Source: Thermanaerothrix sp.
Lineage (GTDB): Bacteria > Synergistota > Synergistia > Synergistales > Synergistaceae
Assembly (NCBI GenBank): GCA_026417795.1
Contig: JAOACP010000013.1
Span: 1 to 50,671, forward strand
Direction of reading: 5' to 3'
Length of the DNA: 50,671 nucleotides
The position numbers and the translations under genes were made by a program. Shown here one piece after another: positions 1 to 50,671 of the stretch (within the stretch, counting starts at the first letter, position 1; each line of letters opens with the position of its first letter). The notes under the pieces were generated by a model. The model ran no database searches. It was not told where the DNA came from and saw only the letters and a program-made list of their open reading frames with translations.

Positions 1-756
1 GAAGCCGCTGCCGCCGGATATCATCTTGCGCCCCGCCTCCGCCAGCTCCGGGGTTATCACGGAGCTGGGCTTGGCTATGTTCTCCTTCATGACCATCTCC
101 GCCTTCGGGTGGCACACTATGTTGCCCTCCCGGTCAAGGAGGAACCCGTAACCCTTGCCGAACACCGTGTAGGAGGTGATCATCTTCGAGAGCACCGCCA
201 GGTCCACGTCTATGCCCGCCACACCAAGACGCTTGCCGGAGGAGTCCTTCACCGGAGTCGCAACGGTTATGACCAGCCCTCCGGTGTTGGCGTCCACGTA
301 AGGGGCGGTGAGCACCACCTTGTCCTCCTGCACCGCCTGGATGTACCAGGGGCGCTTCCTGGCGTCGTAATCGGGCTTCTCCACCCAGTCGCCGCCGGTC
401 CCCACCTTGCCGGAGGACTCCAGCCCCACGTACATCTCAAGCACGTTGAGGTCCTTGGCGGAGGCCTTGAAATACCGGGCCATGATGGGCTCCAGGTCGT
501 CGTCGGTGACCGCCTTGCCGGTCTCCAGGAGCTCCGCAGCGCCGCTTGCTATGCCGAGGGTGAGGGTCTTGAGCTCGCTGAAGTACTGGTCCACCTGGTT
601 GGCGCTGTTGTTTATCATCTCAAGCCCCAGGGTGTTAACCTGGTTGTTCAGGATGGAGTGGCTTTGATAGGCCACCGCCAGCACCATGGCCCCCAAGAGG
701 ACCGTTACCCCCAACCCCAACACCAACAGCTTCTTGGCTATGGAAAGGTTTCGCAT
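1..756 (-). CDS. Methyl-accepting chemotaxis protein, dCache_1 sensor (partial, C-terminus off the window)
   Basis: The open frame runs off the left edge, leaving 252 codons. The ATG start has a GGAGGGGGG ribosome site just upstream. An N-terminal membrane helix (about residues 8-28, rich in L/V/G/A) is followed by an extracellular sensor with the dCache signature YDARKRPWY, then YVD, then GIDVD. The spacing Y, R+5, W+7, Y+8, Y+23, D+25 matches the known amino-acid-binding dCache motif (dCache_1AA). The second membrane helix, HAMP and signalling domain would lie beyond position 1. Inference: a chemoreceptor for amino acids, which suits an amino-acid fermenter. The ligand cannot be read from sequence. 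Confidence 0.88.
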   Translation of the reverse strand, partial: MRNLSIAKKLLVLGLGVTVLLGAMVLAVAYQSHSILNNQVNTLGLEMINNSANQVDQYFSELKTLTLGIASGAAELLETGKAVTDDDLEPIMARYFKASAKDLNVLEMYVGLESSGKVGTGGDWVEKPDYDARKRPWYIQAVQEDKVVLTAPYVDANTGGLVITVATPVKDSSGKRLGVAGIDVDLAVLSKMITSYTVFGKGYGFLLDREGNIVCHPKAEMVMKENIAKPSSVITPELAEAGRKMISGGSGF

Positions 757-892
757 AGGATGCCCCCCTCCGCAAAATATGATGCCTGGCTTCTCATACT
801 ACATCCTGTCCGGTTCTGTTGGTAGTGGCATAATTTTTAATTACAGTTGTTACTTAATGCCCCTCGGGGACATCTTTGACTCTGACAAGTTC

Positions 893-923
893 AAGGCGGG
901 AAGGGCAAGCCCCCTCCCGCCTT
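893..923 (-). terminator. Hairpin downstream of the aldolase-like gene
   Basis: Inverted repeat with arms AAGGCGGGA and TCCCGCCTT around an inner GGG/CCC pairing. It lies 17 bases past the stop of the aldolase-like gene. On the minus strand it is followed by TTGAACTTG, so the U-tract is weak. Confidence 0.5.
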
Positions 924-939
924 GGATCTGCGCCAAAAC

Positions 940-2214
940 CTAATCGCTATAGTCACCGCCGCCCTTGGATGAGGAGTTGGGGGCCTTCTCGGGCCCGTAC
1001 TGGGATCTCACCCCAAGGATCTTCCGCTCCGGGGAGGCGTTGTGGTCCGGACGGCGCAGGGCCACCTCCATAACCTTCTCGGCGGTCCCCTCGGCGCCGA
1101 AGGCCTTTATGAACCGCTCGGCCCACCAAGCTATCTCGTCCACTATCCGCTCCTTCACGTGATCCGGCTCCTCCATTATGGCGTCGTGGAACGGCAGGTT
1201 CAGCTTCTTGTAGTCACCGCTCTTGCGGCTCATCCCCTTGGAGTCGCACCACTCCACCATCCGGTTCCAAAGCTCCAGGCTCACCCCCCTGGAGGGGTCC
1301 TTGACGTATGAACCGTCCCTTATGACCGCGTTGCCCGTGTCCTGGTCCATCTCAAGGCCGAACACCACGTTCTGGAAGAGAGTTGCCACGTTGCCCTTCC
1401 TTATGCCGTACTGGCGGAAGGCCTTGACCTTCTCAAGGGGAGTGCCCGATATGCCGTGCTGGGCTATGGCCACCCCGTAGGGGGCTATGGCGTCGGCTAT
1501 CTCCTTGGTCCTGTTGAGGTCTATCCCCTCCACCACCCCGGCGGAGGCGTCGTAGGTGCCGTGCAGGCTTCCGTTGGATATGGCAAGGTAGTCCGGGAAA
1601 ACGCCCCAGGCGTTGAGCCCTCCCACGAAGTAGAGGGCCTCCTCCACGGTGGACAGCTCCCCCGCCCCCTTTATCTCCCCCACCTCCACCTCAAGGCCAA
1701 GGCCCGAGGGTATCCAGTCCGCCAGGTCCCGGGTGGCCCTGAGGTTCTCGTAATCCGGAAGGTGCGACGCGTCCAGCGCCACGGAGGTAAAGCCCCGGGA
1801 TATGATGTGCTGCAGGTGGAAGACACCCTTCAGCACGTCCTCCTCCCCCTTGATGCCGTAGTGGTCCACGTGGAGGGCGAAGACCACCCCGTGCCCCATC
1901 TCCCGGGAGAACTCCAGGGCGTACTCCGGTATGTTCTCGTAGTTGGCCCCGCAGTAGGTGGACTCCGACTTGGCAAGCTCCAGGTACACCGCGGCGCCGC
2001 ACCTCTTGGCCCCCTTGAGAACCCCCTTTATCACCAGCGCGTTCCTGGCGTTGGCCGCGAGGGCTATGGCCCCCGCCTCCTTCATGGCCTCCGCTATGTC
2101 CCTGCCGCTCACCAAAGCCACGTCCTCCCCGCCGAAACGGGCCTGAACGTTCAACGGCCGGCGCTTCAACAGCTCCTTATAGGAACTTTTGTTAACATCC
2201 ACCATGGGGAACAC
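940..2214 (-). CDS. Class II fructose/tagatose-bisphosphate aldolase-like protein
   Basis: About 424 residues. Class II (metal-dependent) aldolase landmarks are visible: ALHVDHYG (residues 113-120, metal-binding histidine region), SVALDASHLP (144-153), LEVEVGEI (174-181), ISNGSLHG and GNVATLFQN. It is longer than typical FbaA/GatY proteins (about 280-360 residues) because of a C-terminal extension ending in a Ser/Gly-rich tail. The start is ambiguous: GTG at 2214 or ATG at 2205, both behind AGGAAGGAG. It lies 60 bases after the AOR-family gene and probably belongs to the malic enzyme-tag-AOR operon. The exact sugar phosphate substrate is not determined. Confidence 0.8.
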   Translation of the reverse strand: MFPMVDVNKSSYKELLKRRPLNVQARFGGEDVALVSGRDIAEAMKEAGAIALAANARNALVIKGVLKGAKRCGAAVYLELAKSESTYCGANYENIPEYALEFSREMGHGVVFALHVDHYGIKGEEDVLKGVFHLQHIISRGFTSVALDASHLPDYENLRATRDLADWIPSGLGLEVEVGEIKGAGELSTVEEALYFVGGLNAWGVFPDYLAISNGSLHGTYDASAGVVEGIDLNRTKEIADAIAPYGVAIAQHGISGTPLEKVKAFRQYGIRKGNVATLFQNVVFGLEMDQDTGNAVIRDGSYVKDPSRGVSLELWNRMVEWCDSKGMSRKSGDYKKLNLPFHDAIMEEPDHVKERIVDEIAWWAERFIKAFGAEGTAEKVMEVALRRPDHNASPERKILGVRSQYGPEKAPNSSSKGGGDYSD

Positions 2215-2274
2215 ACTCTCCTTCCTGTTTAAACGGACCTGCGGCCCGATATGTGCAGCCTTTTGCCCTTTATC

Positions 2275-4122
2275 TTAATCCAAAGGCAACCCAAGCGCCA
2301 GCCTCACGCTCTCCGTGGGGTTGCCCTGGTCATCCCAGCCCATCAGGTTGTAGAACATCATAAGGGCCTTCCGGTACTCCTCGGGGTCTATGGGGCTGTC
2401 CTTGAACGGCCCGTGGGGCAGGGGTTGGTGCATCTTCCCGGGGAGCATGTCGTCCTCCATCGAAAGCCCAAGGCGGCGGTTTATTATCCTGGCGGCGCAG
2501 TGCCCCCGGTGGCCCATCTTGGATATCTCAAGGAGGGAGGTCTTCCAGCCAGTCATGGACTCCACCAGGTCCGGGATCCGCTCCAGCGGGAAGTAGCTCC
2601 GGGGGGCGAAGACGAAGTAACATCCCCCCAGGTGGTTTATGGCCCCCCATATCTTCCAAAGCTCCGCCATGGCCGCCACCTTGGAGGGGGCGAAACCGGT
2701 GAGGTCCATGCTGTCCAGTATCCCAAGGGGCTTCACCGCCTGACAGCCGAAGGACTCTGGGTTCGTAAAGAGGGTGTCGTAGGGTACCTGAAGGTGGTCA
2801 GCCCCAGCGGCGGCCACCCCGTAACCCAAGGCCACCCCCACCTTTCCCCTGGGGTCGTGCATGGCCATCTCCTGCCCCTTTATGGTAAGGCACAGCTTCT
2901 CGCTGCCCCGGCCTATGCGCCGGGCGGCCCTGTAGGTACCCTCCGCCAGAACGTCGCCGATGCCCACCCGGGAGGCTATGAGCTCCACCATGCGGAGCAT
3001 CCCCTCCGCATCGCCGAAGCCCTTCAGGTTCGCCTCCTCCCATGTGACTATCCCCTCCTCCACGCACTCCATGAGCCACGCTATGGACATGCCGCAGGAA
3101 ATGGTGTCAAGGCCGAAGCGGTTGCAGAGCTCGTGGGCCTTCAGCACCGCCTCCAGGTCGTCCACCCCGCAAAGGCAACCGAAGGACGCCAAGGTCTCGT
3201 ACTCAGGCCCACCGTAGCGGGGGTCCGCGTTGAAGCGCCCGCCGCCCGCCACCCGCTTGCACCGGACCGCGCAGGCAAAACACCCCCCCCGGTCCAAAAG
3301 GTACCGGTCCGTGAGGGCCTCATGTCCTATCTCATGGGCCCCCTCGAAGATACCCTCACGGAAGTTCCTGGTGGGGAGCATGCCCATTGAGTTAAGACCC
3401 ATCAGGGTGGCGGAAGTGCCGTACCGGTGAAGCCCCATGGCCCCGGGATGATCCCTCCAGCCCGAGAAGAGCCGCTGAAGCTCCGCCACCATCCCCCGGT
3501 CCTTGGGCTCCAGGGCCTTAGGGGGAGGGCACGCCACGGCCTTAACGTTCTTGGAGGCCATGACAGCCCCCATGCCCGCCCGGCCGTTCACGTGGTGTAG
3601 GTCGTTTACAAGGCACGAGAACCGGACCCCCCTCTCCGCCGCAGGCCCCGCCACCACGGCGGTGCAGCGGCCGTGCCGCTCGTAAAGGGCGTCCATCACC
3701 TCGCCGGTCTCAAGGCCCCGGAGGAACTCACCATCCAACACCGAAACCTCCCCGCCCTCCACCCAGAGGTAGCACATCCTGCCGTGCCGGCCCGTCATCA
3801 CCACGGCGTCGACCCCCTGGGACCTCATGGCGGGGGCGAAAAACCCCCCCCCCCCGCCCTCCCCGTATCCGAAGGACAGGGGGCTTCTGGCGTAGGCGCC
3901 GTAGCGGCACATGCCGTGAAAGGGCATCCCCGTGAGAAGCCCCGCCGCAAGGATGAATACGTTGTCGAGCCCCAAGGGGTCCACGCAGGGGGATAGCCTT
4001 TCCATCAACACCGGAAGGGCCAGCCCCTTGCCCCCTCCCCACCGGCGGGTCTCCACCTCGTCCACCTTCTCCCGCCTGGTCTCGCCGGAGGTAAGATCCA
4101 CCCAGTACCTGTTAAGCTCCAT
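2275..4122 (-). CDS. Aldehyde:ferredoxin oxidoreductase family protein (tungsten/molybdenum pterin)
   Basis: About 615 residues, the usual AOR length. The ATG at 4122 is chosen because GGAGG sits 8 bases upstream; the longer open frame adds 35 residues with no family match. AOR features: GRAGMGAVMASKNVKAV, the [4Fe-4S] ligands CFACAVRC (C281, C284, C288), and a late Cys in LGGCYF as probable fourth ligand. The family oxidises aldehydes to acids with ferredoxin as acceptor, using a bis-pterin W or Mo cofactor. It overlaps the upstream glycosylase gene by 11 bases, implying translational coupling. A run of 12 G residues (coding strand) encodes Gly repeats near residue 90. The specific aldehyde is unknown. 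Confidence 0.9.
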   Translation of the reverse strand: MELNRYWVDLTSGETRREKVDEVETRRWGGGKGLALPVLMERLSPCVDPLGLDNVFILAAGLLTGMPFHGMCRYGAYARSPLSFGYGEGGGGGFFAPAMRSQGVDAVVMTGRHGRMCYLWVEGGEVSVLDGEFLRGLETGEVMDALYERHGRCTAVVAGPAAERGVRFSCLVNDLHHVNGRAGMGAVMASKNVKAVACPPPKALEPKDRGMVAELQRLFSGWRDHPGAMGLHRYGTSATLMGLNSMGMLPTRNFREGIFEGAHEIGHEALTDRYLLDRGGCFACAVRCKRVAGGGRFNADPRYGGPEYETLASFGCLCGVDDLEAVLKAHELCNRFGLDTISCGMSIAWLMECVEEGIVTWEEANLKGFGDAEGMLRMVELIASRVGIGDVLAEGTYRAARRIGRGSEKLCLTIKGQEMAMHDPRGKVGVALGYGVAAAGADHLQVPYDTLFTNPESFGCQAVKPLGILDSMDLTGFAPSKVAAMAELWKIWGAINHLGGCYFVFAPRSYFPLERIPDLVESMTGWKTSLLEISKMGHRGHCAARIINRRLGLSMEDDMLPGKMHQPLPHGPFKDSPIDPEEYRKALMMFYNLMGWDDQGNPTESVRLALGLPLD

Positions 4123-4697
4123 TCCCAGAACCTCCGTTCCTGTTCGAAGAATGCCTGAAACACTCCACCCCGTGGTCGTCCACCGCCCCAACGGCCTGCA
4201 TGAGGGAATAACAAACCACCGGCCCAACGAAGGCGAACCCCAGGGACTTGAGCCGCCGGGAGAGGGCCTTGGACTCCTCGGTGCTGGCGGGAAGGGCCTC
4301 CCATATGCTGCGGCGGTTCACCCTGGTCACCCCCCCCACCGCGGACCAAACCTCATGGGATAGGGACAGCCCCCGGTCCCACATGGAAAGCAGCGCCCTG
4401 GCGTTGTTCAGCACCCCCAGGACCTTGCGGGGGCTTCTTATCATAAACGGCGCCTCAAGGGCCCTCATCATCCCATCTTCGTCCATTTCAGCCAACTTGA
4501 CCGGGTCGAAGCCGGAGAGGGCCCCCATCAAGAAGGGCCTCCTCTTCAATATGAGCAGCCAGGAAAGCCCGCACTGGAACACCTCAAGGCAGAGGTGCTG
4601 GAAGATCTTGACCTCGTCCCTCTCGGGAGTTCCCCACTCCCGGTCATGGTATTCGATGTACAGCGGGTCCTTAAGGGCCCAGCAGCACCTTACCCTT

Positions 4698-4708
<11 letters not shown>
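4112..4708 (-). CDS. tag: DNA-3-methyladenine glycosylase I
   Basis: 198 residues, close to E. coli Tag (187). It excises 3-methyladenine from alkylated DNA. The N-terminus RCCWALKDPLYIEYHDREWG closely matches the Tag family. The four zinc ligands are present: C9 (or C8), H21, H179 and C183 in DDHGVEC. The segment LKSLGFAFVGPVVCYSLMQA is also characteristic. It is sandwiched between malic enzyme (11-base overlap at its start) and the AOR-family gene (11-base overlap at its end). A DNA repair gene inside a metabolic operon is unusual and may reflect convenience of co-transcription rather than shared function. Confidence 0.95.
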
Positions 4709-5891
<1,183 letters not shown>

Positions 5892-5940
5892 CACTCCTTC
5901 CGATGTAAAGCTACGCCAAGGATGATGAAAAATCAAATGT

Positions 5941-5968
5941 TTATCAACCCTACCACAGGGGTTATACT
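5941..5968 (+). promoter_or_regulatory. Candidate sigma-70-type promoter for the GGDEF gene
   Basis: TTATCA (or TTTATC one base earlier) and TATACT are separated by 16-17 bases, 32 bases before the TTG start. It lies in the divergent gap with malic enzyme. Confidence 0.45.
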
Positions 5969-6000
5969 TACAGTTATAGCAGCGCGGGGAGGATGGTTAC

Positions 6001-7215
6001 TTGCGAGCGGCGGACCCCTACAGCTTGATACTGGCGTTCCTGACGGTCCAGGCGGCTGTCCTGGGGGCACTTCTGGCGGACCTCAACAAGGACAGGGACG
6101 CCAGGGATTCCGGCTTCCTCCTGGGGAGGGTTCTCCAGATCCTCGGGTGGTCCATGATATTCTACAGGGACGTGCTCCCGGACTGGATGTCCGTGAGCGT
6201 GGGCAACTCCGTCATGTTCGCCGGCATATGCCTGGACGCCACCACGTTGGTTAAACTCTCAAGGCCCACACCCCGCTGGTTTCGCCGGGCGGCGGTGGCC
6301 ATTCTGGCCTCCTTCGTGGGGACGGTGCTCCTGGAGCTCCCAGGGGCCTTGCGGCGGGACCAGGTGATGATGATAGGAACCTTAATCCACGGGAGCCTCA
6401 TGGCGGTGAGCTCCTACATGTTCTTCTCCGCCCCTAAGACGTCCCCCCTTAGAATGGTGCTATCCGCCTCCTACGGCGCCGCGGCGGCGGTGCTCTGCTG
6501 GAGGGCATGGTGGCTTACGGGAATAAGCCTGTACCGCCTCACGGATCCATCGCTGCCCCAGGTGGCCTCCATACTGGCCGCCTTCGGCATATCCACCGTG
6601 AGCGCCATATCCTACGGACTCCTCAAGAAGGAATGGGCCATCCAGCAGATGCGGGTCCTGGCGGACCAGGACGGGCTCACGCACCTGTACAACCGCAGGG
6701 CCTTCATCCGCATCGGCGGCGAGATGTTCCAGCGGGCCCGTTCCAACGGGACGCCCCTTTGGGCCATGATGATAGACGTAGACAACTTCAAGGATATAAA
6801 CGACACCTACGGCCACAGCGCCGGAGACGAGGTCATATCGGACTTGGCCTTCATAATACGAAAGGTGCTGGCGTGCCACACCACGTGCCGCTACGGCGGC
6901 GAGGAGTTCGCGGCCCTCATCCTCGACGCGGACCACCCCAGGGCCTTAGCCCTGGCGGATGCCCTGATAGAAGAGGTGCGGCGGAGCTCCGTCATGGGCA
7001 TATCGTACACCGTGAGCATAGGCCTTGCTCAGATGAAGGACCACAAGAACGTCCACGGCCTCATCAACGACGCCGACGCCGCCATGTACCTGGCCAAACG
7101 GTTAGGACGCAACCGGGTTGAGGTTTACCGGCCGGGGAACCCCTTTGGGGCGGCACCCCTTATGCCGGAACAGGGAGGGCCAAAGGCGCCGGAAGAGGCC
7201 ATGCACAGCTATTGA
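6001..7215 (+). CDS. Membrane-bound diguanylate cyclase (GGDEF domain)
   Basis: 404 residues, TTG start 8 bases after GGGGAGG. The first ~205 residues contain about six or seven hydrophobic segments, an integral membrane sensor region of no named family that I recognise. The GGDEF domain follows: DGLTHLYNRRAF (224-235), DVDNFKDINDTYGHSAGD and the active-site GGEEF at 299-303, so it should make cyclic-di-GMP. The allosteric RxxD inhibition site expected just before GGEEF is absent (LACH is in that position). It is divergent from the malic enzyme operon and 94 bases upstream of the FKBP gene. Confidence 0.93.
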   Translation: MRAADPYSLILAFLTVQAAVLGALLADLNKDRDARDSGFLLGRVLQILGWSMIFYRDVLPDWMSVSVGNSVMFAGICLDATTLVKLSRPTPRWFRRAAVAILASFVGTVLLELPGALRRDQVMMIGTLIHGSLMAVSSYMFFSAPKTSPLRMVLSASYGAAAAVLCWRAWWLTGISLYRLTDPSLPQVASILAAFGISTVSAISYGLLKKEWAIQQMRVLADQDGLTHLYNRRAFIRIGGEMFQRARSNGTPLWAMMIDVDNFKDINDTYGHSAGDEVISDLAFIIRKVLACHTTCRYGGEEFAALILDADHPRALALADALIEEVRRSSVMGISYTVSIGLAQMKDHKNVHGLINDADAAMYLAKRLGRNRVEVYRPGNPFGAAPLMPEQGGPKAPEEAMHSY

Positions 7216-7309
7216 CCCCTTAAGGCCCTCATCACCCGGGGCGGTGGCTAAAAAGCGGTTTTGCTGTTACCATTGCCCAAGGCCCGAAGGCCCAAAGGAA
7301 GGACGTGAT

Positions 7310-7744
7310 ATGATGGGGCTTAAGGTGGAGAAGAACGACCGGGTAAGGGTTCATTACGAGGGCACGCTGGATGACGGCACCGTCTTCGACTCCTCTGAGG
7401 GCAGGGAGCCCTTGGAGTTCGTGGTGGGGTCCGGCGCGGTCATAAGCGGCTTCGACTCCGCGGTCATTGGCATGGCGGAGGGGGAGAGCAAGGATGTCAA
7501 CATCCCCTGCGGGGAGGCCTACGGTCCCTGGAGCGAGGAGCTGGTGTTCAACGTCCAGCGGGAGGCGTTCCCATTCGAGCCCGAGGAGGGCATGGTGGTT
7601 CGGCTTAGCCTCCCCTCGGGGGAGGACATGGCCGCCACGGTCTGCGCCGTGGACGAGCAGATGGTCACTCTGGACGCCAACCACCCGCTGGCGGGGAAGG
7701 ACCTCAACTTCCGCATAACCCTGGTGGAGATAGACCGGCGGTAG
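7310..7744 (+). CDS. FKBP-type peptidyl-prolyl cis-trans isomerase (SlyD-like)
   Basis: About 144 residues starting at ATG 7310 behind GGAAGGA; the in-frame extension upstream is non-coding in character. VHYEGTLDDGTVFDSS and the FEFVVGSGAVISGFDSAVIGM-type segment mark the FKBP fold. The insert (about residues 70-125) resembles the SlyD insert-in-flap chaperone domain. There is no histidine-rich metal-binding tail, unlike E. coli SlyD. It catalyses proline isomerisation and assists folding in the cytoplasm. It is followed 34 bases later by a nitroreductase. Confidence 0.93.
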   Translation: MMGLKVEKNDRVRVHYEGTLDDGTVFDSSEGREPLEFVVGSGAVISGFDSAVIGMAEGESKDVNIPCGEAYGPWSEELVFNVQREAFPFEPEEGMVVRLSLPSGEDMAATVCAVDEQMVTLDANHPLAGKDLNFRITLVEIDRR

Positions 7745-7778
7745 CGAAAGACAAAGGCCTGGGAAGGGGGCGGATGCC

Positions 7779-8333
7779 GTGACGGGACCCTACGGGAGCT
7801 TCCTGGATCTCGCCAGGGAACGGTTCAGCTTGAGAAAGTTCTCCAGCCGCCCGGTGGAGGACGGGGTGCTCCTTCGTTGCGCCGAAGCGTCGCGGCTTGC
7901 TCCCTCGTCCTGCAACGGTCAGCCCTGGCGGCTATTCATGGCCAACCGCCGGGAGGTGGTGGAGCTGCTAGGGGAAGCCGCCTTCGGCGGCCCTTACGGC
8001 ATGAACTCCTTCGCAAAGGCCGCCCCCGCCCTGGTGGTGGTGGCCTCGTCCCCCCTGCCCTGGACCGCCCGGATCGGGCAGTTCATAGGCGGCGTGCCCT
8101 TCGCCCCCTGCGACGCCGCGGTGGCGGCGGAGCACTTCGTGCTTCAGGCCCAAAGCGAGGGCTTGGGGAGCTGCTGGATAGGGTTCTTCAACTTCAAGGC
8201 CGTCGCCCGGTTTCTGAAGCTCGAGAGGGGGCTTAGACCCCTCTTCATGCTGGCCCTTGGATACCCCCCCGAGGGGTTCGCCCAACCCAAACGGGTCCGA
8301 AAACCCCTGGAGGAGCTGGCAAGGCTCCTATAG
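7779..8333 (+). CDS. Nitroreductase family protein
   Basis: 184 residues, GTG start behind GGAAGGGGG. Family features: RFSLRKFSSRPVEDG at the N-terminus, LAPSSCNGQPWRLFM (FMN contact region), AAEHFVLQAQSEGLGSCWIGFFN and MLALGYPPEG near the C-terminus. Such proteins are homodimeric FMN enzymes that use NAD(P)H. The substrate is unassigned. It is last in the plus-strand group and is followed by a strong hairpin terminator. Confidence 0.9.
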   Translation: MTGPYGSFLDLARERFSLRKFSSRPVEDGVLLRCAEASRLAPSSCNGQPWRLFMANRREVVELLGEAAFGGPYGMNSFAKAAPALVVVASSPLPWTARIGQFIGGVPFAPCDAAVAAEHFVLQAQSEGLGSCWIGFFNFKAVARFLKLERGLRPLFMLALGYPPEGFAQPKRVRKPLEELARLL

Positions 8334-8366
8334 GCCACTGCAGGGGAAGACGTCCCACATAACCAC

Positions 8367-8395
8367 AAGGGCCCGGGGAACAGCCCCGGGCCCTT
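8367..8395. terminator. Bidirectional hairpin between convergent genes
   Basis: Perfect 12-base arms AAGGGCCCGGGG and CCCCGGGCCCTT around the loop AACAG. It lies between the nitroreductase (plus) and the chemoreceptor-PhnD fusion (minus). Confidence 0.75.
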
Positions 8396-8482
8396 GCGGC
8401 CTTCTGCGTCCCGCAACAGGCTTACGGGGCTTGGGCGCCAGGCTCAACCAAGCCTTAAGAAGACACCGCGGCCCAAGGCCCG

Positions 8483-10207
8483 TTACGTTAAGGCCCCGGC
8501 CCGGCGGGCCTCCCGGATGACGTGGTACATGGAGTCATCCCCCTTGACGAAGCCGTCTATCCCAAGGCTTCCCATGGCGCTCCCCGCCGCGGGATCGTCG
8601 GGCCCAAGGGACAACAGGGCGTCGGCGATGCTTTTAGCCCAGGACCCGTCAAGGTCCGCCCGCACCGCCACCGCGTCCTTTGGGATCTCATCGGTGGTGG
8701 CCAGCACCACAAGAGGGGAAAGGTCCTTTTTCCTGGCCGCCCCATCCCAGGCGTCGGTGTAGGTGGCCCCCGCGTCCACCTCTCCGGACAACACCGCGTC
8801 TATCACCCGGTCGTGGGTACCAAGGAACCGGACCTCCCCCAGGTCCCGCTTGGGATCCAGCCCGGACTTGGCCATCAGCACCCTAGGGTAAAGGTATCCG
8901 GAGCCGCTTGAGGCGTCCACAAAGGCGAACCGCCTGCCCTTGAGGTCCGAAAGGCCCCTTAGGCCTAGGTCCTTCCGGGCTATTATGAGCCCCCTATAAG
9001 AGGGGCGGCCCTTTACCTTCGGGATCCCAAGCACCCTCATTGGCACCTTCTCCGCCGCCACCACGTACGCAAGAGGCGAAAACCAGGCCACGTCAAAACG
9101 TCCTTCCCTCAGCCCCTCCCCAAGGGAGCCGTAGTCATGGGAGACGAAGACCCGGCACCGCCGGCCGAGCTTTTCAGCCAGCCTCTCCACGATGGGGCCG
9201 TATGAGGCCCTTATCTCCTCCGGGGACGTGAAGGGCGTAAAACCCACCCAAAGCTCATCCTCTGGCCTCACGGCCAGCACCCTCCTCTGAAGCTCCTCTA
9301 CGCTGAGTCCCATGCGCCTTAGACTCTCCGTGAGCTTAGCGGCGGACTGGGCCTCCTTCGACAAGAGCCTGTCCATGCCCTGGGCCTCCGACGCCCCCGA
9401 CGACGCGTCCTCCGCCACGGCGGAGGTGCTCAGGGCAAGACCCTCCGCCAGCTTGGACTGGGCAAGCACCATGCACGTCATCTCCCTAAGGCGCCTCCCA
9501 AGCTCCAAGGCCGCGGAGCCCGCCTGCTCCACCGACGACGACGTGGCCCTCATGACCGAGCTACCCTCCAAAAGGCCGTCCCTGGTGCGCTCCATGGCGG
9601 CGGAAACCTCCTTCAGCTTAACCCTAAGGTCCCCCATGGATTCGTCTATCCGCTTGGCTATGTCCTGGGTGGAGAGGGCCAGGTTGCCCACCTCCCGGGC
9701 CACCACGGAGAAACCCCGCCCCGCCTCCCCAGCCCGGGCGGCCTCTATGGCGGCGTTCAACGCCAGCATCTGGGTCTGTCTGGTGACCCGGCCTATCTGA
9801 GAAAGGAGGGCGCTCACCTGGTCCGCCGCCTCCACCAGGCCATCCAAAAGCTCCTCGTTGGCCCGGGCGGCCCGCTCCAGCTGGGACAGGAAACCATCCA
9901 TCCTCGACATGTCCGACAGGGCCCCCTGGATGAGGTCCTTAGCCCTTGCCTCCGTCCGGGACGCCTCCTCGGAGAACTCCTCCAGCCGCTTAAGCTCCCC
10001 CGAAAGGCTTAAAACCTCCCCGGATACCTTCCTCATCCTCTCCCCCATGGCGGACATCCTGTCCCTTATGGACATAACCCCTCTCCTCAACTCCTCCGCC
10101 GCCTTGCCCTGCAACGCCGCGTCAAAGAAGGACTGCTGCAGCTTAAGCCCCATCTCCTCCACCGCGTCAAGCAACATGGACACCACGGACCTGTCCTCCG
10201 AAGACAT
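8483..10207 (-). CDS. Soluble chemoreceptor signalling domain fused to a C-terminal PhnD-like binding domain
   Basis: 574 residues with no signal peptide or membrane helix. Residues 1-300 form a chemotaxis coiled coil with the conserved hairpin tip at 138-170 (QTQMLALNAAIEAARAGE then GRGFSVVA), which contacts CheA/CheW. Residues 318-574 resemble the phosphate/phosphonate ABC binding protein family PhnD: WVGFTPFTSPEEI, VSHDYGSLGEGLREGRFDVAWFSP in two parts, KGRRFAFVDASSGSGY and VDAGATYTDAWDG. The order is the reverse of a classical receptor and the binding domain should be cytoplasmic. Inference: it reports an internal ligand, perhaps a phosphorus oxyanion, to the chemotaxis machinery. GAGGAGG lies 11 bases before the ATG. 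Confidence 0.9.
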   Translation of the reverse strand: MSSEDRSVVSMLLDAVEEMGLKLQQSFFDAALQGKAAEELRRGVMSIRDRMSAMGERMRKVSGEVLSLSGELKRLEEFSEEASRTEARAKDLIQGALSDMSRMDGFLSQLERAARANEELLDGLVEAADQVSALLSQIGRVTRQTQMLALNAAIEAARAGEAGRGFSVVAREVGNLALSTQDIAKRIDESMGDLRVKLKEVSAAMERTRDGLLEGSSVMRATSSSVEQAGSAALELGRRLREMTCMVLAQSKLAEGLALSTSAVAEDASSGASEAQGMDRLLSKEAQSAAKLTESLRRMGLSVEELQRRVLAVRPEDELWVGFTPFTSPEEIRASYGPIVERLAEKLGRRCRVFVSHDYGSLGEGLREGRFDVAWFSPLAYVVAAEKVPMRVLGIPKVKGRPSYRGLIIARKDLGLRGLSDLKGRRFAFVDASSGSGYLYPRVLMAKSGLDPKRDLGEVRFLGTHDRVIDAVLSGEVDAGATYTDAWDGAARKKDLSPLVVLATTDEIPKDAVAVRADLDGSWAKSIADALLSLGPDDPAAGSAMGSLGIDGFVKGDDSMYHVIREARRAGALT

Positions 10208-10348
10208 GGCAAAGAAAACCTCCTCATATATGGGGGCCCGGATCTATCCCTCTCTTAAGGTTCTCTTGGGAAGGTCCCGTTATTAACGCTTCCAAAGGAT
10301 TCTAAACAATATAAAGGATACCTTCAATCGCCATGGCATCGAAGGGGC

Positions 10349-10377
10349 TTTACTTGTCTTAGGAAGGGGTGTAATAT
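10349..10377 (+). promoter_or_regulatory. Candidate promoter for the iscR-nifSU operon
   Basis: TTTACT and TAATAT with a 17-base spacer, ending 31 bases before the regulator start. Each matches 4 of 6 consensus bases. IscR-family autoregulation here is possible, but I could not recognise an operator. Confidence 0.4.
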
Positions 10378-10408
10378 CTACCAAAACGATAGAGATGGTG
10401 GTGTTTGG

Positions 10409-10873
10409 ATGGCCATAAACCAGAAGTGCCAGTACGCCCTAAGAGCCCTCTACGAGCTGTCCGTCCACTACTCCTCCGGGCCGCTTAAGACAGCCCAGAT
10501 AGCCCAGTCCCAGGGGATACCCAAGAAGTTCCTGGAGGGCATCCTGGGGCTTCTAAAGTCCCTGGGGTACGTCAAGTCCCACCGGGGCAAGGACGGGGGA
10601 TACTCCCTGGCCAAGCCGCCGGGGGAGATCTCCGTTGGGGAGGTCATCCGGGGAGTTCAAGGCCCCTTCTCCCCCGTGGAATGCCTCGTGGGGGAGAACC
10701 GGTGCCAGTTGAACGGCCGATGCAGCTTCCGCCCCCTTTGGGAGAGGGCCAAGGCGGCCCTGGAGGAGGTCTACGACCGCACCACCTTTCAGGATCTATT
10801 AGACCAAAACATACCCCCCGCGTCGGGGGAGCAGCTAAAATCGAAGGGAGGACCCTCGCATGAACCCCAGTAG
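10409..10873 (+). CDS. Rrf2/IscR-family transcriptional regulator
   Basis: 154 residues. The N-terminal winged helix reads KCQYALRALYELSVHY, then AQSQGIPKKFLEGILGLLKSLGYV in sequence, typical of Rrf2. The three cysteines C-x6-C-x5-C (in VECLVGENRC and QLNGRC) fit a [2Fe-2S] site as in IscR. It overlaps nifS by 14 bases, so it most likely senses iron-sulfur status and controls this operon. Another Rrf2 subgroup (for example a cysteine-metabolism regulator) is possible, but the neighbours favour the IscR role. Confidence 0.9.
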   Translation: MAINQKCQYALRALYELSVHYSSGPLKTAQIAQSQGIPKKFLEGILGLLKSLGYVKSHRGKDGGYSLAKPPGEISVGEVIRGVQGPFSPVECLVGENRCQLNGRCSFRPLWERAKAALEEVYDRTTFQDLLDQNIPPASGEQLKSKGGPSHEPQ

Positions 10874-12029
10874 AACAGTGTACCTGGACCACTCCGCCAC
10901 CACTCCGGTGGATCCTAAGGTGGCGGAAGCCATGATGCAGTACTTCACCGATCAGTACGGGAACCCAAACAGCCTCCACCGGTGGGGCAAGCACACCAGA
11001 TCCGCCATGGACGCCGCAAGACAGCAGGTGGCGTCCCTCATAGGGGCGGACCCCAAGGAGATCGTATTCACCGGCGGCGGGAGCGAAGCGGACAACCTGG
11101 CCATAAAGGGAGCCGCCTGGACCCTCAAGGACAAGGGACGGCACATCATAACCAGCGCCATCGAGCACCACGCGGTGCTGGACGCCTTCAAGTGGCTGGG
11201 GAAGAACGGCTTCGACGTCACGATCCTTCCGGTGGACCGGGAGGGCTTCGTGAACCCTGAGGACCTCAAGTCCGCCATCAGGGACGACACCACCCTGGTG
11301 TCCATCATGATGGCCAACAACGAGATAGGCACCGTGGAGCCCATAGAGGAGCTGGGGGCCATATGCAAGGACCGGGGCGTCCTCTTCCACACCGACGCGG
11401 TGCAGGCGGCGGGTCACGTGCCCCTGGACGTGAAGTCCCTGCCGGTGGACATGCTCACCATGGCGGCCCACAAGATGTACGGCCCCAAGGGCATAGGGGC
11501 CCTCTACGTCCGAAAGGGCTTAAGGCTAACCCCCCTGATCCACGGCGGCGGCCAGGAGTTCGGCTTGAGGTCCGGCACCGAGAACGTGCCCCTCGTGGTG
11601 GGCTTTGGGGTGGCGGCTGAGATGGCCTCCCAGCGACTAGCCGAAGGGGAGCACCTAAGGGAGGCGGCCCTGAGGGACCGCCTGATCCGCGGGGTGCTGG
11701 ACAACGTGCCCGACTCTTTCCTCACCGGAAGCCCCGAAAGGCGCCTTCCCTTCCACGCCAGCTTCTGCATACCCCGCATAGAGGGGGAGGCCATGGTGCT
11801 CCGGCTGGACTTCGCCGGCATAGGGGCCTCCAGCGGTTCCGCCTGCACCTCCGGAAGCCTGGACCCAAGCCACGTGCTGCTGGCCATAGGGCTCTCCCAC
11901 GAGACCGCCCACGGGTCCTTGAGGCTCACCCTGGGCAAGGACACCACCGAGGACGACGTGGACTACGTTATAAGAACCCTACCCCCCATAGTTAAGACCC
12001 TGCGGGAGATGTCCCCCTACAAGGCCTAG
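10860..12029 (+). CDS. nifS: Cysteine desulfurase (NifS/IscS type)
   Basis: 389 residues. It takes sulfur from cysteine for iron-sulfur cluster assembly, leaving alanine. YLDHSATTPVDP opens the PLP fold; K205 in AAHKMYGPKG is the Schiff-base lysine; C329 in SGSACTSGSLDPSHVL is the persulfide-carrying cysteine. It starts inside the regulator gene (14-base overlap) and precedes the scaffold nifU by 33 bases. Products such as PduS, PduT and AOR-type enzymes in this window need clusters it could supply. Confidence 0.96.
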   Translation: MNPSRTVYLDHSATTPVDPKVAEAMMQYFTDQYGNPNSLHRWGKHTRSAMDAARQQVASLIGADPKEIVFTGGGSEADNLAIKGAAWTLKDKGRHIITSAIEHHAVLDAFKWLGKNGFDVTILPVDREGFVNPEDLKSAIRDDTTLVSIMMANNEIGTVEPIEELGAICKDRGVLFHTDAVQAAGHVPLDVKSLPVDMLTMAAHKMYGPKGIGALYVRKGLRLTPLIHGGGQEFGLRSGTENVPLVVGFGVAAEMASQRLAEGEHLREAALRDRLIRGVLDNVPDSFLTGSPERRLPFHASFCIPRIEGEAMVLRLDFAGIGASSGSACTSGSLDPSHVLLAIGLSHETAHGSLRLTLGKDTTEDDVDYVIRTLPPIVKTLREMSPYKA

Positions 12030-12062
12030 CGTAGGGGATGAAAATAAAGAGGAGATGATACC

Positions 12063-12515
12063 ATGGCTTACTCCGAAAAGGTGATACAGTACTTCATGAA
12101 CCCGGTGAACGTGGGAGAGATGGAAAACCCAGACGGCGTCGGGGAGGTTGGGAACCCCAAGTGCGGAGACGTGATGAAGATATACCTCCGCATAAGGGAT
12201 GATAAAATAGAGGACATAAAGTTCCAGACCTTCGGCTGCGCCGCCGCCATAGCCACCAGCTCCATGGTCACCGAGATGGTGAAGGGCAAGACCATCCAGG
12301 AGGCCCTTCAGGTGACCAACAAGGACGTGGCGGACGCCCTTGGAGGCCTTCCGCCGGAGAAGGTGCACTGCTCCCTGCTGGCGGAGCAGGGCATAAAGGC
12401 CGCCATAGAGGACCATTTGCGGCGCAAGCGGGGAGAGGCCCCCGCCCAGAACGGGGGGGTGTGCTTCTCCGACCACGACCACCACGAGGGGAGCGATAGC
12501 CGTGCCGCCGATTGA
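12063..12515 (+). CDS. nifU: Iron-sulfur cluster scaffold protein (NifU/IscU N-terminal type)
   Basis: 150 residues of the U-type scaffold on which new clusters are built. The three conserved cysteines are visible in NPKCGDVMKIY, FGCAAAIA and EKVHCSLLAEQ; the Asp beside the first Cys that tunes cluster release is present (KCGD). The C-terminus is a short tail rich in His/Asp/Ser, not the NFU domain of full-length NifU. RBS GAGGAGATGATACC. Its end overlaps the MOSC gene by 14 bases. Confidence 0.95.
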   Translation: MAYSEKVIQYFMNPVNVGEMENPDGVGEVGNPKCGDVMKIYLRIRDDKIEDIKFQTFGCAAAIATSSMVTEMVKGKTIQEALQVTNKDVADALGGLPPEKVHCSLLAEQGIKAAIEDHLRRKRGEAPAQNGGVCFSDHDHHEGSDSRAAD

Positions 12516-12948
12516 GGGCAAGGTCACAGCGGTATGCACGTCCAGGGAGAAGGGCACCGTGAAGGATCGAGTTGGGGAGGCGCTGCTCAAGGCCGATTTC
12601 GGCCTTGAGGGGGACGCCCACGCAGGCTCTTGGCACCGGCAGGTGAGCCTGCTGGCCCAGGAGGACATAGACATGATGGCCCAGAAGCTCTCCACCGTGA
12701 GGAACGGCAGCTTCGGGGAGAACATCGGCATAAGCGGCATAGACCTTCCATCCCTCCCGGTTGGGACCAAGCTGGAGGTGGGAGAGGCCCTTCTTGAGGT
12801 CACCCAGATAGGCAAGGAGTGCCACACCCGCTGCCAGATCTACCACGCCACCGGGGACTGCATCATGCCAAGACGGGGCATCTTCTGCCGGGTGCTCCGC
12901 TCCGGGCTGGTGCGGGAAGGGGATGCGGTAAGGGTTTTAGAAGCCTAA
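12502..12948 (+). CDS. MOSC domain-containing protein
   Basis: 148 residues, GTG start behind GAGGGGAG. MOSC (molybdenum cofactor sulfurase C-terminal) domain: GLEGDAHAGSWHRQVSLL, FGENIGISGID and CHTRCQIYHATGDC, with the cysteine expected in sulfur-carrier members. MOSC proteins are thought to handle sulfur delivery to molybdenum or tungsten cofactors; position after nifS/nifU fits. It could supply sulfur to the pterin cofactor of the AOR-family enzyme (inference). Confidence 0.9.
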   Translation: MPPIEGKVTAVCTSREKGTVKDRVGEALLKADFGLEGDAHAGSWHRQVSLLAQEDIDMMAQKLSTVRNGSFGENIGISGIDLPSLPVGTKLEVGEALLEVTQIGKECHTRCQIYHATGDCIMPRRGIFCRVLRSGLVREGDAVRVLEA

Positions 12949-12951
12949 GAT

Positions 12952-12995
12952 CCACCCCCCGGGGCTCCCTGCGCGGACCCTGGGGGGCGGTTTTT
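12952..12995 (+). terminator. Intrinsic terminator between the nifSU operon and eutS
   Basis: GC-rich arms CCACCCCCC and GGGGGGCGG (one mismatch) with further inner pairing, followed by TTTTTAAATTT. It ends 30 bases before the eutS start, leaving no obvious room for a separate eutS promoter downstream. Confidence 0.75.
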
Positions 12996-13024
12996 AAATT
13001 TAAAACCCACAGGGGGGTGAGGGG

Positions 13025-13363
13025 TTGGAGGATAAGAAACGGGTCATTCAGGAATACGTCCCCGGCAAGCAGGTAACGCTGGCCCACATGATATGCAACC
13101 CAAGGCCGGAGCTGTGCTCCCTTGTGGGGGTCGAAAAGGTGGGGGCCATAGGGATAATGACCATAACCCCCGGCGAGGGAGCCATCATCGCCGCGGACAT
13201 AGCATCCAAGTCCGGGGACGTGAGGATGGACTTCATCGACCGCTTCACCGGCTGCGTGCTCTTCACCGGAGACGTGGCGGCGGTGGAGAGCTCCCTTGAA
13301 AACGCGGTGCGCACCCTGTGGTCGGTGCTGGGCTTTACGCCGGCCCCCATCACCAGGACCTAA
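13025..13363 (+). CDS. eutS: Ethanolamine microcompartment shell protein EutS
   Basis: 112 residues, TTG start after GGGGGGTGA. Strong family match: [17 protein letters not shown] at the N-terminus (typical EutS), then the BMC fold with [28 protein letters not shown] and [17 protein letters not shown] in turn. EutS is the permuted BMC hexamer that forms bent facets of the Eut shell. It is followed by eutP with TAATG overlap. These two genes are convergent with the main eut operon and sit downstream of the nifSU operon terminator. Confidence 0.96.
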
Positions 13364-13839
13364 TGAACCCCCACCATAGGATAATGGTCATAGGCCCCTC
13401 TGGAGCGGGGAAGACCACCCTGCTCAAGTGCCTTGGCCTGTGCGAAACGTCCTGCAAAACCGAGGCGGTGTGCTTCTCCTCCAAGGCGGTGGACACCCCA
13501 GGCGAGTTCTTCGAGATACCGCGCTTCTACCACGCCCTCATAACGTCATCCACAAAGGCGGCCCTCATCTTGCTGGTGGCGGATCCCACAAGACACGTAC
13601 GATTCCCCTCCATGTTCACCAGGGCCCTCAGAGCCCCATCCATCGGGGTGGTGACCAAGGCGGACCTGGCCTCCGAGGAGCTGTTGCTTAAGGCGGAAGG
13701 GGAGCTCAAAAGCGCCGGGGTATCCAAGGTTTTCAGGGTGTCTTCGGTCACAGGGCACGGTATGGAAGACCTCAAGGGCCACATAATGGCCCATGGCATC
13801 TTCGATCAACAACCCCCTGAGGTGCCAACGGTGGAATGA
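13363..13839 (+). CDS. eutP: EutP/PduV-family GTPase-like protein
   Basis: About 158 residues. The ATG overlaps the eutS stop (TAATG); a longer frame into eutS is not needed. The P-loop GPSGAGKTT (residues 10-18), the switch motif DTPGEFFE and the TKAD nucleotide motif identify a small Ras-like ATP/GTPase of the EutP/PduV family. Members associate with microcompartments, and some EutP proteins are reported to have acetate kinase activity. Followed by a hairpin terminator. Confidence 0.93.
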   Translation: MNPHHRIMVIGPSGAGKTTLLKCLGLCETSCKTEAVCFSSKAVDTPGEFFEIPRFYHALITSSTKAALILLVADPTRHVRFPSMFTRALRAPSIGVVTKADLASEELLLKAEGELKSAGVSKVFRVSSVTGHGMEDLKGHIMAHGIFDQQPPEVPTVE

Positions 13840-13845
13840 CGCAAA

Positions 13846-13867
13846 GGGCGGGCCCTACAGCCCGCCC
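13846..13867. terminator. Hairpin between convergent eutP and pduT
   Basis: Arms GGGCGGGC and GCCCGCCC around CCTACA. It can serve both the eutSP transcript and the long minus-strand eut operon; U-tracts on both sides are short. Confidence 0.6.
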
Positions 13868-13898
13868 CTCAAAGGTGAAAAACTAAGGCCCCGCAGGA

Positions 13899-14447
13899 TC
13901 ACATAAGGGCCGCCACCAGATCCCTGTGGGGGGAGGCTATCACCGACGAGCTCACCACGCCGCCCTCGTCGCCCAACCGCTTCTCACAGGCCCTGACCGA
14001 GGCCTCAACGCTTCCAAGGTCCCCGGTGAACACCACGAACCCCTTGCCCCCAAGGCCCCGGGCTATCCGAACCTCCAACAGGTTTATCGAAGCCGCCTTA
14101 GCCGCCACGTCAGCGGCGGTTATGGCCGCCACCGCGGATATGGTCTCCACCAGCCCCAGGGCCTCCACCCCCCCAAAATCGGCGGTGCCGGTCAAGGCCG
14201 GTATGACCGATGGGTGCACGTTGGGAAGCACGTGGGAGTCCACGGTGAAAATCCCTCCCACCAGAACCGCCTTGTTCACCGCGGTCCTCACCGCGTCCAC
14301 CTCGCCGGATATTATGCTCACGTACTTGCCTGGACATATGGGGGAGGAGAACAGAAGACGGACCTCCGAAGCCTTGAGCATGGCGTCCGCCGCCTCCACC
14401 CCCTTGGGCACCGTCTTGTACTCCATAAGACCTATGGCTAAGCTCAA
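13899..14447 (-). CDS. pduT: PduT-like tandem BMC shell protein with Fe-S cysteine
   Basis: About 182 residues with two BMC domains in tandem: AIGLMEYKTVPKGVEAADAM opens the first and ALGLVETISAVAAITAADVA the second. The segment FSSPICPGKY holds the cysteine that in PduT ligates a [4Fe-4S] cluster at the centre of the trimer pore. The TTG at 14447 (8 bases after AAGGGGG) is chosen because it aligns with the PduT N-terminus. It is the last gene of the operon, directly after pduS, its usual partner. Inferred role: conducting electrons across the shell. Confidence 0.93.
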   Translation of the reverse strand: MSLAIGLMEYKTVPKGVEAADAMLKASEVRLLFSSPICPGKYVSIISGEVDAVRTAVNKAVLVGGIFTVDSHVLPNVHPSVIPALTGTADFGGVEALGLVETISAVAAITAADVAAKAASINLLEVRIARGLGGKGFVVFTGDLGSVEASVRACEKRLGDEGGVVSSSVIASPHRDLVAALM

Positions 14448-14460
14448 AAACAGCACCCCC

Positions 14461-15789
14461 TTACGATACCTGTATCACCATGCGATCCCCCAGCACCTCC
14501 GACACCACGCCGGGCAAGGGGGCGTGAACCCCGGCGGATACCTCTCCATCGGGGCTGGCCACCAGCTGCCCCTGACGCACCGTATCGCCGGGGGAAACCA
14601 CCGGAACCGCCGGAGCCCCTATGTGCTGCTTAAACTTCAACACCAACCGCCCCCATGGGAACTCCACGGACTCCCCCAACTCCGTATGTACCGCCCCGTA
14701 CTTTCCAAGCCCCAGGCGTCCTAAAAGCTTGCCCGCCGGGAATCCCCGGTACTTACGGAAAGGATTGACATCCTTAGGAGCGCTCCTGTGAGGATTCCTT
14801 ATCCCCAGGCTGGACATCCTGAGCTTCAGCTCCCGGTTAAGCTTCCAGGGCTGAAGACCCATGACGCAGGCCACCTCGCACATGCCGCACTCGCAGCACA
14901 GGAAGGCCTCCGTGGACGCCGCATCCCTCTCACAGGTGTCGTTGTACGCCGCAAGACGCATCAGCTTGTCGGGCCTCAGCTTGTGCCCCAAAAGGTATCG
15001 GGGGCAAAGGTCCGTGCACAGCATGCAGTGACAGCACGCGGTCTTGGCTAGCCTCATCATCTCCGGCAGCTTCCTCATCTTGGAGACCACCAGGGGATGA
15101 TCCCTGGGAAGCACTATTATCCCCTTGGTAGTCTTAACCACCGGCTCCGAGGGATCCTCCACCACCTTGCCCATCATGGGCCCCCCGTCTATGGCCACCC
15201 AGTCCTTCACCAAAGCCCCTCCGCACACCTCCACCGCCTGGGCAAAGGAGATCCCCACCGGAACTCTTATGGTGGCGGGCTCCGCCACCTCGCCGCAAAC
15301 GGTCAGGTACTTGTGGGTGACGGGAAACCCTTCCAGAGCCCTTGACACGTTGTACATAGTCTCCACGTTCATAACCACTGCCCCTACCTCCAGAGGTATG
15401 CCCCCCTCGGGGACTATCTTCCCTATGGCCTCGTAAACTAAAACCTGCTCATCCCCCGCGGGGTACACGTTGGGCAGGACGTGAAGCCTAAGGCCGGGAT
15501 ACCTGCCCACGGCCGAACCAATCAAATCCAAAGCCCTCTTGTACTTGCCCTTGAACGCAAGAACTCCCTCCCTGGCCCCCAAGGCAGAGACCAGAAGGTA
15601 CATGGTTTTAAGGAGCTCCTCTCCCCGGGCCGCAGCCAAAAGCTGATCCACCTCAAGCAGGGGCTCGCACTCCGCCCCGTTCAGTATCAGGTGTTCAAAG
15701 GCCCCTTTGAGCTTTACGTGGGTGGGGAATCCAGCCCCCCCAGCTCCCACCACCCCCGCATCCCTTATCCTGACAAGAAGATCCTCCAT
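14461..15789 (-). CDS. pduS: PduS-like flavin/iron-sulfur electron-transfer protein (RnfC-like)
   Basis: About 442 residues. N-terminal NADH/FMN-binding RnfC/NuoF-like part (GVVGAGGAGFPTHVKL, ILNGAECEPLL, MNVETMYNVSRAL), an SLBB domain near AVEVCGGALV, two cluster motifs CCHCMLCTDLCP and CCECGMCEVAC, and a C-terminal sandwich-hybrid domain. In propanediol compartments PduS is a cobalamin reductase. ATG 15789 follows GGGAGGGG; a TTG 27 bases earlier is less likely. It lies between eutA and pduT. With no EutG nearby it may oxidise NADH from EutE and pass electrons to PduT (inference), and/or reduce cobalamin for EutT. Confidence 0.92.
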   Translation of the reverse strand: MEDLLVRIRDAGVVGAGGAGFPTHVKLKGAFEHLILNGAECEPLLEVDQLLAAARGEELLKTMYLLVSALGAREGVLAFKGKYKRALDLIGSAVGRYPGLRLHVLPNVYPAGDEQVLVYEAIGKIVPEGGIPLEVGAVVMNVETMYNVSRALEGFPVTHKYLTVCGEVAEPATIRVPVGISFAQAVEVCGGALVKDWVAIDGGPMMGKVVEDPSEPVVKTTKGIIVLPRDHPLVVSKMRKLPEMMRLAKTACCHCMLCTDLCPRYLLGHKLRPDKLMRLAAYNDTCERDAASTEAFLCCECGMCEVACVMGLQPWKLNRELKLRMSSLGIRNPHRSAPKDVNPFRKYRGFPAGKLLGRLGLGKYGAVHTELGESVEFPWGRLVLKFKQHIGAPAVPVVSPGDTVRQGQLVASPDGEVSAGVHAPLPGVVSEVLGDRMVIQVS

Positions 15790-15812
15790 AGGAACCCCTC
15801 CCAGCTCAATCC

Positions 15813-17243
15813 TCAAGAGCCGAACACCAGCGTCTTTATCACCACCGGAAGCACCCGGCCCTTCGCAAGGGGACGGCCTATGTCTATGTAATCCCCATTG
15901 CCCACCTTGACCCCGTCAAGGCTTATAACCTTCACTCCCTCGGGCAGCCTGCTGGAAAGGGCGTACCCCAAAGCCTTCCCCATGTCCCGTTCCAACACCA
16001 CCACAAGAACATCGGTTCCCATAAGGTAACCCCGAAGGCCCTCTATTATGCTCTCCGCCATCCGCTGAACCTGCTCAAACGTGGGGTTCTCAATCCCCCT
16101 AAAGGCAAAGGCAACGGTCTGATGGGCCCCTTGGGAATCGATAAACCAAAGGACCTTGTCCCTCAAAGCCTGGGATAGACACCCCTCCTCCTCCGCCCGG
16201 GTAAGCTTCAGTATGGGCATGTTCCTTAAGGGGAAAACCGCCTGATCGCTGAAACCTATGGTGCTGCCGCTGAGCTCCACCGAGTGGCTGCCCGCCCCTA
16301 TGACGGTGGCCCTTATGGTCTCCTTAGGTCTTACACCGCCGCCCAGCGAGAAAAGCCGGGTGCCCCTCACCGCCCTTCCAAGCAGCACCCCAAGGTCCCC
16401 GTAGGCGAAGGGCTCCAGGTGGTCGCCGCCGTATACGCAGTCCCCCACCCCGCCGGATATCAAGACTCCATCCAACTTGACGCCCGGATCCCTCAAGTCG
16501 TGGGAGGTAAGCATCTCCATGAGCAAAGAGGTCCTTGGAACCAGCCCAAACAGCTCGTCCAAAAGCCCCGCCATCCTGGCGCATATGGCGTTGGCCGTCT
16601 CAAGGTCCAGAAAATCCCCCTCTTCCAGCAAAACCCCCATGGACCTTAAAAGGGGCCTTATGGAGGAAGACACGTGCTCCACCCTGCCGCCGCTCGAAAC
16701 CCTTATCAACCGGCCTCCCACGTTAAGGCACGAGGTGTCCCACACCTCCCCACAGCTGAAAACCGCCGCGTTGGAGGTGCCGCCGCCCATGTCCACGTTG
16801 GCCACCACCGACCCCTGGGAGCGGGATAGGGCCTCCGCCCCGGACCCCTTGCCGGCCAAGATACCCTCCAGATCCGACCCGGCGGTGGCCACCACGAAAT
16901 CCCCCGCCAGCCCCTCCATGCTCTCCAAAACCGCCTGGGCGTTCTCCTTACGGGCGGTCTCGCCGGTTATTATCACCGCCCCGGCGTGCACATCTTCCCT
17001 CGACATGCCCGCAAGTCGATACTCCATCTCCACGATCCGTCGGACCGCCTCCGCGTCTATGGCAACCGGCGAGAGGAGGGGGGTAAAATATATGCCGCTC
17101 CTGTACGTCACCCTCTTCTCCACCACCGCAACCCGGGGCACGGCGCCAAACCCGCCGCCCTCATCTATTATCAGCTCGCTGAAGACCAGCTGGGTGGTCG
17201 TGGTGCCTATATCGATGCCTACGCTGGCAAGACGGTCCGACAA
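15813..17243 (-). CDS. eutA: Ethanolamine ammonia-lyase reactivating factor EutA
   Basis: About 476 residues. Hsp70/actin-like ATPase fold: SVGIDIGTTTTQLVF (phosphate 1), DMGGGTSNAAVF (phosphate 2) and LNVGGRLIRV, all typical of EutA. It exchanges damaged cobalamin out of EutBC for fresh AdoCbl at the cost of ATP. Three starts are possible (TTG 17252, GTG 17249, TTG 17243); TTG 17243 has GGAGG at 9 bases and the best match to family length. It lies 29 bases after eutT in the operon. Confidence 0.95.
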   Translation of the reverse strand: MSDRLASVGIDIGTTTTQLVFSELIIDEGGGFGAVPRVAVVEKRVTYRSGIYFTPLLSPVAIDAEAVRRIVEMEYRLAGMSREDVHAGAVIITGETARKENAQAVLESMEGLAGDFVVATAGSDLEGILAGKGSGAEALSRSQGSVVANVDMGGGTSNAAVFSCGEVWDTSCLNVGGRLIRVSSGGRVEHVSSSIRPLLRSMGVLLEEGDFLDLETANAICARMAGLLDELFGLVPRTSLLMEMLTSHDLRDPGVKLDGVLISGGVGDCVYGGDHLEPFAYGDLGVLLGRAVRGTRLFSLGGGVRPKETIRATVIGAGSHSVELSGSTIGFSDQAVFPLRNMPILKLTRAEEEGCLSQALRDKVLWFIDSQGAHQTVAFAFRGIENPTFEQVQRMAESIIEGLRGYLMGTDVLVVVLERDMGKALGYALSSRLPEGVKVISLDGVKVGNGDYIDIGRPLAKGRVLPVVIKTLVFGS

Positions 17244-17272
17244 GTCCACCAACCTCCGTGATTCCCGCGCCT

Positions 17273-18046
17273 CTAATACTCCTTGTCGTAACCGGCGGGA
17301 AGGTTCATGTACATTGCCACGTAAAAGGCGCTGCTCAACCGGTTAAGGGCCCTCACTATGTCCTGCCTCAAAAGTCCCTGGTCCTCCCTGTAAAAGGCCG
17401 CAAAGGCCGCCAACTCCGCCTCCCGGGTCCTAGCCCTAAGCTGGTTCAAACCGCAGCATATCCGCCCCATCGAGTAGTGGGGCCTTATGTGCCCCCTGCC
17501 AAAGGCCTTCCTTGGGTTGTGGGACATGCTCCGAAGGGCGTCCCAGTCATGCCCAAGCAGCGGCGTCTCCTCCACCGGCGAACCGGTCACCTCGGCCCTC
17601 AAGATGGACCTTATGACGGTGAGGAAATCCTCCAAGCCCTCCGCCAGACCCTGATTGCCCTCCTCAAAGGCCAAGGCCTGCAGGGCTATGACCTCCGCCT
17701 GAAGTAAGTCCAGCTTCCCCCTGAAGGCTATCACCGGATGCCCCTTGTTAACCAACCGGTTGCCGTGGAGGTGGGTCATGTGCTCCGGCTTATGGGCCAA
17801 AACACCCCCATCGGGGCCCACGAAACGGGCAGATGCAGCTTCCGAAGACCCCGCCGCGGGGGATGGCGCCGACGCTACCCCGCCCCCCAGCTCCCCGGCG
17901 GAATCCCCGATCACCAGCTCTATCTTACGGTCCGACAGGTACTGCCTCGCCGATGGGGTCACTATGGTCCCCCGATCCACCACGTACCGGCGGACGTCCT
18001 TCCCCCCTATCTGGGCCCGAAGATCCTGCTCGGTCACAAGCTTCAA
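17273..18046 (-). CDS. eutT: Corrinoid adenosyltransferase EutT
   Basis: 257 residues, TTG start 7 bases after GGGGG. It makes AdoCbl, the EutBC cofactor, from cob(I)alamin and ATP. The N-terminus contains GTIVTPSARQYLSDRKIELV, a segment shared with other BMC accessory proteins, then KPEHMTHLHGNRLVNKGHP and the helical adenosyltransferase core (GKLDLLQAEVIALQ, CCGLNQLRARTRE). Cysteines of the metal motif described for Salmonella EutT near residues 67-83 are not found there; a CC pair occurs at 197-198 instead. Lies between eutQ and eutA. Confidence 0.92.
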   Translation of the reverse strand: MKLVTEQDLRAQIGGKDVRRYVVDRGTIVTPSARQYLSDRKIELVIGDSAGELGGGVASAPSPAAGSSEAASARFVGPDGGVLAHKPEHMTHLHGNRLVNKGHPVIAFRGKLDLLQAEVIALQALAFEEGNQGLAEGLEDFLTVIRSILRAEVTGSPVEETPLLGHDWDALRSMSHNPRKAFGRGHIRPHYSMGRICCGLNQLRARTREAELAAFAAFYREDQGLLRQDIVRALNRLSSAFYVAMYMNLPAGYDKEY

Positions 18047-18065
18047 GGAGATCCCCCCAATCGCC

Positions 18066-18521
18066 TCACTGGGAGGCCCAGTCCGCAGGGTAGGTCACGT
18101 AAAGGAACCTCACGAAATCAGGGGTGCTGAAGTGTATGGTGCTGTTGGCGGGGATGTATATCACATCCCCCTTGTTGCCCACCACCCTACGGCCATCCAC
18201 CACTATCTCCAAGGTACCCTCTATGACGTAGTCTATCTCATCGTATCTCAAGGTCCACTTGAAGGCGCTCCTCTCCATCTCCATAACGCCGCAACCGAGC
18301 CTCGGGCTCTCCTCAAGGGTGAGAACGTCCTTGAGGAACACCCGGTCCGAATCCTTTCCGGTGTCAAACCTCTCGGGCTTCACCGTCCCCAGCCTTACGG
18401 AGAGCACGCCGCTTGGGTCCACCCGCTTCTCAAAGGATGCCTTCTCCTCCCCTGATCCACCCTCCGACAAAAGGTCCTTAATGACTTCCCGTATCATGGA
18501 TTTGAGCTCTTCCCTGTCCAA
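18066..18521 (-). CDS. eutQ: Cupin-family ethanolamine utilization protein EutQ
   Basis: About 151 residues from TTG 18521, chosen for its GAGGGGG site 8 bases upstream; the longer frame back to 18665 would run into eutH. The N-terminus LDREELKSMIREVIKDLL is an amphipathic helix like microcompartment-targeting peptides. The cupin barrel follows: MEMERSAFKWTLRYDEIDYV, EGTLEIVVDGR and GDVIYIPANSTIHFS. Salmonella EutQ has acetate kinase activity, so it may form ATP from the acetyl phosphate made by PduL. Lies between eutH and eutT. Confidence 0.93.
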   Translation of the reverse strand: MDREELKSMIREVIKDLLSEGGSGEEKASFEKRVDPSGVLSVRLGTVKPERFDTGKDSDRVFLKDVLTLEESPRLGCGVMEMERSAFKWTLRYDEIDYVIEGTLEIVVDGRRVVGNKGDVIYIPANSTIHFSTPDFVRFLYVTYPADWASQ

Positions 18522-18648
18522 ACGGCACACCCCCTCATCGGCTCCGTCGTAAGAAGCCAACGGCCTGCGCAAAGAACTCCTATAACGCCATCCCCTCCGG
18601 TCCCCACCTATAAGACCCGGGAGAGGATCGGAAAACATCCATACCCTC

Positions 18649-19761
18649 TTACTTCGCCTCTCCATTGGCAGGGGTGAACTTGCAGGCCAGGATAACGGCA
18701 GTTATGCCGCCCACCAGCTTGCCCACTATCATGGCCAATATGAGCCCCCGCTCAACCCCGGCGGTGAACCCCAGGTGATCGCCGAACACAAAGGCGGCGC
18801 TGACCGAGAAGGCCACGTTTATTATCTTGCCCCTCTCGTCCATGTCCTTCATCAGGGTGAACATGGGGATGTTGTTCGCCAAGGTGGCTACCATCCCGGC
18901 GGCGGAGACGTCGTTCATGCCAAGCCTCTTGCCAAAGGCCATGAGGGGCTCTTTAAACACCTTGGTTATGACCGCCACCATCGGGAAGGCCCCCGCAAGC
19001 ACTATGGCTATGGCCCCGATCACCCCGATGGCCTCCGAAAGGGGCGCCAAAGCAAATGGGGACCCCTCGGGGAAAAACCGGAAGGGGGAGAGGGCCTCTA
19101 TTATCCCCATCGCAAGCCCTATGGTTATAACCGACACAACCCCCTTGCCAAACACGATAAACCCCTTGATCATAGCCTCCGGTATCATCTTCAAACCCGC
19201 CGCTATGAGCACCGAGAAGAGGACCACCGGGATCAGGTTCATCAACATGACGTTGAAGGGGAACTCCTTGTTCAGCATCAAAAGCCCGCCCGCAAAACAA
19301 CCAAGGGGTATGGTGACCATGCCTATCAGTATGCCCTTGGCCAGGGCGGCGTGATCCTTCTTCTCTATGATCCCAAGGGCCACCGGTATGGAGAAGACGA
19401 TGGTGGGCCCCATCATGGCTCCAAGAATGATCCCAGCGAAGCGTCCCACCTGGGGGTTCTGGGCCATCTTCATGGCCAAAGGATACCCCCCCATGTCGCA
19501 GGCCAAAAGGGTGGTGGCAAACATGGCGGGATCCGCGCCCATCATCCTGTAAAGGGGAACTATTATGGGCTTGAGCAACTCCGCCAACATGGGGGCTATG
19601 GTGATAACACCTCCCATGGCCAACATCAGAGATCCCATGGCCATGAACCCTTCCTCGAACTTCTCACCCAACCCCATCTTGTTGCCCAAGAACGCCTTGT
19701 CCACGGCTCCCAAGACCATGAAACCCGTCATCACGTAGAGGATGATATCGTTGATACCCAT
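18649..19761 (-). CDS. eutH: Ethanolamine permease EutH
   Basis: 370 residues, almost entirely hydrophobic with about ten membrane segments; ATG after GGAGGTGAACGCTC. Family hallmarks include MGGVITIAPMLAELLKPI, LLACDMGGYPLAMKMAQ and NIPMFTLMKDMDERGKI. EutH carries ethanolamine into the cytoplasm, chiefly when external substrate is scarce or protonated. It is the only transporter in the operon. About 127 bases to the eutQ start hold no recognised element. Confidence 0.95.
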   Translation of the reverse strand: MGINDIILYVMTGFMVLGAVDKAFLGNKMGLGEKFEEGFMAMGSLMLAMGGVITIAPMLAELLKPIIVPLYRMMGADPAMFATTLLACDMGGYPLAMKMAQNPQVGRFAGIILGAMMGPTIVFSIPVALGIIEKKDHAALAKGILIGMVTIPLGCFAGGLLMLNKEFPFNVMLMNLIPVVLFSVLIAAGLKMIPEAMIKGFIVFGKGVVSVITIGLAMGIIEALSPFRFFPEGSPFALAPLSEAIGVIGAIAIVLAGAFPMVAVITKVFKEPLMAFGKRLGMNDVSAAGMVATLANNIPMFTLMKDMDERGKIINVAFSVSAAFVFGDHLGFTAGVERGLILAMIVGKLVGGITAVILACKFTPANGEAK

Positions 19762-19804
19762 GAGCGTTCACCTCCATATCCCCACAGTTAACCCCAAGGT
19801 GGCA

Positions 19805-20077
19805 TCACCCCAAGAGCGACTCATCCACCTCCACCGAGTCTATGATCCCCACTATCACCGCATCCACCGGCACGTGCTCCCGGTCGAAAACCATCCTCGC
19901 GGAACTGCCCTGGGACACCAACACGTGATCCCCTATGCCGGCCCCGGCGGCGTCCACCGCCACAAAACCTCCCCCAGGACCGGACTTCACCGGCTGTACC
20001 ACGAAGAACTTAAGGCCGTTCAGGCTCTCGTCCTTCTTGGTGGCCCAAACGTTGCCCACCCCCTTGGCTATTATCAA
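19805..20077 (-). CDS. eutN: BMC vertex pentamer protein EutN
   Basis: About 90 residues from TTG 20077 (8 bases after GAGGGGG), which aligns with EutN N-termini; GTG 20086 is an alternative. EutN/CcmL family: IIAKGVGNVWATKKDESLNG, VAVDAAGAGIGDHVLVSQGS and VDAVIVGIIDSVEV in order. These pentamers cap the vertices of the polyhedral shell. It overlaps the end of the PduM-like gene by 4 bases. Confidence 0.95.
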   Translation of the reverse strand: MIIAKGVGNVWATKKDESLNGLKFFVVQPVKSGPGGGFVAVDAAGAGIGDHVLVSQGSSARMVFDREHVPVDAVIVGIIDSVEVDESLLG

Positions 20078-20733
20078 CCGCCGCACCCCCTCACCACATC
20101 AATCCCCTTGACCCTCAGGAGATCCATGCACAGGGGGGTTATTATGGCCTTGGCATCCACCAGTATCTCCCTGCAACCCTCCGGGCACCGATCCTTTATC
20201 TCCCTCTCCGATATAAGCCGCATCCCCCGAAGATCCAGGGCCCCCTTCTCATCCCTCTCTGCCTCAACGATAGCATCGCCCGGGGCCGAGGCCACATGTA
20301 AGGGAACCCCCGCAATCTCCGACGGGGACGAAACCAGCCGGACCCCGAAGGAACAAAGCCGCTCAAGGCAGCTCCGGTAATGCTTACCAAGGGGTTCTTG
20401 GGGTGGTAGAAGATCCATCCACCCAAGGGCTTCCTTCAGAAGAAACACCTCCGCCCCCCGGGAAAGGCCCCCCACGAGGGCCTTTGACACGGCATCGCAC
20501 CACATGCCCAAGGAACACGCCACCAGCTGGCATTGATCCAGCCTCGGGACCAACAGGCGGTCAAAGCCCTCCGCCCCCAGGGCCTCCCCCATAAACACCA
20601 GATCGCCCCCCCAGGAGGACGGTAGGCTGCCGGGCTCCCCCAGCACAAGGAACCCGCCTCCTCCGGAGCATCCCCCCTCAAGCCGCCTCATTACCTCCTT
20701 AACCACCGCGTCTATCAACCTAGCTTGATCCAA
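20074..20733 (-). CDS. BMC-associated protein, PduM / eut_hyp (TIGR02536)-like
   Basis: About 219 residues from TTG 20733 behind GGGGGTGATC. The N-terminal amphipathic helix LDQARLIDAVVKEVMRRLEG resembles encapsulation peptides. A middle domain of about 120 residues with alternating strands and helices has no motif I can name. The C-terminus VDAKAIITPLCMDLLRVKG matches the closing segment of PduM and of the eut_hyp family and is also similar to the EutT N-terminus here. Such proteins are needed for compartment assembly in Pdu systems, with unknown biochemistry. Between eutJ and eutN. Confidence 0.72.
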   Translation of the reverse strand: MDQARLIDAVVKEVMRRLEGGCSGGGGFLVLGEPGSLPSSWGGDLVFMGEALGAEGFDRLLVPRLDQCQLVACSLGMWCDAVSKALVGGLSRGAEVFLLKEALGWMDLLPPQEPLGKHYRSCLERLCSFGVRLVSSPSEIAGVPLHVASAPGDAIVEAERDEKGALDLRGMRLISEREIKDRCPEGCREILVDAKAIITPLCMDLLRVKGIDVVRGCGG

Positions 20734-20751
20734 AAGGATCACCCCCAAAGC

Positions 20752-21612
20752 TCAACGCCCTTCAATCGGGCATCCCATGGCTATGCCAAGGGGAGTTACG
20801 AGAAAAGGACGGCGCGGCACGAAGGCCCGCAGCCCAACCTCCGAGCTTATCACCCGCTCCATCCCCGGGAACGAGCACGTGCCCCCCACCAGAAACAGGT
20901 CCTCGGCCCCAGCTCCTTGGATAAAGCGCTTTATTATGGTGCCCATCTTCTGGAACACCGGCTTGACCACGCTGATAAGCTCCGGCTGAACCCTTGGATC
21001 CCGCTTCAACGCCTCCGCCTCCTCAAAGGCTATCCCCCGGTTGCCGGCGATGACCAGGGACACGTGGGTACCACCGGTGGGCTCATCGGTCACGGACACC
21101 AGCTCGCCTCCCTTGAAGAGGGCTATGCCGGTGGTGCCGCCGCCTATGTCCACCACCGCCCCGTCCTCCACCCCAAGGACCAGGTTGGCGGCGGTGGGCT
21201 CGTCAAGGATCTCCATCACCTCGAATCCAGCCCCCTCCGCCACGTATCGGTGGGCATCGCAGTCCCTTGGGGAAGTGCCGGGGGGAACCGCCACCGCGGC
21301 GTCGCAAAGCTCCGTTCCGATGCGCTCCTCCAGCAGGGCCTTAAGCCCCCGGACTATCCGGGAAGCCCCGGCGAAGTCAACCACCAAGCCGTCCCGGACC
21401 ACCGAGGCCTCCTCCATATCCCACGACACCGGCCGCCCCTGTGAATCAACCACCACCAGCACTATGGAGGCGGTCCCAAGGTCCACCCCAACCCGGAGGG
21501 GAGGGACGAAGCTACTAAGGGGCTCCTCCCTAGTCCTAAAAGCCTCTTCCAAGAGGACGTCCACCCGGCGGATAAGCGGCGGAACCTCCAAGCAACGGCC
21601 AGGATCGGTCAT
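20752..21612 (-). CDS. eutJ: Hsp70-like ethanolamine utilization protein EutJ
   Basis: 286 residues. Actin/Hsp70-like ATPase motifs RVGVDLGTASIVLVVVD and VVDIGGGTTGIALFKGG, with LDEPTAANL and FLVGGTCSFPGM, match EutJ. It is thought to be a chaperone for compartment or enzyme assembly; its exact task is not established. Its ATG overlaps the pduL stop by 4 bases (ATGA). A MreB/PilM-type protein is unlikely given the eut setting. Confidence 0.92.
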   Translation of the reverse strand: MTDPGRCLEVPPLIRRVDVLLEEAFRTREEPLSSFVPPLRVGVDLGTASIVLVVVDSQGRPVSWDMEEASVVRDGLVVDFAGASRIVRGLKALLEERIGTELCDAAVAVPPGTSPRDCDAHRYVAEGAGFEVMEILDEPTAANLVLGVEDGAVVDIGGGTTGIALFKGGELVSVTDEPTGGTHVSLVIAGNRGIAFEEAEALKRDPRVQPELISVVKPVFQKMGTIIKRFIQGAGAEDLFLVGGTCSFPGMERVISSEVGLRAFVPRRPFLVTPLGIAMGCPIEGR

Positions 21613-22268
21613 GGCACTATGTTCCCCCTTACACCCTTTCTATACCCACAGGCGTTGGCCTCGTCGTAGTCTATGTGCATGGCAAGGCTGTACTTGGGGG
21701 AGACCCGGACCAGCACTTCCTCAAAGATCACGGGACGCCCCCCATTAACCCTCACCTTTACACGATCTCCATCCCTTACCCCCAAAAGAATGGCGTCATC
21801 GGGGGTCATGTGGACGTGCCTGTGGGCCACTATGACCCCCTCGTCCAACCGGACCTCCCCGTTGGGGCCCCTTATGACCAACGAGGCGCTGCCGCGGAGG
21901 TCCCCCGAGTCCCTGACCGGAGGGGATATGCCAAGGTTCAAGGCGTCGGTCATGGACACCTCCACCTGGGTCCTATCCCTCTCCGGCCCAAGGACCGCCA
22001 CGTTCCGCATGTCCCCCTTTGGCCCCACAAGGGTCACCCTCTGGGAGCACAAGAACTGGCCCGGCTGGGAAAGGGGACGCTCGGGGGAAAGGGAAGCCCC
22101 CTTGCCGAAGAGGGCCTCCACGTGGGGGGCGCTGAGGTGGACGTGCCTGCCCGAGGCCTCCACCTCAAAGGATATCCGCCCCCTCAAGGCCCACAACACC
22201 CGCTCCGCCAGGGCATCCAGGTCAAGCCCATCCGGCAGCGGACCCGCCCCCTCCCTCGGGCTCACCAT
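21609..22268 (-). CDS. pduL: Phosphotransacylase PduL (EutD replacement)
   Basis: 219 residues. PduL-family phosphotransacylase converts acetyl-CoA to acetyl phosphate, recycling CoA inside the shell. Duplicated zinc-binding motifs are visible as SGRHVHLS and AHRHVHMTPDDA, plus SMTDALNLGISPPVRDSGDL and HIDYDEANACGY. The N-terminus (DLDALAERVLWALRG) is an amphipathic helix resembling a targeting peptide. It takes the place of the unrelated enterobacterial EutD. Starts 4 bases after eutM and overlaps eutJ. Confidence 0.95.
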   Translation of the reverse strand: MVSPREGAGPLPDGLDLDALAERVLWALRGRISFEVEASGRHVHLSAPHVEALFGKGASLSPERPLSQPGQFLCSQRVTLVGPKGDMRNVAVLGPERDRTQVEVSMTDALNLGISPPVRDSGDLRGSASLVIRGPNGEVRLDEGVIVAHRHVHMTPDDAILLGVRDGDRVKVRVNGGRPVIFEEVLVRVSPKYSLAMHIDYDEANACGYRKGVRGNIVP

Positions 22269-22271
22269 GGC

Positions 22272-22577
22272 CTACGCCCCCTGGGGCTTCGACTGGTCCA
22301 AGCTCGGAAGTATGAACTCCACCTCCGGGTGGGGCCGCGGGATCACGTGCACCGAGATCAGCTCCCCAACCTTGCTGGCCGCCGCAGCCCCCGCGTCAGT
22401 GGCGGCCTTCACCGCACCCACGTCGCCTCTTACCATCACCGTGACCAGCCCGCCACCCACCATGACCTTGCCTATCAACGTGACGTTGGCGGCCTTCACC
22501 ATGGCATCCGCCGCTTCCACCGCTCCAACCAACCCCTTGGTCTCTATCATGCCCAGCGCCTGCATGTTGTTGCTCAT
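22272..22577 (-). CDS. eutM: Major BMC hexamer shell protein EutM
   Basis: About 101 residues from ATG 22577, 8 bases after GGGGG. One BMC domain: [41 protein letters not shown] in sequence, and the [12 protein letters not shown] ending, close to EutM/PduA. A short tail (about 15 residues) follows. Expected to form most flat facets of the shell, with a small-molecule pore at the hexamer centre. Lies between eutE and pduL. Confidence 0.95.
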
Positions 22578-22649
22578 CTTCACTACCCCCTTTTAAGATT
22601 TATTAAACACAGCCGAACCGCAACCACTTCAAACCCTCAGCCGGGCATC

Positions 22650-24122
22650 TCAATGCCCCAGGCGCTTGAGAAGCCGATCCGCTATCCTGTCCACCAACTC
22701 CTCCAACTGGCAATCCCGGTCTACCGCCAATCCCGCCTCGCGGGAAGGAGCCCCCTTGAGGTCCCCTATCTCCTTGGTGCCCCAGGCCACCCGCCTTACG
22801 TTTATGAGGTGCATTGGCCCCACGTTGTCGGAGGTGGCGTTGTGCCCCGCGGCGCCGCACCCCAAGGTCATGGAGGGGAAAAGCCCCGTGGTGGCCCCCA
22901 CGGCCCCCAGGGAGGAACCGGCGTTCACTATCACCCTGGAAACCGGCTTCTTGAGCCCAAACTGGCGTATGACCTCCTGGTCGTTGGAGTGTATGGCCAA
23001 GGTGTGCCCCGCCCCCTCAAAGTCCAGAAGCCTTATGCACAGCTCGCAGCACCTCTCCCAGCCCTCCTCTGAGTAAAAGGCCAGCACGGGACACAGCTTC
23101 TCCTGGGAGAAGGGGTACTCCTTCCCCACCCCTTGCCCCTCCGCCAGGAGCAGCCGGGTGCCCTCCGGGATGCTTATCCCCGCCTCCCTGGCGATGAACT
23201 CCGGGCTCCTGCCCACGGTCCTGGGGTTCATGAGCCCCGAGGGCTGGAATATGGTCCTCGCCACCTTGGCCGCGTCCTCCGGGGGTAGGAAGTATCCACC
23301 CTGGCGGACGAACTCCCGCCTTACCTCCTGCTCCACCACGCGGTCCACCACCACGGACTGCTCGGAGGCGCAGATGGTGCTGTAGTCGAAGGTCTTGCTC
23401 TCCATTATCCGGGACACCGCCCTTTGGATGTCCGCGGTGCGGTCTATGAAGGCCGGGGTGTTCCCGGGCCCCACCCCTATGGCGGGGGTGCCGGAGCTGT
23501 AAGCCGCCCTCACCATGGCGGCCCCTCCGGTGGCCAGGATCAGGGACACGTTCTCAGGCCTCATCAGCTCCTGGGTACCCTGGGGAGTGACCATGGACAT
23601 GCAGCCGAACACCCCCTCGGGTCCTCCCGCCTCCTCCACCGCCTTGGAGAGCACCTTCACGGTCTCCATGATGCAGTTCCTGGCGCTGGGATGGGGGGAG
23701 AAGATGATGCTGTTAGCCCCCTTCAAAGCTATCATGGCCTTGAATATCACCGTGGAGGTGGGGTTCGTGGATGGGATGAGCCCCGCCACAACCCCCACCG
23801 GCACCGCCACCTCAAACAGCCTGCCCGCCGGGTCCTCCCTTATGATCCCCACGGTGCGCATGCCCTTTATGGCCTCATATACGTCCCTGGCGGCGAAGAG
23901 GTTCTTAAGACGCTTGTCCTCGGGCTTGCCGTAACCGGTCTCCTCGTGGGCCATCCGCCCAAGCCGTTCCGCGTTCTCAACCCCAGCCCTGGAGACCGCC
24001 GCCACCAGCCGGTCGATCTCATCCTGCCCCATGGAGGCTAGGACCCGCTGGGCCCCCTTAGCCCTGGCAACCAAGTCCCTTACCTCCTGGATCGACATGA
24101 GATCCCTGTCCCTAACCTGCAC
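22650..24122 (-). CDS. eutE: CoA-acylating acetaldehyde dehydrogenase EutE
   Basis: About 490 residues. It oxidises acetaldehyde from EutBC to acetyl-CoA with NAD+. Catalytic Cys251 lies in STICASEQSVVVD; VPVGVVAGLIPSTNPTSTV and ALKGANSIIFSPHPSA are typical. The GTG at 24122 has GGAGGTG 6 bases upstream, whereas the ATG at 24128 is too close to it. The extreme C-terminus CQLEELVDRIADRLLKRLGH is an amphipathic helix that may direct the enzyme to the lumen. It overlaps the eutK-like gene by 11 bases. Confidence 0.95.
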   Translation of the reverse strand: MQVRDRDLMSIQEVRDLVARAKGAQRVLASMGQDEIDRLVAAVSRAGVENAERLGRMAHEETGYGKPEDKRLKNLFAARDVYEAIKGMRTVGIIREDPAGRLFEVAVPVGVVAGLIPSTNPTSTVIFKAMIALKGANSIIFSPHPSARNCIMETVKVLSKAVEEAGGPEGVFGCMSMVTPQGTQELMRPENVSLILATGGAAMVRAAYSSGTPAIGVGPGNTPAFIDRTADIQRAVSRIMESKTFDYSTICASEQSVVVDRVVEQEVRREFVRQGGYFLPPEDAAKVARTIFQPSGLMNPRTVGRSPEFIAREAGISIPEGTRLLLAEGQGVGKEYPFSQEKLCPVLAFYSEEGWERCCELCIRLLDFEGAGHTLAIHSNDQEVIRQFGLKKPVSRVIVNAGSSLGAVGATTGLFPSMTLGCGAAGHNATSDNVGPMHLINVRRVAWGTKEIGDLKGAPSREAGLAVDRDCQLEELVDRIADRLLKRLGH

Positions 24123-24711
24123 CGCCATCACCTCCTCCCTCTCCCATAAACGACCTTATCTCCCGCAAAAGCTCCTCCTTAGAGGCGAACTTTATCCTCT
24201 TCCTGCTCATCCCCACGGGGAGGGACCTCGCAAGCCTCCTAAGCTCCATCACCGTCATTGCCTCCAGCTCACGGTCCGAAGGGGAAGCCTCCTTTTGGGG
24301 GCTAATGGGAACTGAGGCTTCGCCTCCACCATTAGGATCCACCAGGAACCCATGGGCTGAATCGGTTTCCTCCGCCGGCTCACTCCCGCCGGAGGGTGGA
24401 ACTTCCTGGCCGCCAGGGGCCGGAACCAGCATCTGCCAAACCTCCCGGTGAGGGCGGGGTATGACGTGCACCCACCTCATGCCTACCCGAAGCTTCTCCA
24501 CCGAGGCGGCGGCCGCGTCCACCGCGGCCCTGACGGAGGCCACGTCGCCGGCCAGCAAAACGGTTACTATCCCCCCCTTGACCTTGCGGACACCCAACAG
24601 GGTCACCGACGCGGCCTTAAGGGCGGAATCCGCCGCCTCCACCGCCCCCAGCATCCCAAACACCTCCACCATGCCGAGGGCCTTGCCCGTGATGCCGCCG
24701 TCCCATCCCAT
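24112..24711 (-). CDS. BMC shell protein with C-terminal extension (EutK/PduK-like), Rho_N/SAP-like tail
   Basis: About 199 residues; start ATG 24711 or GTG 24723. Residues ~8-95 form one BMC domain ([32 protein letters not shown]). A Pro/Gly/Ser/Glu-rich linker of about 50 residues leads to a basic helical module, LEAMTVMELRRLARSLPVG then KRIKFASKEELLREI, which resembles Rho_N/SAP-type nucleic-acid-binding motifs. E. coli EutK also has a BMC domain plus a nucleic-acid-binding-like C-terminal domain, but a different fold. Role of the tail unknown. Confidence 0.82.
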   Translation of the reverse strand: MGWDGGITGKALGMVEVFGMLGAVEAADSALKAASVTLLGVRKVKGGIVTVLLAGDVASVRAAVDAAAASVEKLRVGMRWVHVIPRPHREVWQMLVPAPGGQEVPPSGGSEPAEETDSAHGFLVDPNGGGEASVPISPQKEASPSDRELEAMTVMELRRLARSLPVGMSRKRIKFASKEELLREIRSFMGEGGGDGGAG

Positions 24712-24739
24712 TGGGCAGGCCACTCCCAGAGCCCGGACC

Positions 24740-25393
24740 CTAGAAGAGCAGCGGGTTCTCGGCCACGAATATCACCGCCTGGGCGAAGGCGTCGCAGGCG
24801 GCCTTACAGGCGGACTGGGAACCGGTGAGCAAACCCCCGCCAAAGTTGGTCTCCGAAGGAGGGCCGTAGAAAGCCGCCAGCCTCACGTCCGCGGCCTTCA
24901 ACGCCGCATCCAGTGCGTACATGGCCTCCAACGGAGGGGCTATCAGGTAAGCCAGGGCCTCCCCCTCCTTTATCCCCGCCACCTTGGAGAGGTAGCTGCC
25001 GGTCCTGGATATGCAGTGGGCGTAGTAAGGTATGGTGTCGTCGTCGTTGGCGGACACGAACCACGCCTCGTTCTCTATAAAATCCGCTATGGCGTTGAGC
25101 CCGCTGCGGACCTCCGCGGGGTTGGGGCCCGCTATTATCCCGATGATCTCCCCCGCCAGCTTCGTGTTGGCATTCGCGGCCCCGCCGTAGAAGGACTTGG
25201 CGTACACCACCTCCACGTCCGCCTTCTTGGTGGCCTCGTCCAGGGCGGTGTAGGTCACGTCGTCGCTGTCAGCGGTGACCATGCCAAGGCTCCTCTGGTC
25301 GGGCCTAAGGCCCAGGGCCGATGCCATGTCGGGGTTGACGTTGGGAATTATCTTTACGCTCAAAAGCCTCGCCTTCAGGGGATCTCCCTTCAT
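24740..25393 (-). CDS. eutL: Ethanolamine microcompartment trimeric shell protein EutL
   Basis: 217 residues, the usual EutL length; ATG after GGAGGG. Two BMC domains, with EutL hallmarks VKIIPNVNPDMASALGL at the N-terminus, SLGMVTADSDDVTYTALDEA, EVVYAKSFYGGAANA and TGSQSACKAACDAF. EutL trimers have a gated pore able to open widely and can bind ethanolamine between subunits. It sits directly after eutC. Confidence 0.96.
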   Translation of the reverse strand: MKGDPLKARLLSVKIIPNVNPDMASALGLRPDQRSLGMVTADSDDVTYTALDEATKKADVEVVYAKSFYGGAANANTKLAGEIIGIIAGPNPAEVRSGLNAIADFIENEAWFVSANDDDTIPYYAHCISRTGSYLSKVAGIKEGEALAYLIAPPLEAMYALDAALKAADVRLAAFYGPPSETNFGGGLLTGSQSACKAACDAFAQAVIFVAENPLLF

Positions 25394-25419
25394 CTTCCTT
25401 CCCTCCTTAAGGGCTCGTT

Positions 25420-26319
25420 TTAAAGCTTAAGATCTATCCCGCTTACCTTCTTGTCCAGCATCAGCCGGATGATCTCCCCTATGTAGCCCCCCGCCTCAAC
25501 CGCCGGGGTGCCTCCCCGGTGGATGTTGGACACCACCGTACGCCTGGCCTCGGGCATGCCAACGGTGCCCCGGTAGGTTATGTAGGCGGACATGCTCTCC
25601 GCGGTGACCAATCCGGGCCTCTCGCCGATCAACACGCAGACCACCTCTGCGCCGGTAACCTCGGATACGACGTCCATGGCGGGAACCCTGCCGTACTTCA
25701 CGAAGAAGGGCTTGGGCAGCTTGATCCCCGTGGCCTCCAGCGCCTGGGATATGGCCTTGAAGGTGTCCATGCCGTTGGCCTCCACCGCGGTGGTGCTGAG
25801 CCCGTCGGACAGGTAGACCAACACCTTGGGAGGCTGGGGCACCATGGACTTGATCACCCCCTTGGCCTCCTCGGAGAACCTCCTCCCCAGGTCAGGCCTG
25901 GTCAGAAACTGGTCCTTGTCGGAGCAGAGGGTCTGGACCAACTTAAGGTCGTTGGCTTTAAGGAACTCGTCGGATATGTCGCTGAACACCGCGTCCTGGG
26001 CGGCGGCATGGTCCGCCCTAAAGCGCAGCAGCGTGTCGGTCTTGTAGCGGGGCCCCGCCCTCCAAACCCCCAGCCTGGCGGGGGTCTTCTCCTTCATCGC
26101 CATGAGGGCCTTAGGGTCCTTGGGCTCCGGCACAAGACAATGCTTCCTTATGTCCAGCTGGGTTATATCGGGCAGGGCCTCCGCCTCCAGATCCTGAAGG
26201 CTGCCCCCCGGCGCCTTGGTGGCCTGGGGCTCCTTCACACCCTCCTGCCCCGCCTCCCGGGACCCCATCTCCATCAGTATCTCCTTCACCAGCTGCTTCA
26301 GCTCAAGCTCCGTCACCAT
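25420..26319 (-). CDS. eutC: Ethanolamine ammonia-lyase small subunit
   Basis: About 299 residues from ATG 26319, 9 bases after GGGAGGG and just past the eutB stop; earlier in-frame starts lie inside eutB. The N-terminal helix VTELELKQLVKEILMEMG is the EutC targeting peptide known to bring the lyase into the lumen. The lyase domain follows: ARLGVWRAGPRYKTDTLLRFRAD, YLSDGLSTTAVEANG, VCVLIGERPGL and SNIHRGGTPAVEAGGYIG, covering the cobalamin-binding region. With EutB it cleaves ethanolamine to acetaldehyde and ammonia using AdoCbl. Confidence 0.96.
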   Translation of the reverse strand: MVTELELKQLVKEILMEMGSREAGQEGVKEPQATKAPGGSLQDLEAEALPDITQLDIRKHCLVPEPKDPKALMAMKEKTPARLGVWRAGPRYKTDTLLRFRADHAAAQDAVFSDISDEFLKANDLKLVQTLCSDKDQFLTRPDLGRRFSEEAKGVIKSMVPQPPKVLVYLSDGLSTTAVEANGMDTFKAISQALEATGIKLPKPFFVKYGRVPAMDVVSEVTGAEVVCVLIGERPGLVTAESMSAYITYRGTVGMPEARRTVVSNIHRGGTPAVEAGGYIGEIIRLMLDKKVSGIDLKL

Positions 26320-26336
26320 CTCTACCATCCCTCCCA

Positions 26337-27698
26337 TCAGCAGAAGATGGAGGCATCCCCGGCCCGGTCGGTCAGGGCGCCGTTCTCCATGATCCCCCAT
26401 TTCTCAAGCCAACGCTCGAACTCAGGGATGGGGCGCACCTTAAGCAGCTGCCTTAAAGTGGGGGTATCGTGGTAGCTGGTGCACTGGTAGTTGAGCATCA
26501 CGTCGTCCCCGTGGGGTATCCCCATGAAGTAGTTGCATCCCGCAGCGGTCAAAAGCACCGCCAGGTTCTCCACGTCGTTCTGGTCCGCCTTCATATGGTT
26601 GGTGTAGCAGGCGTCGCATCCCATGGGTATTCCAGTGAGCTTGCCCATGAAATGGTCCTCAAGGCCCGCCCTTATGACCTGCTTGCTGTCGTACAGGTAC
26701 TCCGGACCTATGAACCCAACCACGGTGTTGACCAGGAAGGGCTTGAACCGCTTGGCGAAACCGTAACAGCGGGCCTCCATGGTGACCTGGTCCGAATCGA
26801 AGTGGGCGTCCGAAGAGAGCTCCGACCCCTGGCCGGTCTCAAAGTACATGAAATTAGGCCCCACGGACGTGCCCTGACAGGCCGCCAGCTCCATGGCCTC
26901 CGCCAGCATCTGGGCGCTTATGCCGAAGGCCTCGTTGCCCTTCTGGGATCCCGCTATGCTCTGGAAGAATAGGTCCGTGGGTGCCCCCTGGCGCACCGCC
27001 TCCATCTGGGTGCTTACGTGGGCGAGCACGCAGATCTGGGTGGGTATCTGGTACCTCTCCTTTATCTCCTGGAAGCTGTGAAGTATCTTCTTCACGTTCT
27101 CCACCGTGTCGTCCACCGGGTTGAGGCCTATAACCGCATCCCCTACCCCGTAGGACAGACCCTCGAATATGGAGGCCCTGATCCCTTCCACGTCATCGGT
27201 GGGGTGGTTGGGCTGAAGCCGGGACGCAAGGGTCCCGGGCAACCCTATGGTGGTGTTGCAGTGGGCTGGAACCCGGATCTTGCTGGCCCCATATATGAGA
27301 TCCATGTTGCTCATGAGCTTCGCCACTCCGGCTATGACCTCGCTGGTAAGCCCACGGCTTACGCGCCTTATGTCTTCCCCGGTGGTGCGGTCCGACAGTA
27401 TCCACTCCCGAAGCTCGCCTATGGTCCAGTTGCGTATCTCCGCGTAGACCCTCTCGTTCACGTCGTCCTGGATTATCCTGGTTACCTCGTCCTCCTCGTA
27501 GGGCACCACCGGGTTGTTCCGCAAGTCCCCCACCGTCAGGTTCGCCAAAACGTGCTTCGCCGCCACCCGCTCCTCCATCGACTCGGCGATTATACCCGCC
27601 AGGCGGTCCCCGGACTTCTCCTCGTTCGCCTTGGCAAGTACCTCCTTAACGCTCCCGAACTGGTACACCCGACCAAAAAGCTTGGTCTTAAGCTTCAC
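26337..27698 (-). CDS. eutB: Ethanolamine ammonia-lyase large subunit
   Basis: 453 residues, the normal EutB length; GTG start with GGAGGTG upstream. The TIM barrel carries family sequence throughout: KLMSNMDLIYGASKIRV, CNTTIGLPGTLASRLQPNHP, YGVGDAVIGLNPVDDTVEN and GIPMGCDACYTNHMKADQND. It binds substrate and the upper face of AdoCbl for the radical 1,2-elimination. First gene of the operon, read from a leader with a cobalamin riboswitch. Confidence 0.97.
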   Translation of the reverse strand: MKLKTKLFGRVYQFGSVKEVLAKANEEKSGDRLAGIIAESMEERVAAKHVLANLTVGDLRNNPVVPYEEDEVTRIIQDDVNERVYAEIRNWTIGELREWILSDRTTGEDIRRVSRGLTSEVIAGVAKLMSNMDLIYGASKIRVPAHCNTTIGLPGTLASRLQPNHPTDDVEGIRASIFEGLSYGVGDAVIGLNPVDDTVENVKKILHSFQEIKERYQIPTQICVLAHVSTQMEAVRQGAPTDLFFQSIAGSQKGNEAFGISAQMLAEAMELAACQGTSVGPNFMYFETGQGSELSSDAHFDSDQVTMEARCYGFAKRFKPFLVNTVVGFIGPEYLYDSKQVIRAGLEDHFMGKLTGIPMGCDACYTNHMKADQNDVENLAVLLTAAGCNYFMGIPHGDDVMLNYQCTSYHDTPTLRQLLKVRPIPEFERWLEKWGIMENGALTDRAGDASIFC

Positions 27699-27756
27699 CT
27701 CTCCATCACCTCCAACCGCTCAAGGTCTAAACCGAAACGCAAAACCCCCATAAACC

Positions 27757-27818
27757 AAAAACCCCGGCCCCCACGCGCCCATAGGCATGCAAGCCCAGCA
27801 ACGCATGGGGCCCCGGGG
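27757..27818 (-). terminator. Intrinsic terminator in the eut leader (riboswitch expression platform)
   Basis: On the minus strand a CCCCGGGGCCCC arm pairs with GGGGGCCGGGG across a 33-base loop region and is followed at once by TTTTTGGTTT. It lies between the cobalamin aptamer and eutB, about 60 bases before the start codon, so it can attenuate the whole operon. Confidence 0.8.
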
Positions 27819-27842
27819 TCACGCGGAACCTCAAGTCCTCCT

Positions 27843-27976
27843 CCACGAAAGGTCTCCTGGCTTACCTTCATCCTTTGCCGCACCTTCCCGGGCATACCCC
27901 AGTGGCATCACGCGGCATCGTCAGGATCACAGTGGCGGCCCCGCGCCGAACTCCCATCGGCTTCCCTGGATCGTGG
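27843..27976 (-). promoter_or_regulatory. Cobalamin (B12) riboswitch aptamer
   Basis: Read on the minus strand: closing stem CCACGA/TCGTGG; AGGGAA; a GCCGA/TCGGC hairpin with loop TGGGAGT; GCGGGGCCGCCACTGT (core near 27929-27936); TGCCACTGG then CGGGAAGG; and the B12 box AAGCCAGGAGACCT at 27850-27863. These are the conserved blocks of the cobalamin family in the correct order. It precedes an intrinsic terminator and then eutB, whose product needs AdoCbl. Whether ligand promotes or prevents termination cannot be settled by eye. Confidence 0.93.
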
Positions 27977-28049
27977 AAGGATCTCTTAAACACTACGCAA
28001 GCGATAAACAGATGCACCGTTCAACAAGAACAACACCACTGCCGTATCA

Positions 28050-28078
28050 AGATTATCCACGCAATCTAAAATAGTCAA
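28050..28078 (-). promoter_or_regulatory. Promoter of the eut operon
   Basis: On the minus strand TTGACT, a 17-base spacer and TAATCT. Predicted transcription start is near 28043, about 67 bases before the aptamer, giving a leader of roughly 345 bases. It is divergent from ptsI. Confidence 0.75.
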
Positions 28079-28141
28079 CCCATAGTCCAATGTTGTATTT
28101 TTATAAAGCAAGCACAAATTTCACCGGGGTGCAATAAAGAC

Positions 28142-28270
28142 ATGAACCCGCCGAACCATTCGAAGTACCTGAACCCTAAAGACCATCGAGCCCCACGGGA
28201 AAAACCAAAGGGGGCTAAAGAGGAAGGCCAGAACGCCAAAGATGAAAAAATGGATCCCCCAATACCCTAA
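28142..28270 (+). CDS. Possible 42-residue basic/acidic small protein (doubtful)
   Basis: ATG to TAA, 42 residues, charged and proline-rich (KPKGAKEEGQNAKDEK). No recognised family and no hydrophobic segment. The ribosome site is poor (GGGGTG 11 bases upstream), and G/C at codon third positions is clearly lower than in neighbouring genes, which argues against a long-standing gene. The 270-base stretch from 28079 to 28340 otherwise holds only the ptsI promoter. Confidence 0.2.
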   Translation: MNPPNHSKYLNPKDHRAPREKPKGAKEEGQNAKDEKMDPPIP

Positions 28271-28310
28271 GTTAGACCCACCCAGCCCGCGGGGGCTTCA
28301 TACATACCCT

Positions 28311-28339
28311 TTGCTTAAATCCCCCATAAAAGCTAAACT
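28311..28339 (+). promoter_or_regulatory. Promoter of ptsI
   Basis: TTGCTT and TAAACT with a 17-base spacer, 30 bases before the TTG start. Confidence 0.65.
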
Positions 28340-28369
28340 TATCCCATGCCATACTAGGGGGGAAGTAAC

Positions 28370-30121
28370 TTGAATTCTCTAGCTTCCAGCGAACAGGTAA
28401 CCGTCAAAGGACTGCCCATATCCCCAGGCCTTGCCAAAGGGGTGATACTCCGGATCCACCAAAGGCCCTTCCAGCACTCCGGCTCACCCCAGGTCAACTC
28501 CGAGTACGACAAGCAGCGCTTCCGGGATGCCCAGGAAAGGGCCATAGAGCAGCTGAAGGCCCTGGCGGACTCCACTAAGGCCACCCTGGGGCCCGAGAAG
28601 GCCGCCATCTTCGAGGCCCACCAGCTCATGATCCAGGACCCCATGCTGGTGGAGGCCATACTGGCCGCCATCATGCAGGGCCAGTGCCTGGAGGACGCCA
28701 TAGTGGACGCCACCCTCTCAATAAAGGCCCAGTTCGACGCCCTGGAGGACCCGTACTTCAAGGAGCGGGCGGCGGACATCCTGGACATAGGGCAGAGGCT
28801 CTTCCGCATCGTCACCGGCGGGGAGGACATAAGCCAGATCGACGACCGGCAGGACTACGTCATAGTCACCGACGAGATAGCCCCCTCCGACGCGGCGGTG
28901 CTGGGCATAAAGCGGAACGTCAAGGCGGTGGTCACCGCCCAGGGAGGCCCCACCAGCCACTCGGCCATACTCCTCAAGGCCCTGGAGATCCCCGCAGTGT
29001 CCGGCATACCCATCGACGACAGCTTCAAAAAGGGACAGGTCATCCTGGTGGACGGCGTGGGCGGCGAGGTGGTGCTCTTCCCCTCCGAACAGTTCGAAGA
29101 GGCCTTCGACCGTCGCATAAAGGCCCAGGAGGAGACCCGGCTTAGGCTCAAGGACCTCAAGGGGAAGCCCAGCGTCACCAGGGACGGGGTTTCGGTCCTC
29201 CTCTTCGGCAACATCGCATCCCCCAAGGACACCCAAAAGGTGCTCAACTTCGGCGGCACCGGGGTGGGGCTCTTCCGCACCGAGTTCCTCTTCATGGGCC
29301 GCTCGGACGCACCCTCAGAGGACGAGCAGTTTGAGGCCTACAGCGAAGCTATCAAATCCATGGCGCCGCACCCGGTCATAATCCGCACCCTCGACGCCGG
29401 AGGCGACAAGGAGGTGCCCTACATCAAGGGACTGGTGGGCGAGGAGGCCAACCCCTTCCTGGGGCTCAGGGCCATAAGGGTCTGCATGGAGTACCGGGAG
29501 CTCTTCATGACCCAACTCAGGGCCCTGGCCCGGGCTTCCGCCTTCGGGAACCTCAAGATAATGCTGCCCATGGTCACAAGCCTCTGGGAGGTGCGGACCG
29601 CCAGGGCCATGCTGGCGGAGGCCATGCTCAGCGTCAAGGACTCAGGACACCAGGTGGCGGACCACATAGACCTAGGCATAATGATAGAGGTCCCCGCCGC
29701 CGCCGCGTCGGCCCACGCGCTGGCCAAGGAGGTGGACTTCTTCTCCGTGGGGACCAACGACCTGGTGCAGTACACCCTGGCGGTGGACCGGCAGAACCCA
29801 AGGCTCCTGCAGTGGTACGAACCATTCCACCCGTCGATAATCGCACTGCTGGAGAACACCGCAAGGGCGGCCCACGAATCGAACATAGAGCTCGGCATGT
29901 GCGGCGAGATGGCGGGAGACCCGCTGGCGCTGCCGCTACTGGTGGCTTTGGGCTTCCACGAGCTATCCATGTCCGCCCCACGGATCCCCTGGATACAGGA
30001 CTACCTCATGAGGCTCACCAAGGACCGATGCGTGGACCTCTTACAAAAGGTTCGGACCATGGACTCCGGCTCGTCCATACGGGAGGAGCTCACCCGCTTC
30101 ATGGAGGAACACCAGGCGTGA
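28370..30121 (+). CDS. ptsI: Phosphoenolpyruvate-protein phosphotransferase (PTS enzyme I)
   Basis: 583 residues, TTG start after GGGGGG. It transfers phosphate from PEP to HPr. Phosphorylated His197 is in GGPTSHSAI; the PEP-binding barrel shows GTGVGLFRTEFLFMGR, DAGGDKEVPYI, LPMVTSLWEV and the C-terminal active-site segment GMCGEMAGDP. Domain order (HPr-binding helices, phosphohistidine domain, PEP barrel) is normal. No HPr or EII gene lies in the window, so its sugar targets are unknown; it stands alone, convergent with the prepilin peptidase. Confidence 0.96.
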   Translation: MNSLASSEQVTVKGLPISPGLAKGVILRIHQRPFQHSGSPQVNSEYDKQRFRDAQERAIEQLKALADSTKATLGPEKAAIFEAHQLMIQDPMLVEAILAAIMQGQCLEDAIVDATLSIKAQFDALEDPYFKERAADILDIGQRLFRIVTGGEDISQIDDRQDYVIVTDEIAPSDAAVLGIKRNVKAVVTAQGGPTSHSAILLKALEIPAVSGIPIDDSFKKGQVILVDGVGGEVVLFPSEQFEEAFDRRIKAQEETRLRLKDLKGKPSVTRDGVSVLLFGNIASPKDTQKVLNFGGTGVGLFRTEFLFMGRSDAPSEDEQFEAYSEAIKSMAPHPVIIRTLDAGGDKEVPYIKGLVGEEANPFLGLRAIRVCMEYRELFMTQLRALARASAFGNLKIMLPMVTSLWEVRTARAMLAEAMLSVKDSGHQVADHIDLGIMIEVPAAAASAHALAKEVDFFSVGTNDLVQYTLAVDRQNPRLLQWYEPFHPSIIALLENTARAAHESNIELGMCGEMAGDPLALPLLVALGFHELSMSAPRIPWIQDYLMRLTKDRCVDLLQKVRTMDSGSSIREELTRFMEEHQA

Positions 30122-30125
30122 GCCG

Positions 30126-30917
30126 CTAAAACCAAAGGGCTGCGAACCAGTCGCTAAGAGATCGAATTATCCACCCCTTCAACATGAAGGCCAGGAAGGA
30201 CCCGACCCAGAGGAAAGGACCGAAGGGCACCGGGTCCTTCCTGTTTAGGCGCCCCTTGAGGACCATTACGATGGCCCAAAGGCCGCCTATTATAACGGCG
30301 AAGTATACCCCAAGAAGGGCGCCGATGGGGCCTAAGAAGGTGCCAAGGCCGCCCATTAGAATGGCGTCCCCTATCCCCATGCGGCCAAAGGAGACCACCA
30401 CGATCACCGCAAGGGGAAGGAAACCCCCAAGGCCGCCCAAAAGGGCCCACTTAATCCCTACTATCCCACCGTTCAGGAACCCCAACCCCACCCCGACGAG
30501 GAAGGACGCCGCGGACACCGCGTCGTAAACGTAACCGCTCTCCCGGTCGGTCACGGCGTGGAAGAGGCCGAAGGCGAACATGGCCATGCAGGACGCCGCC
30601 TTCAACCCGGGGCCGAATACGTAAACCGCCGCCCCAAAGGCAAGGGCGGTGAAGGCCTCGTAGAAGAGGTACTCCTTGGGTATGTAGGATCCGCAGGTCC
30701 TGCACCGACCCCGGAACCAAAGGAACGACAGCACGGGGATCAGGTCCCCGGTGCTGAGCTGCCTGCCGCAGGACTCGCAACAGGACCTCTCCCGCCCCCA
30801 AAAGGGACGCCCCGTCACAAACCGGTGGGCGGCGGTCTCTATGAACGACGCCACGCAAGCCCCAAGTAGAACCGACATCACCGTCATAAGCCATTTCAAT
30901 GTATCATCTAAATACAC
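30126..30917 (-). CDS. Prepilin peptidase (type IV leader peptidase, A24)
   Basis: 263 residues, GTG start with GAGGTGG 6 bases upstream. An N-terminal cytoplasmic zinc loop has CESCGR and CRTCGSYIP (two CxxC pairs); several membrane helices follow. Catalytic aspartates are expected in HAVTDRESGYVYD and in the GxGD motif MGIGDAI. It cleaves and N-methylates type IV prepilin-like proteins at the membrane. No pilin genes are adjacent. Only 4 bases separate it from the convergent ptsI; it is divergent from a tautomerase gene. Confidence 0.93.
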   Translation of the reverse strand: MYLDDTLKWLMTVMSVLLGACVASFIETAAHRFVTGRPFWGRERSCCESCGRQLSTGDLIPVLSFLWFRGRCRTCGSYIPKEYLFYEAFTALAFGAAVYVFGPGLKAASCMAMFAFGLFHAVTDRESGYVYDAVSAASFLVGVGLGFLNGGIVGIKWALLGGLGGFLPLAVIVVVSFGRMGIGDAILMGGLGTFLGPIGALLGVYFAVIIGGLWAIVMVLKGRLNRKDPVPFGPFLWVGSFLAFMLKGWIIRSLSDWFAALWF

Positions 30918-30950
30918 TCAAAACCACCTCGCGAAGGGATGGTGAACTGC

Positions 30951-31139
30951 TTGCCCATAGTTGAGATCCACATGCTGGAAGGCCGGGACGCAACGGCCAA
31001 GGAGGAGCTGGTGAAGAGGGTGACCGACGCGGTGTGCGCCTCCTTGGGAGTCCAAAGGGAACAGGTGCGCATAATCATAAGGGAGATGCGGAAGGAGGAT
31101 TACGCCGTGGGCGGCACCCTCTGGTCCCAAAGGACCTAA
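30951..31139 (+). CDS. 4-oxalocrotonate tautomerase family protein
   Basis: 62 residues when started at TTG 30951, which puts Pro directly after the initiator (LPIVEIHMLEGRD). An N-terminal catalytic proline exposed by Met removal is the hallmark of this family, so the ATG 12 bases upstream is rejected. GGATGGTGA provides a ribosome site at 8 bases. The rest (KEELVKRVTDAVCASLGV, VRIIIREMRKEDYAVGG) fits the short hexameric tautomerases. Substrate unknown. Its stop overlaps the convergent acyltransferase by 4 bases. Confidence 0.9.
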   Translation: MPIVEIHMLEGRDATAKEELVKRVTDAVCASLGVQREQVRIIIREMRKEDYAVGGTLWSQRT

Positions 31140-32011
31140 CCCTGGGAAGGAAGGACCTCCATGGCCTCCCTGAACCGGCGGTGCTGCCAAAACCACTGCT
31201 CCGGGTGCCGCCTTATGGCCCCCTCAAGGGCCCGGTTAACCGCCTCCACCCCAAGGGCTATGCGGGACTCCCGGTCCCCGCCCTCGTCCCACCGCACGGG
31301 GCTGAACCTAAGCCGATGCCGAAAGGGCCCCTCCCGCCAGGCCTCAAGGAGCACCACCGGCATCCCCGTGAGGTACCGAAAGACCGAAGGCCCCTTCACG
31401 GTGGAGGTCCTGTGCCCGAAGAACTCCGCCGGCATGCCCTCTCCACCCCCGTGCTGGTCCGCCAGGACCCCCAGCACCGCCCCCCCTTTAAGGGCCTTCA
31501 GAGCCCGGGACATGTGCTCCCCCTTGGAGATGGGCCTAACCCCGCCCTTGCGGCGGAAGGCATCCAAAAGGTCCGCCTGGCCGCCGTTCTCCGGGGGACG
31601 CACTATGGGCATGAGCGGATAGCCCGACTGGGCCATCCAGAACGCCGCCAGCTCCCAGTTCCCAAGATGGGCAGTCACCAATATGACGCCTCGCCCCTCC
31701 CCCAGGGGCCGGTCCAGCTCCTCAAGCCCTTCGGCGGACTTGACCCAATCCAGGGCCAGCTCGGGGCGCACGTTAAGGGCAAGGCACTCCACCAACATCC
31801 ACGCCAGGTGGTCCACCGCCCGGCGGTACAGGGCCTTCAGCTCCTGGTCCGAAAGGCCCTCAAGGGCCAGGGCCATGTTGTACCTGGCCACCTTGCCCCT
31901 GGGATCCATGGCCACGAGGAGCCCCCGCACAACCCTCTGCATCACAAGGGCAACCGGGTACGAGAGGGCCCCCTTGCCGAGGGCCCTTAAGGCCTTATCC
32001 TGAAGGGACAC
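31136..32011 (-). CDS. Lipid A biosynthesis acyltransferase (LpxL/LpxM/HtrB family)
   Basis: 291 residues, GTG start after GGAGGGG. The acyltransferase motif HxxxxE is seen in TAHLGNWELAAF, with VLADQHGGGEGMPAEFFG and GMPVVLLEAWREG downstream; one hydrophobic N-terminal segment suggests inner-membrane attachment. The family adds secondary acyl chains to lipid A, implying an outer membrane with LPS. Four bases after tyrS and probably co-transcribed with it. Which acyl step it performs is not predictable. Confidence 0.92.
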   Translation of the reverse strand: MSLQDKALRALGKGALSYPVALVMQRVVRGLLVAMDPRGKVARYNMALALEGLSDQELKALYRRAVDHLAWMLVECLALNVRPELALDWVKSAEGLEELDRPLGEGRGVILVTAHLGNWELAAFWMAQSGYPLMPIVRPPENGGQADLLDAFRRKGGVRPISKGEHMSRALKALKGGAVLGVLADQHGGGEGMPAEFFGHRTSTVKGPSVFRYLTGMPVVLLEAWREGPFRHRLRFSPVRWDEGGDRESRIALGVEAVNRALEGAIRRHPEQWFWQHRRFREAMEVLPSQG

Positions 32012-32014
32012 TCC

Positions 32015-33304
32015 CTAGCCCCTCCGGATCACCAGGTGGTACTTCTTCTTGCCCAGCCGGAAGATCACGTACCTGCCGAAGAGCACATCCCTCTCCTCAA
32101 GCCGGTGATCCTCGTCTATCCTCCTGCCGTTCACGTAGACCCCGCCGCCCTTAAGCAGCCGCCGGGCCTCCCCCTTGGAGGCGGTAACCCCCGAGAGGGC
32201 CATGAGGTCCACCATGGAGTCCCCCACGGACATGTCCGCCAAGGACGCGGGGATCTCGCCCTCCAGCACCTTGACGGTCTCCAGGTCCGCGGAGCTGAAG
32301 TCGCAGTCCCCGAAGAGGATCTCGCTGGTTCGAGCCACCCGCTCCGCCACCGCGGAACCGTGAACCCTGGAGGTTATGTCCATGGCAAGCATCCGCTGGG
32401 CCCCACGCTTCTCCGGGGACCTCAGGTGCTCCGCCAGGACGTGGTCTATCTCCTCCTCGGGGAGGAAGGTGTACATCCGGAAGAGCCTGGGCAGGGCGTC
32501 GTCCTCCACGTTCATCCAGAACTGGTAGAACTTGTAAGGGGAGGTCCTCTTGGGGGACAGGTACACCGCCCCCTCCTCGGACTTGCCGAACTTCTGCCCC
32601 GTGGAGGTAAGAAGAAGCGGGAAGGTGAAACCGTAGGCCTGGCCCCCCTCCTTCTTGCGGATCAGGTCCACACCCGCCAGGATGTTGCCCTGCTGGTCGT
32701 TGCCTCCCATCTGGAGCTTGCAGCCGTAGGTCCTGTACAGGTGCCAGAAGTCGAAGGCCTGAAGCAGCATGTAGGACATCTCCGTGTAGGTTATGGACTT
32801 GTCCGGGTCCTCCAGGCGGCTTCTTATGTACTCCCGGCTTATCATGTAGTTCACGGTGAAGAACTTCCCCGTGTCCCTCAAAAAGCCTATTAGGGACTGT
32901 TCCTTGAGCCAGTCGTAGTTGTTCACTATCACCGCCCCGTTGGGGGACCTGTCGAAGTCCAGGAACAGGGAGAGCTGCTCCCGGATGCACTCCATGTTGT
33001 GAACCACCTGGTCCTGGGTGAGCAGGGGCCGCTCCTTGGTCTTCCCAGATGGATCCCCTATGAGCCCAGTCCCGCCCCCCACTATGGCCAATGGCCGGTG
33101 GCCCAGCCGCTGCAGCCACGCAAGCCCCATTATGGGCACCATGTTCCCCACGTGAAGGCTGTCCGCCGAAGGGTCAAACCCCACGTAGCCCGTCACCATC
33201 TCGGACTCAAACAGCCCCTTAAGCCCCTCGGGGGCGCTGCACCACTCCACGAGCCCCCTGCGGCTCAGAACGTCCAGGGGATTCGCCCTCACCGTGTCGC
33301 TCAT
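32015..33304 (-). CDS. tyrS: Tyrosyl-tRNA synthetase
   Basis: About 429 residues from ATG 33304 (9 bases after GGGGAGG; a TTG two codons earlier is less likely). Class I signature as SLHVGN (HIGH-like) in GFDPSADSLHVGNMV and KFGKSEEGAV (KMSKS-like), with the tyrosine pocket region QAFDFWHLYRTYG and NDQQGNILAG. The C-terminal S4 RNA-binding domain is visible (EARRLLKGGGVYVNGRRI). It charges tRNA-Tyr. Upstream is an uncharacterised membrane-anchored gene 18 bases away. Confidence 0.97.
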   Translation of the reverse strand: MSDTVRANPLDVLSRRGLVEWCSAPEGLKGLFESEMVTGYVGFDPSADSLHVGNMVPIMGLAWLQRLGHRPLAIVGGGTGLIGDPSGKTKERPLLTQDQVVHNMECIREQLSLFLDFDRSPNGAVIVNNYDWLKEQSLIGFLRDTGKFFTVNYMISREYIRSRLEDPDKSITYTEMSYMLLQAFDFWHLYRTYGCKLQMGGNDQQGNILAGVDLIRKKEGGQAYGFTFPLLLTSTGQKFGKSEEGAVYLSPKRTSPYKFYQFWMNVEDDALPRLFRMYTFLPEEEIDHVLAEHLRSPEKRGAQRMLAMDITSRVHGSAVAERVARTSEILFGDCDFSSADLETVKVLEGEIPASLADMSVGDSMVDLMALSGVTASKGEARRLLKGGGVYVNGRRIDEDHRLEERDVLFGRYVIFRLGKKKYHLVIRRG

Positions 33305-33322
33305 CTCCAACTACCTCCCCGT

Positions 33323-34792
33323 CTATCGCTTTGGGGGATTGTACCACTCCATCCTCCCAGATTCCGCATCCTGAAAAACCAAAAGCACCGGGCTCATGGA
33401 CGACAGGATGTCCCGCACGTCCCCCTTTGCCTTCTCGGAGAAGGGGTTGTCGTCATCCAGCCCCAGCACCCCCATTATCCCCATGGCGTCCTCCACCGCC
33501 TGCCCCAGCTCCGGCAGGTTGGCGTATATCCACCCCAGGTTCGACCCCATGACAGCCTCCGGCAGGGCCCCCCGGGACTCCCTTATGGTGTTGGGGGATA
33601 TGAGCCCAAGCTCCGCCTCCTCCCCGTTGGAGGCGGCGACCATGGAGAAGGGCAGTTTCGTGTAGCCCCCGCTCTGGTACCCGCTCATGGGCTGGGCGGG
33701 GGCTCCAAGGAGAAGCTTATCCCACACCCCCTTGGCCAGCTCCTCCCCCGCCTTCCCGGAGGATGGGAAGCTTAAGAGCGCGCCTGGCATCTCAAGCCAA
33801 AGCACCTCGGTCCTGCCTCCTAGGCTCAACACCACCGGGCTGGACAATATGGCCCCCTTGCCCTCGGGGGTCAAACCAAGGGTATCAAGCCAGCGGCCTA
33901 TGGCGTCCATGAAGGGGACCCGCTGGGACTTGCCCTCCCCCACCTTGAACCCCATGGCCAAGGCCACCGGAGAGGCCACCCGGAAGTTGAGGGCCGACCA
34001 GTCCGCCCGGTCAAGGGAGTCCAACAGGGCTATCTTAGACCCCTTAAGCCGCCACCGAGCCTCGCCTGCGGGGACGAAGCCCCCCTCCTTACCCCCCTCA
34101 AGCCGGCGGAACGCCGCCTCCAGCTCAACCTCGCCGCCTTCGGAGCCGTCCTTCTGCCCAAGACGACCCCCGTCGCCGAAGGCCAGGTGTCCCTCCCAGG
34201 ATGACTCTACATCCCATCCCCTTAAGAGGGGCTCCCCCTCGCCGGAGGACAGCCCCATCATATGCTCAAGCCCCTCCCGGCTTGAGCAGAAGAGCAGCGT
34301 ACCCTCCCGATATGCCATGAAACCCACCCCGTCCCCAGAAGGGGACGACACGGCGAAGACGCCGTCCCCCGAAGAGGCCGCACCGTATCCATTCGCCAGC
34401 AGCCCCGCCGGAAGCCTGCCATCCTTGAGGGCCCCATCCCCCCCGGTAAGATGGGCGGCGAAGTGCACGTCCCCCTGGGGTTCAATCCTCTGCAGCAAGG
34501 CGAAGCGGTCTATCAAGTCCGCCGAAAAGGGCAATTCCGAAGCCCCAAGGGGCGACAGGACCGTCAGGAAGGACCCCACCACCCCCAGGTCCCCCTTCCT
34601 CCCCTCAAGGCAGACCCAAGGCACCCCCTGAACATCGGGCATGAAACGAACCAGCTGGGTCCTGCCCACCGCTCCGAACACTATCCAGTAGGCCACAGCC
34701 CCCAACAGCGCCACCATGGCCAACCCGGCCAAAACGTGAAGACCCACGGACAACCGGGATCTCAGCGCCCCTTTTATCGCCTTAAACTCCAA
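33323..34792 (-). CDS. Uncharacterised membrane-anchored protein
   Basis: 489 residues, TTG start 9 bases after GGAGG. One N-terminal membrane helix (about 16-42: LSVGLHVLAGLAMVALLGAV and on), then a large presumably periplasmic region rich in Gly, Ser and Leu without recognised catalytic motifs. The overall pattern (anchored, many short strands, tolerant composition) vaguely recalls DUF3352-type proteins, but I cannot assign it. Likely first gene of an operon with tyrS and the lipid A acyltransferase, so a cell-envelope role is possible (inference). Confidence 0.8.
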   Translation of the reverse strand: MEFKAIKGALRSRLSVGLHVLAGLAMVALLGAVAYWIVFGAVGRTQLVRFMPDVQGVPWVCLEGRKGDLGVVGSFLTVLSPLGASELPFSADLIDRFALLQRIEPQGDVHFAAHLTGGDGALKDGRLPAGLLANGYGAASSGDGVFAVSSPSGDGVGFMAYREGTLLFCSSREGLEHMMGLSSGEGEPLLRGWDVESSWEGHLAFGDGGRLGQKDGSEGGEVELEAAFRRLEGGKEGGFVPAGEARWRLKGSKIALLDSLDRADWSALNFRVASPVALAMGFKVGEGKSQRVPFMDAIGRWLDTLGLTPEGKGAILSSPVVLSLGGRTEVLWLEMPGALLSFPSSGKAGEELAKGVWDKLLLGAPAQPMSGYQSGGYTKLPFSMVAASNGEEAELGLISPNTIRESRGALPEAVMGSNLGWIYANLPELGQAVEDAMGIMGVLGLDDDNPFSEKAKGDVRDILSSMSPVLLVFQDAESGRMEWYNPPKR

Positions 34793-34858
34793 GGCCTCAT
34801 ACCTCCATTGATGTCAATCCAAAAAAATCAACCGTGAAAGCCCCAAGGGCAGGGCAGA

Positions 34859-36460
34859 CTAGCGCATCCTCTCGGCGGTCTTAAGAAGCGTCCTGGAGGA
34901 CTCTATGAGGGGTATTACCTCCCTGGGCACCTCCCCGTCGGACAGCTTGTCCCTCAAGCCCACCGAAAGGGAGGCTATCTCCGCCAAGGCCTCCAAGACC
35001 TCGTCCCTTCGGCTCCTCTGGAACGGCACCGGCGGCATCACCTCCGCCAGGGCCTCATCCCCCGCCTTCCGAAGGTTTATCTCCTCGCCGCGGCGGGGGA
35101 CTATGGCCCGGTAACCCATCTCCCCCAGGGACCTGGCCAAGGCCTCCGATGACTTGGGCTCCCCGTGGGTTACTATGAACAGAGGCCCGGACTCAAAGTG
35201 CCCGGCCCAGGTAAGAAGGTCCCGCTTGTCCCCGTGGGCGGAGAAACCGTTCACCGTGTGGATCTTGGCCTGAACGTTGATCTCCTCCCCCGCTATCTTG
35301 AGCAGCTTCTCCCCCTCCACAAGACGCCTCCCCAGGGTTCCCCTGGCCTGGTATCCAACTATCACCACGTGGCACGAGGGCTGCCAGAGGTTGTTCTTAA
35401 GGTGGTGGACTATGCGGCCCCCGGTGCACATGCCGCTTCCCGCCATGACCACCGCGTGGGACATCTGGTTTATGGACCGGCTGTCGTCCACCGACGCCAC
35501 GTGTCTTAAGTTCCTGGGGGAGAACGGGTCCTCCCCGGCCCTTATCAGGGTCTGCAGCTCCTGGGACAGCATCTCCGGGTGGGCCCTGTATATGTCCGTG
35601 GCCCTCATCCCCATGGGGGAATCGAAGAATATGGGAACCGAGTTGGCCTGGGGGAAAGCCCTCTGGAAGAGGTTCAGCTCGTAAAGCACCCGCTGGGCCC
35701 GGTCCACCACGAAGGTGGGGATCAGCACCTTGCCCCTGGCGTTTAGGGCCTCGGATATTATGGACCGGAACTCCTCCCGGGTGCTCTCGTTGTCCTTGTG
35801 AAGACGGTCGCCGTAGGTGGACTCTATTATCACGAAGTCCGCGTCCTCTATGATGGAGGGGCTCTTCTCCATGACCGTCTTCATGGGCCCCAAGTCCCCG
35901 GAGAAGACCAGCTTCACGTCCCTGGAAGGCCCAAGCCACACCTCTATCATGGCGCTTCCCAGTATGTGCCCCGCGTCCCGGAACCGCACCTGGAACCCCG
36001 AGTTGAGGTGCATAACCTCATCGTAGGAAACGGGCCGCAACAGCCTTACGGCCCTATCAACGTCGTCTACGTCGTAAAGGGGTTCCACCGGGGGCAGCCC
36101 CTTCCTTACGTTCTTCCTCGTGCGCCACTCCGCCTCCTCCCGCATGAGGTGCGCCGAGTCCCGCCATAGGACGTCGCAGAACTCCACCGTGGCGGAGGTG
36201 GCGAACACCGGCCCCTTGAACCCCTGTTTGCACAACAGGGGTATCAGCCCGCTGTGGTCCATGTGGGCATGGGTCAGAAGCACCGCGTCTATGTTGGCGG
36301 GGTTGAAGGGGAAGTATCCCCCCTTGGACGACTTGGACAGGTCCTCCTCGTCCTTCCCCTGGTGGACCCCACAGTCCACCAGCACCCGATAATTGTCGGT
36401 CTCAAGAAGGTAACAGGACCCGGTGACCTCACCGGCGGCCCCAAGAAATTTTAGGTTCAC
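34859..36460 (-). CDS. Metallo-beta-lactamase/beta-CASP RNA-processing nuclease
   Basis: About 533 residues from GTG 36460, 8 bases after GGAGGAGG. Metallo-beta-lactamase motif LTHAHMDHSG (zinc ligands), SGDLGP, then beta-CASP motifs IIESTYGDR and GSGMCTGGRIVHHL, and the RMMBL segment VNGFSAHGDKRDLL. This layout fits CPSF73-like/TTHA0252-like ribonucleases that act on RNA. A C-terminal helical extension of about 80 residues follows. It stands alone between the sensor kinase gene and the unknown membrane gene. RNase J itself is less likely given the motif spacing. Confidence 0.92.
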   Translation of the reverse strand: MNLKFLGAAGEVTGSCYLLETDNYRVLVDCGVHQGKDEEDLSKSSKGGYFPFNPANIDAVLLTHAHMDHSGLIPLLCKQGFKGPVFATSATVEFCDVLWRDSAHLMREEAEWRTRKNVRKGLPPVEPLYDVDDVDRAVRLLRPVSYDEVMHLNSGFQVRFRDAGHILGSAMIEVWLGPSRDVKLVFSGDLGPMKTVMEKSPSIIEDADFVIIESTYGDRLHKDNESTREEFRSIISEALNARGKVLIPTFVVDRAQRVLYELNLFQRAFPQANSVPIFFDSPMGMRATDIYRAHPEMLSQELQTLIRAGEDPFSPRNLRHVASVDDSRSINQMSHAVVMAGSGMCTGGRIVHHLKNNLWQPSCHVVIVGYQARGTLGRRLVEGEKLLKIAGEEINVQAKIHTVNGFSAHGDKRDLLTWAGHFESGPLFIVTHGEPKSSEALARSLGEMGYRAIVPRRGEEINLRKAGDEALAEVMPPVPFQRSRRDEVLEALAEIASLSVGLRDKLSDGEVPREVIPLIESSRTLLKTAERMR

Positions 36461-36527
36461 CCCAAGACCTCCTCCCAAGGTTTCAACTTCGTCCTACGGC
36501 GACAACCGATGAAGCCGATTCCAGCGC

Positions 36528-37895
36528 CTAAAGATAGAACAGGCAGCGAACCTCGCAGCCTCCGCCGGGGGACGATATCACCTGCAGCTCCGCCCCCATG
36601 AGGGCGGCCCTCTCGCTCATGTTCGCAAGCCCCCTGTGGCCTGAAACCCTAAGGGACTTAAATTCCTTAGGCGGAACAAAACCACTACCGTCGTCCCTTA
36701 TATAAAAGCAGAAAATCCCATTTTCCTCAAACGTACCAATCTTGAAACTTCTGGCGCCGCCGTGGCGGCAGCCGTTGTTCACCGCCTCCTGGAAGATCCT
36801 CATGAGAGGAAGGGCCTTGTCGTCGCCGATCCTCTCCTCAAGGCCTGGGACGTCCACCTGGATGTCAACCCCCCATTGGGCCTTAAGCCTCAACGCCAGC
36901 TCCTGCAGCGCCTGCTCGATCCCCAGCTCCACCCAAGGAGGCGCCAGGTGGTCGCAAAGCCCCCTAAGCTCCCTCACGCACTCCCGGGCCGCCTCCTCCG
37001 CCATACTTAGCTCCTCACCGGCCTTCGCCGGGTCTTCGATGATCCGCATGGCCAGCCTTATGCGCTGCATGAGGGCCGTCACCGCCTGCAGGGGCCCGTC
37101 GTGGATCTCCCTCGAGACCCGCTCCTTCTCCTCCTCCTGCACCCGTATGAGGTCCTTTACGTAGCTCTTGTCCAGGGCGGAGGCCCTCACCGCCTCCTCC
37201 GCCAGGCCCCGTATGGCCTCCTTGAGCTCCTCTATCTCCACCACCCCGCCGGAGGACTCGCCGGATGGGACCTCCTCCCCCAGCTTCAGGCACGACACCT
37301 CCTGGCTAAGGCGCCGCAACGGCACCACCACCCAGCGGCCCAGGAGGAACATTCCCCCAAGGCCAAGGAGCCCAAGGAAAACCATGAGCACCGGCCAAAG
37401 CTGGGAGAACCTCACCATGGGGCCCATCAACTGTCCCCAGGGAACCGCGGCTATCACGAATACCTCCTGGTTCACCGGGGTCACCGCCACGGTGTACCTC
37501 TCCCCGGACCTGTCCTTGGCCTCCAGCGCCTGCCCCCCCGGCAAACCCAAGGTCCAAAGCCCCACCAGACCCTGGGATCCCGGCGAACCCGCCAACAGCT
37601 GCCCCTGATAGTCCACCACCGCCATCATGCCCGGCACCGTGAGGTCCCCTATAAGACGCCTCATCCTCATGAACCCCATGGGGCCCATGTGCCCCATGAA
37701 CGGATCCGCCAGCGCAAAACGGGCCCTCTCTGCCACCCCCGAAGAGAGGCTCATAACGTACGAGCGGGACACCGACTCCAGGGCGTCCCGGGCCTTCAGG
37801 AACCCCACAAAGGCGGCCCCCACCACCGCCACGGACATCAAGGACATGAGCCCGAAAAGCCCCGGCAGCAGGTACCTCCGGAAGGACGCCCCCAT
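36528..37895 (-). CDS. NarL/DesK-type sensor histidine kinase
   Basis: About 455 residues; ATG 37895 overlaps the response regulator stop by one base. Two membrane helices (about 12-32 and 168-190) flank a ~130-residue extracytoplasmic sensor. A HAMP-like linker (VVPLRRLSQEV) leads to the HisKA_3 dimerisation motif ERVSREIHDGPLQAV, with phospho-acceptor H265. The ATPase part shows FQEAVNNGCRHGGA and DDGSGF, GHRGLANMSERA. It should phosphorylate the adjacent regulator. The stimulus is unknown. Confidence 0.94.
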   Translation of the reverse strand: MGASFRRYLLPGLFGLMSLMSVAVVGAAFVGFLKARDALESVSRSYVMSLSSGVAERARFALADPFMGHMGPMGFMRMRRLIGDLTVPGMMAVVDYQGQLLAGSPGSQGLVGLWTLGLPGGQALEAKDRSGERYTVAVTPVNQEVFVIAAVPWGQLMGPMVRFSQLWPVLMVFLGLLGLGGMFLLGRWVVVPLRRLSQEVSCLKLGEEVPSGESSGGVVEIEELKEAIRGLAEEAVRASALDKSYVKDLIRVQEEEKERVSREIHDGPLQAVTALMQRIRLAMRIIEDPAKAGEELSMAEEAARECVRELRGLCDHLAPPWVELGIEQALQELALRLKAQWGVDIQVDVPGLEERIGDDKALPLMRIFQEAVNNGCRHGGARSFKIGTFEENGIFCFYIRDDGSGFVPPKEFKSLRVSGHRGLANMSERAALMGAELQVISSPGGGCEVRCLFYL

Positions 37896-38539
37896 CAATC
37901 CTCCCCCTCGCCGGAGGAAAGCAGCTGGTCCAACGTCATGAACCCATGCTTAAGCCCCAGGAGCAGGGCCTCGGTCTTGTTCCGGGCCCCGAGCTTCTGG
38001 TACACCGACGCCAGGTGGGCCTGAACGGTTCGGTCGCTTATTATGAGCTTGGAGGCTATCTCCTTGCTGGACAGCCCCTTGGAGGCCAGAAGCAAAACCT
38101 CCCTCTCCCGCTGGGACAGGTCCTCCACTGGGCCCGAGGCCACCAGGTCCGACGCCTCCAGATCCAGGAACAGCCGGCCGCCGGCCACCGTCCGGATCGC
38201 CTCGCATATCACCTCCGGCGGGGAGCTCTTGAGCACGTACCCCTTGGCCCCAGCCTTGAGGGACGCCGCCACGTAGGGCTTGGCGTCGTAAGATGTGAGC
38301 ATAAGACAAGCGGTCTTGAGCCTCATCTGGGTCACCCGCTTGGCCACCTCCACCCCGTCAAGCCCCGGCATCCTTATGTCCAAAAGGGCCACCTGGGGCT
38401 TGTGCTCCTCTATGCCCCTCAAGGCGGACTCCCCATCGGAGTACTCACCCAGGATGGATATGTCCGCCTCCCTCGCCAGCAGGGCCTTAAGCCCCTCCAT
38501 GGTAAGGGGATGGTCGTCCGCCACTATTACCCTTATCAT
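37895..38539 (-). CDS. NarL/FixJ-family response regulator
   Basis: 214 residues. Receiver domain residues 1-120 with the acidic pair in VADDHP, phospho-acceptor D54 in ALLDIRMPG, T in MLTSYD and K in KGYVLKSS. The C-terminal LuxR-type helix-turn-helix reads LSQREREVLLLASKGLSSKEIASKL and RTVQAHLASVYQKLG in part. It overlaps the HD-domain gene upstream by 4 bases and its kinase downstream by 1 base. Target genes unknown. Confidence 0.95.
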   Translation of the reverse strand: MIRVIVADDHPLTMEGLKALLAREADISILGEYSDGESALRGIEEHKPQVALLDIRMPGLDGVEVAKRVTQMRLKTACLMLTSYDAKPYVAASLKAGAKGYVLKSSPPEVICEAIRTVAGGRLFLDLEASDLVASGPVEDLSQREREVLLLASKGLSSKEIASKLIISDRTVQAHLASVYQKLGARNKTEALLLGLKHGFMTLDQLLSSGEGED

Positions 38540-39105
38540 TCTCCCCCAAGCCCCAGCTGGGCCTCCACCGGCCGCAAGGCCTCCAGCACCTCCTCCATCA
38601 GGCGCTCCAGGGGCATGCCAAGCATCTGGGCCCCTCTTTCTATCACCGACCGGTCAACCCCCCGGGCAAAGGCCTTGTCTTTCCACTTCTTCTTGAGGGA
38701 CTTGACCTCCAGGCCCACGAGGGATCTGGAGGGCCGCACCAGGGCCACGGCGATGATAAAGCCGGTTAGCTCATCCACCCCGTACAGGGCCCTCTCCATG
38801 TAAGTCACGGGCTCAACCCCGGTGAGCTCGAAGGCGTGGGCCTGAACGGCCCTTATTATCCTCCTGTCAACCCCCGCCACCTCAAGCCACTCCACGCAGG
38901 CCTCGCCGTGGCGGTCCGGGCACTCCTCCCAGTCCAGGTCGTGGAGAAGCCCCGCCAACCCCCACAGGTCCTGATCCTCCCCCATGGAACGGGCCATGTG
39001 CCGCATGGCGGCCTCCACCGCCAAGGCATGCCTTATGTGGGACTCATCTCTGTTGTGGGACCTTAAAAGCGCCAAAGCCTCTTCCCTGGTCAATAAAATC
39101 ACCAT
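38536..39105 (-). CDS. HD-domain (HDIG-type) phosphohydrolase-like protein
   Basis: About 189 residues from ATG 39105, 8 bases after GAGG; GTG 39114 is possible. The metal-binding HD signature is LAGLLHDLDWE, preceded by a His in HIRHALAVEAAM and followed by IIRAVQAHAFE. It belongs to small predicted hydrolases for nucleotides or related phosphates. It overlaps the response regulator gene by 4 bases. Substrate not assignable. Confidence 0.88.
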   Translation of the reverse strand: MVILLTREEALALLRSHNRDESHIRHALAVEAAMRHMARSMGEDQDLWGLAGLLHDLDWEECPDRHGEACVEWLEVAGVDRRIIRAVQAHAFELTGVEPVTYMERALYGVDELTGFIIAVALVRPSRSLVGLEVKSLKKKWKDKAFARGVDRSVIERGAQMLGMPLERLMEEVLEALRPVEAQLGLGGE

Positions 39106-39155
39106 CCTAATCACCTCTAGCCACCGGCAGGGGGCCTAGAAATTAAAAACGAGGG

Positions 39156-39617
39156 TCAGGACCGAGCCATGACCCTCACCAGTATCCCCGCCTCCGCCCT
39201 AAGGGAGCGGGCCAGCTCATCGGGGTAGGGATGCAGGAACACCACCTCCCTCACGCCGGCGCCTATAAGCGCCTTGGTGCAGAAGGCGCAGGGCTCGTGG
39301 GTGCAGTAAAGGGTGGCTCCCTTGGTGGGAACCCCCATGGCGGCGGCCTGGCATATGGCGTTTATCTCCCCGTGGGACCCTCGACATATCTCGTGCCGCT
39401 GCCCAGAGGGGATCCCAAGGGCCTCCCTTAGACACCCCACCTCCAGGCAGTGGGAGGTCCCCCGAGGGGCGCCGTTGTAACCGGTGCTCACTATGTACTG
39501 GTCCCTAACCAGCACCGCCCCCACCGACCGCCTAAGGCAGGTGCTCCTGGTGGCCACCTGCTCCGCTATGCTCATGAAGTACTCGTCCCAACTGGGTCTT
39601 GTATCCAAAAGCCGCAC
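39156..39617 (-). CDS. Deoxycytidylate (dCMP) deaminase (ComEB-like)
   Basis: 153 residues, GTG start likely. The zinc catalytic motifs SHGEINAI (His and Glu) and EPCAFCTKALI (PCxxC) define the deaminase; VGAVLVRDQYIVSTGYNGAPRG is typical of the dCMP deaminase/ComEB group and YNGAPRG favours it over cytidine or tRNA deaminases. It converts dCMP to dUMP for dTTP synthesis. Probably leads the transcript into the HD-protein/two-component genes (50 bases). Confidence 0.93.
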   Translation of the reverse strand: MRLLDTRPSWDEYFMSIAEQVATRSTCLRRSVGAVLVRDQYIVSTGYNGAPRGTSHCLEVGCLREALGIPSGQRHEICRGSHGEINAICQAAAMGVPTKGATLYCTHEPCAFCTKALIGAGVREVVFLHPYPDELARSLRAEAGILVRVMARS

Positions 39618-39669
39618 ATCCGCCTTTCCTTAAGGAAACTTTCACCAAACCCGCGGTACTCTACGCCCG

Positions 39670-40335
39670 CTACCCCCCCAGGGGAACGTCCAGTATCCGG
39701 GGGACCGGTATCTCCGGCGGAGGGCCCACTATGCGGCGGGTCTCCTCCATGGTTATGTCGAACAGCGCCTGGGTTATGGCGAGCTCCGTGAGATCATCGG
39801 TCTCATAGGGGATGGAGAACCGCCTGTAACCGAAGCGCTCCGCGAAATAGGCGCAGTTGGCAACCCCGCCGGTCCTCTCCAACATGGCCTCCTCAAGGGC
39901 AACCAAGAACCCCTCGTCGTCGAAGAAGGGATCCCCGCTTATGAGGGCCAAGGCCTTGCACTGGTCAAGGGGCACCCTGCCGTCGAAAACCCAACAGAAC
40001 GTTATGCCCACCCGGACCTCCGGGAGATTCTCCTGGAGGTCCTCCAGGAACAGGGCCATATCATCGGAGTAAGAGAAGAGCATGGTAAACCCAAGCCCCA
40101 AAGCCCCCCTGCCGGGATCGCACAGGTGGTCCCTGAAGAGGGCGCCTCCGCTGCCCCCCCGGAAGCTCCTTATGAACAGAAGCTCGCTGTCCATCTGAAG
40201 CGCCATGGCGCCCACCCGGAAGAGCCGGTCGCTGTAGAGCCGGTTCCCCATGAGGGGGGAGTAGTCCACCGAGTAGGGTATCCAGGACGCTATGTCAAGA
40301 TCCAAGTTCCGGTCCCAGTAGGGGAGGGCCGCCAA
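39670..40335 (-). CDS. Uncharacterised protein downstream of cheV
   Basis: 221 residues, TTG start 7 bases after GGGAG. Soluble, aromatic-rich N-terminus (YWDRNLDLDIASWIPYSVDY), no membrane segment and no motif I recognise. It begins 4 bases after cheV, so the two are almost certainly co-transcribed and translationally coupled, hinting at a chemotaxis-linked role (inference only). It has the composition of a folded alpha/beta protein. Confidence 0.82.
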   Translation of the reverse strand: MAALPYWDRNLDLDIASWIPYSVDYSPLMGNRLYSDRLFRVGAMALQMDSELLFIRSFRGGSGGALFRDHLCDPGRGALGLGFTMLFSYSDDMALFLEDLQENLPEVRVGITFCWVFDGRVPLDQCKALALISGDPFFDDEGFLVALEEAMLERTGGVANCAYFAERFGYRRFSIPYETDDLTELAITQALFDITMEETRRIVGPPPEIPVPRILDVPLGG

Positions 40336-40339
40336 AGGG

Positions 40340-41245
40340 CTACTCCCTCTCCTTTAGAAGCCTCGCCACCGTCTCCACCATCAACGGTATCTCAGGCTTG
40401 GATATCTGGGCGTCGGCCCCAACGCTCTGGGCCTTCCGCTTGATGTCCTCCGCCACTATGGACGAGAACACTATAACCGGCATATCCTTAAGCCTGGAAG
40501 ACTCCTTGACAAGGCGGGTTAGGGCAAGTCCGTCCAGCTTGGGCATCTCTATGTCGGTGATGAGCAGGTCGAAGTGGTCGTCCTCGTCGTTAAGCCTGTC
40601 CCAGGCGGCCTTGCCGTGGCCCACCAGCTCCACGTTGTGGAAGCCTCCCTCCGCCAGGGCGTCCTGGATGAGGCGCCTTATGAGGGGGGAGTCCTCGGCC
40701 ACCAGTATCTTGTAGCTGTTGGGGTCCCCCACAATGGAACTCACCTTCTTGGCGTGATCCGAGTCCATCTTGAAGAACTCCGCCATCTGGGGGTTCACTA
40801 TCTGCACTATCCGCTCGTAGTCCAAAAGCAGGATGTTCCGGCCGTCCCTCTTTATGACGTACAGGGCGTTCTCCCCAAGGAAAGTCCCGGTGAGCGACGA
40901 GTCGAGCTCATCGGCGCTTATGCGGTAGATGCGGTCCACCGCGTCCACCACAAACCCCAGCTTCATCCGGTTGAACTCCGCCACTATCAACTTGCTCTGC
41001 TCGTCCGGCAGGGGGGACTCGATGTTCAGGTATATCCTAAGGTCCACCAGCGGGATGACCTCCCCCCGTATGGTGGTTATTCCCCTCATGGCCGGGTGGG
41101 ACTTGGGCACCGGCCTTACGCCGGTCCACCGAAGGATCTCCCTGGTCTTGTCCACGTTGATGGCAAAGGGCTGGCTGCCCAGCATGAAAACAACCACCTG
41201 CCACTCGTTGGTGCCCACTTCGGTCAGGATCTTCTCGTCCTGCAT
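40340..41245 (-). CDS. cheV: Chemotaxis coupling/receiver protein CheV
   Basis: 301 residues. Residues ~14-160 are a CheW-like coupling domain (VVFMLGSQPFAINVDKTREI, MRGITTIRGEVIPLVDLR). Residues ~178-298 are a receiver domain with VAEDSP, phospho-acceptor D231 in LLITDIEMPK and VFSS, K in QISKPE. CheV docks with CheA and receptors and adjusts signalling by phosphorylation. Good RBS GGGGTGATGGC. It could serve the two receptors in this window. Confidence 0.96.
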   Translation of the reverse strand: MQDEKILTEVGTNEWQVVVFMLGSQPFAINVDKTREILRWTGVRPVPKSHPAMRGITTIRGEVIPLVDLRIYLNIESPLPDEQSKLIVAEFNRMKLGFVVDAVDRIYRISADELDSSLTGTFLGENALYVIKRDGRNILLLDYERIVQIVNPQMAEFFKMDSDHAKKVSSIVGDPNSYKILVAEDSPLIRRLIQDALAEGGFHNVELVGHGKAAWDRLNDEDDHFDLLITDIEMPKLDGLALTRLVKESSRLKDMPVIVFSSIVAEDIKRKAQSVGADAQISKPEIPLMVETVARLLKERE

Positions 41246-41314
41246 GCCATCACCCCATCTTCCGGTTATGACCTATCTGTTATGCCCCCCATTATAACCT
41301 CAAGAAAGCGTTTT

Positions 41315-42841
41315 TTAGCATGGGTACACCCGGAAGGCGAGATGTCTCTTGAACACGTCCCGGAAGGACTCCTGGTGGGCCAAAAGCCCCCACACCTCGA
41401 ACTGGCACTCCCCCCCGGAGTATATCTCCATCTCCACCTTCCCCTTGCGGTGTTCCTTGAACCGGGCGGACCTCACGGACCCGGTGTGGCTCCGGTCCAA
41501 TGTCTCCGCCAGCCGAAGGAACAACGACAGCACCTTCACCCGACACTGCTGCTCCGGGGAGAGCTCCTTAAACTGGAGGTGCTTCTTCCTGGGCGCCTTC
41601 TTCCGGTGGTACATGGCCACCGCCGCCATCACCTTAAGCTCCTCCCGCTGGAAACCCAGCATGTCGGAGTTGCTTATTATGTAGTGGCTGTGGAGGTGGT
41701 GGTTCGAAAAGGATATGAACATCCCCACGTCGTGGAGCATGGCGGCGTAACCCAAAAGCTGGCGGTCCTGCTCGCCAAGGCCGTGAAGCCCCTCCGCCCG
41801 GGCGGAGTCGAAGAGCCCAAGGGCCAGGTCCCGCACCCTAAAGGCGTGCTCCTCGTCGAAATGGCACAGCCGGCCAAGCCGGAGCACGCTCATCTCCCGC
41901 ACCGAGGAACCGCTTCCCATGGTGCGCTCCAGGTAGTCCAGCAAAAGGCCGTCCCGAAGCCCCCGGTCGGTGGCCTCCAGGTAGGGCACGCCGGTGTCCT
42001 CCATTATGGTCTCCACTATGGCACCGCCGGCCACTATTATGTCCGCCCTCTCGGGCTGGATCCCCGGGTACCCACGACGGGAGCTCCCGTCCATGGCCCT
42101 AAGCTCCCGAAGAATCTCCCTCAGCGTCTCCAGCGTTATGCGGCGGGATCCGTCCTTCCGCCTTATGGCGCACATGTCCGCCAGGTTGAGGAGCGTGCCG
42201 GAGCTGCCGTACCCCCCCATAAGGGGGCCTAAACCACCTATCCTCTGAAGGGCCCTCACCGACGAGTCCCGCACGTGGCTCTTTATCCTGGAGTACACAT
42301 CCTCCCCCATGGGGGCCGATGGGGACTCCACGAAGAGGTCCGTGAGCCTTATGGCCCCAAGCTTCAGGCTGTCCAGGAACTTATGCTCCTCCCGGTCTCC
42401 CACCACCAGCTCGGTGCTGCCTCCCCCTATGTCCATGAAGAGGTAGTTCCCTTCCCCCATGTGGACGTTCCTCGACACCCCAAGGTATATGAGCCGGGCC
42501 TCCTCAAGCCCCGATATGACGCTCACCTCAAGCCCCGCCTCCTCCTTGAGGCGCTCCAGCAGCACGTCGGCGTTCTCCGCGTCCCTGGTGGCGGAGGTGG
42601 CCACCGCCACCTTCTCGTTGGGCCCGTAGGACTCCAAAAGCCGCACCAGCCGTCCGCACACCGTTACGCACCGGTCCATGGCCTCGTGGGTTATGCGACC
42701 CTCCGGGAACTCCCCCTCCCCAAGGCGGATCATCTCCCGCTGAAGGTTGACCACCGAGAACTCCGTGCCCTGGAAGCGGACCACCATGAGCCTCACGGAG
42801 TTGGTGCCTATGTCGAAGAACCCCACGTGCTTCTGTTCCAT
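41315..42841 (-). CDS. ppx: Exopolyphosphatase / pppGpp phosphatase (Ppx/GppA) with HD domain
   Basis: 508 residues from ATG 42841 (GAGGTGG upstream; one-base overlap with the previous stop). The upstream in-frame 69 residues lie inside the neighbouring gene and are rejected. Actin-like phosphatase motifs: FFDIGTNSVRLMVV, VATSATRDAEN, FMDIGGGSTELVVG and ADIIVAGGAIVE. The C-terminal third is an HD-type domain (AAMLHDVGMF). It should degrade polyphosphate from its end, and possibly pppGpp. Last gene of the polyphosphate cluster. Confidence 0.94.
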   Translation of the reverse strand: MEQKHVGFFDIGTNSVRLMVVRFQGTEFSVVNLQREMIRLGEGEFPEGRITHEAMDRCVTVCGRLVRLLESYGPNEKVAVATSATRDAENADVLLERLKEEAGLEVSVISGLEEARLIYLGVSRNVHMGEGNYLFMDIGGGSTELVVGDREEHKFLDSLKLGAIRLTDLFVESPSAPMGEDVYSRIKSHVRDSSVRALQRIGGLGPLMGGYGSSGTLLNLADMCAIRRKDGSRRITLETLREILRELRAMDGSSRRGYPGIQPERADIIVAGGAIVETIMEDTGVPYLEATDRGLRDGLLLDYLERTMGSGSSVREMSVLRLGRLCHFDEEHAFRVRDLALGLFDSARAEGLHGLGEQDRQLLGYAAMLHDVGMFISFSNHHLHSHYIISNSDMLGFQREELKVMAAVAMYHRKKAPRKKHLQFKELSPEQQCRVKVLSLFLRLAETLDRSHTGSVRSARFKEHRKGKVEMEIYSGGECQFEVWGLLAHQESFRDVFKRHLAFRVYPC

Positions 42842-43416
42842 CACAACCACCTCACTATGAGGCTCCTGCCCGAGACCAAAACGAAAAGGTCCTTCTTCCT
42901 CTCCAGGGCCATCATCACCGTGGGGGACACGGGCTTGCCCAACGTCATCACCACCCGGTCCTTCATGGCGGAGCACCGCACCTTCCTGTCCGAGCCCTTC
43001 CGGTCCGCGTCCAGGGCATCCGCCAGCCGCAATATGCCCGCTATCCACAGGAGCCTGCGCCGGTCCTTCTTGGACAGCCTCCGAAAGGCCCGGTGGTCCT
43101 TGGACGGCAAGGCCTTCCGGTGATACCTGGCGGCGGCGGCCACCAAGGGCCCCTTCCCCGTAAGGGGCAGCTCCATGGCCATTATCATCTCGTAGGAGCT
43201 CTTGTGGTGCCCCGCCTCACCCCGGGAAAGCCCCACGTCGTGGAGCAGCGACGCCAGCTCCAGCACCGCCCTGCTCTTGGCTCCAAGGCCGTGCAGATCC
43301 GACAGGTCGTCGAAGATCTTAAGGGCCAGGCGCCTCACCGAGGCCGGGTGCTCCCTCTCCACCCCCTCGGGAAGGGCCTCCATGGCCCAATCAAGGATCA
43401 AATCCCGCCCCTTCAC
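42841..43416 (-). CDS. HD-domain protein paralogous to the Ppx C-terminal domain
   Basis: 191 residues, GTG start overlapping the CHAD gene stop (GTGA). HD motif ASLLHDVGLSRGEAGHH, then AAAARYHRKALPSKDHRAF and LRLADALDADRKGS. These parallel the C-terminal part of the adjacent Ppx (AMLHDVG, MYHRKKAPRKKHLQF, LRLAETLDRSHTGS), so it is a stand-alone relative of that domain. It probably participates in polyphosphate or nucleotide handling with its neighbours; activity unknown. Confidence 0.88.
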   Translation of the reverse strand: MKGRDLILDWAMEALPEGVEREHPASVRRLALKIFDDLSDLHGLGAKSRAVLELASLLHDVGLSRGEAGHHKSSYEMIMAMELPLTGKGPLVAAAARYHRKALPSKDHRAFRRLSKKDRRRLLWIAGILRLADALDADRKGSDRKVRCSAMKDRVVMTLGKPVSPTVMMALERKKDLFVLVSGRSLIVRWL

Positions 43417-44348
43417 GCTCCCACCTCCGCTATGGAACCCGCAAGGGTGGACAAACGGTCGAAGAAACGGCCCTCCAACATCTCCCCGTAAAGGGCCCTT
43501 GCGGCCTCAAGGCCCCGCATGGAGTCCTCCAACCGATCCTCCCTCACCTTAAGAAAACCCTTGGCAAGCCTTCCCATGGGCCTTGGGTGTCCAAAGTACT
43601 TCACCGTGAGCTCCCTCTCCTTCTCAAGATACCGCTCCGCGAGACTAACCCACACAAGCCCGTCGTGCTCCCGCCCAAGCTCCCGCTGAAGGGCCTTGAG
43701 GGGCTCCAGAAAGGGGGATACCGCCTCATCGCCCAAGACGGAGCATATCTCAAGCCCGTAGCGCAGGATCTTAACCTTTATCCTCATCCGGTGGTGCATC
43801 TCCGGCGAGTCCCCCGGAAGGTACGCCCCGAGCTCCAAAACCCTCCTTGACATGACGCTTATGCCGAAGGCCAGCCTGGCGGGGGCCCCGCAGTCAATGT
43901 CTTGGGACAACAGCACCTCCTCCAGCGGGTCCTCCAGCACGCACAACCCGGAAGACCCCTCGAGCCAGTCCATCACCTGCTCAACCCGCCGCTGCTCCTT
44001 AAGGCGCCTTTGGGTTATCCTCAGGAGAAACCTCTTCACCCCCGCAGAGTAGGGCTCCCCGACCCTCTTGGCGAAACCCCTAAGCCACTCCCCCTGCACG
44101 TCCAGATCCCTGGCCCTTCCGAGCTCTCCCGTAAGGGCCTTGAGCCCCGAGGCCTTCTCGTCCGGAAGCCCCAGAAGGGGCCCGAAAAGCCAAAGGGCCA
44201 CCCGGGCCCGGCGGGAAGCCACCCGCATCCTGTGCAGGGCCTCCACGTCGCGGTTCTCCCGGACGCCGGGCACCTCCGCCCTCACCGCCTTGAGCCTCTC
44301 CCGCAGGACCCCGGCGCAGAACTTAGCTCCAAGCCTCATGCCGCCCAC
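43413..44348 (-). CDS. CHAD domain protein
   Basis: 311 residues, GTG start after GGGAGGGGG. The CHAD (conserved histidine alpha-helical) domain is clear: VEALHRMRVASRRARVALWLF near the N-terminus and the second repeat MHHRMRIKVKILRYGLEICS, rich in His/Arg/Lys lining a basic channel. CHAD domains bind inorganic polyphosphate. Its place between ppk1 and ppx genes fits exactly. It overlaps the HD gene by 4 bases. Confidence 0.93.
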   Translation of the reverse strand: MGGMRLGAKFCAGVLRERLKAVRAEVPGVRENRDVEALHRMRVASRRARVALWLFGPLLGLPDEKASGLKALTGELGRARDLDVQGEWLRGFAKRVGEPYSAGVKRFLLRITQRRLKEQRRVEQVMDWLEGSSGLCVLEDPLEEVLLSQDIDCGAPARLAFGISVMSRRVLELGAYLPGDSPEMHHRMRIKVKILRYGLEICSVLGDEAVSPFLEPLKALQRELGREHDGLVWVSLAERYLEKERELTVKYFGHPRPMGRLAKGFLKVREDRLEDSMRGLEAARALYGEMLEGRFFDRLSTLAGSIAEVGA

Positions 44349-44378
44349 ATGGCACCCCCTCCCAGCAAGAACTTCGGA

Positions 44379-46514
44379 TCACCGGAACTCCTTCGGGTGC
44401 CAAAGCCCCCGGTTCTCTATCAACCACCCTTGGCTGTCGAACCCCTCGGCGGAGGGGGGGGAATAGGTGCCGTCGGGGTTGAGGTAAAAGGCCCTCCGGC
44501 GGTCCAGCATCTGGGGGATCAGAACGAAGCGCATCACCGCGTCCTTAAGCCGCCGATCCTCCAGGGGGAACAACAGTTCCACCCGACGGTCCAGGTTCCG
44601 GGGCATCAGGTCCGCGCTTCCAAGGTAAACCCTGGGATCCCCGCCGTTGTAGAACGCGAAGACCCGGGCGTGCTCCAGGAAACGCCCCACTATGGACACC
44701 ACCTCTATGCGGTCGCTCAGGTCCTTAACCTTGGGCTTAAGGCAGCACATGCCCCGCACGATGAGGAACACCGGCACGCCGCTGCGGCTCGCCCGGTACA
44801 GGGCCTCTATGCACCGCCGGTCCACCAGGGCGTTCATCTTCATTATTATGGCCCCCCCCAGCCCCGCAAGGTGGTTGCGAACCTCCCGGTCTATGAGCTC
44901 CAGCAGCTTCCTCCTCATGGCGGAGGGGGCGGTTATTATCTTCCGGTAGGAGTCCTGTTTGGAGTAGCCCGTCAAGGCGTTGAAGAACTCCGAGGCGTCG
45001 GCGCCTATGTCCGGATCGCAGGTCAAAAGCCCGAGGTCGCTGTACACCGACGCGGTGGCGGCGTTGTAGTTGCCCGTGCCCAGGTGCACGTAGCGCACTA
45101 TGCCGCCCTTCTCCCGGCGGACCACCAGGCATATCTTGGCGTGGGTCTTAAGCCCCGGCACCCCATAGACCACGTGCACCCCCTCCGCCTCAAGGCGCTT
45201 TGCCCAGCCGATGTTGTTCTCCTCGTCGAACCGGGCCTTGAGCTCCACCAGCACCGACACCTGCTTGTCCTGCTGCCTTGCCTCCAGGAGGGCCTCCACC
45301 ACCGGGGAGTTCGCCCCCACCCGGTAGAGGGTCTGCTTTATGGCCAGCACCGACGGGTCGTTGGCGGACTGGCGGATGAAGTCCACCAGGGGGGAAAAGG
45401 AATCGTAGGGATGGAACAGCATCACGTCCCTGGAGCGCACGGTACGGAACAGATCCCTGCCGGGGGACATGTCCTTGGGGATGAAGGGCTGGAAGGGGCG
45501 GTCCTTCAGGTCCTGCCGCTTAAGCCGCCACAGCTCCATGAGGCACGAAAGGCCAAGTGGCGGCGTTAAGGGGTAGACCTGGTGGGGCAGGATGTTGAGG
45601 TTCTCCGCCAGCATGTTCCTTATCCTCTTGGGGGCCCGCTCCTCTATCTCAAGCCTCACCACCGAGCCGAACTCCCGCCGGTCCACCCCCTCCTGGATGG
45701 ACTCCAGAAGGTCGTCCGCCTCGTCCTCCTCTATCTCTATGTCCGCGTCCCTGGTGACCCTGAAGAGGTACGAGTCCTCCACCCGGTAGCCCGGGAAGAG
45801 GCTGTCCAGGTTCATCCTTATGAGCTCCTCGAACCACATGAAGCGCTTGCCCCCGTCAAAGAGCCCCATTCGCTTAAGGGGCTTGTCCTCATCGAGGGGG
45901 ATGGGCATGAGCCTTGGGAACGTGTCGGGCACCTTGAGCCTGGCGAAGCGCTCCCCCCGCTTCTGGTCCTTGAGGATCACCGCCAGGTTGAGGCTCAGGT
46001 TTGATATGTGGGGGAAAGGATGCCCCGCGTCGAAGGCCAGAGGGGTCAGTATGGGGAATATCTCCCGGTCGAAGAAGCGCTTCATGTATCCCCTCTGCTT
46101 ATCCTTGACCGACTCAGGCTGGACGAAGGATATTCCAGCCTTCTCCAGCTCCGGCAAAAGGTGGTTCCGGAAGCACCGGTCCGCCCGGTCCAGAAGGGCT
46201 GTAACCCTCTCCCGCAGGGCCCCCAGCTGTTGGGAAGGGGTCATCCGGTCCGGGGGCAGTTCCAGGAACCCCTCGTTAAGCTGCCTCACCAGCCCGGAGA
46301 CCCGGATCATGAAGAACTCGTCCAGGTTGTTGTAGAAGATGGACAGGAACTTGGCCCTCTCGAGAAGGGGCCACGATGGGTCCATGGCCTGCATTAGCAC
46401 GCGCTCGTTGAAGTCCACCCAACTGAGCTCCCGGTTTATGAAGCACCCCGGGCCGGACGAAGGCTCCTCCGTCTGCGCCGGGGCGCTGCCCTTCCCTCCT
46501 TTGGGCTTCCTCAA
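44379..46514 (-). CDS. ppk1: Polyphosphate kinase 1
   Basis: 711 residues, normal PPK1 length; TTG start 7 bases after GGGGGCGG. N-terminal FINRELSWVDFNERVL is the PPK1 signature; the ATP-binding and catalytic core shows DVMLFHPYDSF, QTLYRVG and GLKTHAKICLVVRR, with H458 as probable phosphohistidine. It reversibly makes polyphosphate from ATP. Starts the ppk1-CHAD-HD-ppx group, 59 bases after the EAL gene. Confidence 0.97.
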   Translation of the reverse strand: MRKPKGGKGSAPAQTEEPSSGPGCFINRELSWVDFNERVLMQAMDPSWPLLERAKFLSIFYNNLDEFFMIRVSGLVRQLNEGFLELPPDRMTPSQQLGALRERVTALLDRADRCFRNHLLPELEKAGISFVQPESVKDKQRGYMKRFFDREIFPILTPLAFDAGHPFPHISNLSLNLAVILKDQKRGERFARLKVPDTFPRLMPIPLDEDKPLKRMGLFDGGKRFMWFEELIRMNLDSLFPGYRVEDSYLFRVTRDADIEIEEDEADDLLESIQEGVDRREFGSVVRLEIEERAPKRIRNMLAENLNILPHQVYPLTPPLGLSCLMELWRLKRQDLKDRPFQPFIPKDMSPGRDLFRTVRSRDVMLFHPYDSFSPLVDFIRQSANDPSVLAIKQTLYRVGANSPVVEALLEARQQDKQVSVLVELKARFDEENNIGWAKRLEAEGVHVVYGVPGLKTHAKICLVVRREKGGIVRYVHLGTGNYNAATASVYSDLGLLTCDPDIGADASEFFNALTGYSKQDSYRKIITAPSAMRRKLLELIDREVRNHLAGLGGAIIMKMNALVDRRCIEALYRASRSGVPVFLIVRGMCCLKPKVKDLSDRIEVVSIVGRFLEHARVFAFYNGGDPRVYLGSADLMPRNLDRRVELLFPLEDRRLKDAVMRFVLIPQMLDRRRAFYLNPDGTYSPPSAEGFDSQGWLIENRGLWHPKEFR

Positions 46515-46573
46515 GCGGACACCGCCCCCTTTAAATCATTTATCTAATTAAACATGATACCACGGGAGATCCG

Positions 46574-47389
46574 TCAGGTACCGATCAGGCCCGCAAGACG
46601 GGCGGCGATCTCGTCCTCCCGCAGCGGCGCATCGGGGGAGGGCCTGCCGAATAAAAACCCCTGGGCCATGGGCACGTTGAGCTCCATCAGGGCCTTAAGG
46701 TCTTCCACGTCCTCCACCCCTTCGGCTATTATCCTAGCATCCACCCCCATGGCGAAGTAGACCAGGGCCTTTACAAGCCTCCGCCTGTAACCGGAGGCGC
46801 CTATGCCCCGGACTATCTCCATGTCGAGCTTTATGAAATGGGGGGTGCACCGGACCAGCGTCACAAGGCCCGAGTCCCCGGAGCCGAAGTCGTCCAGGGC
46901 TATCCTAAACCCCTGGGAGGCGTAGTGCTCCGTCATCATGGCAAGCCTGTCCCTGTCCCCGTCGGAGCTGTGCTCGGTTATCTCAAGGACGAAGTTCTCC
47001 TGGTTAAGACCGTAGGCCTTGAGCTGGGAAAGGGTAAACCCCCGCTGAAACCGGGGGTCCTTGAGGACCTTGGGGCTCACGTTGATGAAGAAGGCCCTCT
47101 CCCTCAAGGGACGGGGAAGCTGGGACACCGCCCACATGGCGGAAAGCCTGCAGGCCCGCTCAAGGTCCCATGTGGCGCCCTCGCTCTCCGCGGCGGAGAA
47201 CATGGCCAAGGGGCTCTCAAAGGGGGGAATCCCCCTGGAGAGCACCTCATAGCCGTAAACCGTCCCGTCCACAAGGCTCACTATGGGCTGGAAGACGCTC
47301 CGGACGCCGCCGGACCTTATGAGATCCTTAACCGAACCCACCGAGCTCCGGGACGCGCTATAGCGAACGTCCAAAGTCGCATCACCCAT
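46574..47389 (-). CDS. EAL-domain cyclic-di-GMP phosphodiesterase
   Basis: 271 residues, essentially a stand-alone EAL domain with a 30-residue N-terminus. Motifs: FQPIVSL, YGYEVLSRG (EVL in place of EAL, catalytic Glu kept), FINVSP, VLEITEH, DDFGSGDSGL, IKLDMEIV, IIAEGVE and AQGFLFG. All metal and catalytic residues I can check are present, so it is probably active in hydrolysing cyclic-di-GMP. It starts 8 bases after an unknown gene and precedes ppk1. Confidence 0.92.
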   Translation of the reverse strand: MGDATLDVRYSASRSSVGSVKDLIRSGGVRSVFQPIVSLVDGTVYGYEVLSRGIPPFESPLAMFSAAESEGATWDLERACRLSAMWAVSQLPRPLRERAFFINVSPKVLKDPRFQRGFTLSQLKAYGLNQENFVLEITEHSSDGDRDRLAMMTEHYASQGFRIALDDFGSGDSGLVTLVRCTPHFIKLDMEIVRGIGASGYRRRLVKALVYFAMGVDARIIAEGVEDVEDLKALMELNVPMAQGFLFGRPSPDAPLREDEIAARLAGLIGT

Positions 47390-47397
47390 GGCACATG

Positions 47398-48051
47398 TTA
47401 CGTAAGCTCCGCCACCGTCTGGTTAACGGGCTCTTCCCATTCCGTTAACACTCCCCGGCGCTTGAGCTCGTTCAGTGCGTCGAACAGGTTCCTGTAGAGG
47501 TACCGCACCGTGAGGGAGCTCACCTCCCTCGGGTTGTCGCTTAGGTTCAGCAGGCACCCCTCAAAGGACCCGCTGGTGCAGTTTATGACACTCAGCGCCT
47601 CTATCTCGTCCCGGCTCATTCGGACAAGATCCCTGTGGCTTAAGAGGGTCACCCTCACGCCCATCTCCTTGAGCCTCTTGGCCAGGAACATCCCTATGCC
47701 GCTTCCCGCCACGGCGTGGCTTTGCCGGAGCAGACCGCCGTCGGACAGGTGCCTTACCATGGCCCGCACCACCGGCGGCACGTGGAACCGGTGTTCCGAG
47801 AAATAGGTGCTGTAGCCCTCCAGGTCGAACACCGGATCGGTGAAGCACACGTGGGCGTTAAAGGGGCGGATGAGGGCGGCGGGGGCGTCGATCACGAAGG
47901 GCCCCATGGTCTCGTCCATCTCGTCCAACAAAAGCAGATCCCCAAAGTGCCTCTGGGCAAACCGCACCAGGGCCCTCACGTAAGGGTTGGAGCTGTCGCT
48001 GTGGTTTCTAAGCAGCGACACCTTTATCATCCCATAGCTCAACGGGACCAC
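47398..48051 (-). CDS. Uncharacterised protein upstream of the EAL gene
   Basis: 217 residues; GTG 48051, TTG 48042 and ATG 48030 are all possible starts. No family recognised. The segment SHAVAGSGIGMFLAKRLKEMGVRVTLLSHRDL looks like a Rossmann-type glycine-rich loop and next strand (split here only for description), suggesting nucleotide or cofactor binding, but no catalytic motif follows. A good promoter lies just upstream. Co-transcribed with the EAL phosphodiesterase 8 bases downstream. Confidence 0.78.
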   Translation of the reverse strand: MVPLSYGMIKVSLLRNHSDSSNPYVRALVRFAQRHFGDLLLLDEMDETMGPFVIDAPAALIRPFNAHVCFTDPVFDLEGYSTYFSEHRFHVPPVVRAMVRHLSDGGLLRQSHAVAGSGIGMFLAKRLKEMGVRVTLLSHRDLVRMSRDEIEALSVINCTSGSFEGCLLNLSDNPREVSSLTVRYLYRNLFDALNELKRRGVLTEWEEPVNQTVAELT

Positions 48052-48089
48052 ATCCTTTCTTCACCCCGGGGGGAGGATAATTGGTCCAG

Positions 48090-48118
48090 ATTATGAACAC
48101 CTTTTGGGATTTTGTGAA
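48090..48118 (-). promoter_or_regulatory. Promoter for the unknown-EAL(-ppk1) genes
   Basis: On the minus strand TTCACA, 17-base spacer, CATAAT (5 of 6 matches each). The -35 overlaps the end of the preceding terminator hairpin by three bases. Confidence 0.65.
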
Positions 48119-48143
48119 GCCCCGGCCCTAGGGCCGGGGCTTC
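48116..48143 (-). terminator. Hairpin after the TIGR02757 gene
   Basis: Perfect 13-base arms GAAGCCCCGGCCC and GGGCCGGGGCTTC with a two-base centre, starting 1 base after the stop codon. No U-tract on the minus strand. Confidence 0.6.
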
Positions 48144-48144
48144 A

Positions 48145-48894
48145 TCAGTCCAGGGGGCCTAGTATGCCCCTTCTTGTTATGGAGAAGTCGAACCGCACCG
48201 GGTCCAGGGGGTCCGCCTCCATGAGGCGGTCGGTGAGCTCCTTGGCGGCCTTGAGGTCCGGGGAGGAGCGGCTCACCAGCCCGAAGGACCTGGCGAAACG
48301 GAACATGTGGGCGTCCATGGGGACCAGCAGCGCCGAGGCGGGTATCTCGCTCCAAAGCCCCAAGTCCACCGAATCCCGTCGCACGAGCCACCGGAGCATC
48401 AGGAACCACCTCTTGCAGGCCCCGCCGCCGGAGGGAAGGGGCAGGAGGAACCGGTTTCCAAGGCCCGTGAGGTCTCCCAAGAGCCTGGAGAAGCCCTCCA
48501 GGGCCCCTATGAGCTCCTCCCGGTTGGAAGGCGGCCTCTCACCCATGAAAGCCCCCTTTATGGAGCCGTAGCGCCTTAAGAGCTCCCCTACGCCGTTAAG
48601 GAACCGACAGGTGTCTTCGGGACTTGTGAACCGGTGGCACACCTGAGGCGCCACCCTCCCGGCCGTGAGGTGCTCGTAGGGGGAAGGCCCCAGGGGGGAC
48701 ATTATGGACCCTAGGGCCTTGAGTATCTGGGCCACCCGGCCGTAGGCGTAGGCGGAGCATATAAGAGCCGCCACCTCCGCGTCCCTTGGGTCCCCGTAAG
48801 ATCGGACCACCTCCAGTGGGTCCGGGCTTATGAGCTCCGGCCGATGATATAGACGATACGTCTCCTCCAGGAAGGAGGCCAGCTCCTGCTTCAC
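48145..48894 (-). CDS. TIGR02757/DUF2400 family protein
   Basis: 249 residues. The N-terminus matches this family of unknown function well: HRPELISPDPLEVVRSYGDPRD, then EVAALICSAYAYGRVAQILK. The C-terminal SALLVPMDAHMFRFARSFGL resembles the helical end of HhH-GPD DNA glycosylase-like folds, to which the family has been compared. No function is established. Its start overlaps the end of the flavin reductase-like gene by 4 bases. Confidence 0.9.
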   Translation of the reverse strand: MKQELASFLEETYRLYHRPELISPDPLEVVRSYGDPRDAEVAALICSAYAYGRVAQILKALGSIMSPLGPSPYEHLTAGRVAPQVCHRFTSPEDTCRFLNGVGELLRRYGSIKGAFMGERPPSNREELIGALEGFSRLLGDLTGLGNRFLLPLPSGGGACKRWFLMLRWLVRRDSVDLGLWSEIPASALLVPMDAHMFRFARSFGLVSRSSPDLKAAKELTDRLMEADPLDPVRFDFSITRRGILGPLD

Positions 48895-49421
48895 TTCAGC
48901 TGGTTGAAGACGAAGGTGGGGGCGTTCTTGGGGGACTTGCCCTTCTTTATGAGGTGGTAGTCCGAGTAGGTCAGGGGCTCCCCGGGGGACACCACCCGGG
49001 AGGATATGACCTCCCCGAAGAACATGCGGTGGGTGAAGATGTCGAAGGCCCCCACCACCCTGGCCTCCAGCACCGACAGGGCGTAGTCAAGCACCATGGG
49101 CACCCCGGTGGAGCCCAGCTCGTACTTGACGTTGCAGAACTTGTCTATGTCTCGGCCGCACTTGAAGCCGAACTGGCCTATGAATGTCATGGGGGCCTCG
49201 GAGGACAGCACCGATATGGAGAAAAGCCCCGACTCCCCTATGTACTCGGTGGTGAGGTTGGACTTGTGAAGGCACACCGCCACCCCACAGGGGTCTCCGG
49301 TTACCTGCATCGCCGCGTTGGCCACCTGGCCGTTGTAACGCCCCTCGGAGTTCAGGGAGGAGACTATGTACATGCCGTAGCTGAAGCTGAAAAGGGCCTT
49401 AGGGTCTATGTTCTTCTCCAA
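48891..49421 (-). CDS. Flavin reductase-like (FMN-binding split barrel) protein
   Basis: About 176 residues from TTG 49421 after GGGGGGTG; an upstream frame of 7 codons lacks support. Flavin-binding split-barrel pattern: FSFSYGMYIVSSLN, NGQVANAAMQVTGDPCGVAV and ISVLSSEAPMTFIGQFGF in turn. It is similar to the flavodomain of high-molecular-weight rubredoxins, but no rubredoxin CxxC domain is attached. A role in NAD(P)H:flavin or oxygen-protective electron transfer is plausible (inference). Directly downstream of the ferritin terminator. Confidence 0.9.
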   Translation of the reverse strand: MEKNIDPKALFSFSYGMYIVSSLNSEGRYNGQVANAAMQVTGDPCGVAVCLHKSNLTTEYIGESGLFSISVLSSEAPMTFIGQFGFKCGRDIDKFCNVKYELGSTGVPMVLDYALSVLEARVVGAFDIFTHRMFFGEVISSRVVSPGEPLTYSDYHLIKKGKSPKNAPTFVFNQLK

Positions 49422-49440
49422 AGCAATACACCCCCCGCGC

Positions 49441-49469
49441 AAAACCCGGGGCCCCTTAAAAGGCCCCGG
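49441..49469 (-). terminator. Intrinsic terminator after ferritin
   Basis: Arms CCGGGGCC and GGCCCCGG; on the minus strand followed by GTTTTG. It lies 54 bases past the ferritin stop and before the flavin reductase-like gene. Confidence 0.7.
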
Positions 49470-49522
49470 CCGTATTAAGAAACCACCGGCGGTCCGAAGC
49501 CGCTAGCTATTGCGAAGGAAAC

Positions 49523-50008
49523 TTACCGCTGGGCAAGCTCCCGGTCCAGCAAGAGGATCCCATGGACGCTTCCCTTGAGCATCCTTATGCGGGCCAGCAC
49601 CTCCTCCGCCGAGGCCTCCTCCTCCACCTGCTCGTTTATGAACCACTGGAGCATTATCTGGGACGGGTAGTCCTTCTCCTGCAACGCCAGCTCGTAGAGG
49701 CCGTTGATGAGGGAGGTCACCTTGCGCTCGTGGGACAGAACCTCCTCAAACACCTCCTCCGGGGAAGCCCAGGCGGTCTTGGGGGCCTCTATGGCCTTGA
49801 GCTCCACCTTGCCGCCCCGCTCAACCAGGTAGTGGAAGAACTTCATGGCGTGGCCCCGCTCCTCCTCCGCCTGCTTGTGCATCCAGTGGGCAAAGCCCTT
49901 CAGGTTCTCCCCCTCGAAGTGGGCCGCCATGGAAAGGTACAGGTACGAGGAGTAAAGCTCCGCCTGAATCTGGGAGTTTATGGCATCCTTCATCTTGTCG
50001 GATATCAT
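49523..50008 (-). CDS. ftnA: Ferritin (FtnA-type)
   Basis: 161 residues, the usual bacterial ferritin length; AAGGAGGG 7 bases before ATG. Four-helix bundle with ferroxidase residues E17 in QAELYSSYLYL, E50 and H53 in AEEERGHAMKF, and later E in SHERKVTSLI and QWFINEQVEEE. It stores iron as ferric mineral and limits oxidative damage. Its own promoter and terminator make it monocistronic. Confidence 0.96.
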   Translation of the reverse strand: MISDKMKDAINSQIQAELYSSYLYLSMAAHFEGENLKGFAHWMHKQAEEERGHAMKFFHYLVERGGKVELKAIEAPKTAWASPEEVFEEVLSHERKVTSLINGLYELALQEKDYPSQIMLQWFINEQVEEEASAEEVLARIRMLKGSVHGILLLDRELAQR

Positions 50009-50045
50009 CGAACGTCCCTCCTTGAAAAGATTTTAGTTTAGGTCC

Positions 50046-50074
50046 TTTTTACTCCCCCTTTGGGGATAAGTCAA
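50046..50074 (-). promoter_or_regulatory. Promoter of ferritin gene
   Basis: On the minus strand TTGACT, 17-base spacer, TAAAAA. The spacer contains the inverted repeat CCCC-AAA-GGGG, a possible operator. Confidence 0.6.
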
Positions 50075-50305
50075 GGGACCTTTTTGATTCTCCACCACCC
50101 CAAAGGCTTTTTCAAGTGTTCAACGGGCAGCCCCTTGGGGCCAGATGCGCCCGTCCTAAAGGGGCTTTCCAAAACCCGGCCACTTATGGATAATGGCCCC
50201 CAAACGGGATCGCCACGCCCTAAGCTTAGCGGCGGCTTGAGCCGCAGGAGCCACGGGGGAAGGCCATAGAGGGCTTGATTCAAGACAGCGTCAGGGGGAT
50301 GAGGG
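50075..50305. other. Intergenic region between ferritin promoter and pheA-like gene
   Basis: No ORF with coding character, no T-box or tRNA seen. AGGGGG lies 7 bases before the pheA-like ATG. No convincing plus-strand promoter could be picked out. Confidence 0.5.
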
Positions 50306-50652
50306 ATGGATCTGGAGAGGATACGGGCACTGCGGGATGACATAGACCGGATAGACCAGGAGCTGATGGAGCTGATCTTAAGGCGCCTTGAGGTGGCAAG
50401 GGAGATAGGGGCCGCCAAGGGGGGGCTTGGGGTCTACGACCCCCGGAGGGAAGAGGCGCTGGTAAAGAGGCTTGCGGAGGCGAACCCGCACCTTGGGGAG
50501 TCCCTGATCCGGGCGGTGATGGGGGAGATAATGGGGGCCTGCAGGGCCGTGCAGGGGCCCTTTCGGGTGGCGGTGATGGGTCCTAAGTGGTCCCACTCCC
50601 ACGAGGTGGCGGCCAGGGTCTTCGGCGCATCGGCGGAGATGCTGTTTACAAG
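50306..50652 (+). CDS. pheA: Chorismate mutase/prephenate dehydratase (partial, cut by contig end)
   Basis: 115 codons remain. Residues 1-85 are an AroQ-type chorismate mutase: LERIRALRDDIDRIDQELMEL, then RRLEVAREIGAAKG, YDPRREEALVKRL. A prephenate dehydratase domain begins at about residue 93 (FRVAVMGPKWSHSHEVAARVFG). The fusion makes phenylpyruvate from chorismate in phenylalanine synthesis. The start ATG follows AGGGGG. A chorismate mutase fused to another enzyme is the alternative, but the GP..SHE segment favours prephenate dehydratase. Confidence 0.88.
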
Positions 50653-50671
50653 CTGTCTCTTATACACATCT
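50653..50671. other. Nextera/Tn5 mosaic-end adapter (sequencing artefact)
   Basis: The terminal 19 bases CTGTCTCTTATACACATCT are exactly the Tn5 mosaic end used in Nextera libraries. They are not part of the genome and interrupt the pheA-like frame. Confidence 0.97.

Follow-up and report, generated by a model that had tools for sequence, protein, structure and literature searches.

A cobalamin riboswitch in cis before the ethanolamine utilization operon of Synergistota: a probable AdoCbl-induced ON switch

Cobalamin riboswitches are among the commonest riboswitches in bacteria. One of them stands directly before eutB, the gene of the AdoCbl-dependent ethanolamine ammonia-lyase large subunit, in a genome of the Synergistota, and raises the question of why a B12 riboswitch should control genes that need B12 to work. 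In a comparative riboswitch survey, the cobalamin regulon falls into the categories of synthesis, transport, and B12-independent isozymes, and the word "ethanolamine" is absent from its main text. All corrinoid riboswitches tested so far but one repress their genes (PMC10653944), and an AdoCbl-dependent enzyme repressed by its own cofactor would make little sense. An earlier note on this DNA, made from the letters alone, therefore proposed a rare ON switch that is induced by its ligand. Based on the architecture of the leader and its relatives, we consider a cis-acting, AdoCbl-induced transcriptional ON switch on eut to be the best reading, with a probability of about 0.65.

The window, by which we mean the whole analysed stretch of 50,671 nucleotides, makes up contig 13 of G000, a Synergistota genome of 1.92 Mb, and the features of the locus are collected in Table 1. 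A cmscan search returned a single Rfam match across the 50.7 kb, to the cobalamin riboswitch family RF00174, with 86.1 bits (E 6.3e-20) against a cut-off of 31.5 bits and covering model positions 1-189 of 189. The putative promoter, about 60-90 nt upstream of the aptamer, would consist of a TTGACT box at 28078-28073 and either GATAAT at 28057-28052 (15-bp spacing) or TAATCT at 28055-28050 (17-bp spacing); TTGAC(A/T) boxes also lie upstream of the aptamers in relatives. Promoter, aptamer, terminator, and eutB are all on the minus strand, an orientation absent from the earlier note, the aptamer being co-oriented with eutB, about 130 nt upstream of it, and followed by its own terminator. Thus, the set of elements that the earlier note had read from the letters is confirmed for aptamer, terminator, and eutB by the covariance match, the hairpin with its U-tract, and the EutB profile, and is plausible for the promoter; the covariance scan that it had named as a check places the element in the cobalamin family. 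By anatomy, the element is almost certainly a cobalamin riboswitch that controls eut in cis.

Table 1. Features of the eutB leader and operon (positions in the window)
Feature	Positions	Strand	Basis or remark
Putative sigma-70-type promoter	28050..28078	-	Sequence reading only
Cobalamin riboswitch aptamer (RF00174), full length	27830..27990	-	cmscan
Aptamer loop L5, GGCCG	27936..27940	-	Rfam alignment; expected partner of kissing loop L13
B12 box, AGCCAGGAGACC	27851..27862	-	Exact match
Switching segment, GGUUCCGCG	27822..27830	-	Partition-function folding
Antiterminator candidate P13c, GGUUCCG(CGUGACCC)CGGGGCC	27809..27830	-	3' arm is the terminator 5' arm
Antiterminator candidate P13a, CGCGUG(ACCCCGGGGCCC)CAUGCG	27802..27825	-	-6.5 kcal/mol; overlaps terminator 5' arm
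Intrinsic terminator hairpin, CCCCGGGGCCCCAUGCG...CGCGUGGGGGCCGGGG	27762..27818	-	57 nt, -43.3 kcal/mol
Terminator U-tract, UUUUU	27757..27761	-	Directly after hairpin
eutB, AdoCbl-dependent ethanolamine ammonia-lyase large subunit	26337..27698	-	NCBIfam NF011649, 702.8 bits
Remainder of eut operon	13899..26400	-	NCBIfam and Pfam matches

The gene behind the switch is the first of a 15-gene operon, in which eutB is followed by eutC, eutL, a eutM-like shell gene, eutE, eutM, eutD, eutJ, a TIGR02536 gene, eutH, eutQ, eutT, eutA, an RnfC-like gene, and, last, a PduT-like gene; eutBC together with shell proteins, EutE, EutD, EutA, and EutT make it a eut microcompartment operon. Neither EutVW nor EutR was found among the genes scanned in the window. 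Two neighbours may be mentioned here: a small P-loop GTPase that by eye resembles EutP (13318-13839, plus strand), lying outside the eut operon and running convergently towards its end, and a NarL/LuxR-type two-component pair not far from the operon (36528-38539, minus strand), which differs in type from EutVW. Elsewhere in the genome, cobalamin riboswitches stand mostly before cbi genes and genes for B12 receptors and uptake, targets that would be expected of ordinary repressing switches, and a B12 supply from which AdoCbl could be drawn is therefore predicted to be at hand. The alternative idea of the earlier note, an unusual coupling of B12 synthesis or salvage to EutT, finds no support. 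An unusual target in the same genome is a pair of aconitase and isocitrate dehydrogenase genes (contig C37, L202, 1545-3506 and 42-1295) behind the cobalamin riboswitch L001, which is of the free-P13 type and recurs with closely similar sequence (L140, L174) in all three genomes of the genus.

Of the 188 phylum genomes, 41 encode EutB, and among the loci of the best 30 EutB matches a cobalamin riboswitch lies no more than about 400 nt upstream of eutB in nine: those of G000, G174, and G175, which form the window's genus, and of G036, G040, G041, G043, G044, and G110 from two other families. The arrangement of aptamer, terminator, and eutB is thus seen in nine genomes of three families, every aptamer having an intact core (70-103 bits), and its recurrence in eight genomes besides the window's is far beyond chance. 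In a maximum-likelihood tree of EutB, the nine bearers and G042 form one supported clade (100/94). Since this clade crosses families, the operon and its riboswitch probably spread together by horizontal transfer after a single origin, as judged from the sequences. G042 has a truncated aptamer remnant adjoining eutB: at L016, a 5' part of the aptamer, GGGAAGCCGGU...CCGGCACGGGG, is fused to the region just before eutB, amounting to a natural deletion of the remaining switch and the terminator.

Among 79 further eutB loci from named genomes (L038-L116), a cobalamin riboswitch was found at the gene only in a Brachyspira MAG, so that no wider family of eut cobalamin switches emerged from this set. 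In this MAG (L074), an RF00174 aptamer at 2636-2774 immediately precedes eutB and is accompanied by an A+T-rich platform and the hairpin AAAACU(CGGGAGC)AGUUUU; by sequence, this is possibly an independent cis switch on eut. Elsewhere, cobalamin riboswitches precede two ThiC-like genes, possibly BzaA/BzaB (L195, G125), and an NrdD-like gene (L196, G164), all assigned by eye, and both kinds of gene are ordinary targets of repression.

The only described mechanism by which a cobalamin riboswitch is linked to eut is that of EutX/Rli55 (PMC5821096); in E. faecalis, the riboswitch was initially believed to act in cis on a eut terminator, until its action through EutX was demonstrated (PMC5821096). 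A mechanism like that of EutX/Rli55 could be imagined here: once terminated, the leader would act in trans on an antiterminator protein of the ANTAR type. However, a profile search found no ANTAR protein (PF03861) in G000, G174, G175, or the six other bearers, G174 and G175 being complete genomes, and the sponge mechanism of EutX/Rli55 therefore does not apply; the co-orientation of the aptamer, its closeness to eutB, and its own terminator also speak against it. A regulatory RNA of this type is thus nearly excluded, and the contrast with the EutX/Rli55 sRNA that the earlier note had drawn is borne out. By comparison, 12 eutB genomes without the riboswitch encode an ANTAR protein (one of them a weak match), often within a few kb of eutB, and G126 has an EutP-EutV-EutW-EutA block upstream, while several eutB genomes have neither riboswitch nor EutVW. 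The riboswitch hence occupies the place that the EutVW system holds in relatives.

What direction such a switch takes can be read, within limits, from the position of P13. In a repressing corrinoid riboswitch, P13 is held by a kissing loop between L5 and L13, is separate from the terminator, and aids its formation, whereas in the sole activating switch known as of 2023, P13 and terminator are mutually exclusive, since one strand serves both as P13 3' arm and as terminator 5' arm (PMC10653944). Scored by a uniform script, 36 of the 46 control cobalamin riboswitches of the phylum that have a terminator show a free P13 ahead of it; among the eut switches scored by the same script, none of seven has a free P13 and all seven have one that overlaps the terminator. 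The remaining two escaped the script, which called no aptamer in G110 and no terminator in G174 and lost some controls likewise; examined by hand, G174 and G110 have hairpins of -15.8 and -12.6 kcal/mol with a CGG loop that overlap the terminator 5' arm. P13 candidates and terminator are thus mutually exclusive in all nine. The nominal hypergeometric probability of finding no free P13, with all nine counted, is about 1e-5, which is only a guide because the sequences are related.

The six relatives from the other two families show the predicted ON architecture most clearly. In all six, a conserved hairpin GCCUU-(GCGGGGACUU)-GAGGC follows P1, with variants in G036, G110, and G041: after P1, the segments of G040, G043, G044, G036, and G110 read GCCUU, a CGGGGAC-like loop element, and GAGGC, and G041 has a close variant of these. 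The GAGGC side, in some together with the loop, is the base of the terminator in all six. The exact motif GCCAGGAGACC-N20-45-GGAYTTGAGG, searched with spacing limits that exclude the window's own genus, occurs only at eutB among the 188 phylum genomes. Complementarity between L5 and the putative L13 (CCG with CGG) is seen in g36, G110, and G174, G036 having one additional A, and in the window only for the loop of P13a; in the genus, the kissing loop is less clear. However, several g36 terminators carry CGG within their own hairpin or loop region, where L13 could instead lie. This would suit a conventional repressing switch, in which AdoCbl favours the terminator and lowers eut expression, for instance to conserve its supply or because plentiful AdoCbl signals conditions where ethanolamine goes unused. 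The prevalence of repression among tested corrinoid riboswitches favours this scheme, while the lack of a terminator-free P13 in every eut switch, unlike most switches of the phylum, argues against it.

In the window itself, the gap between P1 and terminator is 17-18 nt and contains no CGG, so that a canonical L13 is possible only inside the terminator. L5 here reads GGCCG (the consensus is UCCCG; PMC10653944). An earlier placement of L5 in the hairpin CACUG...GGGAAGG was rejected, since the Rfam alignment puts L5 in the loop before CCACUGU, and the L13 partners that matched the former were dropped. Between the two antiterminator candidates, P13c is favoured by energy and has a loop without CGG, giving a poor kissing-loop match, and P13a has a loop with CGG complementary to L5 and is rarely populated in folding; in these models, the exact antiterminator of the window, P13c or P13a, is ambiguous.

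Folding was calculated by partition function on growing transcripts, with the aptamer either imposed through enforced pairs or left unconstrained. When the terminator 5' arm has emerged, at transcript ends 62-80 nt beyond the beginning of the B12 box, RNA folded without constraint pairs GGUUCCGCG, a segment that likewise supplies the antiterminator candidates with their 5' arm, with its complement CGCGGGGCC in the aptamer core (27945-27937) with a probability of 0.66-0.98. At the same stage, P13c reaches a probability of 0.87-0.92 with the aptamer imposed versus 0.01-0.15 without, and a crude calculation puts the energy gap that falls to ligand, kissing loop, and tertiary contacts at about 7-10 kcal/mol. 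For G174, P13 was predicted with and without the aptamer. In the full-length transcript of the window, the terminator wins at equilibrium whether or not the aptamer is imposed, so any control must be kinetic and decided during transcription. Folding with and without the aptamer, which the earlier note had suggested, hence gives a divided answer: the nascent RNA shifts to the antiterminator, and the full-length fold is unchanged.

This independence of the full-length structures from the aptamer would also fit a relic or uncoupled aptamer, the terminator being then a fixed attenuator or under the control of some protein, and G042 illustrates that the element can decay. Nevertheless, a complete aptamer is retained with high scores in all nine genomes of three families, and the sequence of the platform segment is conserved between G000 and G175, in which the 20 nt starting at GGUUCCGCG are identical; we thus regard decay or uncoupling as improbable. 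The folding bears on repression as well. The unliganded anti-aptamer helix of the window incorporates GACCCC from the base of the terminator as well, and GGUUCC could weakly kiss L5 (GGCC), so an OFF scheme can be drawn. Against it, the antiterminator candidates use no aptamer bases and gain rather than lose probability once the aptamer is imposed. The pairing GGUUCC:GGGGCC, considered as an antiterminator of the OFF type, was rejected; it forms the core of P13c and can coexist with a folded aptamer. Taken together, we hold repression to be unlikely, though a good deal less so than decay or a trans-acting RNA.

The preferred reading, an ON switch, would work as follows. Without corrinoid, the leader would misfold, with GGUUCCGCG paired into the aptamer core, and the strong terminator would form and keep the eut operon off. 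Binding of AdoCbl, or of another corrinoid, would fold the aptamer and free this segment, and the folded aptamer would hold a P13-type hairpin through the L5-L13 kissing loop. As the 3' arm of P13 lies within the terminator 5' arm, P13 would act as antiterminator, and RNA polymerase would read on into eutB. This reading is supported by the architecture, its conservation, an exact published precedent, and the metabolic sense of inducing an operon that consumes AdoCbl. The ON switch proposed by the earlier note is thus the best supported idea, given that P13 and terminator exclude each other in nine switches as they do in cobT, with its sign still a prediction.

In a wider sense, we think it somewhat better than even that this is a native family of AdoCbl-activated cis riboswitches that arrived once with the eut operon, spread between families of Synergistota, and gates ethanolamine catabolism by B12 where relatives use EutVW, which would make it the first corrinoid switch of the activating kind to govern an AdoCbl-dependent pathway. 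Our literature search, mostly of papers outside subscription, found neither a second activating corrinoid riboswitch nor any previous description of eut under a cis-acting cobalamin switch of ON sign. If true, an ON switch in cis on an operon that consumes AdoCbl would resolve the apparent paradox that a B12 riboswitch precedes the gene of an enzyme in need of B12, would add a third route, besides EutR and EutV/EutX, to cofactor-dependent use of ethanolamine, and would offer nine natural sequences with which to ask what sets the sign of this riboswitch.

The closest known system is the cobT riboswitch of Alkalihalobacillus halodurans (Procknow et al. 2023, PMC10653944), in which P13 and the intrinsic terminator are likewise mutually exclusive, with the 3' arm of P13 serving as terminator 5' arm, and corrinoid binding is expected to stabilise P13 as antiterminator. 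However, cobT is a gene of lower-ligand synthesis and its switch responds to cobinamide, whereas the Synergistota switch precedes a catabolic operon that consumes AdoCbl, its presumed ligand. The repressing metE switch of Priestia megaterium (PMC10653944) and ordinary RF00174 members share the aptamer family, the L5-L13 kissing loop, and the intrinsic terminator, but their P13 is separate and promotes the terminator, while the eut switches have no free P13. Among eut systems, EutX/Rli55 of Enterococcus and Listeria (PMC5821096) also ties cofactor supply to eut through an AdoCbl riboswitch, with activation as the net effect of AdoCbl, yet it acts in trans by sequestering EutV, in contrast to a cis element before eutB in genomes that encode no ANTAR protein. 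Finally, EutR of Salmonella and E. coli (PMC5821096) makes eut expression dependent on AdoCbl as well, but it is a protein activator that senses ethanolamine together with AdoCbl, whereas the sensor in Synergistota would be RNA.
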